A stretch of DNA of 64,000 nucleotides from Russula earlei (taxonomy: Eukaryota; Basidiomycota; Agaricomycetes; Russulales; Russulaceae), in the NCBI GenBank assembly GCA_025769875.1, contig JAGFNK010000006.1, positions 124,001 through 188,000 of the forward strand. Reading direction: 5' to 3'. Below, in pieces: positions 1 through 64,000 of the stretch. Both the position numbers and the translations under genes were made by a program. Under the pieces are notes generated by a model. It was not told the DNA's origin. It was given only the letters and a program-made list of their open reading frames with translations, and did no database searches. Each line of letters begins with the position of its first letter. The stretch's first letter is position 1.

Positions 1-633
1 GATCGCCTGGGACGGGGGGCCCGTGGTCGCGATGCGAAAGGCTTCTTGGCCCCTGCCAGCCCCCCGTGTAATTGATCCAGCTCGAAGTGCTGGAAGTGGA
101 TGACGTTGGGGCGAGCAAGAGACTGATGCTGATACCCATAACCACACACGAGAGGACGATTGAGAACGCTGTTAAAAACGACGGTTGGTCAATGGAGAGT
201 GAGAACGGTAAGGAAAACATACACAAAACCCAAAGACGGCCTTCGGGTAGTGTGGGCATGTCGGACAATCAGACGAAGGGTAAGGGAGTGGAAAGGAAAT
301 GGAAATGGCTCCTTGTGATGGCTCCTTGGGAGGAAGGGAGGTATGAGGGGGGGGCGGAGACGGCTCGTTTGTTCCTAGTTACTCTCTCTCAGGCCATCAA
401 TGGATTACTCTGACAGCGTTACAAATTTATCGCCCAATAATTTATGTCGTATTAGGTCAGCGGTCGATCCGCCGTTATCGTCGTTGAATAAGTTGGACTT
501 ATTATGTAACATGGATTTCTTATCTTGATCTTGAGATAAATGTCGTCGTTCCGTGCAGTGCAGTGATCGCTGAGATGTTTCAACGAGACGAAACATCGCC
601 CTGATGAACTGCTGATCGAATGATGGCATAGCT
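1..633. other. Left edge, no gene recognised
   Basis: Downstream of the minus-strand proteasome gene I see no convincing coding block. Open stretches on either strand are short, low in recognisable motifs and not linked by plausible splice sites. The stretch could hold the 3' UTR of the proteasome gene and the end of a gene lying outside the window. Confidence 0.4.
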
Positions 634-1648
634 CTACAGCGCCAGGTAATCGCGTACTTCCTCCTCCGTGAGCTTTCGGAACGTCGGCTTCACCCGCCCA
701 GTTATGCCACCAATCTTCCCCTCGTCGAGCTCTGCAATGGTCGGGACGGTGACCACACCGATCTCAATCGTCTTTTCCGTCATCTGTCCCTCAAAGCCTT
801 CCTTTAACGTCAGTAGCGCCGTGTGGATGGCATCTTCCAGGCTGATATCATCATTGTACCTTCAAACGTGACAGCTGATGAGGTGAGGGCGCAAACGGGC
901 AAATTCCGCATGCTAGGCGCACCGTTTCTCAAGGAAAGTTTTGGCATTGGTCATATTTTTACCAATGGCGCTCGCCTTCCACGCCCAGAATGAGCCGGAA
1001 GGGTCGACCTGATAGAGCGTCGGTCCGCGGTTCACGTCGTACCCGGCCACAAGAAGCGAGACCCCATATGGACGCACACCCCTGCCGAGCCATCAGACTT
1101 CAAATGCTCGACTGCTGCCGAGAGGCCGTGAGAATCTGAGCGGCTGTACGCACCCTCTCTGTGTTGCCTGCTGCATCACCGTCGCGATCTCTTGTGTGAG
1201 GACGCGTGTGGGCGGGTACTCCCCGTAGATCTTCCAATACGCCTGCGCGCTCTTGCGCGCCTGGGAAACAAGAATGCGAAAGTCGGGTCCCATACCGGAG
1301 TATACGATCCCGATGTTGGGGCATATGACCGCAACCTTCTCGAGCATCGAGTCGTCAATCAAGATCGACGACGACTTTTTCTCTGTTGCGATGACGATAC
1401 CGTTGGACGCTAATGAAAAGGCGTTCAAGTTGATCTCAATGGGAGAGACGGGACTAGAGAACGCATGCCTTTGATACCGAGACTTGTTGTCCCTTGTGAT
1501 ACCGCTGCGAGTGCGTGTTCAATCTGGACGAGCTTCCCGCTCGGTGAAAAGACTGTCAAAGAATAGCTTCATGTATTCGGTCAGATTGCGCTCGCTACCG
1601 TAGATCCAAGGTCACTTGCCTATATGCGCCACCGTCAGCAGTTGCCAT
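634..1648 (-). CDS. PRE8: 20S proteasome subunit alpha type-2
   Basis: Structural alpha-ring subunit of the 20S proteasome core; it helps gate substrate entry in cytosol and nucleus. The minus strand reads in pieces: an N-terminal block with [20 protein letters not shown] (the alpha-subunit signature), a block with [20 protein letters not shown] and [17 protein letters not shown], then [14 protein letters not shown] and [20 protein letters not shown], ending [13 protein letters not shown] before TAG at 634-636. These motifs and their order are diagnostic of alpha-2 rather than the other six alphas. Several short introns separate the blocks. The ATG at 1646-1648 is the nearest candidate, but I could not join it cleanly in frame to the FSPSGK exon, so the first exon is uncertain. 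It is the last of three minus-strand housekeeping genes in tandem. Confidence 0.93.
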
Positions 1649-1910
1649 GATTTGGAGTGGACCGAGACGCGTAAGACAGCGGAATAAGCGCTCGAGGTGA
1701 CTTTTCTAAAGGCACGTGCACTTTTCTACATTACATTTACAACCGCAACAACTTTTAATTGCTTCGCTAATTCAATGTTCAAAACGACATGTTTCGTACG
1801 AAACCAGAATTTTGTTTCCACCACCACAACTTTGACCACACACGAAGAGTTTCTCGTTGTACAACGACACCAAACCTCTTAGTTTACTTTATACAAACAG
1901 TTCAAGTTCC

Positions 1911-2913
1911 TTATGCGGGCTGCTGCGTTGTCCTCAGGTAATACTGGTAAACATATACATGTTAGCATACATCACTTGAGAATCGAAACTCCAAGAAGTT
2001 CACCTTGTGCTCAACGAGGTTGGGGTAGATTTTCCTAGCTTCCTCGGTAGATACAGAAGGGTGGACAACGACATCGTCGCCAGGCTTCCAGTTGGCCGGA
2101 GTTGTCACCTTGTGCCTGTCGGTGAGCTGAAGGGCTGAAAATAAAATGCGGTTCAGGACCAATGATGAGCCATTAATATTATTGAATCAACGCACAGTCG
2201 ATAGCACTGAGCATCCGAAGTTAGTTGACCACACCACATGGTAATCGAGGTAATTAGACTAACCGAATAATCTCATCGAAGTTGCGACCCGAAGCAGCAG
2301 GGTAGGTTAGCGTGAGGCGGATGGTCTTCTTGGGATCAATTATGAACACCGTCCGGACCTGCCGCAAGCGTGAGCATCGATATCAGTATGTGAGTCGGTG
2401 GAGAACTCACAGTAAGGGGAAGGCCTTTCTTGTCACGGTTGCTCGGGTCTTGGTAGTCAAGCATGTCGTAGAGTGTCGCGACATCCCGATCGGGGTCTGC
2501 AATCTGGGGGAGAAAGGGGGGGGGGGGTTGAATAGGTATTCGACAGGGTATCCCCCTAGGAACATACAATGGGGAACTGGAGATCAGTCTTTCCCCACTC
2601 GTTGATGTCTTGGATCCACCTGTTGTGAGAATCGATGTCGTTCGCAGACAAGCCAATGACCTTGACATTGCGCTTTGCGAAATCTGGGCCACGGCGAGAG
2701 ACTTCGGCGAGCTCGGTGGTGCAAATGGGAGTAAAGTCATCGGGATGTGAAAAAAGAACGGCCTGGGGATTTGGTGAGCATCCACGATGAAAAAAAAAAA
2801 AAGAAGGCCAAGACTACCCAGGAGTCACCAATCCATTCGTGGAACTTTATGGTTCCTTTGGTGGTTTCCGCCTTAAAGTCGGGCGCGATGCTTCCAAGGC
2901 GAAGGGTAGGCAT
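1911..2913 (-). CDS. 1-Cys peroxiredoxin (Prx6/Prx1 type)
   Basis: Thiol peroxidase that reduces hydrogen peroxide and organic hydroperoxides with one catalytic cysteine. The start at 2911-2913 gives [20 protein letters not shown]. After a short intron comes [20 protein letters not shown], where the Cys is the peroxidatic residue (PxxxT/SxxC context), followed by [20 protein letters not shown]. Later exons give [40 protein letters not shown] with NFDEI, and [20 protein letters not shown] last intron (GTGAAC...CAG) joins VEHK to [10 protein letters not shown] and TAA at 1911-1913, matching the short C-terminal extension of the Prx6 subfamily; reading through without splicing gives a non-homologous tail. 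About six exons. No obvious mitochondrial presequence, so the cytosolic form is more likely. Confidence 0.93.
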
Positions 2914-3130
2914 TCTGAAATCAGCTCTGATTTAGGGCAGAGGAAGAACAGATAGGGGGATCCACGCATGGCGTGCTTTATAACTTATCACCTCGAGATC
3001 AGGCAATCATTCATCGCGCCTTTCTCACGCAATGTACTCGTAAATGACGCAATTTCACGAAAATTGTCATCAGCCCATCTGATACAACATACGGAAGTGA
3101 ACAAGCCAACAGATATACCCCTTTGCGTCG

Positions 3131-4259
3131 TCAATAATAAGCAACAGCATGCAACAGACTGTGCGGATGCTGTTCCTGCTGCACCTGAAGGATCCCGTCG
3201 ATGTTGGCATCAACATCATCCGCAGCCTCGATCTGCGAAATTTAGAACAGTGATATGATACACGTGGAAACCAGGTACCATTGAAGGATCTTACCGCCAT
3301 CGCCAGGTCCAGCATCGCCTTCCCCGCTATGAGTGCCTCCTCATGATTGTCTTTAATCTCCACATTGATAATATGTACAACACGGTTGAACTCGCCCCCT
3401 CGTGACAGCAAGTCTAGTGGGAGCACGTTACGTGAGAGGTAGTTTGCTTCAAGGCGCAGGGAGATTACCATCACAGACGGCGTCGAAACACCGTTCCTCG
3501 CAGGTGATCACAATGTCCGCCACAGTCTTGCTGTCCTGCCACCTTTCTGGGGCGCGCTTGATGTTTCTATTTCGGTCGAGCATTTGCAATAGCCCATTAG
3601 CGGTATATCTGCAGCGCAAATCAGTGTGGGAACGTGCTTTCAGGATAGGGCGTACAGGCGAGGGTCCTTAGCCTGAAGCTCTTGGAATATGTCTTCGTAA
3701 GGCGTACCAAACGGGTAAATGTTGGGCTTGTCTATGGAGGGGCCTGGTAATCGAACAGCTGACCCCGTGCCGTATGAAATCACGCGAAACCCGGCTTTCC
3801 TTTGAAAGGTCAGGGCTGCGAATATATACCAAAAACAAAAGCGCGCACTGGAGGACGAAATGACCTTCCATGGACCTGTTCTGTCACGGACCTTTTTCAG
3901 TAATAACGTAAAGCGGCTCTAGTTGTGCAGGAGCCACACACCTGATTACTCGCGCAGACGACGCAAAACAGTGGCCTGGTCTTGATGCTTGGATGGGTGG
4001 GGTTGTCTAGTGGGCGCGTCATTGCAGACGTGGACGCATCAGCGGCCGAAGGGATTTGTGATGACACGGTGGCTATAGCAGTCACGAAGGGCTGCGGAGG
4101 CGTCACTGAATGCGATCCAGGGTTCGAGTTGAAGCCATTGTTTGGAGCAGGCGTGGGTAACTGCGGGTGTTGTTGTTGCTGCAACTGTTGCGGCTGCGGC
4201 TGTTGAAGTCGGAGGTCCGCACGAGCCAGACGAGGGTCGCGTGCACGCCTGGGATCCAT
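3131..4259 (-). CDS. SSU72: RNA polymerase II CTD phosphatase Ssu72
   Basis: Cysteine-based phosphatase that removes Ser5/Ser7 phosphate from the Pol II CTD and belongs to the cleavage/polyadenylation machinery. The active-site loop CASNQNRS (C-x5-R) is split by an intron near 3,895-3,950. Downstream are [38 protein letters not shown], the block with ERWQDSKTV and [33 protein letters not shown] and [18 protein letters not shown]. The end is [12 protein letters not shown] before TGA at 3131-3133, the strongly conserved Ssu72 C-terminus. The predicted protein has an unusual N-terminal extension of roughly 90 residues, rich in Q, P and S and beginning [20 protein letters not shown]. The ATG at 4257-4259 is the only one that supports this reading. 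Confidence 0.94.
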
Positions 4260-4724
4260 ACCGGTGCTGCGAAATCGGTGGAGAAGAAGTCAGAATCCGA
4301 TCAACCTCAGTAGCGTGCAGGAGTTTAGCTCAGAAGTATCTCGAACATCTATGGTCTTCTCTGCGACCCTCCAGGCAACGTACTTATAGCACTGCACAAT
4401 GTGCATGCTCCGGTACAGAAGGGTCGATACAGATTCCACTCTGAATCATCCTCGACGATAACCTATAATACGAAAAGGGGCTTCACCTTCAGGAAAGTAC
4501 CTATGTCCCACAGAGATAGGACTGAGCGATCCACGACGTGCTGGCTGTGCCCAACTCGGATGGGACACGTGATTTCTTCGGATAAGCCCTTAAAAGCTCG
4601 AAAAAATAATTCGTTCTTTGTGCTATAAGTAAAAGTCTATCTTAGCAACGCGATATCGATTGTGTGAATGTCAGCGCTTGGTGGTTCGCAAAAGCCAGCC
4701 CGTAAACTTTCAAAATGTCTTCAG
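4260..4724. other. Intergenic region upstream of SSU72
   Basis: About 465 bp between the SSU72 start and the duplicated segment. It presumably carries the SSU72 promoter. I see no conserved coding block and no clear TATA element that I would defend. Confidence 0.4.
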
Positions 4725-6993
4725 CCACGACAAACAGGATGATATTGGGGATAAGCTTCTCGGATACGCAAAGGGTATAATAATACAATCATGCTACCTA
4801 CTCATGTCCAGACAAGGCAGGGTAGCAAACCAGAAACCAGACCTCGACTAGTACCTTGACAACAAATTCGACACAGCTGAGCATGTGCAGCTGTACGCGA
4901 CACGGCCGAGGGAAGAGACTATTTTGGCACCGGAGGATAAGATTGAGAAAAGGTGGCTGGTGCAGCCTCCACCTGAGCAGGGCTTCTCACAGCCTTTGAA
5001 GCAGGATGAAGGAGGCTGCCGTCACGCACGCTGGTCTTCCATGGGGGGTGACCACCATCCTGAGCGCGGATACCCAGCACAAGAAGCAGGATGGTGTATC
5101 CCATGACTAGATAGCCAAACGGTTAGACACTTGCACAAACGAGTGAAGGGAAGTGTAAGTACGTAGAAGCCATAGAAGAAAGGAGAATGCCATGATGGCT
5201 TTGATCTCATGGCAGAGCTGAGAAGCAGCGCCATCGCCTGGCGACAAAGAATCAGAAAAGGCTGAATGACAGATTTCAGAGCGAACTCCTCACCGAAGAT
5301 CCCAAAGTTGCAGCTTGCCTGTGTTGGGTCAGCGGCGAAAATTTGATCGTCGGTCCAGGCGGCGTATGATCCACTTGCTAACCAGAAGATCCAGAGGACA
5401 GCTGATGATTACGGTCAGGCGCAAGTAGAAACTCTGCTAGGCAACGAAGCTTACTCAACCATCCAATCTCGACAACGAGGTACGAGAGAACTGAGCCTTG
5501 ACGGAACGAGCCGATGACATACCTGCACGCGAAGGGGTAATATACTGCGTTTAGTGATGCGGGTAAGAACACAGGAAATTCTGGCGCACATTGGGCTGAC
5601 AGTAACGAGCCGTGAGCAGACCGGTAGAGAGCGAAAAGGCCGAGAAGTTGTAATAAAAAACGGGGTTGGTCAACGAGACGACGTCCGCGCTCACACATAT
5701 CACAATAAAGGAGAACGCGACGGTCGTCGCTGAATGGGCTTCAGGAACCCGCGAAAACGTCAAGTGGAGTATACATGACCTTACCGAAGGTGACCAGCCG
5801 TATAGTGGACAGAGTCTGTGGGTTAATGAAAGTCATCCTGAGGGCCTGAACTCAAGGAGCTTCGCACGGAGTCAAGGACTGAAGAAAGGAGTGTAAACGG
5901 TTAGTCGTCACCACCTGCGCAAGCGCTCTTTTAAGACATTGGTTCCATGTCAGTTTGGGAAATTCCGTCGCATTCTAAGCTAAGTGATTCGGCGCCGGTT
6001 GCCGTCAGGCAAGGGCAAGGTATCATGGCGCCTGGCGCCCATTAAAAAAACTAAACTGTTGGCGACGTCGCCTACCAATTCGGGTCAAATGTCCCAGGCT
6101 TGTTCTCTCTAAGGTCGGAAGTCGGAACAACTCGTCAAGTATGACTCGAAAGCAACTTCCCTCATCTCTTAGTTAGCAAGCGAGCGCCTTGGGTAGATAA
6201 AGGCCAGATGTCTCCCATCCATAAAGCCTGGCGACCGAGGTGTGCACTGATGCCGATGTATTGTCTTACGGAAGGAAGCTGCCACTCATAAGTTCATAAC
6301 ATAAGTTCCGCATTACGGTCGTCGTCATCAGCTACCTATATACGTTATAGAAAGATCATTAACCCCATTGTGTCTTATAGATCCTGACAGCGACATATTA
6401 TCGGGAACAAAGGGGGCTTTCGAAATTCCATGCTGTACTGTTGAGTGAATTGCGTATGTAACGACTCAAGAGAGCACTTGGGATTTGAAAGGGGGGCAGG
6501 TAACTCAAAAACATTAAATAAGTCGGTTTCGCAGATTCCGCGTTGCTAGCTTCGCAGAGACGTCTGCGTCACTTATTTGCAGCGGCGTCACGATGGTTGA
6601 TCCTGAAACCACAATATAGTATCATGGCGTAAGACCGTGATGGGGTTTCTACACAATTTTGGGAATGATATAAAGGATCTCAGGTGAAAAGAAACATCAT
6701 CAGGTCAGGGACAGATTACCAACCAGTGCGCAGATGCAGATGCAACTCTCGATCGAAGAAAGGGTGAAAGTCCATTATAATAGAGTTCCTGATACCGCGA
6801 TTATGCCCTTATCACATGGTGCCTTTGAGAAATTTGCCCACAAAAAAAGAAAAGGCAACCATTCTCCACACGAAGATTGAATATATCTACCTGAATACTT
6901 CAGACTAGCATCTGATCACCTTACGATCCTGAACTTGGATGGCTTTGTCAAATATCAACAGGAGTACTAAATGCCAATCCACTGGCAGGTCCA
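4725..6993. repeat. Segmental duplication copy A (with MARVEL-like gene)
   Basis: The sequence from about 4,725 to 6,993 is repeated in the same orientation at about 15,875-18,222. Shared runs appear along the whole length (for example the GATAATAATACAATCA-type stretch near 4,775 and its partner near 15,930). Small indels and substitutions are frequent, giving by eye roughly 85-90% identity. It holds a complete small gene (4,919-5,836) and about 1.1 kb of upstream sequence. Copies A and B bracket a repeat nest of nearly 9 kb. Confidence 0.8.
4919..5836 (-). CDS. Predicted four-helix membrane protein (MARVEL-like), copy A
   Basis: Small multi-exon membrane protein of a type common in basidiomycetes. 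The start at 5834-5836 gives MTFINPQTLSTIRLVTF, then an intron. A hydrophobic exon follows with TTVAFSFIVICVSADVVSLT and NFSAFSLSTGLL, further short exons, and a last exon with a hydrophobic segment (IHHPASCAGY in one frame, MGYTILLLVLGI in the better one). It ends in a polar tail finishing SQSYPPVPK before TAG at 4919-4921. Pattern and length resemble fungal MARVEL-like proteins, but no catalytic motif is visible and the function is unknown. The tail and start are preserved in copy B, which argues that both copies were under selection for some time. Exon junctions in the middle are approximate. Confidence 0.55.
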
Positions 6994-7017
6994 TTATTAT
7001 ATCTCAGTTAGAGTGTA

Positions 7018-7056
7018 CTAGAAGTGACCTAGTATAGTAATTCTAGTCACTTCTAG
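7018..7056. repeat. Short inverted repeat (fold-back) before the APH-like gene
   Basis: CTAGAAGTGAC at 7018-7028 is repeated inverted as GTCACTTCTAG at 7046-7056 with a 17-bp spacer. A near copy (CTAGAAATGAC ... GTCACTTCTAG) occurs at about 8,823-8,862, on the other side of the APH-like gene, so the kinase is bracketed by two direct copies of one palindromic motif. Such motifs are typical of transposon ends. Confidence 0.6.
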
Positions 7057-7096
7057 TAGTGACAGTGATGCGGCCTTGTGTGCTTTATTTTTTTAG

Positions 7097-8204
7097 GTGC
7101 CTTCCCAAGCATTTCAACTCCACACACGCTCCCCTGTATCTATCTCACCATCACCTTCGTGTTTGCTCAAACCTTCTGGTCTTCTTCAAACTGAGATCAT
7201 CTCCGAGTCCCTTCTCCCCTGTTCTTTGACTTACAAGTGTTCTAGCCATGCAGACGAAGAAGTCTGGCGTTCATTGGATGCCCCCGGAGACCTCCCTACC
7301 CTCGATGAGATCGTCCATTTGTGTACCAGAGCTGGCTTCAACCGAAACGGCGTCTGTATCCAGGTCGCAGGCAAGCCTCGATTCTGGGTAAAACACGGCA
7401 GATCTGTCACCAGAGGTGAAGGTCTCACTCAGGCTCACGTAGCTAAAATCGTGAACGCCGACCATGTACGCGTCGTCCGCGTTCCCGAGGTCTACCTAAT
7501 CTTCTCGCGCGGGACGTGGGCATACATTGTCATGGAGCTCGCTGGTGGTATGACATTCGCAAAACGCAAGTTGGACAAGGGAAACTACGGAGAAGATAAC
7601 ATGAAAGCCGTTGCTGCCGCCGTTCCGTCGGCGGCTCACCGAGATCAAAATGCCTGTGGACACCTCCCCCGGCTACATTGGCGGTGGACGCATCGGGCAC
7701 GACTTCTTCGTTGAATGCTTGTCAAAGCTCGAGTACCACACAGTCGGGGATCTCGAGGAGCACATAAATAGGGTACGCTTCCCACTCACTTTTAGTACCT
7801 TGCATTGACACCCTCGTGCCCTGGTGGCAAACAAGGTGCTTATCCTTGCAGAGACCAAGTCTAGCGTTAATTTCCAAAGCGAGATTACAGACGGCCTAGT
7901 CCTCTGCCCATCTGACCTCGACGACACGAACATCATGGTTGATAACACGGGAACCATCTGGGCTATAGACTTTGGTCGTACATGCTTCTTACCGTCCTCG
8001 TTTATGGACTACTCCTCGAGGTCGTCGTCGAAGCCCTTTGGCCAACGTATGGCAGGTCTCGTCGACTATCCGAAATCTGACAACTACCCAGCGATGGAGA
8101 CAGCCGCGGGCCAGCTGGTGCTTCATAACAACTCCTTCGCTAAGTCACCGTTATCAATCCTGTTTCGCTACGCGGCATTAGTTACCAATTGCATAGGTAC
8201 TTGA
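7097..8204 (+). pseudogene. APH-type phosphotransferase (kinase-fold) gene, frameshifted
   Basis: Fungal aminoglycoside-phosphotransferase/choline-kinase-fold protein of unknown substrate. The first part holds LPTLDEIVHLCTRAG, then GTWAYIVMELAGGMTFA (hinge-like segment). The later part holds LVLCPSDLDDTNIMVDNTG and IWAIDFGRTCFLP, matching the catalytic HxDxxxxN loop and the DFG-like metal site of the family, except that the usual His is Pro-Ser here (CPSDLDDTN). Between them the frame shifts at about 7,618-7,628: one extra C in the GTTCCGTCGG stretch separates the two frames. A short intron lies near 7,770-7,830. No ATG starts this frame near 7,097, where a TTTTTTTAG acceptor-like site may begin the exon, so the 5' end is unknown. 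A disrupted gene or a one-base error in the sequence are both possible. Confidence 0.6.
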
Positions 8205-8216
8205 CAAATCGCATAG

Positions 8217-8420
8217 GTACTAGGGCTGCTGACCGTACCCGTACACATACGTTTTATGGCTACTGTAATATGGTATCTTATACTGTACTGTCAGGGTAGT
8301 GAAGTGTACCCTGATATGGTTGCCGGTATGGCAAGCTACCCATACTGTACCATATAAGGTATGCCATCAAGCCATATATATGGCCCATATATTAGTTGTG
8401 TACTTTATCCAACAGTTCTC
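8217..8420. mobile_element. hAT terminal-repeat remnant
   Basis: TAGGGCTGCTGACCGTACCC at 8,221 is close to the terminus TAGGGCTGTGCACCGTACCC of the complete hAT element at 20,909, and is followed by the same kind of GTATGGTACC-rich subterminal sequence. No partner end or transposase was found close by, so this is a fragment or a short non-autonomous copy. Just upstream the phrase GCATAGGTACT is repeated twice. Confidence 0.55.
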
Positions 8421-8867
8421 TCTCCAAATCTCCTGTCATGCCTAGCACCTCTAACACACTTTCTACTGCCCAAATTACCCAGAACACATCTGGTATTAAG
8501 ATGCTGATGCTGTGTACCTATGGGCCAACCTGGAAGTAGTGATCCAACTAGGACCACTGACAATGATATTTAGTCTTGTGTTACACACATTTCTTTGTGC
8601 TTACCTCCTGTCATCTTCATCAGGAAAATCTGAGATTTGCTTAGCAATGCTTCAAAGCACTGCTAAGCCAGGCATGACAGGCTTAGGCTAAGCACACTAA
8701 GCTAGGTCTCCTCATGAATTTGCTTAGCTGGGCTGCCTATCTGGCTTATCCTTGGGCTTAGGCTGCTTACTGCATCAGGAAAACTACATCCTCTAGGAAC
8801 ACCTAGAATGAACTAGAGTGCACTAGAAATGACCCAATATAGGAATTCTAGTCACTTCTAGTCACTG

Positions 8868-9590
8868 TCAGGACTCACTGTTGAACAATCCAGTTCAAGA
8901 GTGAGAGAGGAGCTCAGAGACAAGTTGACTGAGTTTGAGAACAAAGTTGGTGAGGAGTATAGTCCAAACAAGTAGCAAGTACCAGAGAGGGACTGGTGCT
9001 GGCTGTGAGAGGTGGTCATGGAAGGAGAGAGCCAGAGTGTGCTAGATAGGGCAGTCACAAAGGAGTACCCTCAGTAGTGGAGTGCCACAAATCAAATGGA
9101 CAGTCTGAAGACTGTCCACTACTTTATTGAGCACTTATATACTACAAGGGAACTGCTAAATAGGGAACAAGTCATAACCTTGTTATCAAGCACAATTGAC
9201 AGATGAGTAAGAAGTTGGAATATGCTCAGTAAGCTGCTGAGTAAGGAGGCCCATAATGATGAGTAAGGGCCTTTAGTGTCCACATGTTCACTGCTTAGTG
9301 CACATGCAAAGCATCTGATTCATTTTCTGTTAGTTAGTTTAGGGCCAGTCATTTGGGGACTTGGGGTATTTGTCAGTGGAGTAGTGTTGCCTATAAGGCC
9401 CCTTATATAGTTCTATTAGGGTCCTTAGAGTTGACCTTAGTAGTCATATTAAGGTCCTTAGTATTGCATTATAGTTCGTTCTACAGTTATTAGAGTTAGT
9501 CTAATAACATGTTCTAGGGCCTATAGTATCTTCATTAGTGTCCAATGTAGGGCACTTGAGGTCATCCTAAAGGGTCTTTAGGGAGCTTTT
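8868..9590 (-). mobile_element. LTR fragment (family 2), inverted
   Basis: From TGTCAGGACTCACTGTTGAA this matches, in reverse, the complete solo LTR at 25,589-26,551 (shared GAACAATCCAGTTCAAGAG, TTTATTGAGCACTTATATAC and the CAGTCTGAAGACTGTCC palindrome). It stops before the expected outer end and meets a second fragment in the opposite direction near 9,590. Confidence 0.7.
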
Positions 9591-10037
9591 AATATTGGTT
9601 ACAGTAAGGGCTCTTACTCATTGATAGGAGCCTTCTTAATCAACAGCTTACTGAGCATGACTGAGCATGCTCAGTAAGCATACTCCGACTTCTTACTCAT
9701 CTGTCAATTGTGCTTGATAACAAGGTTATGACTTGTTCCTATTTAGCAGTTCTCTTGTAGTATATAAGTGTTCAATAAAGTAGTAGACAGTCTTCAGACT
9801 GTCCATTTGTTTATGGCTCTCTCTATCCCTGGGATACTCCTTTAAGGACCATCCCCTTGTGATCACTCTGGCCTCTCCCTGCATACTTGCTCAACCCTAC
9901 CAGTAACCATACCTCTTAGGTACTTGGTACTGCTTTGGACATTGCTTCTTGCCCATGCCATCTTGGATGTCTATAGACTCATCTTTGAACTTATCCCTTG
10001 CTCTTGAACTGGATTGTTCTCAGAGTGAGTCTTGACA
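9591..10037 (+). mobile_element. LTR fragment (family 2), forward
   Basis: The plus-strand second half of the same LTR family runs from about GGGCTCTTACTCATTGATAG to the TGAGTCTTGACA end at 10,037, with TATATAAG and AATAAAG signals near 9,758-9,780. It is truncated at its 5' side where it abuts the inverted fragment, so the two halves form a fold-back of LTR sequence. The flanks (GTCAC and GTATC) do not match, so this is not a simple insertion. Confidence 0.7.
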
Positions 10038-10089
10038 GTATCAAAGCGCAATGGGTAGGACATGATCACAAGAGCACACATGCTCATTG

Positions 10090-10921
10090 TGTTATGAACC
10101 AAGGCCAGGTCCTGGCCATAGATTGTCCTATTTCACTCAAGAGAGACCTCTCTCACTTTGCATTGCCAACTCCCTTCCATTTTCTGGGCTACCCCTCCTG
10201 CGGTACAAGATATCGCTATTGCAAAGGCACTATAACACGACCAGGCACCAGTTTCCTAATTGGGTAATCATCGCGTGGCAGCCACATGGTCACCCAGCCA
10301 CCAAGGAACCCGAAACAGCGGCACAAACTCTTAGAAACTGTTGCATAACTCATCTGATGTCATCAAGGCTCCAATGACATCGTGGCTGACTGAGCGACTC
10401 CACAGTGACCTCATAGGCTCACTAAGCGCTCCACAGTGACATCATAATGATGTCATCAGCTCCACAATGATCAGTAATGCGCTCAGTAAGCCTGAAACTT
10501 GACACAAGCAAGTTTATGCCTCTGTAGTCCTATTGGATGGTACCAAAGGGTCTAGAATAGTCCCAATTCTTTGTAATCGACCCTGTACACTGTATATAAG
10601 CCCCAATGAAGCATGGCAGTCATCAGACTGTCCATTTGTGATACTCTCATCCTCCTGGGTACTCCCCTGCGACTGCTCAGTCTAAAGCCTTCCTCATCTT
10701 CAAGGTACTCTTCAACGACCACCTTGTTTAAAGTCCTTCACCATACTGGCCTCTGCCCTTCAGCCTCTGTCTCCTACAACATGTACCAGTCCCCATCTGG
10801 TACCTTCTAGTCATTTGGCTCGTCCTCCTGTTCAAAGCCTGCCTTCGCCACATACCTGTCTGTTCCGACCCTTGCCCACCTGCTCCTGAGTCCTTAGTGA
10901 TCAGCAGTACATGTCTTGACA
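10090..10921 (+). mobile_element. Solo LTR, family 1 (copy A)
   Basis: An 832-bp element begins TGTTATGAACCAAGGCC and ends TGTCTTGACA, flanked by the perfect 5-bp target duplication CATTG (10,085-10,089 and 10,922-10,926). It contains a TATATAAG box near 10,595. Two near-identical copies lie at 22,636 (minus) and 29,076 (plus). No internal retrotransposon region remains, so it arose by LTR-LTR recombination. Confidence 0.92.
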
Positions 10922-10939
10922 CATTGCATCTATTGGCCA

Positions 10940-13025
10940 GAGAAATGCAAGGTGTTGGTGGAGAGAAATATAAAGTTCATACCCATGTCCATCACTTTCC
11001 ACCAGCCCATTGCACCCAGCCCCTCTGGCATCACACCACCTCAAATCAGCATCCAACCTTGACCAGGTCACCCCACCTGCAGGCACACCAGCAAGTCCAA
11101 ACATCACAGCATGCACCTCAGAAGCCTTACCGAACACAGGCCAAAGAAGCAGAAACTGAAGGAGAGGGTGAGACAACAATGCCAGGCAGACTCACCCTGA
11201 CCCTACAGGTTGTGATGCCACCACAGGAGCAGTCAGGAACCTGAAGACCTGTGGGAAGACATACCCGATCAGTCGGTATTGGTCACACTGAAGAAGAAAT
11301 CACTCCCAGTTCCAAGAACACTGAGGAAGGCAAAATCACCAGTCCAGCCCATATGGAGATCAGAACACATTCCAAAACCATCCAACAAGGTAAAACACCT
11401 CCTCATCAGAGAATGGATGACCAGTGCAGACACCAGCCACAGAAAACCAAGAGGAGCAGCTGGACCCAGCATGGAGGAGGCAGTATTTGGGACTGACACT
11501 AACACCAATGATTATGCACTTTACACAGCAGCATCCAGCAATGCTCTTGTTCATCCTATGATGCAGAAGGTGATCTATGATCACACAAGGAGGTGCAAGC
11601 ATGCAAGGACTGGCCAGAATGGAAAGCAGCCATGAACACCAAGATCACAACCTTGGAGCAAACTGGAACTTGGAGCACCATGCTGCACCCATCCCACAAG
11701 AACATAGTGGGCTCAAAATGGGTCTTCCATATCAAATGCAATGAAAACAGCACCATTGACAAGTACAAAGTGCAACTTGTTGCTCATGGATTCACACAGA
11801 GATTCAGAGTCAACTACCTCAACACATTCTCCCCCATAGCCAAGTTTGCAAGCCTTAGGACAATCCTCACCTTGGCAGCATGCAGCAACTGGGACATTGA
11901 AACTTTTAACTTTACAGGTGCATACCTAAACAGCAAACTAGGTGACAACAAAGTCATCTACCTACAGCCTCCCCCAGGATATGAAATTGAGGGGGAGAAC
12001 ACAGTCAAGCAACTTCACAAGTTGCTCTATGGACTAAAACAGGCAGGGCAATGATGGTATGACACACTTGTGCGTGCTCTCACTGACCTCAGATTCCATG
12101 TTAGTGGGGCAGATCTGGGAGTATTCCACACCCACATTGACAACCACCTCTTAATTCTTGCCATCCATGTCAACAATTGCATACTCACAGGAAGCTCAAA
12201 AGAGCTAATCAGAAATTACAAAAACAAGCTGAATCAGAAGTACACACTGACTGATTTAGGGCCAATCCATTGGCTACTTGGAATCAAAGTTGCACATGAC
12301 TGGGAGGCACACACCATTGCACTCTCACAAGAATTGTACATCGCTGCCATCCTGGAGCACTTCAGACTCAAAGATGCAAAGAGTTACACTACACTGATGA
12401 CCCCCAGCATCATGCACAGCTGGAGCAACTGCCTGACCAACCCAGCTGAAGTCAATTGGATGAAGAGAATGCCATACTGAGAGGCAATCAGCAGCCTCAT
12501 GTATGCTGCAGTGGAAATGCAACCCAACATCACTTTTGCTGTCTCCACTCTATCTCAATTCCTTGAAAACCCAGGCATCACTCATTGGGAGGTAGTAAAG
12601 CATGTGTTCCAGTATCTGTCCAGAACAAAAACCTTAGAACTCACATACAGAGGTGAACACTTTGACCCCATAGGTTACACAGATGTGGATGGCACCTTGC
12701 AAGAACACAGGCATGCCATATCCAGATATGCTTTCCTTATTGACAAAGGAATGCCTCTTGGAGCTCCCAAAAACAGGAGCTGGTCACACTATCAACTGCC
12801 AAGGCTGAATACATGGGAGCAATGCACACCACAAAGGAGGCAATGTGGCTCCAGAAGCTCATCTTTGAGCTATTTCCTTCACTCATTGCCCCTACCACAC
12901 TTTATTGTGACAACCAGGCCATGCTCATGCTCGCCATGACAGACAAGTATCATGCATGCATGAAACATATTGACTTGCATTACCATTTTATTAGAGACAC
13001 TATTGCTATGTATGTCATTTCCTGA
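10940..13025 (+). pseudogene. Ty1/copia retrotransposon pol remnant
   Basis: Degenerate pol of a Ty1/copia element. The linker region contains RSEHIPKPSNK and YALYTAASSNALVHP. Reverse transcriptase (RVT_2) follows with WPEWKAAMNTKITTLEQTGT, VGSKWVFHIKCNENSTIDKY, KVQLVAHGFTQ and QLHKLLYGLKQAGQ, then an in-frame stop at about 12,052. The catalytic YVDD region reads HVNN, so the polymerase site is lost. A second stop is near 12,478. RNase H motifs TAKAEYMGAMHTTKEAMWLQ and YCDNQAMLMLA close the relic. Gag, protease and most of integrase are missing. The fragment starts just downstream of solo LTR A, whose insertion probably cut it. Confidence 0.88.
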
Positions 13026-13039
13026 TTAGGAAAGTACTT

Positions 13040-13460
13040 ATGACACCAAGACTGCTACTATGGAAGCAACTAATGCTTCCAACACCAAGATCATTTATAT
13101 CAGAAGCAACTATTGCTTCCATGAGCCATCCTTGCTACTATAGCACCAACCAGTACTTACAGTAGCAAGAACCTTATCCCTGAGGGCTATATAAAGCCCC
13201 CAGTTTGTAGTAGTTGAGCCTTAAGCTCAACTTAGTTTGCCAATCCCAAACAGTTGACTCCTACCCCATCTGCAGAGCCCCTCTCATCTTGTTGACATAC
13301 TCTAGAAGGACATAACACTCCTTCCCCTCCATGAGTATTGCTTGCTTGACTCAAGCATATCTGCATTGGTAGGATGTGTTTATAGACACAACCATTGATC
13401 TTATTTAAGGCACTTTAGAGCCTTAACAACCTGCCCATCATCTTTTTACCAAACCTGTCG
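13040..13460 (+). mobile_element. Probable 3' LTR remnant of the copia element
   Basis: Immediately after the pol relic comes a stretch with GGCTATATAAAGCCCCC and the hairpin TTGAGCCTTAAGCTCAA near 13,190-13,232, an arrangement also present in the solo LTR at 28,171-28,716 (TATAAATA then GTCGAGCCTTATGCTCGAC). That layout is typical of copia LTR promoters. I cannot fix exact ends or a target duplication. Confidence 0.45.
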
Positions 13461-13619
13461 AAACTGAAACCACTTGGTGACAATAGCAACACAGAGTCAG
13501 AGACTGACTGGCTTGAGGACCTGGAGTCCACCCAGCAACTGTCTACAAAACATTCTGAGGCTCTGGTAATTGAGGTGTGTCTGCAATATCACTTTATCTC
13601 TTTCAACTCAAACCTATTA

Positions 13620-14830
13620 ATGCAGAGACCATCATGGTCAGCTTCAGCTGCCCCTCCAGGGCCTTCTGCCTCAGAGGGAGCACTGCCCAGTAGCCAACCT
13701 CAGACAACTAACAATGTTCCACCTTCTGGAGATCATCAAAGCAGCACTACTGCTTTGGCTTCTGAATCTCACTGGCCTGCTGACACCAATCTCATCCTTA
13801 CTCCAGACTCAAACAAGGTAACACTGTCTAAGCAATGCCCATTAATTCACCTCATCCCTCAAGATGCAGTGGAGATTGTTCAGCCAGTCTGCTCATTGAT
13901 CATGTGTTCCCTGATGCCCCTACTGTCCTATCTATCATAAAGGCTGCTCTTTTATCAGCTGCTTCTTCCCATCCCAGTTCCTCATTCATCCACAGGTGCC
14001 TCCAGTCCAATCACAAATATGTGACCAAAATGATTCCTTTGATAAGTTCCTCAATCAGCAAGATGGTGTCACTGATGGAATCAACAGCCACATGGTTGTG
14101 TCCCCCTTTTCTGACATGAAGCCAAAGAATGCTACACTACCATCATCTTGGCTGAGTTGTTGGTCATCACCTCAAAGGCATCAATCATTGCAATTGTTGA
14201 GAAGCAGTTAATGGACTACAACTATACATTTCCAACCAGCAAAAGTGTAAGTGGACTTATTCTTATTTGATACCATCTAATGTTTGTCAAACTTTGGTCT
14301 CATAATGCACTCCAATCCTATTGGAATATGTGGATTATTAATGTGATTCACAATTTGTACTTTGCTAGGAGTGTTAACTCATTTGTGAGTAAATTTGGAC
14401 ACCACTTTCTGACACATCAAGATGCCCTTGGGGTGATGATGCATGAGGTTCCAATACCAATGGTTGTATTGGTAGCAATGGCAGTAAGCCTAGTTTAGTC
14501 ATATGTCTTTGAAAGTTGTTCTAACTAGATATGTAGCTGTATGCTGCCCTGCATGAGTGGCGTACTGGTGTCCACCAGGCCATGGACTTTTTAGCCAATG
14601 CATACCTTGATGTCTATCATGGCCATATTAGCACATTCAACCATATCCAGGAGCATCATGGCAATGTGTTCCACACAATGATGGCAGATATTTTTACAAA
14701 AGCAAAGTGAGTGATCAAATCGTGCCATACATTGTTTAACTAATCTGCCTTTGCAGGCAGCACTTTGGCGTTGAGAACCTCAGTTCCAATTGCTGCACTC
14801 AACCTTGAGGAACTCAACAACTGAGCAAGT
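13620..14830 (+). pseudogene. DUF6532-like transposon-associated protein, decayed
   Basis: Fragments in shifting frames and split by short introns read IDHVFPDAPTVLSIIKAALL, HRCLQSNHKYVTKMIPLIS, HEVPIPMVVLVAMAV, YAALHEWRTGVHQAMDF and AYLDVYHGHISTFNHI. This order resembles a protein family common in basidiomycete repeats (DUF6532-type); the assignment is from memory and not certain. The N-terminal part is S/P/Q-rich. Stops and frame changes indicate a relic. Function unknown. Confidence 0.45.
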
Positions 14831-15874
14831 TCACACCATCTTTGGTCCCTCAAACCAATGTGACATTATACCCACTATTATTGTTCTTGTACATCTACAC
14901 AATTCCTTACCCAGACTCTTTTACTTGTTTTCAGTCAGTTTGGCATTGTAAAATGCCTACATTAGTATTCCTCTGTCGTAGCATAGCTGAATGGTTGTAA
15001 AAAAGACAGAAGGGGGAAAGCCTGAGGGTGCGGCAATCAGCACATGGGATGGCGGATTGGAAACATCACACAGGAAGGGTTATTTGGGGGAGTGACAAAC
15101 GCAAATGCACTTCTGTTATTTGGCTCATTTGAGCCTCTCTAAATACATTTTTTGGTGTAGGCTGTTTGTAAATGTGTATCATAGGTTGCTAAGACAATAC
15201 CAAAACTCATGAGACAATTTTCGCCTCTATGGCCTTTGGCTGAGGCATCAAGCTTGCATCTCGTGAGCTCCACTGTGTCCTTGAGACACTCTTGCTCGCA
15301 ATTAAGGATGTGAGGTGACTGGGGAGAACATTGGGTTTTTTAGCCTTTTTACTTTGTGTGATCTGCAGCTTCCAAGCCTGCTGTGTGATTGAGTCCACCT
15401 GTCAACTGAGTAAAGTCCCCCCATGAAGGGGGGTTTTCCAAAACTTGGTTTTTGGTCCTTTCAGATCCAAGAGGCATAGCACATCATGCCATGAAGGTGC
15501 TCCACACATCATGGCCTCTGGTGGAGCAAAATCCACCAAATGGACTGTGAAGTTATTGTGCTATGATCAGCACCTATTATCAAAAATTATGTTGTGTGAA
15601 TGAGAACTATCCAATCCAAAATTATTCCAAAATTATAGAATAAGAACCTTGAATTATCACGCAAATTTATTATCCATAATGCAGATAATGGTTGATAAAA
15701 TTATTGGGGGGTAAACTGGCGAGCGATAATTTCGGTTTTTGATAACCGACGCTAGCGAGGGAAAATGGTGCTAATTATCTCTCGCTAGCGCGGGAGGTTT
15801 TTCCTGATGACGGCAACCGTAACCCATATGTACGGCTACGGCGCGCAGCCCTGAAGCCAGCCAATAATGTCGTA
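14831..15874. other. Non-coding stretch with two hairpins
   Basis: No gene recognised. Two clear fold-backs are present: CCCCCCATGAAGGGGGG near 15,417-15,433, and CGCTAGCGAG (15,750-15,759) facing CTCGCTAGCG (15,781-15,790). The first resembles a short terminator-like stem; the second may be a transposon end. The region probably belongs to the repeat nest. Confidence 0.4.
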
Positions 15875-18222
15875 GCCACAACAGACAGGATGATATTGTG
15901 GATCAGCTTCTCGGATACAAAAAGGGTATAATAATACAATCACACTACCCTACTCATGTACACATAAGGTAGCGTAGCAAACCAGACCTCGAGTTGTGTC
16001 ATGACAACAAATTCGACTCCTCACACCTGAGCACGTGCAGCTGTACGCAAGACGGGCGAGGGAAGATACTATATTGGCACCGGAGGATAAGAAAAGGAGG
16101 CTGGTGCAGCCTCCACTTGAGCAGGACTTCTCACAATCTCTGCAGGATAAAGGAGGGTGCCGTCACGCACGCTGCTCTTCCATGGGGAGTGACCACCTCC
16201 CTGAGCGCGGACACCTAGCACCAGAAGCAGGATGGTGTATCCCATGACTAGATAGCCATACAATTAGACACTTGCACACACAAATGCGAAAAGGGAAGGA
16301 AGTACGTAGAAGCCACAGGAGAAAGGAGAAGGCGATGATGGCTTTGATCTCATGGCAGACCTGAGAAACAGGTCCATCGCCTGGTGACAAAGAATCAGAA
16401 AAGGCTGAATACCAGATTTCACAGCGAGATCCTCACCGAAGATCCCAAAGTTGCAGCTTGTCTCTGCTGGGTCAAGGGCGATAATCTGATCGTCGGTCCA
16501 GGCGGCGTATGATCCACTTGTTAACCAGAAGATCCAGAGGACCGCTGATGATCACGGTCAGGCACAGGTAGAAACTCTGCTGGGCAACGAAGCTTACTCA
16601 ACCATCCAATCTCGACAACGAGGTACGAGAAAACTGATCCTTGACGGAACGAGTCGATGAAATACCTATAGGCGAAGGTGTGATATACTGTGTTTAGTGA
16701 TGCGGGTAAGAGCACAGAAAGTTCTGGCGCACATTGGGATGATAGTCACGAAAGTGATCAGACCGGTGGCGAGCGAAAAGCCCGGGAAGTTGGAAAAAAA
16801 GCCGTTGGTCAACGAGACGACGTCCGCGCTCACGCATATCACAATAAGGGAGAACACGACGGTCGTTGCTGAATGGGCATTCAGGAATCCGCGAAAACGC
16901 CAGGTTGAGTATACATGATCTTACCGAAGGTAAACCGCCGAATAGTGGATAGAGTCTCTGGGTTAATGAAAGCCATCCTGAGGGCCTGAACTCAAAAAGC
17001 TTCGCACGGGGTCAATTGAAGGACTGAAAGAAAGGAGTGCAAGCGGCTAGTCGCCAGTCACCATCTGCGCAACTTGATGTGCTCTTATAAGACACTGGTT
17101 CCCTGTCAGTTCGGGGAAAATTCCATCGTCTTCACATTCTAATCTAAGCTATGTGGACTCGGCGCCCCGTTGCCGTCAGGCACGGGCATGCCGCATGGCG
17201 CCAAACTGTTGGCGACGTTGCCAATTCGGGTCGCGATGTTTGCGGGGCTTGTCTCTCATTCTCTCAAAAGGTCGGCACGACCGTACGACTCGTCAAGGAT
17301 GACCCGAAAGCAACTTCCCCTGTCCCTCAGGTTACCAGGCGATTGCCTTGGGGTAGATAAGTCGTGCATAGCTCCCATGAAGCCTGGCGACCAGGTGTGC
17401 ACTGATGCCGATGCATTGTCTCAGGAAGGAAGCTGCCATAACAAAGTTGATATATGAAGTTCCGCATTACGGTCGCCATCAGCTACCTATATACGTTATA
17501 GAAACCTATTAACCCCATCGTGCCTTATCAACCCTGAACGCGACATATTATCGGGAGTAAAGGGGCGTTTTCGCAAACTCCAAGCAATGCTGTCGAGGGT
17601 ATTACGTATGTAAAGACTCAGAGAGAGCACTTGAGTTTGAGAGGGGGGGAGGCAACTCAAAATAAATAACTCGGGCTCCCAGATTCCGCGTTGCGAACTT
17701 TGCACAGACATCTGTGTCCACTTATTTGCAGCGTCGTCACGAAGGTTGATCCCGAGCCTATGGCGTAAGAACGTGATGAGGTTTCTACACAATTTCGAGA
17801 AAGGTATAAAGGATCTCAGGTGAACAGAAACATCATTCAGGTCAGGGTCCGATTACCTGTGCGCAGAGTCCAGCCTGAGGGAACTTTGATCGATAGCAGA
17901 TACAGCAAGGGAAGTTTGTGCAGACCCAACTACCTTCAATCGAGAAGAGAGGGTGAAAGTCCCACATGATACGGGGATCACGCCCTTTTCAGGTTTCATG
18001 GCGCCTTCGAGAAACTCGCCCACAAAAGAAGCGATGATGAGGATCATTTCCGCGTGAAGGGTGAATATCTACGTGAGCACTTGAGAAACCAAACTAGCAT
18101 CCGATCACCTCGGAATCCCGACCTTGGACAGCTTTGTCGAATATCATTAAGAGCACAAGGACGGTTAGGTCACCAAAAGATCTAATGGGCAATGGGAAAA
18201 CGCCAATCCACGGACTAGATCC
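15875..18222. repeat. Segmental duplication copy B
   Basis: Direct repeat of 4,725-6,993 with scattered indels. It holds the second MARVEL-like gene and the same upstream block (for example the CATATTATCGGGA stretch near 17,543 and its partner near 6,394). The upstream block contains minus-strand open stretches (17,496-17,792 and 17,853-18,047) that are not conserved as ORFs in copy A, so I do not call them genes. Confidence 0.8.
16069..16976 (-). CDS. Predicted four-helix membrane protein (MARVEL-like), copy B
   Basis: Paralogue of the gene at 4,919-5,836. The start at 16,974-16,976 gives MAFINPETLSTIRRFTFG. The hydrophobic exon reads VVFSLIVICVSADVVSLTN then NFPGFSLATGLITFVTIIPM, a middle block carries SGSYAAWTDDQII and CNFGIFGEDLAVKSG, and the last exon has YGYLVMGYTILLLVLGV and ends ASFSYPPVPI. 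Helices alternate with short polar loops as in MARVEL-type proteins. Differences from copy A are mostly substitutions and in-frame indels in the tail, with the reading frame kept. Subcellular site is presumably the plasma membrane or endomembranes; the role is unknown. Intron borders were not all resolved. Confidence 0.55.
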
Positions 18223-19540
18223 GTTACGGCTCATTCCAGGAACAGGATAGGTGGCGCTGAACAGAGATGTTTCAGCCTCGCCCGCTGCTTCCTGTTATCG
18301 CAAGCCCCATGGGCGTAAGTTCCACGAAGGCAAAGGGACCCATAACTAAGTGGTGGGGAATAACAGTCTTGTGCGGTAAGTGGGCTCATATACAACGCGA
18401 TGAGTGCAAGTGTGATGTCTGAGCATGTAACTAAATTCAGCCTTCAGCCTCCAGGAAATGGGCATAGAAAACGGAGCTCACCAGCCGAAGATGCACGAAT
18501 GTCAAGGAAGTGACAGATTACACGCAAATAAACCGAATATATGCTAAAAATTTATCGATCTTCGCCCACATGACTTCAGTTTTTGTTCGACACTGTAGTG
18601 CTCGTGGTTGTTGTTCCTGCGTCCGGTGTCTCCCTCAATCGGGTTGAGTTGCAGTACGCCCCCCCATTTATCGCCTAGCGGATTCACAAGCCCTGCGGGT
18701 TGGACTTGGCATCCTTATTTGGAGGACAACGCCGCCGGGCGTTCTAAGTTCTGTCTCTGCCCCATCATACGTAAGTTTCGGATGTCTGCCACCATACCAT
18801 AAAGTCTTTTTTTAAAATAATGGGTGGCAAGTGAGACAACACTTCGGTACTAAAGGGGTTGGAATTCACGGTCCTCTGAAGAGGAAAAAGATAAATTACG
18901 ACGCAGCTTGAAGTCATGAGGCAAGACAGTTGGATATGGCGCTAGTCGCCAAGTGGCGTTTTGTTTGGCAGGTGAAGAATATTCGATGAAGAATTGATCA
19001 TCAATCGAACGGGTAACGAATGACCATAGATACAGCTGCGCAGATACCTCGGTGGAATTTTGACCATGACAACTGACGACGGGCAGTACTGCTACAGAAA
19101 AACTGCAAGAAAGGGAAGTTACCATTGGGGATCATGTGAAGCCGGTGCTCGGCGGTCGCTGTTGCATTGCCACCACGAGGTGAGCGAGTGTGAATGACCG
19201 GCGCTCAATCTTCCATTTTTCAATCCCGAAACACGTCCCCGGCGGTATGCTTAGAACCAACCAATATGTTTGTTAGGGCAGAAAGGATGCCTTACATGGT
19301 TGCACGAGAGCAGAGAATGAGAATTCGGCGGCGAACAGATCCAGAATCAGCGTCTCGTGGTATGATACCCATCGTGTTATGCATAGATCTCATAAGATAG
19401 AAGGAGAATGAGTATCTACAAAATTGAAACAAACCCAACGTTCACAGAGAAGAAAGGGTAGATTAGCTAACAGGCACGTTTAGATGATGGCTCGGTTCCC
19501 GGCGTGGGCTAATGCGAATTGCGTTGCATCATAAGAAACG
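18223..19540. other. Unassigned stretch
   Basis: Contains a minus-strand open stretch at 18,850-19,125 and a plus-strand one at 19,194-19,400, neither with a recognisable domain or convincing splice partners. It could include 3' exons of the minus-strand gene at 19,541, but I cannot support that. Confidence 0.3.
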
Positions 19541-20302
19541 TTAAATTCCATCCGACTCAGCGACGACAAACTCGCGTTTGGTGTCCGAGTCGGAAATATG
19601 TGCGCCCCAAAAGGCTTGCCAATCATGCCAGCTGATATGGTGCTTCGAATGGGCGGCAGATTGAGCCTCCTCCTCGCCTTGCATTAAGCCAAACTGAAGA
19701 TGGGGATGGCTCGTGGCAAGGCGGTGGGTGAACAGGTGGCAGGCCATGACGAAGAGCAGTAGCAAGAGCAGAAAAGTAGTTCGTGCCTTGACGTTGAGCG
19801 GTGCTGCGAGTGAGAACAATCGCTCACGAGCGGTGGTATTCTTTGGCGGTGCCAGAAAGGCAATGGAGAAGTCGGCGGAGCATGACGGGGACGACGGAGT
19901 GACTATGATAGCTGGCAGTGGGGATTTCTCACCCACTTGTGAGAGCGAGACGTCTTCGTTCCAATGATTATTCAGACAGTGTGGCAGGCTAACAGAGATG
20001 TATGTATTTACACACCTCCGGGCGCAGGGGTGAGGATGTAGTCGAGGCGATGCTTCGGGAGTCTGTGACGACGAGGACCTATTGACAAGAAAAGCGATCA
20101 TAGGGTCACAGGCTAGTTGCAGTGCTTCGAGGACTACCCACCGTGAGTAGCCATGAGAGAACCGAGGGAAATAGAGCGCTTGAAGAAAAGTTGCGGCAAC
20201 AGACGAGGTTTGAGCGGCCTTGACGATTGAGATCGATGAAGGCAGACGATGCGGACGAAGCAGGTAACAAAACGAGCGTTGTGTAAAGGAATGTGGGGTC
20301 AA
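19541..20302 (-). CDS. Hypothetical single-pass membrane protein
   Basis: I do not recognise this protein. The minus strand is open for 253 codons. Roughly at residues 176-195 is a strong hydrophobic stretch (TTFLLLLLLFVMACHLF) preceded by a basic/polar segment, then a C-terminal tail with SWHDWQAFWGAHISDSD ending AESDGI before the stop at 19,541. The first 80 residues read like non-coding or intronic sequence, so the true gene may begin further in, or use the alternative frame at 20,106-20,312 with FLYTTLVLLPASSASS as a signal-like exon. A type II or tail-oriented membrane protein is the simplest guess. Confidence 0.4.
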   Translation of the reverse strand: MTPHSFTQRSFCYLLRPHRLPSSISIVKAAQTSSVAATFLQALYFPRFSHGYSRWVVLEALQLACDPMIAFLVNRSSSSQTPEASPRLHPHPCARRCVNTYISVSLPHCLNNHWNEDVSLSQVGEKSPLPAIIVTPSSPSCSADFSIAFLAPPKNTTARERLFSLAAPLNVKARTTFLLLLLLFVMACHLFTHRLATSHPHLQFGLMQGEEEAQSAAHSKHHISWHDWQAFWGAHISDSDTKREFVVAESDGI

Positions 20303-20689
20303 AAGTATGCACGCGAAGAAAGAGAAGGGCTTATCGCGGCAGCGAAAATGCGGCAGGGACGAGTGGGAGGAATGAAGAGGAGAGAACAGCGATGAGGACG
20401 GGAGGTGAACTGTACCTCAAATGGCGCCCACACGTTCCGGTAACCACGCCTACACGTGCAATCCTCGGCCGGCATTTTCTACATCACCATCACCGAATCC
20501 TAGAATAGAATATTAGTCATCATAGAAAATCAAGTCTCTGCTTATAGTCAACTCAGTGGACAATAAAAATAAAACATTCCAAGGCTCTGTTTCAACCATA
20601 AATTATATTATATAAGGAATGACATAAGTAGAGCATGAGATGTGTGACCAAAAAGGTTGAATAAGGACATTACTTATCTAACTTGGGCC

Positions 20690-20875
20690 CCATACAGCAA
20701 CAAGATTTTTACAAAATTTCAAAACTTTTGCAAATATTTTGAAATTCAGGGGTTTCTGGAGTCACTTGCATGACAGGAGTACTCATCATGACATCACATA
20801 ATATCATAATATCAGAAGTCTTTTTTTAGGGTTTCTCAGCATTTGCCAGACAGTCACAAGGTGCAGGCACAGTGA
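20690..20875. repeat. Left arm of a 13.5-kb inverted repeat
   Basis: This stretch (from GGGCCCCATACAGCAACAAG through the run ending CATTTGCCAGACAGTCAC) is found inverted at about 34,045-34,185. Shared pieces include ATATTTTGAAATTCAGGGG and TAGGGTTTCTCAGCATTTG. The arms look like terminal inverted repeats of a large DNA transposon whose interior has been filled by nested insertions. Confidence 0.7.
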
Positions 20876-22635
20876 AACACATAAGGCATGTGATAAGGCC
20901 CTGTCACATAGGGCTGTGCACCGTACCCATGTATGTATGGGTGTATGGGACCCATATTATGGGACCTGTACCCATCCTGTTCGCTGACCACTGCAGAGTT
21001 TATATGGTACAGGTATGGGATGGGTATTACCTGTTGAGACCTGTTAGTTGATGGCTGTAAACGGCCATCATATGGGTACTTTGTAGTCTAGATTTGGAAT
21101 ATATTTCTCTGGACCACATGTATTGCCAATGTCCCTCACTGATGAGATAAACAGCTTTCACTGTCCAGCATCCAACGATCAACATTCAGCCATCTATTGC
21201 AAACAATTTGTATGCTTCTCTCTCTTAGTTGTATTGTTTTGTGAGTTCTCCTGAGTTTTAGGCTGGACATCCTGATCGTCACTGGATTGTTTGTGGATCC
21301 TCAGGCACTGTTTAAAATGACAGGTGGTTTTCCACTGTGACTGATGTTTCCTCTAAACCAACTATCATCTCTTGACTCTCTTCTCCCACTCAATCGCTCC
21401 CATCAAACAAAAAATGACCATCAATATGATTGAGCTCTGCAAAATGCAATATGCCCAGGAGCTTGCAGCACACACCATGTGCCAGTGGATTCTCATGTGG
21501 CAAAGCGCTCAAGTGCAAGCATGGCTTCCCACCCCCCTTCAGTGGACATTGCTACCATCTTGCGCACACTCAAAGTTCACGCCTGAGATCTACCCACCAG
21601 ACACAAGACAGCAGCAGCATTAGCAGCAAGTTTGTTTGTTGGGGTCTGCATGCTGACCCTGGGTTGACTTTTTTTTTGCTTCCAGCAGCACCACAGTGCT
21701 AGTGTGCCTCCATCAATGCTGAGTCCTAGCACTGTCCCTGAGTGACCACAATTGTACCATCCAAATTTCTTCAGGCATCACCATATTTTGTGGTTGTTCA
21801 TCCATCACAAGCTCCATTAGTCACACTGGACATTCACATCTCAGCGGTGAATGCAGGCGGTCTGTAAGGCTGAGGGTTTCACCATATTCATCATGGGTGC
21901 CTGGCAATCCTCTATTCTGATGGGTCAGTTCGCTGTCAGCTGCTTTGGATGGTTGGATAGCTCAAACTCAAATGCTTACTTGATAGTTGTCTCATGAATG
22001 ATGACTGCCCATGGTATCTTCAAGAGATCAAGCTGTGTCCATCAAAGGATGATCCAGCCTCCATTCAACTCTGCACAATGTTGTAAGGCAACTTGCTGGC
22101 TCAGATGTGGAACAGGCCAGACTGACAAAGTGCCACCTGCCACAAGAATCCAGCCAGCAGTCAAACGACAGGCACACACATGCACAACTCCCTCTCTCCC
22201 ATCACCATGACACACATGCAAGCACACCATGCCCTCCACCTCTCACCTTCAACACACACTCCCTCTCCTCCACCTCTGATGATGTTATCACCAAACACCC
22301 AACATGTGCACCCAACACCCTCCTTTCTCCCACCACCACATCACACACAAATGCCTCCACACCCTCCGCCTCTTGCCTCCGACATACACACCCACTCCTC
22401 CTCCGACACTACCACACACCCACATGCTCACCTGCCACTGCCTCATCAGTCAGGCAAAAGCCCCCAACACTCAAGAGCCAATCGACCACCCCTGCACAGC
22501 ATTTCAGAAGTTTAGTTTCATTTTGTTTCATTTCACATGTCGCCTCAACGCTGCAATCACACGCATCCATACCCAATCCTCTCAGAATACATCTACCCTT
22601 GTTTTCTCTCTGTTCTCTTCCATGCATGCTAAAGG

Positions 22636-23463
22636 TGTCAAGACACGTACTGCTGATCTGTGTGGACTCAGGAGCAGGTGGGCAAGGGTCGGAACAGATG
22701 GTACGCGGCGTAGGCGGCGTTGAACAAGAGGACGAGCCAAATGACTAAGATATACCAGATGGGGACTGGTACGTGTAACTGGAGGCAGAGGCGAAGGTTA
22801 GAAGCCAGTGCAGCGAGGGGCTTTAAACAAGGCGGTCGTAGAAGAGTACCTTGGGGACGAGAGGAGTCTTTAAACTGAGCGGTCGCAGGGGAGTACCCAG
22901 GAAGAGGAGAGTATCACAAATGGACAGTCTGATGACTGCCATGCTACATTGGGGCTTATATACAGTGTACAGGGTCGATTACAAAGACCTGGGACTATTC
23001 TAGACTCTTTGATACCATCCAATAGGACTACAGAGGCATAAACTTGCTTGTGTCAAGTTTCAGGCTTACTGAGCGCATTACTGATCATTGTGGAGCGATG
23101 ACATCATTATGATGTCACTGTGGAGCGCTTAGTGAGCCTATGAGGTCACTGTGGAGTCGCTCAGTCAGCTATGATGTCATTGGAGCCTGGATGACGTCAG
23201 ATGATTTATGCAACAGTTTCTAAGAGTTTGTGCCACTGTTTCGGGTCCTTGGTGGCTGGGTGGCCATGTGGTTGCCACGCGATGATTACCCGATTAGGAA
23301 ACGGGTGCCTGGTCGTGTTATAGTGTCTTTGCAATAGCGATATCTTGCACTGCAGGGGGAATAGCCCAGAAAACGGAAGGGAGTTGGTAATGCCAAATGA
23401 GAGAGGTCTCTCTTGAGTGAAACAGGACCATCTACGGTCAGGACCTGGCCTTGGTTCGTAACA
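22636..23463 (-). mobile_element. Solo LTR, family 1 (copy B)
   Basis: An 828-bp LTR in reverse orientation begins TGTCAAGACACGTAC and ends GGTTCGTAACA, flanked by the perfect target duplication AAAGG (22,631-22,635 and 23,464-23,468). It is nested inside hAT element 1. The reverse-strand TATATAAG box is near 22,955. Confidence 0.92.
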
Positions 23464-23468
23464 AAAGG

Positions 23469-23766
23469 CTCCTCAGCGCAAAATCCACAAACCCAGAACG
23501 CTGCATGGATGCAGGAATATCATTTGAAGCTGAGCAAGCATCTGATGAATCAGACTCACATTCATGGCCTCTTTGGAGAAAATATAACAAAGGCAGGCAT
23601 GAGGTGTGAGTTTGTTCACAGCTCACTGTCCTCTTCAGCTTCTGCAGTGGCTGTAGAGAGGGTTTTCTTTGGTGGCCAAGACACAATCTCTCTCCGTCGC
23701 ACTAGCTTGAAGGTGGAGACCATCAGGACCCTTATACTAGTCAAAAAGAAATTGCACTTGCAATGA
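23469..23766 (+). pseudogene. hAT transposase C-terminal domain remnant
   Basis: Downstream of the nested LTR the plus strand reads SSLSSSASAVAVERVFFGGQ, DTISLRRTSLKVETIRTLI and LVKKKLHLQ, the hAT C-terminal dimerisation motif. It ends at a stop near 23,764, about 190 bp from the hAT right end. The N-terminal part before the LTR (21,400-22,600) is full of stops and frame changes, so no active transposase can be made. Confidence 0.8.
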
Positions 23767-24061
23767 GAACATGTCATATCAGTAGTTTAGTTCCTAATAT
23801 ATAACCTGTTACCTGTAATACAGCTGTTCAATCCCCCGTGCCGTCCTGTTTGAGTTCACCGTAAGTTGATATACAGTACAGGGTCAGGACAGGTAGACCT
23901 GTTTGGACCTGTCAAATATATGGCCATACCCATAATATGGTACAGTGAACAGCCCTACTGTCACAATGCACCCCCTGTTTTTTTGACCAACTGGCCATAC
24001 TGATGCCATGTCTGATCAACAGAACCAAGAGGAAAACCAGCTAGAACATCAATGACCCCAT

Positions 24062-25366
24062 ATGCAGGCAGTAGTCCCACCTCATATTTGGGCCATTGTT
24101 CAGGCCATTGGTGTCCTTGCTCACCTCACCTATGCAAGAGTGATTGAACACATTGCTCCTCACTATGACACCACCCCATATCACACATCTGCCCTCTCCA
24201 GAGAAGCCTGGGTGCAGGAGCTACTCAATGGGCATCCACAACATATTTGGAATGAACTTGGTGTTTATTGGAGTACATTTATTGTCCATGTCAAAGCCAT
24301 GCAAGCCCTTGGCATCCAGTCATCATGGCATGTTTCAATCAAAGAGCAACTCTCAATTTTCCTTTACACTGCAGTCACAGGGTTGACTTGCATTGATGTT
24401 GGAGAGCATTTTCAGTGGTCACCAGCCACAATTACAAAGTGAGTATCAATACATTTTTTTGATTGTTGCTAACAATCTTCCAGGTATTTCAAGTGGATTT
24501 TAAAAGCACTTGCAACACCTCCCTTCTACACAACATATGTGCACCTCCCTGATGCCAATTCACCCACTCCTCCTGAAATCCAAAATTCAACAAAGTTCTA
24601 TCTGTTTTTTGATCACATTCTAGGTGCTGTAGATGGCACCCACATCTTGTGCCACTCATCTGCTGCAGACCATGATGCAACAAGGAACTGCAAAGGTGTA
24701 CTCACTCAAAACTGCCTTGCTGCATGTTCCTTTGATCAGTGTTTCACTTATTTTATTTTTTGTCTGGCTGGGAGGGATCTACTGCTGATTCAACACTTTT
24801 CAATGACATGCACCAAACTGATTTCTACATTCCAGAGGGGAGGTATTACCTTGCAGATGCTGGCTTTGCCTCATCAGATGTATTGCTTGTCCCTTATTAA
24901 AATGTGCAGTATCATTTGTCTGAATGGAATCATGCCAACAATGCATAAGTGGTTTATTTTTTTTTTCAAATATCTCACTAACATTCTAAGTCCATGCAAT
25001 GCCAAAGAGTTGTTCAATCTACATCATGCATCCACTCACAATGTCATTGAGCAGACCTTTGGGATCCTCAAGCAGCACTTTCAAATCTTCCACTTTCCAC
25101 CAGAGTATGACATGACTATCCAAGCTCTCATCCCCCCTGCACTTGTGGTGCTTCACAACTTCATTCAATACTTTGATCCAGAAGATATCAACACATTTGA
25201 CAATGATGTAATCAACTTTGTATCAGATCCTGGCTCTGCTGGGGGACTGAGGAGAGGTCTGGTGATGCCTGGTGAGATGCACCAAGCAAATGACAGACAA
25301 GATAGGATCGTGAATGAGATGTGGGATCAATATCAGAGTTATCTTGAGGTTCATGGCACATGGTAA
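24062..25366 (+). pseudogene. PIF/Harbinger (DDE_4) transposase, decayed
   Basis: Exon 1 (24,062-24,440) ends SPATITK at GTGAGT; exon 2 resumes YFKWILKAL after CAG at about 24,484. The first catalytic Asp is in ILGAVDGTHILCHSSAAD, the second in YYLADAGFASSDVLL (other frame) and the Glu in NVIEQTFGILKQHF. A frameshift near 24,770 and stops near 24,900 and 24,945 break the DDE core, so the gene is dead. It is homologous to the better preserved transposase at 45,138-46,424 but too diverged to be a recent copy. Confidence 0.85.
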
Positions 25367-25588
25367 ATGTATTTTTTTGAATTTGCATCACAATCCCATT
25401 AAATCACATAGTAATGTGCCACCACAGGGTACATGGAGTCTGTGGGTTTTGATCCAAGGGCCAGTGTGGACAGAGAGGGACTGAGAGCAAGCACCTTGTC
25501 CTGAATGTGAGGCTTGACACTCAAGAGGTGTGCACAGGAGAGGGGAAGCATATGCACACCTGTGTGTAGACAGATTGGTGGTGGGAGG

Positions 25589-26551
25589 TGTCATGAACCA
25601 TTTCCCAGAGAGGGCCCTTGAAGGACCCTTCCTTAGTAGAGGAAACCCAGCCTCTATGGTGCCACCCTGTTCACATGGACAAAAGGGGTGAGTAGAGGTG
25701 TCCACAATATTGTGCATGCATTGTCGCATGAGCAATTCTCAGCACAATCAACATACAGCAAGCCGCACTTAATGGCAACCCTTTTAGCAGTAAAGAACAG
25801 TATTATAGCCTCTCTAAGGACCCTTTATGACGACTCTAAGTGCTCTACAAAAGGCACTAACAAGATACCAAAGGCCCTACAACATGTTATTAGACTAACT
25901 CTAATAATCTTAGAATGAACTATAAAGCAATACTAAGGACCTTAATAGAAGTATTAGGGTTGACTCTAAGGACCCTAATAGAACTATATAAGGGGCCTTA
26001 TAGGCAACTTTATTCCCTGAACCAAACTACAAGTCCTCAAATGACCAGCCCTAAACTAACTAACAGTAAATGAATCAGGTGCTTTGCACATGTACTAAAG
26101 CAGTGAACACATGGACAGTAAAGGCTCTTACTCATCAATAGAAGCCTTCTTACTCAGCAGCTTACTGAGCATGACTGAGCATGCTCAGTAAGCATACTCC
26201 AACTTCTTACTCATCCACCAACTGTGCTTGATAACAAGGTTATGACTTGTTCCCTATTTAGTAGTTCTCTTGTAGTATATAAGTGCTCAATAAAGTAGCG
26301 GACAGTCTTCAGACTGTCCATTTGTTTACAGCACTCTCTACTCTGGGGATACTCCTTTAAGGACCATCCCCTTGTGATCATTCTGGCCTCTTCCCTGTGT
26401 AATTGCTTGACACTGCCATTAACCATACCTCTTTGGTACTTGGTACTGCTTGGACCTTACTTCTTTCCCACGCTGTCTTGGATGTCTATCAAGTCATCTT
26501 TGAACTTATCCCTCACTCTTGAACTGGATTGTTCAACAGTGAGTCTTGAGA
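25589..26551 (+). mobile_element. Solo LTR, family 2 (complete copy)
   Basis: A 963-bp element starts TGTCATGAACCATTTCCC and ends GAGTCTTGAGA (expected CA changed to GA). It is flanked by the perfect 5-bp duplication GGAGG (25,584-25,588 and 26,552-26,556). It has TATATAAG and AATAAAG signals near 26,275-26,296 and the CAGTCTTCAGACTG palindrome just after. It serves as reference for the inverted LTR pieces at 8,868-10,037. The edges resemble family 1 (TGTYAYGAACC...GTCTTGACA), so the two families are related. Confidence 0.85.
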
Positions 26552-26556
26552 GGAGG

Positions 26557-27185
26557 TGTTTATTCACAAGCAGACAGGGAGCTTTTACACAAAGGCAAAA
26601 TACTGCCAGATAACTATCATTCAAGACAGTAGCTAGTGGTCCTTAAGTACTGAAAGGGAGGCAAGGTGTGGGTGGATGGCAATGGTGTTGTGCCATAGGT
26701 CAAAGGTTGGAGGAGCCAAGCTCCAACTCCAACATCAACCAGGAGGGGCATAGATTGTGAGGCAGGTGATGTTGACAGTGATCAACTTGAGCTGCCATCA
26801 TTGTTCCTGGGCATAGAGTGGGCAATGTGAGGGAATGAAGTCACAGCAGGTGCAGGGGTAGCAGACTTACATACCTTACAGCTGTTCCCAAACCCACCCA
26901 TGAATAAAATTGTCATCATTTTCAATGATTACCTTGAGGTAGAGATTGGCCATCTTCTCATCCATCTGAAAGAGGGTGAGTACCCCTAGAAATCTCATTG
27001 TTTGTCAGCCATTCATTGCTGGGATTGTTGGTCATCTTAAATCAGTCATAGAAATGCTTTGCTGCAATGATGCCAAGACTATCCACAGGTGGCAGTGGCA
27101 GTGGTTGTCCAATATAGCAAACCACATTGGTGAGGTCTTCAAAGGCCCCTCTGTAAAAGTCCAATTTGGTTGACTTCTTCTTTTT
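26557..27185. other. Unassigned repeat-like stretch
   Basis: No gene recognised. The composition is like the neighbouring transposon remnants, and short open frames have no recognisable motif. Confidence 0.35.
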
Positions 27186-27189
27186 AGTG

Positions 27190-28140
27190 TTCTTCTGGCC
27201 TGGCTTGGCCTGAAAGCCCCGGCTTTGGCCTGGCTTGAGGCGGCTTTGGCTTTCTCAAATCCCGAGCCAGGCCAAAGCCATCAAATCCAGCCAGCTTTGG
27301 CTTGGCTCAGCCTAGGCCACAGCTTTTATGTGTAAAATATGCTTAGTCGTAGAATGAGATAGTGGAGCAATGTTGCATCAATGGAAGCTACTATGCTATT
27401 CAGACCAATATATAGTCTCCTTGTCTTCATCCTCAATCAGTAGCTCATCCCAAGAAAACCCTTCAACATCTGACTCCTCCTCAGCATCGTTTTAATCCCC
27501 TCTACCCACATCTGCTAAACCTTCATCACGTTCCTCCAATTCCAATGTCGATGATGGTGCGGGTTCTTGGAAGAGCAAGTCACGCCGGATTGCACATTTG
27601 ATGCACTGGAGGGCCTCCACAATGTCACCCTTGAGACGACTGCGGTGTTTTGATATTGTGATCCCCCCCTGCAAGAATGCGCACTCACTCGAGACTGATG
27701 ATGACATAATTTCAAGATAGTCCCACATGAGTGAACCCCATGCAGGATGATAGTGTTGTGCATTGTACTATGAGATGTTGTTAGACACAGGTCATCAGAG
27801 TGTTCAGTTCAAAATACTCACACCCCACCACTGGACTGCCGTCCAGCCTTCCAGCACTTGCTCAGGAACATCCATATAGGCTTGGTAGTCATGAAGCCAT
27901 GGCCATTGAGGATCATCTGGCACATCCACCCCTATATCAGCTGTGTGGTCTTCTTCATTTTCATCAAGTTCTCGAAGCAGAGCTCACAGGCCCTTGCTCT
28001 TCATTGATAGTACCAGTCACATTGTCATGGGGCCTAGAAAATGGTCAATGAGTGTCCATTTGAGGGGCTCTACATCTGAGGGTGTGGTATCAAGTTCAGT
28101 AGAGGATTGTGGGATAATGCCGGCATGAGTGAGGAAGGTA
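27190..28140 (-). pseudogene. hAT transposon 2, transposase 3' part
   Basis: On the minus strand, YLEIMSSSVSSECAFLQGG, ITISKHRSRLKGDIVEALQC and IKCAIRRDLLFQE form the hAT C-terminal dimerisation domain of a family different from hAT 1. Upstream (27,800-28,050) stops interrupt the frame. The end near 27,190-27,330 is a GGCCTGGCTTGGCC-rich terminal region; related GGCC-rich sequence at 31,355-31,470 may mark the other side. Two solo LTRs (28,171 and 29,076) then lie inside what would be one original element of about 2.9 kb. Confidence 0.7.
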
Positions 28141-28170
28141 TCCAAGAGGAGATGGCATTCATAAGCAGTT

Positions 28171-28716
28171 TGTTAGGATTCTTGTGTCTCCTCATTCTCA
28201 TCTGCTTACCTATGCTCTGGTGACTCATTTCTGTTTACTCATATGCACTTATTCATCTGGCTTAGTGATCGCTTATTGATCCGCTTACTGGTTGATCGGT
28301 AATGGCTTACTCACTCCTTACTGGTTGATGACAGATACTAGGAAAGAATGACTCACGCGTGAGTCATTCATGACATTCTCGAATTGCGCTCTATGTATTT
28401 GGATACTACTGGTTCTCAGCTATGTGCACCCCAAGTTTCGTACAAAACGGATCAGTAGTTGTTGAGATATCATATAAATAGTCTGTAGTACCAAGAAGTC
28501 GAGCCTTATGCTCGACTTACTCTCTCAAACAAGAAACAACTATCTTGTCGACTATTCTATACAGTCTATTGAAGAACTCTAAGTGAAAGAGGCCCCTCTC
28601 TTCTCTTACACCTATTCTTCCTGAGATAATATCAAAGGGATCAAAGTCTAGTGCTTGAACTATATCAAGCAACTCTTTCACTAAGAGTCAGCGATAAGAT
28701 CAATCTGATCATAACA
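28171..28716 (+). mobile_element. Solo LTR, family 3 (copia-like)
   Basis: A 546-bp element starts TGTTAGGATTC and ends GATCATAACA, flanked by the perfect 5-bp duplication CAGTT (28,166-28,170 and 28,717-28,721). It contains a TATAAATA box near 28,473 and the hairpin GTCGAGCCTTATGCTCGAC. Ends and size fit Ty1/copia LTRs. Confidence 0.88.
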
Positions 28717-29075
28717 CAGTTGTGGCCCATGACATTAGCTTCCACATATTGAGCGCAAGAGACTCTGACAGCAATGGAGCTGATGCAAGAGGTTGAGCAC
28801 TAGGTGACTGTGGTTGTCGTCCTGAAATGCATTGAGCCAAGCTAGACAATTTGTCATTCATAGGAGAATGATGATTCGGTCACAAAGGTCTAGGAGGGTG
28901 GAATGTACCCTGGTGCGACTGCCCAGTGGGACTGCTACACAACTGTAGCCACCATTCTTTGAACTAAATGTACTGAGCAAACGAAATGGAAGAGAGGGAC
29001 ATGGACATACCTCAGCGAGATTGCACAGGCGGCATTGGATTGTGGTTATAGTAGCCCTGGGACTGGCCCTGTGAC

Positions 29076-29904
29076 TGTTACGAACCAAGGCCAGGCCCTG
29101 ACCGTAGATGGTCCTATTTCACTCAAGAGAGACCTCTCTCATTTTGCATTACCAACTCCCTTCCGTTTTCTGGGCTATCCCCCCTGCAGTGCAAGATATC
29201 GCTATTGCAAAGGCACTATAACACGACCAGGCACACGTTTCCTAATCGGGTAATCATCGCGTGGCAGCCACATGGCCACCCAGCCACCAAGGACCCAAAA
29301 CAGTGGCACAAACTCTTAGAAACTGTTGCATAAATCATCTGACGTCATCCAGGCTCCAATGACATCATAGCTGACTGAGCGACTCCACAGTGACCTCATA
29401 GGCTCACTAAGCACTCCACAGTGACATCATAATGATGTCATCGCTCCACAATGATCAGTAATGCGCTCAGTAAGCCTGAAACTTGACACAAGCAAGTTTA
29501 TGCCTCTGTAGTCCTATTGGATGGTACCAAAGAGTCTAGAATAGTCCCAGGTCTTTGTAATCGACCCTGTACACTGTATATAAGCCCCAATGAAGCATGG
29601 CAGTCGTCAGACTGTCCATTTGTGATACTCTCATCTTCCTGGGTACTCCCCTGCGACCGCTCAGTCTAAAGATTCCCCTCGCTTCCAAGGTACTCTTCAA
29701 TGACTGCCTTGTTTAAAGTCCCCTCGCTACACTGGCCTCTAGCCTTCGCCTTTGTCTCTTGCAACATCTACCAGTCCCCATCTGGTACCTCCTCGTCGTT
29801 TGGCTCGTCCTCTTGTTCAACGCCGCTTACGCCACGTATCATCTGTTCCGACCCTTGCCCACCTGCTCCTGAGTCCTTAGTGATCAGCAGTACGTGTCTT
29901 GACA
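29076..29904 (+). mobile_element. Solo LTR, family 1 (copy C)
   Basis: An 829-bp LTR starts TGTTACGAACCAAGGCC and ends TGTCTTGACA, flanked by the perfect duplication GTGAC (29,071-29,075 and 29,905-29,909). It is very similar to copies A and B; TATATAAG is near 29,577. Confidence 0.92.
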
Positions 29905-29909
29905 GTGAC

Positions 29910-31355
29910 AGAGAAAGATGTACCTGATTCCCATCACTAACTGTAGGACCCCACAGCAGATTCCCTGACACAGTGGCATTATCTACAGGATACAGGTCAG
30001 GGGTGCTCATGATGTGGGGTTGCGGGCTCACTCTCCACACCATGATGCAATGGCCTTTCTCCAGTGCATGGAATGTTTGGCAGTGGCAAAGCCATGAAGG
30101 ACTGATGGCCTGTATTAGAAATGCCTGCTAAGCCATGTGATGGTGTTGTGGGGACTGTTAGCAAGATTGGAGAGTTCTGTGAAGGGATCTCTAGAACATC
30201 ACAGTACTTGGCAACGGAACATTGCACACACAATGTAAGCAACTTATGCCCAAGTGATACTGGTGTCGAATCCAAATATCACCTTCCATTGTATTCATAA
30301 CTGACCAGATTTTATCATCTTTGGATCCTCTGGGCACAGCATCCAACAAAGAGCTTGAGAGAACACTGATCTCCTTGACAAGTTGTTTGACTGTTTCGGG
30401 AGTGGACATTTTGGATGCAGAAGGGGGAGGAGTGCAAATTGATGCAAAGGTGAGCATTCAGCACATCATCATATAGGCCACCAAGGCTTACATTGAACAT
30501 GTACTCGAGCAAAAAAGAAGGATGAGAGGGAAGCGCAGATACAACGATGAAAAACAACAGGCAACGATAGTGTGTCCATGCAAAGTCAACAAATTAAAGT
30601 TTGATGATTACCCCAATCAACAGCCTGTTGGGGCTTGACAGCCCGGTGTAAGGAGGATTATGGCTGGCCACGAAATCACGTGCGGAAACGCGACGCGACA
30701 CGACGTGACGCCTATCCTCTCCCTTGCCTCAGCTCGCTTTCATCCCTTGCCAACAGCTGCACACACACATGCATGCACCCGCGACCTCTCTTGTGCCCAA
30801 CTTCAAGCCCTTTCTACCAACCACGCGTATGCCAAACGCTCACAAGACACGATTGCGTGCCAGGCTGTCCACCACCGACTGCATTGCAGCCCTTGCCACC
30901 GACCACGCACCGACCTCACGAGCACGCCTACCACCTCACACCCGACGTCAAGACCCGGACGACCGCATCGCCCACCCATCGCCATATGCGCATGCACCCC
31001 ACGCTCTGGCACACGCGACGCGTTTCCGCGTCGAGCCTTTCACGATCGCCTAGACCGCCTCGCCCGGTCTCGATTGCCTTTCAAGACTCTACTTCCTTTC
31101 ATCATCTCATTTCCTTTCATTACATGCCCCCTCTTACTACTCCCCTTCTTGTATATAAAACACCTAGCTACCTTGTAGTAAAAAAAAGGAGAAGTCCAGT
31201 GGAATCAGAATCTTTTCCCCCTCATCTGTCCACCTCTGCCTGAACCAGAACGACTGCGCGCGACCACTTGTTCCTCCTCTCCCCCCCCTCCTCTACTCTT
31301 TCTGCTTGGACCGGTCAGCCTTACGATCTCACTCGCACGTCACCGGACGCGCTAC
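29910..31355. other. Unassigned part of the transposon nest
   Basis: It probably includes the 5' part of hAT 2 on the minus strand (open stretch 30,191-30,457 with STPETVKQLVKEISVL) and a GC-rich block at 30,640-31,060 unlike its surroundings. No domain recognised. Confidence 0.35.
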
Positions 31356-31472
31356 ACCGGCTCTGGCTTTTCAAATCTTAGGCCAGGCCAAAGCCATCAA
31401 GAAGCTGTCACTTTGGCCCAGCTTGGCCTGGCTTGGCCCGGCTCACAGCCTGAGGCCGGGCCAGGCAAAACA

Positions 31473-32260
31473 CTACTTCTTTTTCAATGCAGAGGAGTTG
31501 CCAGAAACCTTGAGAGAAGATTGCTTGCACTTGGCAACATTAGAGTGGTGTGAATTGTTTGATGGGGATGGAGATAATGATGGCTGGAGGGGAGTTGAGG
31601 ATGTCAATGGCCATGACAATGACAACAGCCCAATTGAAGGTGAAGGTAATGGTAATGGCCCATCAGGTACTTGTTGTGTGCCCCAATGGGCATATGAACC
31701 TGTGGCTCTCAATGGCATCAACTGTGCCATGGCATGAAAATGTGGCCAGCCAGCATTGGTGAATGACTCCAAGCATTTATTTTCCTAATGATAATGAGAT
31801 GTTGTTGTTGTTGGCAGACAAGATGATGGACACATACCTTGACCATCTCATCCCACTGTGCTCTTGTGTCATCATTCACATCCACCCCATTCTCATCACT
31901 GTATGGAATGCCTGATGTTGTCTTCAACTGGACAACATTGTGATATGCTGTCTTCATCAACCAGTCATATGAAGTCAGAATACAAGTAAAATGAATAGAA
32001 AAAAAAGACATTACTCTCAACCACTTTGATTTGCATGAGGATGGAGTCTTTTTTGCACCTTTCTTATGAGTAGCCTCAAGTATATCCACTACACCTTTGA
32101 AGACCAAATCCCTGAACATGTTGTTTGCAGTGGTGCCATCCAGATTGTGAGAAAGGAATTCTATGAATGCAGCCTCATCCTTGGTGGTCCAGTGAGCATT
32201 TTCCTAGGGAACATTAACCTGATGGGTAATTGCATCATCCTCAGATGCAGAGAGACTTGA
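31473..32260 (-). pseudogene. Myb/SANT-like protein of a Harbinger element, remnant
   Basis: The minus strand reads NMFRDLVFKGVVDILEATHK, KTPSSCKSKW (Myb/SANT-like helix with the conserved SCKSKW), then after an intron SYDWLMKTAYHNVVQLKTTS, GIPYSDENGVDV and RAQWDEMVK. After further frame changes comes a C-terminal S/T/P-rich piece ending SSALKKK at about 31,473. This is the DNA-binding partner protein that accompanies DDE_4 transposases in fungal elements. Its orientation is opposite to the nearby transposase at 24,062, so it belonged to a separate element. Confidence 0.7.
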
Positions 32261-32379
32261 GCAGGTTTGCATAGTGAGTGCACAGGGAAAAGATGGGGCA
32301 TTCTGTCACACAGCAGACATGTGGACATGCCTCCATGCCTGCACCTACTATTACTTAACAGGTGTTTCACCACCATTTA

Positions 32380-34040
32380 CTGATCACTGAATTACACCAC
32401 ATCAAGTACAAAATTATACTGATAGCATGCATGGTTCAAAAGATAAGCTTCATGGCTACCAGAAAATCTAATTATCTCAATGAAAAGTGAGGATGAAGCA
32501 ATGACAAGCACCCATGTCAAAAAGTACCTAGTGTTTCACCACCATGTCATGCAAAAGTAATGCTTTTGATGTCTGAAATCTGTGATCCAACATCAGCATC
32601 TGACAAGCCAAAGTGTGTTTTCAAGCATGTCACGACAGAACATATTAAGTATTTAAAAGCTTGACTGTTTACAACTAATAAGAGTTCTATTTACAATTAG
32701 AATGGATTGCCATTATTAAAGAAAGGTTATTGAAGTGAATTCTAGGAATGTACAGAATTATTGTGTGAATGGTATGCTCCATGAGGTGCAGGGAATGAAA
32801 TGAACAAGGGTGTAGCACGCCAGGTCGGGGCATGCAGAGTCTGTGGGGCTTGATCTGGCGGGTATGAGCTGAAGGGAGCAGGGAGCAAGCAAGGTCGTGC
32901 CCCAGGATGCAATGTGCATGCATGCGCATGAGAGAGTGTGTGTCTTCTTCAAGGAGAAGAGTGAGAGCTTGAGAGAGTCAAGGTGTTCTTAGCCACACGA
33001 GAGGGTCAATGCGAATACTAGAAAACTGATCCCATTCACTGAGCTGCTCAGCTATAGCTACTGGACAAGATAGTAGCTACTGATACTTAAATACAAAAAT
33101 GCTACTCCTCTGACTGCAAATCAAGAGCGCAAGGTGGTGCAGCAATGACAAAGGGACAAGACACTATGGGCAGTGAGCCCTCGGATCGAGTGGCAATGAC
33201 GTCTGTGCATGCATCATCTGCAACCATACGTATGCGCACGGCGGGGGCGAGGACGAGGTGAGTGACATTGATGGCGATCGTCTTGAGCCATTGTCACAGT
33301 GGGGAACGCGAGGGGATGACATCAAATGGAGAGTGTGGGAGGGAAGGAGAAGGAGGATAGGAAGGAGGACGCATGGGCGAGGGATGAGAGGAGAGGGAGA
33401 CAAAAGACGAAGGGAAACGAAGACGCATGGGCAAGGGATGCACAGGAAGTGGGGGCGAGTACAGGTCATGTGAGTTTCCCGGTCAGCGGGCTCACATACC
33501 TTATAAGGGGCAGACAGTGGGGTGAAAGGATGGGAAGATGTGGAGGGGCCGTGGAGAGTTATGAAGTTGGCATGAGAGTTGGGGATCGATGGTTGAGATG
33601 CTGCCTCCCCATTCACCAACTTTTGTTTTGTTTTGATGTTGATCAAATGTGCCCAAAATAGCACACTTGTTGGCACTTGAATTATGTTGGTGAAATGTCA
33701 CAGTGGGCCAGAAAACCACAAACTGCTCTATGATCATGGTAAAATTATTCTCAGTCCATAGGAAATATATATTGCTGATATGAGAAAAAAAATGGGAAGG
33801 ATCAGTTCACTCCTTGTATCTCAATGTTAAAAATATGTGATTCACTCCTCATAATGTAGCTTCTGCTGACCTCAACCTCAACCACAAATCAGGAAAAAAT
33901 CGTAGAAATGTTCCTAATACTTATAACCTCTCAGATCATCAATTTGAAGAAGATCAGAGATGTTTTGGGGCTTATAAAGTGTTATCAGCATGGTGGTGAA
34001 ACACTAGTACCTGTGGTGAAACACTCGGTAAGCGATAGTA
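32380..34040. other. Repeat-rich, no gene seen
   Basis: The phrase GTGTTTCACCACCAT recurs (about 32,365, 32,533 and, inverted on the plus strand as GGTGGTGAAACAC, near 33,993 and 34,013). A minus-strand open stretch at 33,164-33,676 is S/P/C-biased and unlike a real protein. A short A/T-rich tandem repeat of TTTTGAAATTTTGTAAAAG units begins near 34,118. Confidence 0.45.
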
Positions 34041-34044
34041 GTGA

Positions 34045-34185
34045 CTGTCTGGCAAATGCTGAGAAACCCTAAAAAAGAACTTTTGATATTCCGGAAACCC
34101 CTGAATTTCAAAATATTTGTAAAAGTTTTGAAATTTTGTAAAAGTTTTGAAATTTTGTAAAAGTTTTGTTGCCATGCTGCCATAC
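34045..34185. repeat. Right arm of the 13.5-kb inverted repeat
   Basis: Inverted partner of 20,690-20,875: reversed, it reads CAACAAAACTTTTACAAAAT then ATATTTTGAAATTCAGGGG and TAGGGTTTCTCAGCATTTG. It contains two extra copies of an 18-bp A/T-rich unit not present in the left arm. Confidence 0.7.
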
Positions 34186-34809
34186 TATCACCTAAGGGGA
34201 ACTCGCCATTCCACTACCATCTCGCCGATTTCATTTTCCCCTGTATCTGCTCAAACAACCCCATTTAAAACTTTGTAGTTATACTATTGAGTGCCATTAA
34301 TGTCATTCTAGCAAAGAAAAATGGAGGTCCATTGAGTGGTTTTCGAGTAGTATTTTGGCTGGGGGTCACGCCTGCATCACGCCTTCTGTCATGGCGGAGT
34401 GCGGAGTTTGATTCCAGCTGGGTGATCACCATACACTGACTCAGAGGAGTCTGGTCACCACTGCTGTTTTATCCTCTTAATGCCATGTTACAGGTGGTCC
34501 AATTGGCCAGCACAAGACCATACGTATGAGCAGCAGCTACAGGCAGCTATAACAATGATATATATTGATCTTTTACTTTTACTTGTGCAGCACTGGCCCA
34601 TGATGTGAGCACCGCGTTCCGTACATAGCAAGTCCTGGATTTCACTCAATAATGCTACTCCATTACAACTGTTTTCCCTAGTCCCCAATAAATACATTCA
34701 TCCCGGGCAGACTTTAATTTGGCATGTGTTACATGTCCGTTACTTTCGTGACATTTGTGACTGGCGAGATGGTAGTGGAATGGCGAGTTCCCCATAGGTG
34801 ATAGTATGG
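34180..34809. mobile_element. MITE-like element with 47-bp terminal inverted repeats
   Basis: CCATACTATCACCTAAGGGG (34,180) is mirrored by CCCCATAGGTGATAGTATGG ending at 34,809. The match continues inward to ...ACCATCTCGCC at 34,226 and GGCGAGATGG at 34,762, about 47 bp with two or three mismatches. The 535-bp interior has no ORF. A GTTTGATTCC phrase at about 34,407 loosely recalls a tRNA B box but gives no tRNA fold. This is a non-autonomous DNA transposon. Confidence 0.8.
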
Positions 34810-34858
34810 GGCCTCAAGTAAGAATTCTCGGTTGGTGGTAATAAATGAGGCCTTAATT
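34810..34858. mobile_element. Harbinger-type terminus at the edge of the WDR89 copy
   Basis: AGAATTCTCGGTTGGTGGTA at about 34,821 matches the end of the Harbinger element at 48,069-48,093 (AGAATTCTCGGTTGGTATCA), then TGAGGCCTTAA follows. It marks the junction where the transposon nest meets the truncated WDR89 copy. Confidence 0.5.
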
Positions 34859-34859
34859 A

Positions 34860-35880
34860 CGCATTCTGAACAAACCGCTCCTCCTTGTGCTATGTACTAT
34901 GCCGCGTCCGCATTCGCACTATCGCACAGAGTATTTTTATTCGACAAGACGTCTCTTCGGACCTCCCAATCTTTCGACGGAGACCAACCACGGAGGCACA
35001 ACGTGTTTACGCGCTGTCAATTCTGTTGCCGGCGTGAACAAAAGAATGATCGTCTCCTCTGGAAACGATGGCATTGTGCGTGTACGGGATGGCCGCACGG
35101 GTGCCGCAGCGATTGAGAGTGCGTGTAACTTGCATCCCTCGCAAAGTCAAGGATCTTACACGGGACATTTGTCCGAGGACAGAAAGCTCTCCTCTCCTGT
35201 GATGTATCGTCGGATGGCTTTACAGTCGCCGCTGGAATAAAGGTCCGACAGGACGACGCACTGATCGTGTGCCGGTGAGCTCTGCCAGTCGTACCCTTCT
35301 CATAGAATAGCCCCGAGTAGACAGACGGGGGAATTTTCATTCTTTAGGGACCCACGGCATCCGACCGCGCCGCTCAGAAGGCACACCTGCACCCACTCGG
35401 ATGACACAGTTTCGGTGCACTTTCCCGTTCTCCCTCCTCCGGCCGCACGATCTCCTCCTGCTTTCCGGATCGACGGACGGGCTCCTGTGCGTGTCAAATG
35501 CGGACGAGGAGGACGAGGATGAGGGAGTAGTGTACGTCGACATTCTGGGGAGCAGCATATCGCAGGCGAGCTCGATGCATGGCGGGCACGGATATGGTTC
35601 AATCTGTGGTCAGACGAGGCACCGCACCGTCATCCCCGCATCTTGCTTCGAAAAAAAAAAATGGTGGCTTTCCTGACGAGTGTGTTTTTTCCTCCTCCCA
35701 GCTCGATCTCAAGAATGATTTGGATATCCGTGCTCCCTCCGTTCACACGCAAGCGCGCACTTGAGTCACTGACTATCTGATTGGCTGTCCATCCGTCGAA
35801 GAGAGTGGTCTGAGCGTTCTCGTTGGCTCGGACGAGCACCTTTCTCTCTCTCCCATTCCCATCGCTTACAGTCCGTTCTG
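34860..35880 (+). pseudogene. WDR89 fragment 1, fused to MSS1 upstream region
   Basis: Diverged copy of the WD40 gene present intact at 38,281-39,830 and 41,922-43,633. It lacks the start and about 60 bp of exon 1. It keeps YAASAFALSHRVFLFDKTSL, RMIVSSGNDGIVRVRDGRTG, DLLLLSGSTDGLLCVSNADE and LDLKNDLDIRAPSVHTQA, but carries stops (for example after HTQART at 35,764) and lost motif residues. At 35,880/35,881 it ends abruptly, at GTCCGTTCTG, and runs into the MSS1 5' region. The same fusion is seen at about 49,315. Confidence 0.85.
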
Positions 35881-38005
35881 CACACCTGCATGGCTCCGCA
35901 TCTCGCACTCAAGGTTGTTCCGGGCCATTCGTGCATCCTCCAAATGCAGATGTCCTATTCGCCTCGCCGCACATCGCACATGTGCACAGATAACACCAAT
36001 TGCTACATATAACTCGATCCCTACACCCACATTGATGAATTAATAAGACACACTTCCACTCTCGGACGCCCAAGGTAAGACCATCTATGCACTCTCTAAA
36101 CATCCCAAAGAGTCCGGCGTTGCGATCACCCTGATCTCAGGTCCTGATGCGCTCCGTGTCTGGCAGCGGATGATCCGCCCTACTCGAGCAACGGCTACTG
36201 TCCAAGACCCGTCCATGCCCGAACGCACATGCACACACACGCAACGACAACTACGACGCGTGTCAGCGCCAGCACCCCGGGACGCGAGCAAGCGCGGCTA
36301 AAACAGCGCTCATGACGGCGCGCCTGCTGTGCACGTGTAGTTCCAGGACATCTTCCGAGGTAAATGAGCGGGGGGTTATGCGTACGATGTGGATAAATTC
36401 GCCTGTCGCGTCGGTGGGATGGAGGTGACCGCGTAGGAGAGGGGAGGCGGAGGCGGACCACAGAAGATCACGGAGAGGGCGTCGTCGAGATGCTCGGCGG
36501 TGTGCGGATCGACGACGTGGCATCGCTCCAGCTTCCATGCTTCGGTGAGGTGGTGCTGCCCCGCCTTACGAATTCACCGCCGCGCATACGAGGGCGGCCG
36601 GCTTGACCTTACACAGGCTGAAAGGCTTCAGGACCTCATGGACGCCGAACGCCGAAACGGACTCCCAGCGACGCGTGGCGCTCCGCGTCGCAGGGGTGGG
36701 TACGCCGGTTCTACTGCCTCTTTCGTAACTCACCGACGCCACCTCTGCCTTTGGCATCATTCGATGGCTGTAGGGAGAGACGCGTGACGAGTTTTGTGCG
36801 CTGTAGGAGGAGATTGTAGGTTGCCTTGCGCTTATTGAGGCGCTCATCGATTTTGGAGAGGGAGAGGAAATCGAAGAGGGTGTGTTTGAAGAGGGTGCGT
36901 GCTGTCTCCGACCCTCTGTCTAACTCTGCTGCTCGATCGGAAGGTGCTTCCCGACTTTATTTGACGGACCTTGCACAGCGATGTGACGAGCAAGTCACTT
37001 GCGGGATAAGGTACAATCGATCCTGGCGATCGGCGGGGAGAGATCATGAATGCAGGAATCCGCCTCGCGATCTTCGGCCCACCAAATGTTAGCAAGAGCA
37101 GCCTCTCGAACTTCTTAGGTGCGTCTCTCCCCCGCGTCTGTTGTGTACCGGCTGACGAAAATGGGTGTGCGCAGCTCGGCGCCGGGCTGCGATCGTCACG
37201 TCGTACCAGGCACGACGTGAGACGTCATATATTCCCTAGATATCGACGGGCTTCCCGTCCTGATCGCTGACACGGCCGGCCTGCGAGAGAGCGCATAAAG
37301 CGTGCGGGTCGTTTCCTTTCCCCGTCACTTTGCGATGAGTCGTTGACCCCTCTCGAAATAACAACCTCGCGATCACACCCATATGTGTGCGTGCGTGTCA
37401 TTGCATGTCCGGCAGAGTTCAAGCCGCACATGCTTCGCTTCTCGTACTCGCTTGTCCAGATGCCCATCACCTATGCAACACCCTCGGGCCCACGGCTCGA
37501 GATCCCCTCGGAGCTCGCCCCGCTCGTCACTCATGACACGTTAATTTTGCTGAACAAACCGGATCTCTATCCGACGCCCGCGCTGCCGCCCGCAGCGGCG
37601 CTTGCCGACGCACTCACACAGCGCAGCTGGGCCGTCAGCCTCACATCACAGGCCGGCACGGGCAAATTCCTGGCTGGGATCGCCACGGCACTACAGGACC
37701 GGTGTGGGGACGGTTCTCCTTCAATTCTGAACCTCTCGTAAATCCGTATTCTGATCGAGGTGGTCGTTCCGCCGCCCCGCCTTTGGCACGATTCACGTGC
37801 CCCGTGCAGGTTCAGTCTTCCTCTTCATCGAGATGAAGATGAAGTGAGGACGCGAGGGCCCGCCACCCTCTTATCACGCACGCGCGGCATCGTGCCCACT
37901 TGGAATCCGCGCTGGGTTTCCTGGATGCCTTGTTGGACACGCGCGGTACGTTCTGGCGTCAACCGTGTCGTACCTCGACTTACGGACGTTCCACGTGCAG
38001 GGGAC
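35881..38005 (+). pseudogene. MSS1 (MnmE-type tRNA-modification GTPase) copy 1, dead
   Basis: Relic of the mitochondrial GTPase that, with Mto1/MnmG, modifies U34 of some tRNAs. The presumed start codon is TTG (35,915) before FRAIRAS. The N-domain reads ISGPDALRVWQRMIRPTRAT. The segment 36,271-36,557 is inverted (see separate entry). Then [20 protein letters not shown] resumes in forward sense. The P-loop reads [17 protein letters not shown], where the invariant Gly before Lys-Ser is Ser. Switch regions are frameshifted (near [18 protein letters not shown]), while TLILLNKPDLYPTPAL (G4) remains. The last exon with the CxGK end is deleted after 38,005. Confidence 0.88.
36271..36557 (-). repeat. 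287-bp inversion inside MSS1 copy 1
   Basis: Between AGCACC (36,271-36,276) and GGTGCT (36,552-36,557) the MSS1 sequence runs on the minus strand ([20 protein letters not shown] and [11 protein letters not shown]), while sequence on both sides is forward MSS1. Copies 2 and 3 are collinear here, so the inversion is private to copy 1. The 6-bp inverted repeat at the borders suggests the mechanism. Confidence 0.88.
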
Positions 38006-38280
38006 ACATTTTCAACTGAGTTGTTAGCTTTGAGTCTTTGACCCCTTATGCTACTGCAATTCCATTCGCTCGGACATGTGTTTTTTCTATCCTCGCCAAA
38101 GTCGCATTTTGCTTCCCGTTCTGATCTATATGACACATGACTGATTCAAAAGAAAAAAAACTCCACCGTCACAACGATTTATCATATTTTGTTTATCATA
38201 GATAACGGAATCGTTCCTGGCCGTAGTCAGCTCAGACTCAGGCATTGCGTGATGACAGGACCGGATGTCGCCATACATTT

Positions 38281-39830
38281 TCAGGTGACATGGCTCATCT
38301 CAACGTCTCCTTCATGGTCCCGCTTCGCCAATATCGAAGAGCTCGAATCATAGTCGACGGTCATGTCATCTTCCTCTCGCGTAAGGGTGGCACAAGTCCA
38401 CGCCAGGAGATTCCCATCCTCGCCACCAGTCAGAAGAATGTTAGCCTACGCCATAACGGCCGACTGTCTCCGTAACGATTCAGTGAACAAGGATGTGAGC
38501 TTACCCGTTCGTCCAGGAGCGCCGATCGCACGACGCCCTTGTGGTGGCCTGTCCACAACCGCTCCAAAGTCCAGGGCGACGCGCGGTCGTGAAAGTCAGC
38601 GTTTCCGAGCAGCGCGATGTCGCCCCTGTGGGAGGTGTATGTCAGAACAGACTGTAAGCGATCAGAATAGGAGAGAGAGAGAAACGTGCTCGTTCGAGCC
38701 AACGAGAACGCTCAGACCGCTCGCTTCCGACGCGTGACAGCCAATCAGATAGTCGGTGACCCAAGTGCGCGCTTGCGTGTGAACGGAGGGAGCGCGAATA
38801 TCCAAATCGTTCTTGAGATCGAGCTGGGAGGAGGAAAACAGCACACTTCGTCAGAAGAGCCGCCCTTGTTTTTTTAAGGTGGGGGGATGACGGTTGTGGT
38901 ACGTGCCTCGTCCGACCATAGGCTGAATGTCTCCATATCCGTCGCGGCCCACACGCCCGCCCCGGAGGGAGAGGAGCGCGGCGGGATCCAGCCCGCCTGC
39001 GATATGCTGCTCCCCAGGTTCCCAACGTACACCACGGCCTCGTCCTCGTCCTCCTCGTCCGCGTTTGACACGCATACGAGCCCGTCTGTCGATCCGGAAA
39101 GAAGGAGGAGATCGCGCGAGGAGGGAGAGCGGGAAAAGTGCACCGAAGTTATGTCATCCGAGTGGGTGCAGGTGTGCCTTCTGAGCGGTGCGGCCGGATG
39201 CCGTGGGTCCCTAGAAAGAAAAAGAGAATCATTGGCCCGTCTGTCCGTCCGGGGCTATTCCATGAGGACGGTACGACTGGCAGAGCGCACCAGTACAAGA
39301 TCAGTGCGTCGTCCTCCCGGACCTCTGTTCCAGCGGCGACAGTCAATCCATCCGATGATACGTCACAGGACAGGAGAGCTTTCTGTGCTCCTTCGAATCG
39401 CACTGCGGGACGTCACAAATGTCTCGTGTAAGGCCCTTGCTTTTGACCAGGTACGCAGGTTACACGCACTCTCGATCGCTGCGGCACCCGTGCGGTCATC
39501 CCATACACGCACCATGCCATCGTTTCCAGAGGAGATGATCACTCTTTTGTTCACGCCGGCAACAGAATCGACAGCGCGTAAAGACGTTGTGCCTCCGTGG
39601 TGTCCATAGAAAGATTGGGAGGTCCGAAGAGACGTCTTGTCGAATAAAAATACTCTGTGCGATGGTGCAGACGCGGACGCGGCATAGTAGGAGCCAAAGG
39701 CTGCGATCGTCAGCACGTAGGCATCACAAGGCAGACTCGAAGATTTGAAAGGAGCGGTTTGTTCAGAGAGCGTAACGGATTCCATGAGAGGGAGAGACAT
39801 TGTTCTGAGGCATTTGCCGAGCATTACCAT
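38281..39830 (-). CDS. WDR89: WD-repeat protein 89 homologue, left palindrome copy
   Basis: WD40 beta-propeller protein of the WDR89 family; precise role not established. Start at 39,828-39,830 (MVMLGKCLRTMSLPLMESVT). Exons give VFLFDKTSLRTSQSFYGHHG, VIISSGNDGMVRVWDDRTGA, RFEGAQKALLSCDVSSDGLT, DLLLLSGSTDGLVCVSNADE, TWVTDYLIGCHASEASGLSV and ERLWTGHHKGVVRSALLDE, and a last exon with ILLTGGEDGNLLAW. The LSGSTDGLV and late GGED motifs are characteristic. At least four short introns. The protein ends GDVEMSHVT at TGA 38,281-38,283, where an 18-bp insertion relative to the right copy introduces the stop. Over the rest the two copies appear identical in translation. Confidence 0.85.
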
Positions 39831-39955
39831 GCCCGCTACATCCTTTCAGTTAGAACTAGAACTATGACAATAGGTATAGTACAGGTAGATGGCAGAATGT
39901 GTATTTCGTGCGGGGAATAATGATGGTTTTCCAGGCCGAGAGTGTGTGATGCATT

Positions 39956-41790
39956 CACGAAACGATGTTTGACTGACACGAATTGAGTGTGACTGACCAC
40001 CAAAATTACCACTTCGAAAGAAAATGACCAGCCCTGTGACTCATGCTTGGCGGTTTCGGGGGCCGCCAAGGGCGCGTACGCGTACGGGGGGCGCGAAAGT
40101 GTAACACGGCGAAAAAAAAGAACTCCAGGTTTTCATTCCATAACAGTTCCACTCTCCACAGAAATGCATACGCACGATACCATCGGACGCACGCACCAAA
40201 ACCGGAGCAAGCGCATCAGCCAGACCGACAGGCAATGCACTATTTCCGTCGAAGTTCGATGTTCTCTCCCTCCCGCTTCTTTACCCGCAGCTTGTAACCC
40301 GCAGCTCCGGTGACCCAACCAAGGCAGTTCTCTGCTTGCCAGAAAATGGTCACCACCCGGCCACTCCTATTCCATTCCTACTCAAAACCTCCTCCTCCTA
40401 CTCCTATTTTTTCTCCTAAATAGTAACGAAAATAGCGAACTCGTAAACGTATAAAAGGGCTTATTATTAAATGTATCAGAGTGTGTTCACTTGACATCGC
40501 GTTCATCCGCCTTCCACGACGCGTCAACGGCCTACCAGCTCGCTTTCCCGACGCGTATGTTCCATTGCCTGGGTCACCCCTACCATCCTCACCCTCTGGC
40601 GTAGCCCGAAACTGACCGTACCTTGAAGATGGTGACCTCAACAGATCTTGAGCTTGAGCCATTCCCTCTGCCTCTCATCAGTGGACCTCCCCCTACTGGA
40701 TTTGAACTGGAAGAGCCAAATCCATCGGATGTCTCAAGAACCACAGCATTCAGAAATGGAATAGATCATCGAGATGTATTCCTTGGCAAAACATCATGCA
40801 TTATTTGCGGCTCCCTACGTGGTGATTATGTCCATATAATCTCCAAATTAGAGCATGAACTGGTAAGGAAGAGTAAATATAAATTTGCCTTGAGTAACGT
40901 GAACTCTAGTAGCAAGACCTCCGGAGTATGCGCTGGATTCCACGCTATGCCAAAAAAAACCCCACCCACGAATCGCGTAATGGCATGTACCTGTGCATGC
41001 AGCACGAAGAACATTTCAATGCTTATGAATTCTTCATTCGTTACATGCCTACTGTGAGTATGGAGCATTCTCATGTAGCATTGTATTTACATGGCGTGTC
41101 AGATCCAGAAATTCATCTTCATCAACTATTCTCGCGCTTGGAATCTTCATCATTTTCATGGAAAAGCAATCCCGTTGGATATCAACGACCGTCATTGCCC
41201 ATTCCCGTCTCTTTTCGTTTTGCATGAATGGCGCGTTCGGGGATTTCACCCGTTTAAACCTCCCACCTGTCGTCTACCCAGCATCATACATTGGCAAGGT
41301 TGGGTGGTAAAGGATGACCTCTTTGATGAGGTGTCCGGCACTTTCAGGCGAGAACGCAAAGACAATCACACTGGCAGCTCTTCAGCGCCAGCGACCCAAC
41401 CTGCCACAGCCACCTATCCAGGTGTTGTGCCTACCGATGGTAGTGCGTTTGTCTTGTCTACCTTGAATGATAATGTCGTTGCGGAGATTGTTGCCGCAAC
41501 CCGAGCCAGCGCAACTTGGAAAGCTTGTGTTACAGAAGGTATAAGTTGGGAGGGCACTGCAGAAGAGAATATTCAAAAGTATAAGGATGCTGTTTCCATG
41601 GACGAGTAGGAAGGGTCGCAGTCATGTACCGTGTAAAACAGAGTCGATGAAGAACTTTTTATCGACAAATGATCTGGTGTATGTGTCTTGCTGAGCTACG
41701 CGATTTCTCATGTCTCAGCCTCGTTCGTATTGTCATGCCATTAAAATTCATGCTTTCCCTCTTGCCCATCCCGCTTCTTCCCAGTGTCAG
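39956..41790. repeat. Central spacer of large palindrome
   Basis: About 1.8 kb of unique sequence between the inverted WDR89 genes. The left 650 bp (39,960-40,620) has no recognised gene, and the right part holds the HNH gene. Both WDR89 genes read outwards from this spacer, so it must contain both of their promoters. Confidence 0.7.
40629..41609 (+). CDS. HNH-domain protein (fungal HNH_2-like)
   Basis: Predicted protein with a fungal HNH-nuclease-type domain, common and often multicopy in Agaricomycetes; biological role unknown. Start at 40,629 (MVTSTDLELEPFPLPLISGP). The motif region begins TSCIICGSLRGDYVHIISKL (CxxC and first His). After an intron (GTAAGG at about 40,862) come HESRNGMYLCMQHEEHFNAY and EFFIRYMPT (N and second His). 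A second intron starts GTGAGTATGG near 41,053. The third exon reads IQKFIFINYSRAWN, FHGKAIPLDINDRHCPFPSL and LHEWRVRGFHPF. An acidic C-terminal half ends KDAVSMDE before TAG at 41,607-41,609. All three exons are open, so the gene looks intact. It sits at the palindrome centre, and a broken relative lies at 49,480-49,790. Confidence 0.75.
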
Positions 41791-41921
41791 TAAATGTATC
41801 ACACACTCTCGGCCCTGGAAAATCACCATCATTATTCCCCGCACGAAATACACATTCTGCCATCTACCTGTACTATACCTATTGTCATAGTTCTAGTTCT
41901 AACTGAAAGGATGTAGCGGGC

Positions 41922-43633
41922 ATGGTAATGCTCGGCAAATGCCTCAGAACAATGTCTCTCCCTCTCATGGAATCCGTTACGCTCTCTGAACAAACCGCTC
42001 CTTTCAAATCTTCGAGTCTGCCTTGTGATGCCTACGTGCTGACGATCGCAGCCTTTGGCTCCTACTATGCCGCGTCCGCGTCTGCACCATCGCACAGAGT
42101 ATTTTTATTCGACAAGACGTCTCTTCGGACCTCCCAATCTTTCTATGGACACCACGGAGGCACAACGTCTTTACGCGCTGTCGATTCTGTTGCCGGCGTG
42201 AACAAAAGAGTGATCATCTCCTCTGGAAACGATGGCATGGTGCGTGTATGGGATGACCGCACGGGTGCCGCAGCGATCGAGAGTGCGTGTAACCTGCGTA
42301 CCTGGTCAAAAGCAAGGGCCTTACACGAGACATTTGTGACGTCCCGCAGTGCGATTCGAAGGAGCACAGAAAGCTCTCCTGTCCTGTGACGTATCATCGG
42401 ATGGATTGACTGTCGCCGCTGGAACAGAGGTCCGGGAGGACGACGCACTGATCTTGTACTGGTGCGCTCTGCCAGTCGTACCGTCCTCATGGAATAGCCC
42501 CGGACGGACAGACGGGCCAATGATTCTCTTTTTCTTTCTAGGGACCCACGGCATCCGGCCGCACCGCTCAGAAGGCACACCTGCACCCACTCGGATGACA
42601 TAACTTCGGTGCACTTTTCCCGCTCTCCCTCCTCGCGCGATCTCCTCCTTCTTTCCGGATCGACAGACGGGCTCGTATGCGTGTCAAACGCGGACGAGGA
42701 GGACGAGGACGAGGCCGTGGTGTACGTTGGGAACCTGGGGAGCAGCATATCGCAGGCGGGCTGGATCCCGCCGCGCTCCTCTCCCTCCGGGGCGGGCGTG
42801 TGGGCCGCGACGGATATGGAGACATTCAGCCTATGGTCGGACGAGGCACGTACCACAACCGTCATCCCCCCACCTTAAAAAAACAAGGGCGGCTCTTCTG
42901 ACGAAGTGTGCTGTTTTCCTCCTCCCAGCTCGATCTCAAGAACGATTTGGATATTCGCGCTCCCTCCGTTCACACGCAAGCGCGCACTTGGGTCACCGAC
43001 TATCTGATTGGCTGTCACGCGTCGGAAGCGAGCGGTCTGAGCGTTCTCGTTGGCTCGAACGAGCACGTTTCTCTCTCTCTCCTATTCTGATCGCTTACAG
43101 TCTGTTCTGACATACACCTCCCACAGGGGCGACATCGCGCTGCTCGGAAACGCTGACTTTCACGACCGCGCGTCGCCCTGGACTTTGGAGCGGTTGTGGA
43201 CAGGCCACCACAAGGGCGTCGTGCGATCGGCGCTCCTGGACGAACGGGTAAGCTCACATCCTTGTTCACTGAATCGTTACGGAGACAGTCGGCCGTTATG
43301 GCGTAGGCTAACATTCTTCTGACTGGTGGCGAGGATGGGAATCTCCTGGCGTGGACTTGTGCCACCCTTACGCGAGAGGAAGATGACATGACCGTCGACT
43401 ATGATTCGAGCTCTTCGATATTGGCGAAGCGGGACCATGAAGGAGACGTTGAGATAAGCCATGGCGACATCCGGTCCTGTCATCACGCAATGCCTGAGCC
43501 TGAGCTGACATACGGGGTGGCCAGAACGATTCCGTTATCTATGATGAGCAAAATACGGATCGTGGAGGTTTTTCCTTTTTTTTTATCAGTCATGTGCCAT
43601 ATAGATCAGAACGGGAAGCGGAATGCGACTTAG
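41922..43633 (+). CDS. WDR89: WD-repeat protein 89 homologue, right palindrome copy
   Basis: Mirror copy of the gene at 38,281-39,830. Exon 1 runs from ATG 41,922 to about 42,295 (SACNL); a 53-bp GT-AG intron leads to RFEGAQKALLSCDVSSDGLT; the next exon starts after TTTCTTTCTAG at 42,541 with DDITSVHFSRSPSSRD; LDLKNDLDIRAPSVHTQA follows CTCCTCCCAG; then GDIALLGNADFHDRA and ILLTGGEDGNLLAW. Unlike the left copy, the C-terminal frame continues past GDVEISHG to TAG at 43,631-43,633, adding about 40 non-conserved residues, so the end was probably altered by rearrangement of the 3' junction. It is convergent with MSS1 copy 2. Confidence 0.85.
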
Positions 43634-43730
43634 GCCGGGACAGAAAAAACACCCGCCGCATGTCCGCCGCATAAAACATTCAGGGGTCAAAGACTCAAAG
43701 CTAACATCGATCGGGGTCAGTCGGGATCGA

Positions 43731-44737
43731 GGCTGACTAAAGATCACGTCCAACACGTCCTCGGCGTCCACCAGGCCCGAGATCTTGCCCACAGGCCTGC
43801 GCAGCATAGCGCAACTCCTCTGCGCCTAGAACAACGTCCTCGACTGGACGTGGAACGTCCGTAAGTCAAAGTACGACACGGCTGACGCCGGAACGTACCA
43901 CGCGTGTCCAAGAAGGCATCCAGGGAACCCAGCGCGGATTCCAAGTGGGCACGATGCCGCGCGTGCTTGCGTGATTAGAGTGGCGGGCGCTCGCATCCTT
44001 ATTTTCGGCTTCATCTCGATGAAAATGAAGATTGTTCCTGCACGGGGCACGTGAATCGTGCCAAAGGCGGGGGTGGCGGAACAACAACCTCAATTACGGA
44101 GATTCAGAATTGAAGGAGAACCGTCCCCGCACCGGTCCTGCAGTGCCGTGGAGAGCCCCGCCAGGAATTTGCTCGTGATGTGAGGCTGACAGCCCAGCTG
44201 CGTTGTGTGAGTGCGTTGGCAAGCGCCGCTACGGGCGCCAGTGCGGGCGTCGGAAGGAGATCCCGTTTTGTTGAGCAAAATTAACGTGTCACGAGTGACG
44301 AGCGGGGCGAGCTCCGAGAGGATCTCGAGCCGTGGGCCCGAGGGTGTTGCATAGGTGATGGCATCTGGACAAGCGAGCACGAGAAGCGAAGCATCTGCGG
44401 CTTGAACTCTGCCGAACACGCAAAGACACGCACGCACACATATGGATGTGATCGAGAAAGACTAAGGTCAGCGACTCATCGCAAAGTGACGGGTGAGAAA
44501 ATGACCCGCACGCTTGATGCGCTCTCTCGATCCCGATTTGTTATCTGCGGTCTCTCGCAGGCCGGCCGTGTCAGCGATCAGGACGGGAAGCCCGTCGATA
44601 TCTAGCGAGAGCTCCATGACGTCTCACGTCGTGCCTGGTACGTGGGTGACGATCGCAGCCCAGCGCCGAGCTGCGCACACCCATTTTCGTCAGCCGGCAG
44701 GTATATCACAACAGACGCGGGGGAGAGACGCACCTAA
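43731..44737 (-). pseudogene. MSS1 copy 2, 3' part (cut by Harbinger)
   Basis: G-domain and C-terminal region: PGTTRD-like switch sequence near 44,640, [19 protein letters not shown] (G4, NKTG rather than NKTD), [14 protein letters not shown] region altered, and the last exon with [18 protein letters not shown]. There the frame passes into PRSRLTPID instead of FCIGK, so the essential C-terminal Cys motif is lost. The upstream half of the same gene lies across the transposon at 48,094-49,275. Confidence 0.85.
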
Positions 44738-45137
44738 TATAAGGCCCATGATACCAACCGAGAATTCTTGAACTTTGAACTTGAACTTGAATTTTGAGAT
44801 TTTCCGGGAGTGACTGGTGTGACCAGTGTGATATAAGTGACATCGCATATATGATAAACTAATAGGTTTTTTTTTAATATGAGTTTTTATTCACTTGTGA
44901 TTTGCATATTCACATATTGTGATTGCAGCCATGACTGGGAACTGACTCAGTCCGCTTGTGTCCGCTGAATGTTGCCGAGGCATACTGTAGGGCCCAGGAT
45001 CCATGCACACGGAGCGAGAGATTTTTGAAGAGGAAATGGAAAATCTTTTTTTGAAAAAAATACTATTCAATAACACGTTCTGCATGGTCCCTCTGAATTC
45101 TCTGATACTGCTCCCACATGTCATCAGCAATTTTATC

Positions 45138-46424
45138 TCACCTGATATTTGCTCGCTCCCTCTCACGCTGCATCACAGGGCCTGCTCCAAGTTCACCAGC
45201 CAGTGCTTCCTCTTCTTGTGCGTCCATCTGGAGGTCAGCCACTTGGTTGTCAAAGGTGCCAATCTCCCTAGAGTTATATGCACAAATAAGATTGTGAAGT
45301 GCTGCAAGTGCACATGGGATGCGTGCTTGAACTCCCATGTCATACTCGCAGGGTTGTGAGAGAATCTTGAAACACCGCTTGAGAATTCCAAAAATGCATT
45401 CAATGACATTGCAAGCTTGGGCATGATGCAAATTGAACAGCTCCTTGGGTGTGCGTGGCCTAGGACAAACATCAGTAAGACAACTTGAAAGTAAGACAAC
45501 AAAGACTCACCTTGTGCGAGCACAGCCCCATTCAGCTAGATGGTACCACACGCCTCGATAAGGGGTGAGAAGTACATCTGATGAGGCAAAACCCGCATCA
45601 CCAAGATAATACTTCCCCCTTGGGACACAAAGATCAGAATGATGTGCTGCATGAAAAAGTGTCACATCAGCAGTGGAACCCTCCCAACCAGTCAGCAGGT
45701 AGGTGAAGCAGAGGTCAAATGAGCATCCCATGAGGCAGTTCTGCGTGAGACCTCCTTTGCGGTTCCTTGCCGCATCACGCTCTGCAGCAGTGGCAAAACA
45801 GTCAATATGTGTACCATCAATAGCACCCAGTGCGTCCTTGAGAAATGGAAAGAATTTGGGGTTGCTTTGGATGAAGGGGTGAGGGGGTGAATCGGCATCA
45901 GGAAGGCGCACAAATGTGGTGTAGAAGGGAGGGCTCGAGAGAATGCCTAGAATTTTTTTTAAATACCTAGCTATCCATCAGACAACATCTGAAAGAAACC
46001 TGAGAGATACTTACTTTGAAATGGTGTGGGGTGACCGCTGAAAATGCTCTCCAACATGTGTCGATGGCAGCCCTGTGACAGCTGTATAAAGGAAGATAGT
46101 AATTTGTTCTTCGACTTGGATGTGTCGTGATGATGAGATACCAAGTCATTGGAGGATCTGCTGGAGGATGATAAATACTTTTTTATGCACCCCAAGCTCA
46201 GTCCAAATGCGCTCTGGATGGCCAGTGAGTAGGTCCTCAACCCACTTAGCCCCAGTGTATGAAGATGTGTGATATGGGATAGGAGGATGATAGAGGGGTT
46301 CAAGGAGCTCAAGTAATGCTTGGCAGCAAAGTAGGAGAACAGTTGACATATTTAACATGACATAGAGCCATTGGTGCCGTTGGTGTTGCCATTGTACCCA
46401 TTGCTGATGAGGGTTATCGGGCAT
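45138..46424 (-). pseudogene. Harbinger DDE_4 transposase with one nonsense codon
   Basis: Start at 46,422-46,424 (MPDNPHQQWVQWQHQRHQW). Exon 1 contains YTGAKWVEDLLTGHPERIW and, after an in-frame TGA (46,146-46,148), continues in the same frame as LGISSSRHIQVEEQITIFLY and THVGEHFQRSPHTISK to a GTAAGT donor at about 46,017. Exon 2 has DALGAIDGTHIDCFATAAER (first Asp), GKYYLGDAGFASSDVLLTPY (second Asp) and YHLAEWG, and exon 3 has NVIECIFGILKRCFKI (Glu). The DDE triad is complete and no other break is obvious, so loss of function may rest on the one TGA. The end is at 45,138. Confidence 0.85.
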
Positions 46425-46567
46425 CTTGAGCGAGGGAGGGGACAACAACAGGGACAAAGCATGCAACTTCTTGACAGAAAATGTTTTTGGCACATCACAT
46501 GTAATTTCACAATATGTGAAATATTTATTTGGATACACATACATGACACAACAACACAAATCATCGC

Positions 46568-47760
46568 TTACGCTTGCTTCACTTTCTCCACCAGATTACA
46601 TATGTATCCATGTGCAAACTCACGTGATGACTCCACAGATATGAGCGTGAGGTAGCCATCCACCTCTCCAATGCCACAATTGGCAAACAGGGATAATGCT
46701 GGGACAATATCATCAGTTGGCAACCAACAACCATTTGTGATATCCTTGATATCACTGGCAAGGTGTTGGACTGCCAGTGTCCAGCATGCATACTCGGGAA
46801 GTGCCAAAAATCCAGGTACAGTATCACCTGTGAGTGCGGGTGCAGGTGCAGGTGCAGGTGCGGGTGCGGGTGCAAGTGCAAGTGCAAGTGCGGGTGCGGG
46901 TGCGAATTCCAGAATGGGTGGGGAGAGACCAAGAGAATGGACAGTTGAGTTGAAGACATCAACAACTCTGTTCATGACTGCTGTAACACCCATGACAGCA
47001 GACACCATGGTGTCACCCCTCTGTTTTTTAGCTGAAGATGTTTCGGACATCAGGATATCGTCAATGCGAGGTGATTTACGCTTGTTGGTTACGAAATCGA
47101 ATGAGGTATTTGCGAAGTCAAATGAGGTATTTGATGGTGAAGTCAATGCCCTCCTGCTGCCGCTGACTTGAGACAAATCAGGGGTCAGGAGTAGGTGGCT
47201 GGGATGGAGCATGCTCAGCATGAGGTGTTGGCTGCGAAGCCCGGTATGCATGTTTGCCTTTGGTTTTTGTTCCAACAAGAGATTCCATGGCCTCGCAATG
47301 TGGCCAGCCCTTGTGGTGGAACTTCTTGACCACTGGTTTGTCCTACTAAAGTAAGATATTGTCGACAAATCAGGAGTTACAGATGCACTGCAACCAGCTC
47401 ATCATACACTGCCTGATTTTGATTTTCTGCTGATATGTCCATTCCTGTCACATCATCCCAAGCCATGCCAGACTTATTTTTGATTGCTGAAATGGTGTCC
47501 CAGTCGGTCTTCATCTAGTTGAACGGTGTCAGTGTTGAGGTGTAGTGAAAAGAGGAAACACGTACCCTTTGCCACTTCGTCTTGCACGAGCTCAGAGTTT
47601 TGAAGCCACCCTTCTTACAAAGGGACCTAATTTGACTGGCCACCTCATTGAAGACTTGATCCTTGAACATAGCATTGGACGTCATTTGGTCCTTGTGCTC
47701 CAAGAGAACTCGGCTTCCTCCTCAGTCATCCATCTTGCCTTGATATCTGCTTGGGTTTCT
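46568..47760 (-). CDS. Harbinger Myb/SANT-like DNA-binding protein
   Basis: Accessory protein of the Harbinger element, expected to bind terminal repeats and bring the transposase to DNA. The N-terminal exon (about 47,760-47,560) reads ARWMTEEEAEF-like sequence, NAMFKDQVFNEVASQIRSLC and KTLSSCKTKWQR (SANT-like helix). After a GTACGT intron come WDTISAIKNKSGMAWDD and later exons. The long last exon (to 46,568) has KRKSPRIDDILMSETSSAKK and an Ala-Pro/Ala-Leu dipeptide tract encoded by a GTGCGG/GTGCAG hexamer repeat (46,832-46,905), ending ICNLVEKVKQA. Its stop lies about 145 bp upstream of the transposase start, in tandem on the same strand. Confidence 0.65.
46832..46905. repeat. Hexanucleotide tandem repeat (GGTGCN)n in coding sequence
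   Basis: About twelve units of GGTGCA, GGTGCG and AGTGCA in tandem, kept in multiples of six so that the minus-strand frame stays open as an (Ala-Pro/Ala-Leu) run. This is a likely length-variable minisatellite. Confidence 0.8.
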
Positions 47761-48093
47761 TCTGCAGAGGAATCAGAGCTTCTTGATGAGTGGGTCTGCA
47801 TGGGAGGTGATGATCAGGATCAGGAAAATAAAGTGTGGGGCGACGCCAAAGTGAAGGTGAAAAAGAAGGTACTGACAAAGGGCTTACACATGTGCAATCA
47901 CACACAAATATGCAAATCACAAGCAAATATGCAAATCACAAGCAAATAAAAACTCATATTAAAAAAAAACCTATTAGTTTATCATATATGCAATGTCACT
48001 TATATCACACTGGTCACACCAGTCACTCCTGGAAAATCCTGAAATTCAAGTTCAAGTTCAAAGTTCAAGAATTCTCGGTTGGTATCATGGGCC

Positions 48094-49275
48094 TAAGAAG
48101 TTCGAGAGGCTGCTCTTGCTAACATTTGGTGGGCCGAAGATCGCGAGGCGGATTCCTGCATTCATGATCTCTCCCCGCCGATCGCCAGGATCGATTGTAC
48201 CTTATCCCGCAAGTGACTTGCTCGTCGCATTGCTGTGCAAGGTCCGTCAAAAAAGTCGGGAAGCACCTTCCCATCGCGGCAGGAGAGTTAGATAGGGGGT
48301 CGGACACAACACGCACCCTCCTCAAACACACCCTCTTCGATATCCTCTCCCTCTCCAAAATCGATGAGCGCCTCAACCAGCGCAAGGCGGCCAACAATCT
48401 CCTCCCGCAGCGCACAAAACCCGTCACGCGTCTCTCCCTACGGCCACCAAAGGATGCCAAAGGCAGAGGTGGCGTCGGTGAGCCACAAAGAGGCAGTAGA
48501 ACTGGCGTGCCCACCCCTGCGACGCGGAGCGCCGCGCGCCGCTGGGAGTCCGTTACGGCGTCCCCGAGGTCCTGAAGCCCTTCGACCTGGGTAAGGTCAA
48601 GCCGACCGCCCTCGTGCGCGCGGCGGCTAAATTCGCCCGGTGACGCGCGGCGGCACCCCGGGACGCGAGCAAGAGCGGCTAAAACCGCGCTGATGACGGC
48701 GCGCCCGCCGTGCACGTGTAGTTCCAGCACATCTTCCGTGGTAAATGAGCGGGGGGGCTGTGTGTACGGCGTGAATAAATTCGCCTGTCGCGTCGGCGGG
48801 GCGGAGGTGACCGTGAAGGAGAGGGGAGACGCACCGCGGAAGATCACGGAGAGGGCGTCGTCGAGATGCTCCGCGGTGTGCGGATCGACGACGTGGCATC
48901 GCTCCAGATTCCATGCTTCGGGGAGGTGGCGCTGGCGCTGGGACGCGTCGTAGTTGCCGTTGCGTGTGTGTGTGGATGGACGGGTCTCATCTGTAGCCGT
49001 TGCTCGAGTAGGGCGGACCATCCGTTGCCAGACATGGAACGCATCCGGCCCTGAGATCCGTGTGACCGCAACGCCGGACTCTTCGGGAGGGGTGGAGAGT
49101 GCACAGATGGTCCTGCGTTGGGGCGTTCGTTCGAGAGTGGAGGTGTGTCTTATTGATTCATTGATCAACGTGGGTGTAGGGATCGAGCTATATCTAGAAG
49201 CTGATGTTGTCTGTGATGTGCCGCACGGCGAATAGGACATCTGCATCTGGAGGATGCACGATTGGCCCGGAACAT
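48094..49275 (-). pseudogene. MSS1 copy 2, 5' part
   Basis: N-terminal half of the interrupted GTPase. An ATG at 49,273-49,275 starts MFRANRAS, an Arg-rich presequence-like start. It then reads [80 protein letters not shown] and [20 protein letters not shown]. Here the C-run at 48,751-48,757 has seven bases and the frame is continuous through it, unlike copies 1 and 3. The half ends at the TAA target site next to the P-loop exon. Confidence 0.88.
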
Positions 49276-49317
49276 CCTTGTATGTGAGATGCGGCGTCGA
49301 GCAGCCATGCAGGTGTG

Positions 49318-49410
49318 CAGAGCGGACTGTCAGCGATGGGAATAGGAGGGAGAGAAAGGTGCTCGTTCGAGGCAACGAGAACGCTCAGACAGCTCGCTAT
49401 TCCACTATAC
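49318..49410 (-). pseudogene. WDR89 exon fragment fused upstream of MSS1 copy 2
   Basis: The minus strand reads [20 protein letters not shown], matching GLSVLVGSNEHVSLS of intact WDR89, and joins the MSS1 5' region at CACACCTGC exactly as at 35,880. The homology stops at about 49,410. Confidence 0.8.
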
Positions 49411-49479
49411 GCCAAAGGCCCGCGCAATGGCATGCTGTGCATGCAGCAGCATTGGTAGGTATGTAGCAGATGACGAATT

Positions 49480-49790
49480 CGTTGATAGTGACGTCAAGGG
49501 CAATTGCTTTGCCATCACCCATCAAGATATATTGAAGATTATCCAGAATGGTTTATGAAATTTGGTTTTCATTTCAAAAACCATTCTGGACACATCGTAA
49601 TTTTCGACATCTTGATGGCAAAGCAATTGCATTTGATGTCAACGCTCCGTTCCCATCTCTATTCATCTTACATGAGTGGTGTCTCCTGCAGCCTGCAGGA
49701 GAGAGTTCGACTCTGCCTGGACTACATGAAACAATCTCAAGAGGTGGTTGAGGTGAATGCGCGGGTCACCCACCCCTAAAGCGCCTCACG
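49480..49790 (+). pseudogene. HNH gene remnant with a fold-back
   Basis: The plus strand reads RNFRHLDGKAIAFDVNA and PFPSLFILHEW, clearly related to FHGKAIPLDINDRHCPFPSL and LHEW of the gene at 40,629. The preceding bases are an inverted copy of the same part: CAATTGCTTTGCCATC (49,501) and CCAGAATGGTTT (49,543) mirror AAACCATTCTGG (49,579) and GATGGCAAAGCAATTG (49,613). No other HNH exon remains. Confidence 0.75.
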
Positions 49791-49950
49791 TACAGCTAGG
49801 AGAGCAGCGGCCGTAGCCGAAGCCTCCATGGGCACATGAAAGTCGCTTGCTTGAAAGTTCTGGTCTGTATGCTGGCCTTCCATCATCGTGTACAATGGAT
49901 ATGAGGATTGCATGTTCACCATGCCACCGCCCTCGTCCGAGATCTTGATC
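49776..49950 (-). pseudogene. Unidentified C-terminal coding fragment
   Basis: The minus strand reads MVNMQSSYPLYTMMEG and EASATAAALLAVREAL before a stop at 49,776, which looks like the end of a real protein rather than a shadow. No partner is found in the window, so it may be a piece brought in by rearrangement. Confidence 0.3.
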
Positions 49951-50170
49951 ACGCAAGCACGCACTTGGGTCCACCTCCCACAGGGGCGACATCGCGCTGC
50001 TCGGAAACGCGGATATTCACAACCGCGGGTCACCCTGGACTTTAGAGCTTTTGTTGTGGATGGGACACCCTTGTGGTGGCCCGTCCACAACGAAAACCCT
50101 AAAGTCCAGGGCGACTTGCGGTTCAACGACATAGCATTAGAGGAGATGCATGAGAGGAAGATGGCATAAC
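49950..50170 (+). pseudogene. WDR89 3' fragment with a fold-back
   Basis: Matches WDR89 exons (CGCAAGCACGCACTTGGGTC joined directly to CACCTCCCACAGGGGCGACA, so an internal part is deleted). The segment TCACCCTGGACTTTAG (50,030) to GGGACACC (50,069) is then followed by its own inverted copy, GGTGGCCCGTCC (50,075) to CCAGGGCGA (50,114). This relic holds the place that a WDR89 gene has next to MSS1 in the other two copies. Confidence 0.75.
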
Positions 50171-50520
50171 CGTCAACTGTGGTTCCAGCCCTTTAATATT
50201 GACGAAGCGGGGTCACGCAATGCGTGAGCTGACCTCGGGGAGGCCAGAAACGATTCCGTCATCCATGATGAACAAAATATAGTGACGGTTGAGTTTTTTT
50301 TTCTGAATCAGTCATGTGTTACATACTGTATGGCATAGACCAGAATGGGGAAGCGGAATGCGGGCGAGGATATAATTAAAAAAAAAACACCACCGCATGT
50401 CCGAATCGAATGGAATTGCCGTTCAGGGTCCAAAGCTAACAACTCAGTTGAAAATGTGTCTGGCTTGTGGCGTCTTGTTGAATTACGTTCCATCGGGATC
50501 AAGGCAAAGAGCGTATGGGC

Positions 50521-52770
50521 CTACTTCCCTATACAGAACTGACTAAAGATCACGTCCAACACGTCCTCGGCGTCCACCAAGCCCGAGATCTTGCCCACTG
50601 CCTGCGCAGCATAGCGCAACTCCTCTGCGCCTAGAACAACGTCCTCGACCCCTGGACGTGGAACGTCCGTAAGTCAAAGTACGACACGGCTGACGCCGGA
50701 ACGTACCACGCGTGTCCAAGAAGGCATCCAGGAAACCCAGCGCGGATTCCAAGTGGGCACGATGCCGCGCGTGCGTGATAAGAGGGTGGCGGGCGCTCGC
50801 GTCCTCATTTTCGGCTTCATCTCGATGAAGATGAAGATTGTACCTGCACGGGGCACGTGAATCGTGCCAAAGGCGGGGGTGGCGGAACAACAACCTCAAT
50901 TACGGAGATTCAGAATTGAAGGAGAACCGTCCCCGCACCGGTCCTGTAGTGCCGTGGAGAGCCCCGCCAGGAATCCGCTCGTGCTGGCTTGTGATGTGAG
51001 GCTGACAGCCCAGCTGCGCTGTGGGAGTGTGTTGGCGAGCGCCTCTACGGGCGCCAGCGCGGGCGTCGGAAGGAGATCCGTTTTGTTGAGCAAAATTAAC
51101 GTGTCACGAGTGACGAGCGGGGCGAGCTCCGAGGGGATCTCGAGCCGTGGGCCCGAGGGTGTTGCATAGGTGATGGCATCTGGACAAGCGAGCACGAGAA
51201 GCGAAGCATCTGCGGCTTGAACTCTGCCGAACACGCAAAGACACGCACGCACACATATGGGATGTGATCGAGAAAGACTAAGGTCAGCGACTCATCGCAA
51301 AGTGACGGGTGAGGAAATGACCCGCACGCTTTACGCGCTTTCTCGATCCCGATTTGTTCCACCTCATCTGCGGTCTCTCGCAATCCGGCCGTGTCAGCGA
51401 TCAGTACGGGAAGCCCGTCGATATCTAGCGATAGCTCCACGATGTCTCGCGTCGTGCCTGGTACGTGGGTGACGATCGCTGCCTCGCGCCGAGCTGCGCA
51501 CACCCATTTTTTGTCAGCGGGAAGGCATATCACAGAAGACGTGGGGGAGAGACGCACCTAAGAAGTTCAAAAGGCTGCTCTTGCCGACATTTGGTGGGCC
51601 GAAGATCGCGAGGCGAATTCCTGCACGCATGATCTCTCCTCGCCGATTGTCCGCCAGGATTGATTGTACCTTATCCCGCAAGTGTCTTGCTCGTCGAATT
51701 GCTGTGCAAGGTCCGTCAGAAAAGTCGGGAAGCACCTTCCCATCGCGGCAGGAGAGATAGAGATAGATAGGGGGTCGGACACAACACGCACCCTCTTCAA
51801 ACACACCCTCTTCGATATCCTCTCCCTCTCCAAAATCGATGAGCGCCTCAACCAGCGCAAGGCAGCCAACAATCTCCTCCCGCAGCGCACAAAACCCGTC
51901 ACGCGCCTCTCCCTACGGCCACCAAAGGATGCCAAAGGCAGAGGTGGCGTCGGTGAGTCACAGAGAGGCAGTAGAACTGGCGTACCCACCCCTGCGACGC
52001 GGAGCGCCGCGCGCCGCTGGGAGTCCGTTTCGGCGTCCACGAGGTCCTGAAGCCCTTCGACCTGCGTAAGGTCAAGCCGACCGCCCTCGTACGCGCGGCG
52101 GGTGAAATCGCCCGGTGAGGCGGGGCGGCACCCCGGGACGCGAGCAAGAGCGGCTAAAACCGCACTGATGACGGCGCGCCCGCCGTGCACGTGTAGTTCC
52201 AGCACATCTTCCGTGGTAAATGAGCGGGGGGCTGTGTGTACGGCGTGAATAAATTCGCCTGTCGCGTCGGCGGGGCGGAGGTGACCGCGAAGGAGAGGGG
52301 AGGCGCACCGCGGAAGATCACGGAGAGGGCATCGTCGAGATGCTCCGCGGTGTGCGGATCGACGAGGTGGCATCGCTCCAGCTTCCACGGTTCCGGGGAG
52401 CGGTGCTGGTGCTGGGATGCTTCGTCGTCGCTGTTGCGTGTGCGTGAGCGTGTGCGGTCGGGCATGGATGGGTCTTGGCTGGTGTCTGTAGTCTTTGATC
52501 GTGATCGAGTAGGGCGGACCATCCGCTGCCAGACATGGAGCGCATCAGGCCCTGAGATCCGGATAACCGCAACGCCGGATTTTCCGGGAGGGGTAGAGAG
52601 AGCGTAGATGGTCCTGCGTTGGGCGTCCGAGAGCGGAAGCGGGTCACGTTGATTCGTCAATGTGGGTGTAGGGATTGAGCTATATCTAGAAGTTGGGGTC
52701 GTTTGTGCATATGTGCGATGCGCGGCGCGGAGACAAGAACATCTAAAGACGCACGAATGGTGCGGAACAT
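50521..52770 (-). CDS. MSS1: MSS1: mitochondrial MnmE/GTPBP3-type GTPase, copy 3 (best preserved)
   Basis: tRNA-modification GTPase acting with Mto1 on wobble uridines of mitochondrial tRNAs. N-domain: [36 protein letters not shown] and [17 protein letters not shown]; then [20 protein letters not shown] and [21 protein letters not shown]-domain: [17 protein letters not shown] (P-loop), [17 protein letters not shown] (G2), [12 protein letters not shown] (G3) and [16 protein letters not shown] (G4). The end is [14 protein letters not shown], with the catalytic C-x-G-K motif, before TAG at 50,521-50,523. Two problems remain: the C-run at 52,225-52,230 has six bases where copy 2 has seven, shifting the frame before SFTTED; and the presequence-like ATG (52,768-52,770, MFRTIRAS) is offset because about 7 bases are missing relative to copy 1. 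Either the gene is broken or the sequence has small errors. Confidence 0.85.
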
Positions 52771-52908
52771 ACTTGAGCGTGAGATGCGGTGTCGAGCAGA
52801 GCAGGTGTATAAGTGTGTGTTTCTCACGGGATGTCAGGTGTTCGTGTTATTCGTTTTCACATACCCTTCATCACCTTTGACCCGCACTCTTGCTAAACAT
52901 ACCTCATC
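52771..52908. promoter_or_regulatory. Divergent promoter region of MSS1 copy 3 and calcineurin B
   Basis: Only 138 bp separate the presequence-like MSS1 ATG (minus) and the calcineurin B ATG (plus). A shared promoter is inferred from spacing; no TATA box is obvious. Confidence 0.5.
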
Positions 52909-54063
52909 ATGGGTCAATCACGTTCGTATCGTAGCACTCTTCTCTCCCCGTCCGTCTCCTGCATGAGGTCCTTCACGCTGACCGTATAATCCCTCCCACG
53001 CATGTTCAGCATCACAATTCATGGAAGACATGGAGAAGCGGTCCAACTGTGTGTCCATGCCTTTCACACAAACCTCCCCGTCTGTCAACGACTGACCGTT
53101 GCCTCGTGCGTTGTGTGCGTGTGTTCTGTGTGTGCGCAGTCAACGCTCACGAACTGGAGCGACTGAAGAAACGCTTCATGAAGCTCGACAGGTGGGTGCC
53201 CGCTCCCTGCAACCCGCTGCCCTCTTGCCCTCCGCCCTAACGATGATCATGCGTGTCCTTCGCATTGCGCAGTGACGGCTCCGGATCGATAGACCGCAAT
53301 GAGTTTCTACAGATCCCGCAGATTGCAAACAATCCGCTCGCGTCGCGGATGATCGCCATATTCGACGAAGAGTACGTGGCCCTTCCTTTTCCCTTCGTTT
53401 CCGCCTTCTTTTCCGCTCTCTGCCCCGGTGGGGCCCTTCCCTCTTTTTCTCTCTCCTTGTTTTTGTACGGTGTTGGCTGATCACGGTGATGGCGTGATGC
53501 CTCGTGGTGCGTCATAGTGGCGGTGGCACCGTCGACTTTCAAGAATTCGTCGGAGGGTTGAGCGCGTTTAGCAGCCGGGGCGCACGGGAGGAAAAACTGC
53601 GATGTACGTACGGCCGCGTGCTGCCACGCATCCATCGAGAGCCAATCGGGATATCCCCCGCTCTGAACGCCATTTGTCGTCAGTCGCCTTCAAGGTCTAC
53701 GACATGGATCGCGATGGATTCATCTCGAACGGGGAGCTCTTTCTCGTGCTGAAGATGATGGTGGGCAACAATCTCAAGGTCCGTCCGTTTTGCCTTTCTG
53801 ATTCCCCTCTTAACGGGGCGTCACCCGTTGAGCGAAAAACGAATCACCCGCAGGATACCCAACTCCAAGAAATCGTGGATAAGACGATCATGGAGGCCGA
53901 TAAGGACGGCGATGGTAGGCTAAGCTTTGAAGAGTTCACCATGATGGTCGCCAACACGGTACGCGCGCGAAACTCGCCTCCACCCGCTTTTGCACCGCGT
54001 TCAGTACTTACCGTTCCTCCTTAGGACATCGTGAAGCAGATGACACTTGAGGACCTCTTCTAG
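52909..54063 (+). CDS. CNB1: Calcineurin regulatory subunit B
   Basis: Ca2+-binding regulatory subunit of the phosphatase calcineurin, needed for stress and Ca2+ signalling. Eight exons fit GT-AG rules and phase: 52,909-52,921, 53,010-53,048, 53,140-53,191, 53,273-53,371, 53,518-53,603, 53,684-53,778, 53,854-53,958 and 54,025-54,063. The start reads [20 protein letters not shown], with Gly2 for N-myristoylation. Four EF-hands: [37 protein letters not shown] and [13 protein letters not shown], with [19 protein letters not shown] and [12 protein letters not shown] between. The end is [12 protein letters not shown], the conserved calcineurin B terminus. Exon 1 is only 13 nt. All loops keep their Ca2+-ligand residues. 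Confidence 0.97.
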
Positions 54064-54903
54064 GCCCGCGGCCGGTCATTGTTCCTCATCCGTTTTCTCT
54101 TCTCCAGTGCAGAGAGCTGCGCTCTTCCCTTTTTGCATGTCTCATGATTGATTCAGGGTCTGTCACGGATCGACTCGGTGTACCGATAATTGATGAAGTG
54201 TAATGATGGATGAGCAGCTGTACATATCAAGCTACACGTCCTCTCACTTTCGTCTCCTTTCGTGTAATCGCGTGATATGGGTGTTGCGCTCTCTTACTCA
54301 TGTTCTATGACAAGCAATGGGCAATGAAGGGAAATGTTACATTGTACAAACCAGGGATTGACGTATGTAGTAAACAATCAAGATGTGGACAAGTTACACC
54401 GAGACGATAAGGAGTTATTGCAGCGTTCGGAAGATGTAGTAGTTTGGGGTGCACGATGTCAGGGGTAATTAGCCCACTCCAGAATCTGGGGCGAAGATCT
54501 GTACAGCTGGGCCGAGAGAAAAGGGAGAGGAAGACATGCTTGGGGGAGAAAAAGGAAAGGTACATCTGAGTTGGGATGGTGGCGGCAATCGCCACAGCAA
54601 CTGGGAGGTGGTCCGAAAGACATGCACAAGATGTGGCACACGTATGCGATCTAGGTAAGGGGTATTTGTCGTGTTGCCATGTACAGTTGGAAATAAGGGC
54701 TGTGGCCATACAGTGTGGTGTGGGATCGACGAGTTGCAGCGCCCTGCACTGCACACTACAGCAGAAACGGCAGGCTGAGCTCCAGGGCGGGGGGGGGCAG
54801 GGGGTTGTTTGGAGAGGGAGCGAACAGAATGGAGATGCGCCGAAGGGTGGCTGGTGAGGGCAAAAAGATGGGAAGGGGGGTAGCGGGGCTCAATCCGTGC
54901 ATT
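54064..54903. other. Intergenic region after calcineurin B
   Basis: Presumably the 3' UTR of CNB1 and the 3' UTR of the convergent minus-strand gene. Open stretches on both strands (for example the minus strand at 54,305-54,754) lack motifs and look like shadows. Confidence 0.45.
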
Positions 54904-55725
54904 TTACCGGCTCTGGCCGGCTCCGACGAGGACGGTACGAGATTCGAGTTCGAGGGCGTGATGGCCCTGCTGTGCGGCAGACAGATTCAGATTGAAGGGC
55001 GAGTTGGGCGTCAGCCGCGCGGCTTGGGCGAAGAAGGACGGTGCCGTTTGGGCGAGGGGGGAGGGACAGGGGGCTGTCTGTACGGCGGCGAGGTCAAAAG
55101 GGTTTGCATTTGCAAAGTGAGAGGGCGGGGCCGATTGGACCGGCGTGGCGTCGTAGAACGTGGAAGAACCAAGGGACGGAGACAGCGCGGAGGAAAATGG
55201 CTGATGTTGGTCGTGATGCTGTGGGTATGGCTGTCCCGCTGTCGTCGTGGGACGGTATTTTGACGGCGGCTGTTGTTGTTGTCGCTGTGGTTGCGCGTGC
55301 GCGTTCAAGGAGGAGGTCCTCTACGGCCTGTTCGTCGTCCTCCTCCATCTCAGCATCCATATCGCAGCTGCGAAGTGCGGCGGGGGCCACGTAGGTGTTG
55401 GTGCTTTGGCCCCTGTATCGAGTGGCATCGTCCCATTCCCAATGAAAGGCCGCGGTTGTGGTGGGGGTATTGCACGGCTGAGCGAGGCTGTTGCGGCGGG
55501 TGACGCAGTGGACGCCAGACTGAGTTTGAGAGGGATAGTAAATCACTTTCGCGAGTTGGGACTGGGGGGGGGGGGACGGAATAAAAACACGGATTGTCAA
55601 CAATAAAGTCCCACCCCCTAGGGAGAAGGGCGAAGGGATACCTGGAGCGTGGCGAGATCCATAGCCTCCTGGGATACATGGCTAGCAGAGAAGGAGGAGA
55701 CGAGATCGTCGATGGAGATGCTCAT
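54904..55725 (-). CDS. Q/P-rich protein of unknown function
   Basis: I do not recognise this gene. The start at 55,723-55,725 gives MSISIDDLVSSFSASHVSQE and AMDLATLQ, then a GTATCC intron ending in a C-tract and CAG. The next exon has SQLAKVIYYPSQTQSGVHCV and AAFHWEWDDATRYRGQ, then MDAEMEEDDEQAVEDLLLER. The last block, in a different frame, is Q/P/S-rich: AQPQRQQQQPPSKYRP, PFSSALSPSLGSSTFYD and ANPFDLAAVQTAP, ending VLVGAGQSR at 54,904. The frame change near 55,300 needs an intron I could not fix, or is a frameshift. Low-complexity, acidic-then-Q-rich composition suggests a nuclear regulatory protein, but that is only inference. Confidence 0.5.
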
Positions 55726-56656
55726 GGGAAAGTTAGGGAGGAGGGAGAGATGGAGAGGGGAGAGAGGGGTGCGGGGAAGGGCAAGGGTTTAATAGACGAG
55801 CGAGGTTGTCTCTGCTGGCTGTGCTGCTGCATACTCCGCATCCCCGGTTCACGGTTTTACCCTCGCCCATCTCATCTCACATCCGTCAGAGTCAATCACC
55901 CCTGCCACCTACCACTCAGGCCACTCCATGTTCAATCTTTGATATCCTGGACTTCGCCGTGGATCCCTGCGTAAGCTCTGCCAGAGAGATTCCCTTTGGG
56001 AAGACGCGGCGCAACATCCGACACCTCACACGCACACACCGCAACGCACAACCGTTCACTGCCTCTTCCCCGCATGCGAGAGTGGACTTGACGCATGGAT
56101 GCAGGGCGTTGTGCGCACTGATGTCGAGTGTCCCTCAATTTGACTGTATGTGATCGCGGGCACCTCGAACACCGCCTTGGACGTGCTCGCCGACTCGGGT
56201 CACTGGTCGCTTCTTTCCCGGGTTTTGACGCCTCGCACGAACCCTCTTAATGATTCGCCGTCCTTACGGTTCCCCGGTACGGCGCCACGAAAACAAACAA
56301 ATCAATGATCGGCTCGTTCGGTGTACGGTGCGGTGCATTTGGCTCTTTGCGCGCTTCGTTTTGCGCCAACAGCCAAGCTCCCAATACACTGGCTGTTGTG
56401 TTTGTTATCTTCTCCTGGAGCTTAATCTTGTGGCACATACACAGCCCCGGGGGGGGGACTGACGACGCCACTCTTGCCACACCCTTCGTCTTTACACGGC
56501 AGTCATTCCTGGCTATCCATCTTGTTGTGCGATTACAACGCCCATGGGGAAACGAACCCCCGTCGTTTTAGTTTTATTACATCACATCACCATACAGGCG
56601 CTGTGCCGTCCAACACATCCTAACTTTGAACGTGATTCTCGATCGAGCGCGCGTTC
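55726..56656. other. Intergenic, nothing certain
   Basis: Between the divergent Q/P-rich gene start and the end of the NCBP3-like gene. Plus-strand open frames at 55,594-56,153 and 56,250-56,570 have no recognisable domains. Confidence 0.4.
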
Positions 56657-57887
56657 TCATTCTCGTTCATTCAAGAACGCGTCCAGCTCGTCGTCCAGTT
56701 CCTGCTGGCTCTTCTTCGGCCTTCCATGTCGACTGCGTATCTCCCCGTTCTCGTTCCAGGCTCCCCTCCGCCCCGGTTCCCAGCCGCCATCTCCCGCTGG
56801 CTTGCGTGGCCTGCCTGTTAATGGCCTCGGGCGCGTGGAACGAAACTCGAGACTCTTCCAAGAGTCTACATCTTCACCTTCCGTATAGTGTTCACGGATC
56901 TGCGAAGTCCGCTCCAGCAGCGACTTTCCCCTACCCATATTCTCGATGTAGTCTGCGCGCATCTTTGATGGAGGGCTCTCAGGACGAGACACCTCGTCTT
57001 GCGAGTCCTCGCGCAAGAATGCATCCAGCTCGTTGTCGAGCTCTTCTCGTCTCCGTCTCTTTTCCTCGTGTGCGTCCTCCCTCCTCGCCTCCCCCCCTGG
57101 TTGCCCGTCAACGCCGTGCTTGCGATAGAATTCGCTCCGGTTCCGGGCTCCACGTTCCTTGACGTCAGTCACCTCTGCCCACCGTAAGAGCAGAGTGCCC
57201 TTGAGACCCTCGCTCTTGCCTAGACTCGCGTCGATTCGCTCTTTGGGTGGCCAAAAAGCCATTGGGATCGATTTGGCCAGCAGAAAGCCATGCTCATCGG
57301 GTGTTTCCGACACAGTGCGCCGGAGTAGGGAAAACGCTGCCGTTGCGGCGGCCGAAGAAGAAAAGAGGAGGACGCAGGTGGTGTCATCGACCCATTCGAG
57401 TCCGAGCGGTTTTGCGTCAAAGTGTGTGACGTATTCAAAGATGAGTTTTGTAGGCAGATGCGCGATTGGTGGGCCATGTAGGAGGAGAGCGTTCGGTCGT
57501 CGGGTGCTGGCATCTGGACATGGCGTCGCGCGCATAAGGATCGCTATGATGGAGCGGACGGTGTTGAGAGCAATGATGTACCTATACTCATCTCCACCTT
57601 GTCGACCGCGTCGAGTTCCTCGTCTTGGTCGCGTTTCCTCTGATATCGTAATGAAATGTCGAGAGTCACATTAGGGGAGCTCAATAGCATTGCTGCACGC
57701 GCACCTTGCTGCCACGGGTGACGTTCGACTCTGAAAGCAGGTAGACTTTGTTGCGGTTAATCCTGTCGGCGAGTCGTGGTGGCTCTGGAGTGGCCAGAAG
57801 TTGGTCCTCATAGACGACGTCCTCATCATAGGAGAGAATAACTGGGGCCTCTTCTACGACTGTGTCATTTTCCGGGAGGATATCCAT
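56657..57887 (-). CDS. NCBP3-like RNA-binding protein with FoP/UAP56-binding-type motifs
   Basis: Predicted nuclear RNA-binding protein resembling NCBP3 (C17orf85), which acts in mRNA export. Start at 57,885-57,887 (MDILPENDTVVEEAPVILSY); an in-frame ATG at 57,918-57,920 would add 11 residues. Exon 1 ends ESNVTRGSK at GTGCGC. A middle exon reads KRDQDEELDAVDKVEMSI. Exon 3 has an RRM-like fold: RRPNALLLHGPPIAHLPTKL, FEYVTHFDAKPLGLEWVDDT and TCVLLFSSSAAATAAFSLL. The basic C-terminal part holds LDNELDAFLRED and QQELDDELDAFLNERE at the very end, which match the LDxxLDAF-type UAP56-binding motif of Aly/FoP proteins. It is divergent from THO2. Confidence 0.7.
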
Positions 57888-58032
57888 GGATGAGATGAGA
57901 GAGCGATCTTTTGTGAACACGCGCGGAGCCGCACTGCGGGCGGACCTTTTTGTACTTTCGGTTTGGTTTCACAGAGGATCCCAACACTCTCCCTCTCTCC
58001 CTCTCCTGGTGCATGTGTCCTCGCACAACTCC
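57888..58032. promoter_or_regulatory. Bidirectional promoter region of NCBP3-like gene and THO2
   Basis: 145 bp separate the two start codons (112 bp if the upstream NCBP3-like ATG is used). A shared promoter is inferred from spacing. A pyrimidine-rich run CTCTCCCTCTCTCCCTCTCC lies at about 57,990-58,009, common in basidiomycete promoters. Confidence 0.55.
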
Positions 58033-61000
58033 ATGGACGTCGTGGTGAAAACTCAAGGCTTCCTCTCCAACTGGGCCAAGTCTGGAGAGGCCGACTGGTA
58101 AGTCCTCTCAAATTCGCAACATTTGCCCTCGTGCCATGGTTCTCCACCCCACCCCTGCCAACAACAAACCCCCTCCTTTCTTAGCCGCAAATACTTGATA
58201 CAATTACACTCTACACCGGCCGACTCTAACGCTGCTGACGCTCTCGTCACCGTATATCATACCCTCCTTTCGGCCACCCTATCCCTGTGGCGACCCAAGC
58301 ATCCTCTTCCCCTTGCCGCCTTTACCGCGTTCGTGAAGAACCTGTTCCACAGTTTGCCCTCTTCGTCGCAGGATGCGCCGTCTCCGGCTGCCACTGCCCT
58401 CGGCGAGCTCCTCATCGACACCCTGTGGTCGATGGACGCGCTACTGGACGAGATCATCACCGACTTGAAAACCAACATTGCGACCCAGTCAGAAAGGGGA
58501 AACGAGAAGGACCAGGTAAACGGTCGGCCGGAAGAGTCGGATGTCGCCCTAAGCCAGGACGCGGCGACGAAGGACAAGGGGACGCTGCTCGAGGCCGTGA
58601 AAACTCTTTTGGTGCGTCCATCAATCACTCGGATAGAGTCCTAGAGAGATAGTGCCGTGGGGCTTCCCCCCCCTTCTGACCGTGGTTCGTTTGTGTAGAT
58701 CGAGGGCGTCATAAACCCTGGCCTCTGCAGAGAGCGGTTGGACATGTCACTTGTGGCGGGCTTGGGTCTCATCTTAGACAAGCCCACTATCGACAGAAAG
58801 GAGGTGCGAGCGCGAACGGGCTTGTTGTGCGTCTCGCCTTCCCCATCTTTCTACGTCAGCTCTCATGTCTATTTATCGTCGCAGCTATAAGCAAAACAAG
58901 TTCAACCTCATACGCGAGCAGTCTGAGGGTTATTCCAAGCTCGTCACTGAGGTGATCAGCGCCCTACCTCTTCCACATTCGCCTGCCACTGGTTTTCCTC
59001 TGGAGCCGTCCTCCGTCTTTCCGGAACGCGTTCAGCCTATATGGAATCGCATCGTCAGTCTCATCGGATACTTTGACCTGGACCCTAACAGGGCCCTTGA
59101 TGTCATCGTTGACCTATTCTCCGCGTACCTCATGACAAACTGGAGCTTCTTCCTCGTACTGTTCAGCCTGTCGCCTTGGAAGGGTCAGTGTGAGAGTCTG
59201 ACATGGATCCATGAAGACAAGGGCGAACCGATGAAAGAGGAAACCAGTTCGTCAAAGTTCAAAGGGAAGGGTTTGGATGAGATTTTACACATGGCTGAGA
59301 GTACGGGTCTGTCGAACACCCCCCCTCCTCAATCTGCGCCTCGCGTCATGACACAGGTTCTCGGCTTCAAATTCCGTCACTATCAGGTTAGTGGCCAGTA
59401 CACATAATGCAAGTAGCTGTTCTCAAAGTGCGATTAGTCGGCCGACGTCACAGAGACAACGCCTCGCCAACTTTATCTCGCCGCCGCCCTCCTCATCCGA
59501 CAAGACTTCATCACCGTCGATGACCTTTATCCCCATCTCTCCCCGACGGATGACGAGTTGGAAACCAAAGGATACAAGGCCTATATAGCTTCCATCGATG
59601 CGCGTATCGAGAATGCCAGAATATCTCAACTTGCTTTGGCTGCTCCTCTGGAATCCTCCACTCAAACAAACTCCTCTACCCGCGTCGCCCCCCCGCCCCC
59701 AGAGGCAAAAAAGTCATCGCCTCCTAGCCCAACAACAGAACCCAAAGAGCCCCCCAACCAAAAAGTTGGTTTGCTGGTCGCCCTTCTCTCCGTGGGGGCT
59801 CTCCGACCTGCCCTCGCGCTTCTTACGAAGTTCCCTTGGTTGGTCGATGCCTATCCAGAAATCGCGGATCTGCTCATCCGCGTCATGAAACACTCGCTTG
59901 CGGCGTTGTATGACCAACATTTGGTCACGAAACCGCGTAACCCGTCTAATGTCCAGCCCCGTGCACGCTGGAGCGCTACCGGCGTGGTTCCTGCTCCTGC
60001 GCGCAAGCCCATGCTGACGATGTACGCACCGACTCCACCGGGCACAAGTACTGCAGACTTTGTCTACTTCTTCCCATTCTGGGCGGAACGCGTACCCATA
60101 TGTACCACACTGGACGACCTGATAGACGTCATTGACCCATTGATGGCGTTCGTGGGGCTTCACGTGTCTCGGGATCCCCTATTCCTGACAAAATTCGCGA
60201 GGTTGGGGAGGTTGCATATGGCGTCGACAGTGCGTCGACTACTTCTGGTTCCTTCTTGAACACTCTTCCCCTGACTGGTTGCCAGCTCGAAACCGACCCG
60301 GCAACGAAGAAACCCGTTGGTATGCCCGACTTTGACCACCCAATCTCCAAGTTTTGGCACAAGGTCCTCCGCGTCTACTTCCTTCCCGCTCTCCCTCTCA
60401 TCCGCGGCAACGCGGTGTGCACGGTCGAGATCTGGAACGTGATCCGCCAGTTCGAAACGACGGTGCGCTGGAAATTGTATGGTGAATGGAAAACGCGGAC
60501 GTACACTACACATCCCGAGTTACGCGTGCGCGCTGTGCAGGTGGACCGCGAGTCCAAAGGCGTCCTGCGGCGCTTGTCCCATAACACCATCGACACGCTC
60601 AGTGGAACGGTCGCAAAGATCGCGCACAGCAACCCGTGCATCTTTTTCACCAATGCGGTCAACCAAATCATGGCGTATGACAATCTGGCGAGCGTCGTGG
60701 TACAGGCACTGAGGTATGCGACGAACATGGGTTTTGATGTTCTTGTGTACATCATCCTGGATGCTCTGGCGAATCCTCACAAGGAACGAGTCAAGGACGA
60801 TGGCGTGAACACTTCTGACTGGTTACAGAGTGCGTTGAAATTCTATCCTCCATTTCTTGCCACTTGACGACAACTCCACTGATAGGTCTTGCCTCCTTTA
60901 CTGGGATGCTGTTCCGGCGCTACTCCGCTGACCTCACGCCTCTACTCAAGTACATCGTACATCAGCTCTACGCGGGACAGACGACCGAGATCGTAGTCCT

Positions 61001-64000
61001 GCGCGAGCTCATCTGGAAGATGGCAGGCATCGAGCCGTTACCGAGCCTTTCTGAGACACAGATCGCTGCCATGGCTGGCGGACCTACTCTGAGGATCGAG
61101 GCAGTTGCTTCTTCAGCACGTGGTGCACGGCTCGACCCTGGTGATGCTGTGCTCAAAGGTCCACAGCGTCTCGGAAAAGCTCTGTTAGAGTCGCAGCTCG
61201 CGCTCCCCTTGCTCGTACAGGTCGCACAGCAGAGACAATCAGCCGTGTACAAGATTCCTGACGCGCATCTAAAGTCCCTTGCTAGCTTATACGACGCTGT
61301 AAGCCGGCTCGTATACGCCCCATTGCGAATGACATTGTATTGACGAGCTTGGACAGACTCACGGCGTTTTGCTTCAATATCTTGAGCTGCTGACGTCGCC
61401 AGCTGTTATTCAATCTCAAGATTATGCACAAAAGGTCGTGCCGACCCTCGCCGAGCTCGCCGAGAAGTATGGCATTTGCCCGCCAATTTGTATGCAGATC
61501 ATTCGGCCCATATTGCAGTCCAGTCTATTGGCCAATGCGATGGCTGCAGAGGAGCAGGAGCGCATTGCCAACGAGGAGGCGGAAAAGCGGCTCAAGGCAG
61601 CCCTTGCTGCGAAGAGAGACCCGAGCATTGCTCACTCGCGCATCGCGTCGCCTGCGGTCGGGGACACTGGCTCGTCTGAGGCACCCACGACAGTAGAGCC
61701 GAAGCCAAGCACTCAGGAGGTTAAACAGTCGGAAGATGTCGTTATGGAAAATGGGGATTCCCAGGTACCACCCGTCTCCCCTGTTCCTGAGGTAGGTTGA
61801 TCTCATCCCGCTTGGCGCCTGCCTCTTATTGGTTTCTCTTTCAGAATCCCTGGGTCCCCGAGATCAGGGCGTTGTTTGACGACGTGAAGAAGGTGGCACC
61901 CAAGGCGGCGTACGATATTATCGGGTCAGTCCCTTGTTGACCGTCGCCAAAGTGAAGTCATCAATTGCTCATATCTGTCTAGGCCGGGATTCTACCTCAC
62001 CTTCTGGCAACTGTCAACGTACGACCTCGCTCCGCCCGCAGCTAGGTACGAGGAGGAAGGCGCCGCCCTGCGCACGCTCAGCCGCCAGGAGGATTCCAAG
62101 TACACTATGGCGGACCGCTCTTCTGACAGGATGAAGCGTCAGAGCGCGCAGGCCCACCGGGCGAAGCGAGACCGATACGCGCAGTTCGCGCAGACGCTCG
62201 CGCAGGAGCTCAAGACCCAGGCGGCATCACGTCGGTTCACTATCAAGCGGTTATCGAAGGAAAAGGCACACTGGTTCTCGCACGGTCCGAAGGCAGCGGC
62301 GTTGGCGTCCGCTATCATCGAACATTGCATCCAGCCGCGTTGCTTGCTGTCGCCGATGGATGCCGACTACTGCGCTCAGGTCATCAAGGCTATTCACATC
62401 ATGGGCACACCTGGCTTCAGCACATTGATGGTATATGACAGGGTAAGTCGGATGAATTTCGTTTTTTTGTATGCTTCCAGTTCATGTTGTTCTGACTTCT
62501 GTGTCTATCTGGGTCAGCTTCTCGGGGATCACATCAAAGTCGTGGTTTTCTCGTGCAGCGAATACGAAGCCAAGAACTACGGTTTGTGACTTGTTTTCTA
62601 CTGACGATTCATAATGCCATTCTCACATTTCCCTGCTTTCCATAGGGCGGTTCCTGCTCGGGATCCTCACCGACTTGTACAAGTGGTTCTCAGATGAGGC
62701 CCTGTACGAACAGGACAACCGGAGCAAAGTTGGCGGGAAGGTCCACTACCTGCCTGGGTTCCAGCAGTCCTTGTCACCAAAGTTTCCGGTAGAGAAGACG
62801 TCTCTTTTGGCGTGGCACAACTTTCAACAGGTATTAAGAAAATGGCATCGAAAGCTGTTCAAAGTGAGCCTTCGTGTTTGAACTTGTTGCCGAGCTCAGT
62901 AACAGGGCTAACCTAATTGTTAACAGTCGTTAGCTGATTCCATCAAGACGAATGAGTTTATGCACGTCTACAATGCCATCATTGTCCTCAAGGAGATACT
63001 GCCCGTCTTCCCACTGTCGGCTGTAATTGATCTGACTGGCCCGCCATTGAATCAAGTAATCGAAACGTTCATAGAGAAGGAAGAGCGGGGCGATCTGAAG
63101 ATTCTAGCGAGGGCGTACGTCGCTTCTGCGATTCTAACTTTGTACGTCCACTGATCTCGCACGTTTCAGGTATCATGCCAGTCTTAAGAAGCGAGAACAT
63201 CTCTGGGCTGCTGCCAATGGCTCCTCCAAGGTGAGAACTTGCGGAACGTTGGGAATGAGATGCGTGCCTTATTTTGAATCACACCAGAAGGGCGCAGCAC
63301 CTTCTCCCCGGCCATCTACACCGGTCTCTGCACAACCATTGGGTGATAAGAAGAAAGCTGCCGAATCAGCCTCGACGCCTCCAGAGAGATCCACGCCATC
63401 GGCGTCTCGTGGCCACACCCAGCCTCCGAATGGTGCTGAAAAACTGAGCGTACCGTCATTGGCAAAGGCCCCCGTCGAAAGGTTCGCAATTAAATCGCAG
63501 GCATTCGTTTCCGTTGTGCTGATTCTTTTCAAACAGCGCTCCTCGTCCAGAAGTTGTAAGACGAGTGCGCATAGAGCCAAGAGGAGATACGCCAGGACGA
63601 TCGATCGCCAATGGGAACGGCGATGACTCGAAATCGCAACCCATGGAGGTCGACTCGCCAGCGGTCACATCAAGCAAGCAAGACGACGTCACAGATGGCC
63701 GTCATCTCTCGCCGGTTCTTGGGCACCGCGCAGACGCATCTGTTAGCACTTTCCACAAGACCGCCTTACTCCAAACCAGAGAAGGGCCGCCAACACCGCT
63801 TCCAAACTCTGTTCTTTTGAACCTTCCCCCCACGAAACAACCGCCACACTCGCCACGTGGCCACCGAGTTGCGGAGGAACGGCCGTCACGGTCTGACGCT
63901 GCACCGATGCCACCGCCGAGTGCACCAAGCCAGACTGCTTCTGCCCAAGAACTACGCGAAACGGCTAGGCAATCCATACGCAGGAACGATGAACAGGCAG
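58033..64000 (+). CDS. THO2: THO complex subunit 2 (truncated by window end)
   Basis: Largest THO/TREX subunit, coupling Pol II transcription to mRNP assembly and export. Exons I could join: 58,033-58,097 (MDVVVKTQGFLSNWAKSGEA), 58,185-58,611, 58,699-58,826, 58,885-59,386, 59,438-60,229, 60,286-60,829, 60,886-61,310, 61,357-61,791, 61,845-61,924, 61,983-62,442, 62,518-62,581, 62,646-62,863, 62,927-63,114, 63,170-63,230 and 63,288 onward. Family motifs: FYKQNKFNLIREQSEGYSKL, LKYIVHQLYAGQTTEIVVLR, FYLTFWQLSTYDL, FSRCxxS-like CLLSPMDADYCAQVIK and EFMHVYNAIIVLKEILPVFP. After 63,230 the protein becomes S/P/K-rich and disordered, as in other THO2 tails. The frame after about 63,535 (APRPEVVRRVRIEPRG and later QELRETARQSI) is open to the last base, with no stop seen. 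Confidence 0.95.

Follow-up and report, generated by a model that had tools for sequence, protein, structure and literature searches.

The window analysed here, a stretch of 64,000 nucleotides of Russula earlei DNA, carries copies of two genes, WDR89 and MSS1, in two arms that mirror each other around a spacer. The locus is a four-part cluster consisting of D, C (the left arm), B (the right arm) and A, and part A lies outside the interval given in the original prediction for this DNA. The features of the cluster are listed below in the order of their positions in the window.

34895–35880, + strand: D, a WDR89 fragment (exons 1–4 region) of 986 bp, fused to MSS1-C and 81% identical to the arm copies
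35800–38003, + strand: MSS1-C pseudogene, outer part of arm C; frameshifting indels, C-terminus lost, P-loop glycine changed, micro-inversion at 36266–36558
38281–39830, − strand: WDR89-C, inner part of arm C; six exons, 398 aa, open
38297–39927: exactly identical block, left copy, 1,631 bp
39959–41789: spacer, 1,831 bp, holding dispersed-repeat pieces and the HNH gene
40629–41609, + strand: spacer gene of the HNH_2 type; spliced model of 293 aa
41825–43455: exactly identical block, right copy, 1,631 bp
41922–43633, + strand: WDR89-B, inner part of arm B; open, six exons, 452 aa; tail unlike that of copy C
43733–49398, − strand: MSS1-B pseudogene, outer part of arm B; split by the transposon, a mosaic of A-like and C-like sequence; its outer end carries about 80 bp of WDR89
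44738–48091: PIF/Harbinger-like transposon within arm B, with inverted ends flanked on each side by TTA; its DDE_Tnp_4 transposase is encoded on the − strand
49972–50460, + strand: A, decayed WDR89 pieces recognized by sequence matches
50521–52808, − strand: MSS1-A, intact tRNA modification GTPase (P0121) recognized by its domains and a protein match; start provisional

Organization of the palindrome

A palindrome around a 1.8-kb spacer is present, as had been claimed, and the coordinates given for it were accurate. Comparison letter by letter showed that the two copies of the inner block are exact reverse complements, and that the predicted constant sum of paired coordinates, 81,752, holds without a gap over exactly this block. 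In a repeat search the arms were returned as 38289–39927 and 41825–43463, a 1,639-nt repeat scored at 100%, in which a single mismatch at 43,456 sets the exact run at 1,631 bp. The pair is the most alike among the 15 inverted pairs of at least 500 bp in 114 kb of contig C6. Outside the exact block, homology between the arms found by BLAST extends leftward to 35,800 and rightward to 49,398 in pieces at 80–96% identity, and on the right it is broken by the transposon between 44,737 and 48,092. That perfect identity is confined to the WDR89 block of otherwise diverged arms was absent from the original account.

Each arm had been described as a WDR89 fragment, an MSS1 copy and a full WDR89 gene. 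This order is correct, but of the outer fragment the right arm retains no more than about 80 bp, within 49,318–49,398, and both MSS1 copies of the arms are pseudogenes. MSS1-B and MSS1-C contain frameshifting indels and have serine in place of the P-loop glycine, and the end of MSS1-B differs from that of MSS1-A. The only intact copy is MSS1-A, which adjoins the originally reported interval from outside; its gene model is 98% identical over the query to P0121, its best match, an R. earlei protein with TrmE_N, MMR_HSR1 (G domain) and MnmE_helical domains, the query starting inside exon 1.

The spacer does contain an HNH gene, with an HNH_2 match of 24.3 bits against a cut-off of 21, and all six candidates scored in the genome yielded a single relative, on contig C32. 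The 3.35-kb transposon that had been reported in the right arm is likewise real. PIF/Harbinger elements are marked by a DDE_Tnp_4 transposase, terminal inverted repeats and a TTA target duplication. Among the best 40 of 943 candidates, at least 32 further near-full-length copies (>95% of the query, 91–95% identical) occur in the genome. The family also has a second ORF with a Myb/SANT-like domain; for the transposon ORF at 46568–47398, a Pfam search at E 1 gave no such match.

The two open WDR89 genes

The proteins of WDR89-B and WDR89-C differ near the tail only. In both arm copies introns 3 and 4 have GC donors, and the R. earlei WDR89 model P0006 (98% identity over 56% of the query) reads into the first GC-donor intron and ends there. 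Since these introns start with GC and P0006 stops at the first of them, we treat WDR89-B and WDR89-C as predicted genes. WDR89-C is 53–82% identical to 19 chosen orthologues, two of them partial, and its propeller aligned over the full length. A basic C-terminal tail, seen by eye in 13 of the 19, is missing from both WDR89-B and WDR89-C. Elsewhere in the genome, the best 94 of 128 candidates included only weak WD40-type protein matches with E of 1.9e-4 or worse. Both the homologue list and this in-genome protein search used as query an earlier model, whose first-intron acceptor differs from that of the final one.

Yeast Bcl1 is a dedicated chaperone for the ribosomal protein Rpl1, and WDR89 is described as its probable orthologue in humans (PMC13034042). 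According to the same source, yeast BCL1 is non-essential, and a Bcl1 variant cut at residue 366, without the nuclear-signal region, was employed in Rpl1 binding assays (PMC13034042).

WDR89 and MSS1 are probably linked in other Russulales

In 10 of the 11 other species common to the WDR89 and MSS1 homologue lists, all of which we take to be Russulales, both genes were found on equal-sized contigs, the exception being Peniophora sp. CONT. The count covers the best 120 of 7,994 (WDR89) and the best 120 of 7,997 (MSS1) scored candidates; an equal organism name and an equal-sized contig were taken to mean the same contig, and it measures linkage, not adjacency. The shortest contig among the ten is 47,240 bases; in Russula compacta the two proteins are on contigs of 569,176 bases. 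As the pair is shared so widely, the linkage of WDR89 and MSS1 is most likely old, as judged from these contig sizes. Copy A adjoins the right flank of the cluster, of which 53,200–61,200 matched itself only in the genome search, and it probably marks the original position. A search of the genome (66,585,037 bases, 1,374 contigs) revealed no second cluster, all 17 matches being on the same contig; in a cluster search with 21 matches, two short ones on C663 and C267 correspond to a dispersed piece at about 49,770–49,950.

An identical block within diverged arms

Similarity between the two arms is uneven: the inner WDR89 block is without difference, its flanks differ at about one-third of the columns, and the MSS1 part differs at about one-fifth. 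In the arm alignment, 516 of 4,031 columns differ and the longest identical run is 1,631. When the columns were shuffled 5,000 times, the longest identical run averaged 49 and never exceeded 100. The micro-inversion of C and the alignment ends were omitted from this test. Each gap column was counted on its own, and identical runs within the MSS1 part reach 130, which makes the shuffle a slightly strict yardstick; even so, 1,631 is far above 130.

Differences begin on both sides of the block. On the outer side 85 of 280 columns differ and on the inner side 13 of 39, compared with 0 of 1,631 in the block itself and 418 of 2,081 in the MSS1 part. By the rule of three, zero differences in 1,631 sites place the 95% upper bound of divergence at about 0.2%. 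Selection on the protein is ruled out as the cause of the identity because five introns lie inside the block. A perfect block within an older, diverged alignment points to recent gene conversion from arm to arm.

MSS1-B shows a second pattern of the same kind. At 212 informative sites, 119 A-like and 93 C-like, it changes between the two types in 54 runs, while 20,000 rounds of shuffling gave a mean of 105 and a minimum of 75 (the micro-inversion of C and the alignment ends again omitted). Five segments, whose borders were picked after the pattern was seen, hold 206 of the 212 sites with A-like to C-like counts of 26/53, 29/4, 7/23, 0/3 and 55/6. The outer 5' segment is mixed, 53 of its sites being C-like and 26 A-like.

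RIP, which leaves an excess of C-to-T change and a raised TA/AT ratio, was rejected as the driver of divergence: TA/AT is 0.46–0.61 in the copies, and of 120 changes specific to copy C, 44 are C>T or G>A and 31 go in the reverse direction.

Discussion

Here, we have shown that a perfectly identical WDR89 block lies between diverged flanks in the two arms of a palindrome, that MSS1-B is a mosaic, and that the arms keep open WDR89 copies and the same gene order. As far as these comparisons can tell, it is likely that a WDR89–MSS1 unit was multiplied locally and diverged, that the WDR89 block was converted late from arm to arm, and that conversion among A, B and C took place earlier.

The history could have run as follows. 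An ancestral convergent WDR89/MSS1 pair would have been multiplied by local rearrangement, giving a direct copy D, an inverted copy C and a direct copy B beside copy A. The copies would then have diverged, until MSS1 was intact only in A and WDR89 open only in B and C. Earlier conversion may have shifted pieces among A, B and C and turned MSS1-B into a mosaic. Much later, about 1.6 kb of one arm would have been overwritten by the other, in either direction, by gene conversion without reciprocal exchange, either inside a single molecule or between sister chromatids. The whole WDR89 gene, its extreme 3' end excepted, would thereby have become identical again. A scrap of about 80 bp of the D-type fusion in arm B would call for a further conversion from C to B, and this is the weakest step.

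The cluster may have originated as an inverted triplication that has since decayed. At the D/C junction, WDR89 intron 4 is joined to the MSS1 upstream region around a shared ACACCT/ATACACCT, as judged by eye. The orientation of D, C and B together with this motif fits an inverted triplication with junctions rearranged at microhomology. The fusion scrap in arm B counts against this model because it needs the extra C-to-B conversion. Inverted triplications in yeast are reported to arise at short inverted repeats, and some of their junctions to be rearranged at microhomology, with arms 1.1–34.9 kb apart (PMC10766186). The R. earlei cluster resembles the products of origin-dependent inverted-repeat amplification (ODIRA) at yeast SUL1, as far as that report describes them, in its direct-inverted-direct order, in what may be a short microhomology at one junction (here D/C) and in the distance between its arms, 1.8 kb, which is inside the yeast range (PMC10766186). 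It differs from them in that D is a fragment, and that the copies are old, partly deleted and without a demonstrated replication origin or selected gene.

We have considered whether the identical block could be an artefact of assembly, in which the sequence called for one WDR89 block really came from reads of the other, or a mirror copy was misplaced. A perfect block with imperfect flanks is a possible outcome of a collapsed consensus, and a narrow search of the open-access literature found no paper on the R. earlei genome or its assembly. However, neither the window nor 42 partly overlapping genome loci (212,515 bases) contain a single N, and the assembly separates at least 33 near-full-length copies of the 3.35-kb transposon at 91–95% identity, that of arm B included. 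Directly beside the block the arms differ at about one-third of the columns, the right flank is single-copy, and the outer flanks of the arms are dissimilar, unlike those expected from an inverted join of two haplotypes. We consider misassembly unlikely, as there are no Ns, the outer flanks are dissimilar and the transposon copies are kept apart. No mixture of haplotypes was seen in the right flank, which matched itself only.

That WDR89 alone was recently inserted or duplicated into an arm that had no prior copy is a still poorer explanation. Although the identity spans about one gene, in both arms the block is bordered on each side by diverged homologous sequence (13/39 and 85/280 columns differing), which places it within an older alignment; such an insertion is highly improbable.

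The least probable reading, which we regard as very remote, is that the palindrome is retained for its shape, through silencing by hairpin RNA or cruciform signalling: long inverted arms are present, but the two WDR89 genes face outward and the HNH gene faces one arm only, 1.8 kb of spacer separates the arms, about one-fifth of the columns differ in the outer arms, and Rfam at the gathering threshold had no match within the window. The same features bear on what had been expected of this gene palindrome. The gene identities (WDR89, MSS1 and HNH), their order and their mirror symmetry stand, but hairpin RNA is unsupported. With the WDR89 genes pointing outward and the HNH gene facing arm B, none of the predicted genes would give a transcript that covers both arms. 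Cruciform formation is doubtful: palindromes described as a threat to stability have arms of at least about 100 bp and an absent or short spacer (PMC3855049), and a 1.8-kb spacer is outside this class. The expectation of repeated rearrangement is borne out in retrospect by the micro-inversion of C, the fused D/C junction, and the conversion-like tracts and mosaic.

Late conversion between diverged arms, the explanation we prefer, has known counterparts. Palindromes of the mammalian X and Y and of the Salix purpurea W chromosome are reported to undergo arm-to-arm gene conversion, and in the accounts given they share with the R. earlei locus gene-bearing inverted arms in which some stretches are much more similar than the remainder of the duplication (PMC8981503, PMC7023750). 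The R. earlei palindrome differs in being fungal, far smaller and identical over the inner 1.6 kb only. Identity exceeds 99% over the arms of sex-chromosome palindromes, whereas here the MSS1 part differs at the 418 columns given above. Because the arms fall short of >99% identity, we keep the palindrome out of the sex-chromosome class. As identity over the arms as a whole is not high, conversion looks occasional. It is conceivable, though rather improbable, that this is a fungal palindrome outside known sex chromosomes in which repeated arm conversion keeps two identical ribosomal-protein chaperone genes alive while the other copies of the cluster rot, as a small counterpart of sex palindromes, possibly with the HNH spacer flipping orientation.

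In template switching in Saccharomyces, as described, inverted-repeat arms also become alike, but the inverted repeats there are short, compared with a 1.6-kb tract here (PMC8604942). A narrow search of the open-access literature found no report of gene-converting intrachromosomal palindromes in fungal genomes and nothing on topic about concerted evolution in basidiomycetes. The process is a known one, of which the palindrome adds a new example from a fungus, a clean natural one in which inverted repeats show conversion-like identity. Tract length, borders and choice of partner can be read from one alignment that combines an identical tract, diverged flanks and a mosaic third partner. We would also like to point out that the public WDR89 model of R. 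earlei is truncated at a GC-donor intron, and that the two open WDR89 genes found in its genome are identical copies lying in a region prone to rearrangement.

GC-start introns and transposable elements

In WDR89-B and WDR89-C, the six-exon open genes of the right and left palindrome arms, introns 3 and 4 both start with GC (at 42846 and 43063 in copy B, and at 38906 and 38689 in copy C), and the public R. earlei WDR89 model breaks off at intron 3.

The PIF/Harbinger-like transposon that splits MSS1-B in the right arm (44738-48091) has a (CA+TG)/(AC+GT) ratio of 1.64 compared with 1.03-1.30 in the other measured stretches, which may reflect CpG loss. Adjoining its right TTA, at 44735-44742, are five additional bases, TATTA, that are absent from the uninterrupted copies A and C and are perhaps a footprint. 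Outside the palindrome, the ORF at 31718-32203 has Myb/SANT-like matches under the Pfam cut-offs, and was possibly derived from another transposon.

Other repeats

The spacer between the arms carries pieces of a dispersed repeat at 40047-40575; with 40 of 105 candidates scored, these match many other contigs at 69-91% identity. Two short self-complementary stretches, 49489-49641 and 50021-50123, lie beside and within the decayed WDR89 remnants of copy A. Two further repeats are found elsewhere in the window:

10087-10925, 22632-23466 and 29076-29904: repeat of ∼830 bp in three copies, the middle one inverted
4714-6957 and 15866-18146: direct repeat of ∼2.3 kb, 79% identity

The three copies of the ∼830-bp repeat share 91-94% identity, and each contains a short 31-bp tandem array.
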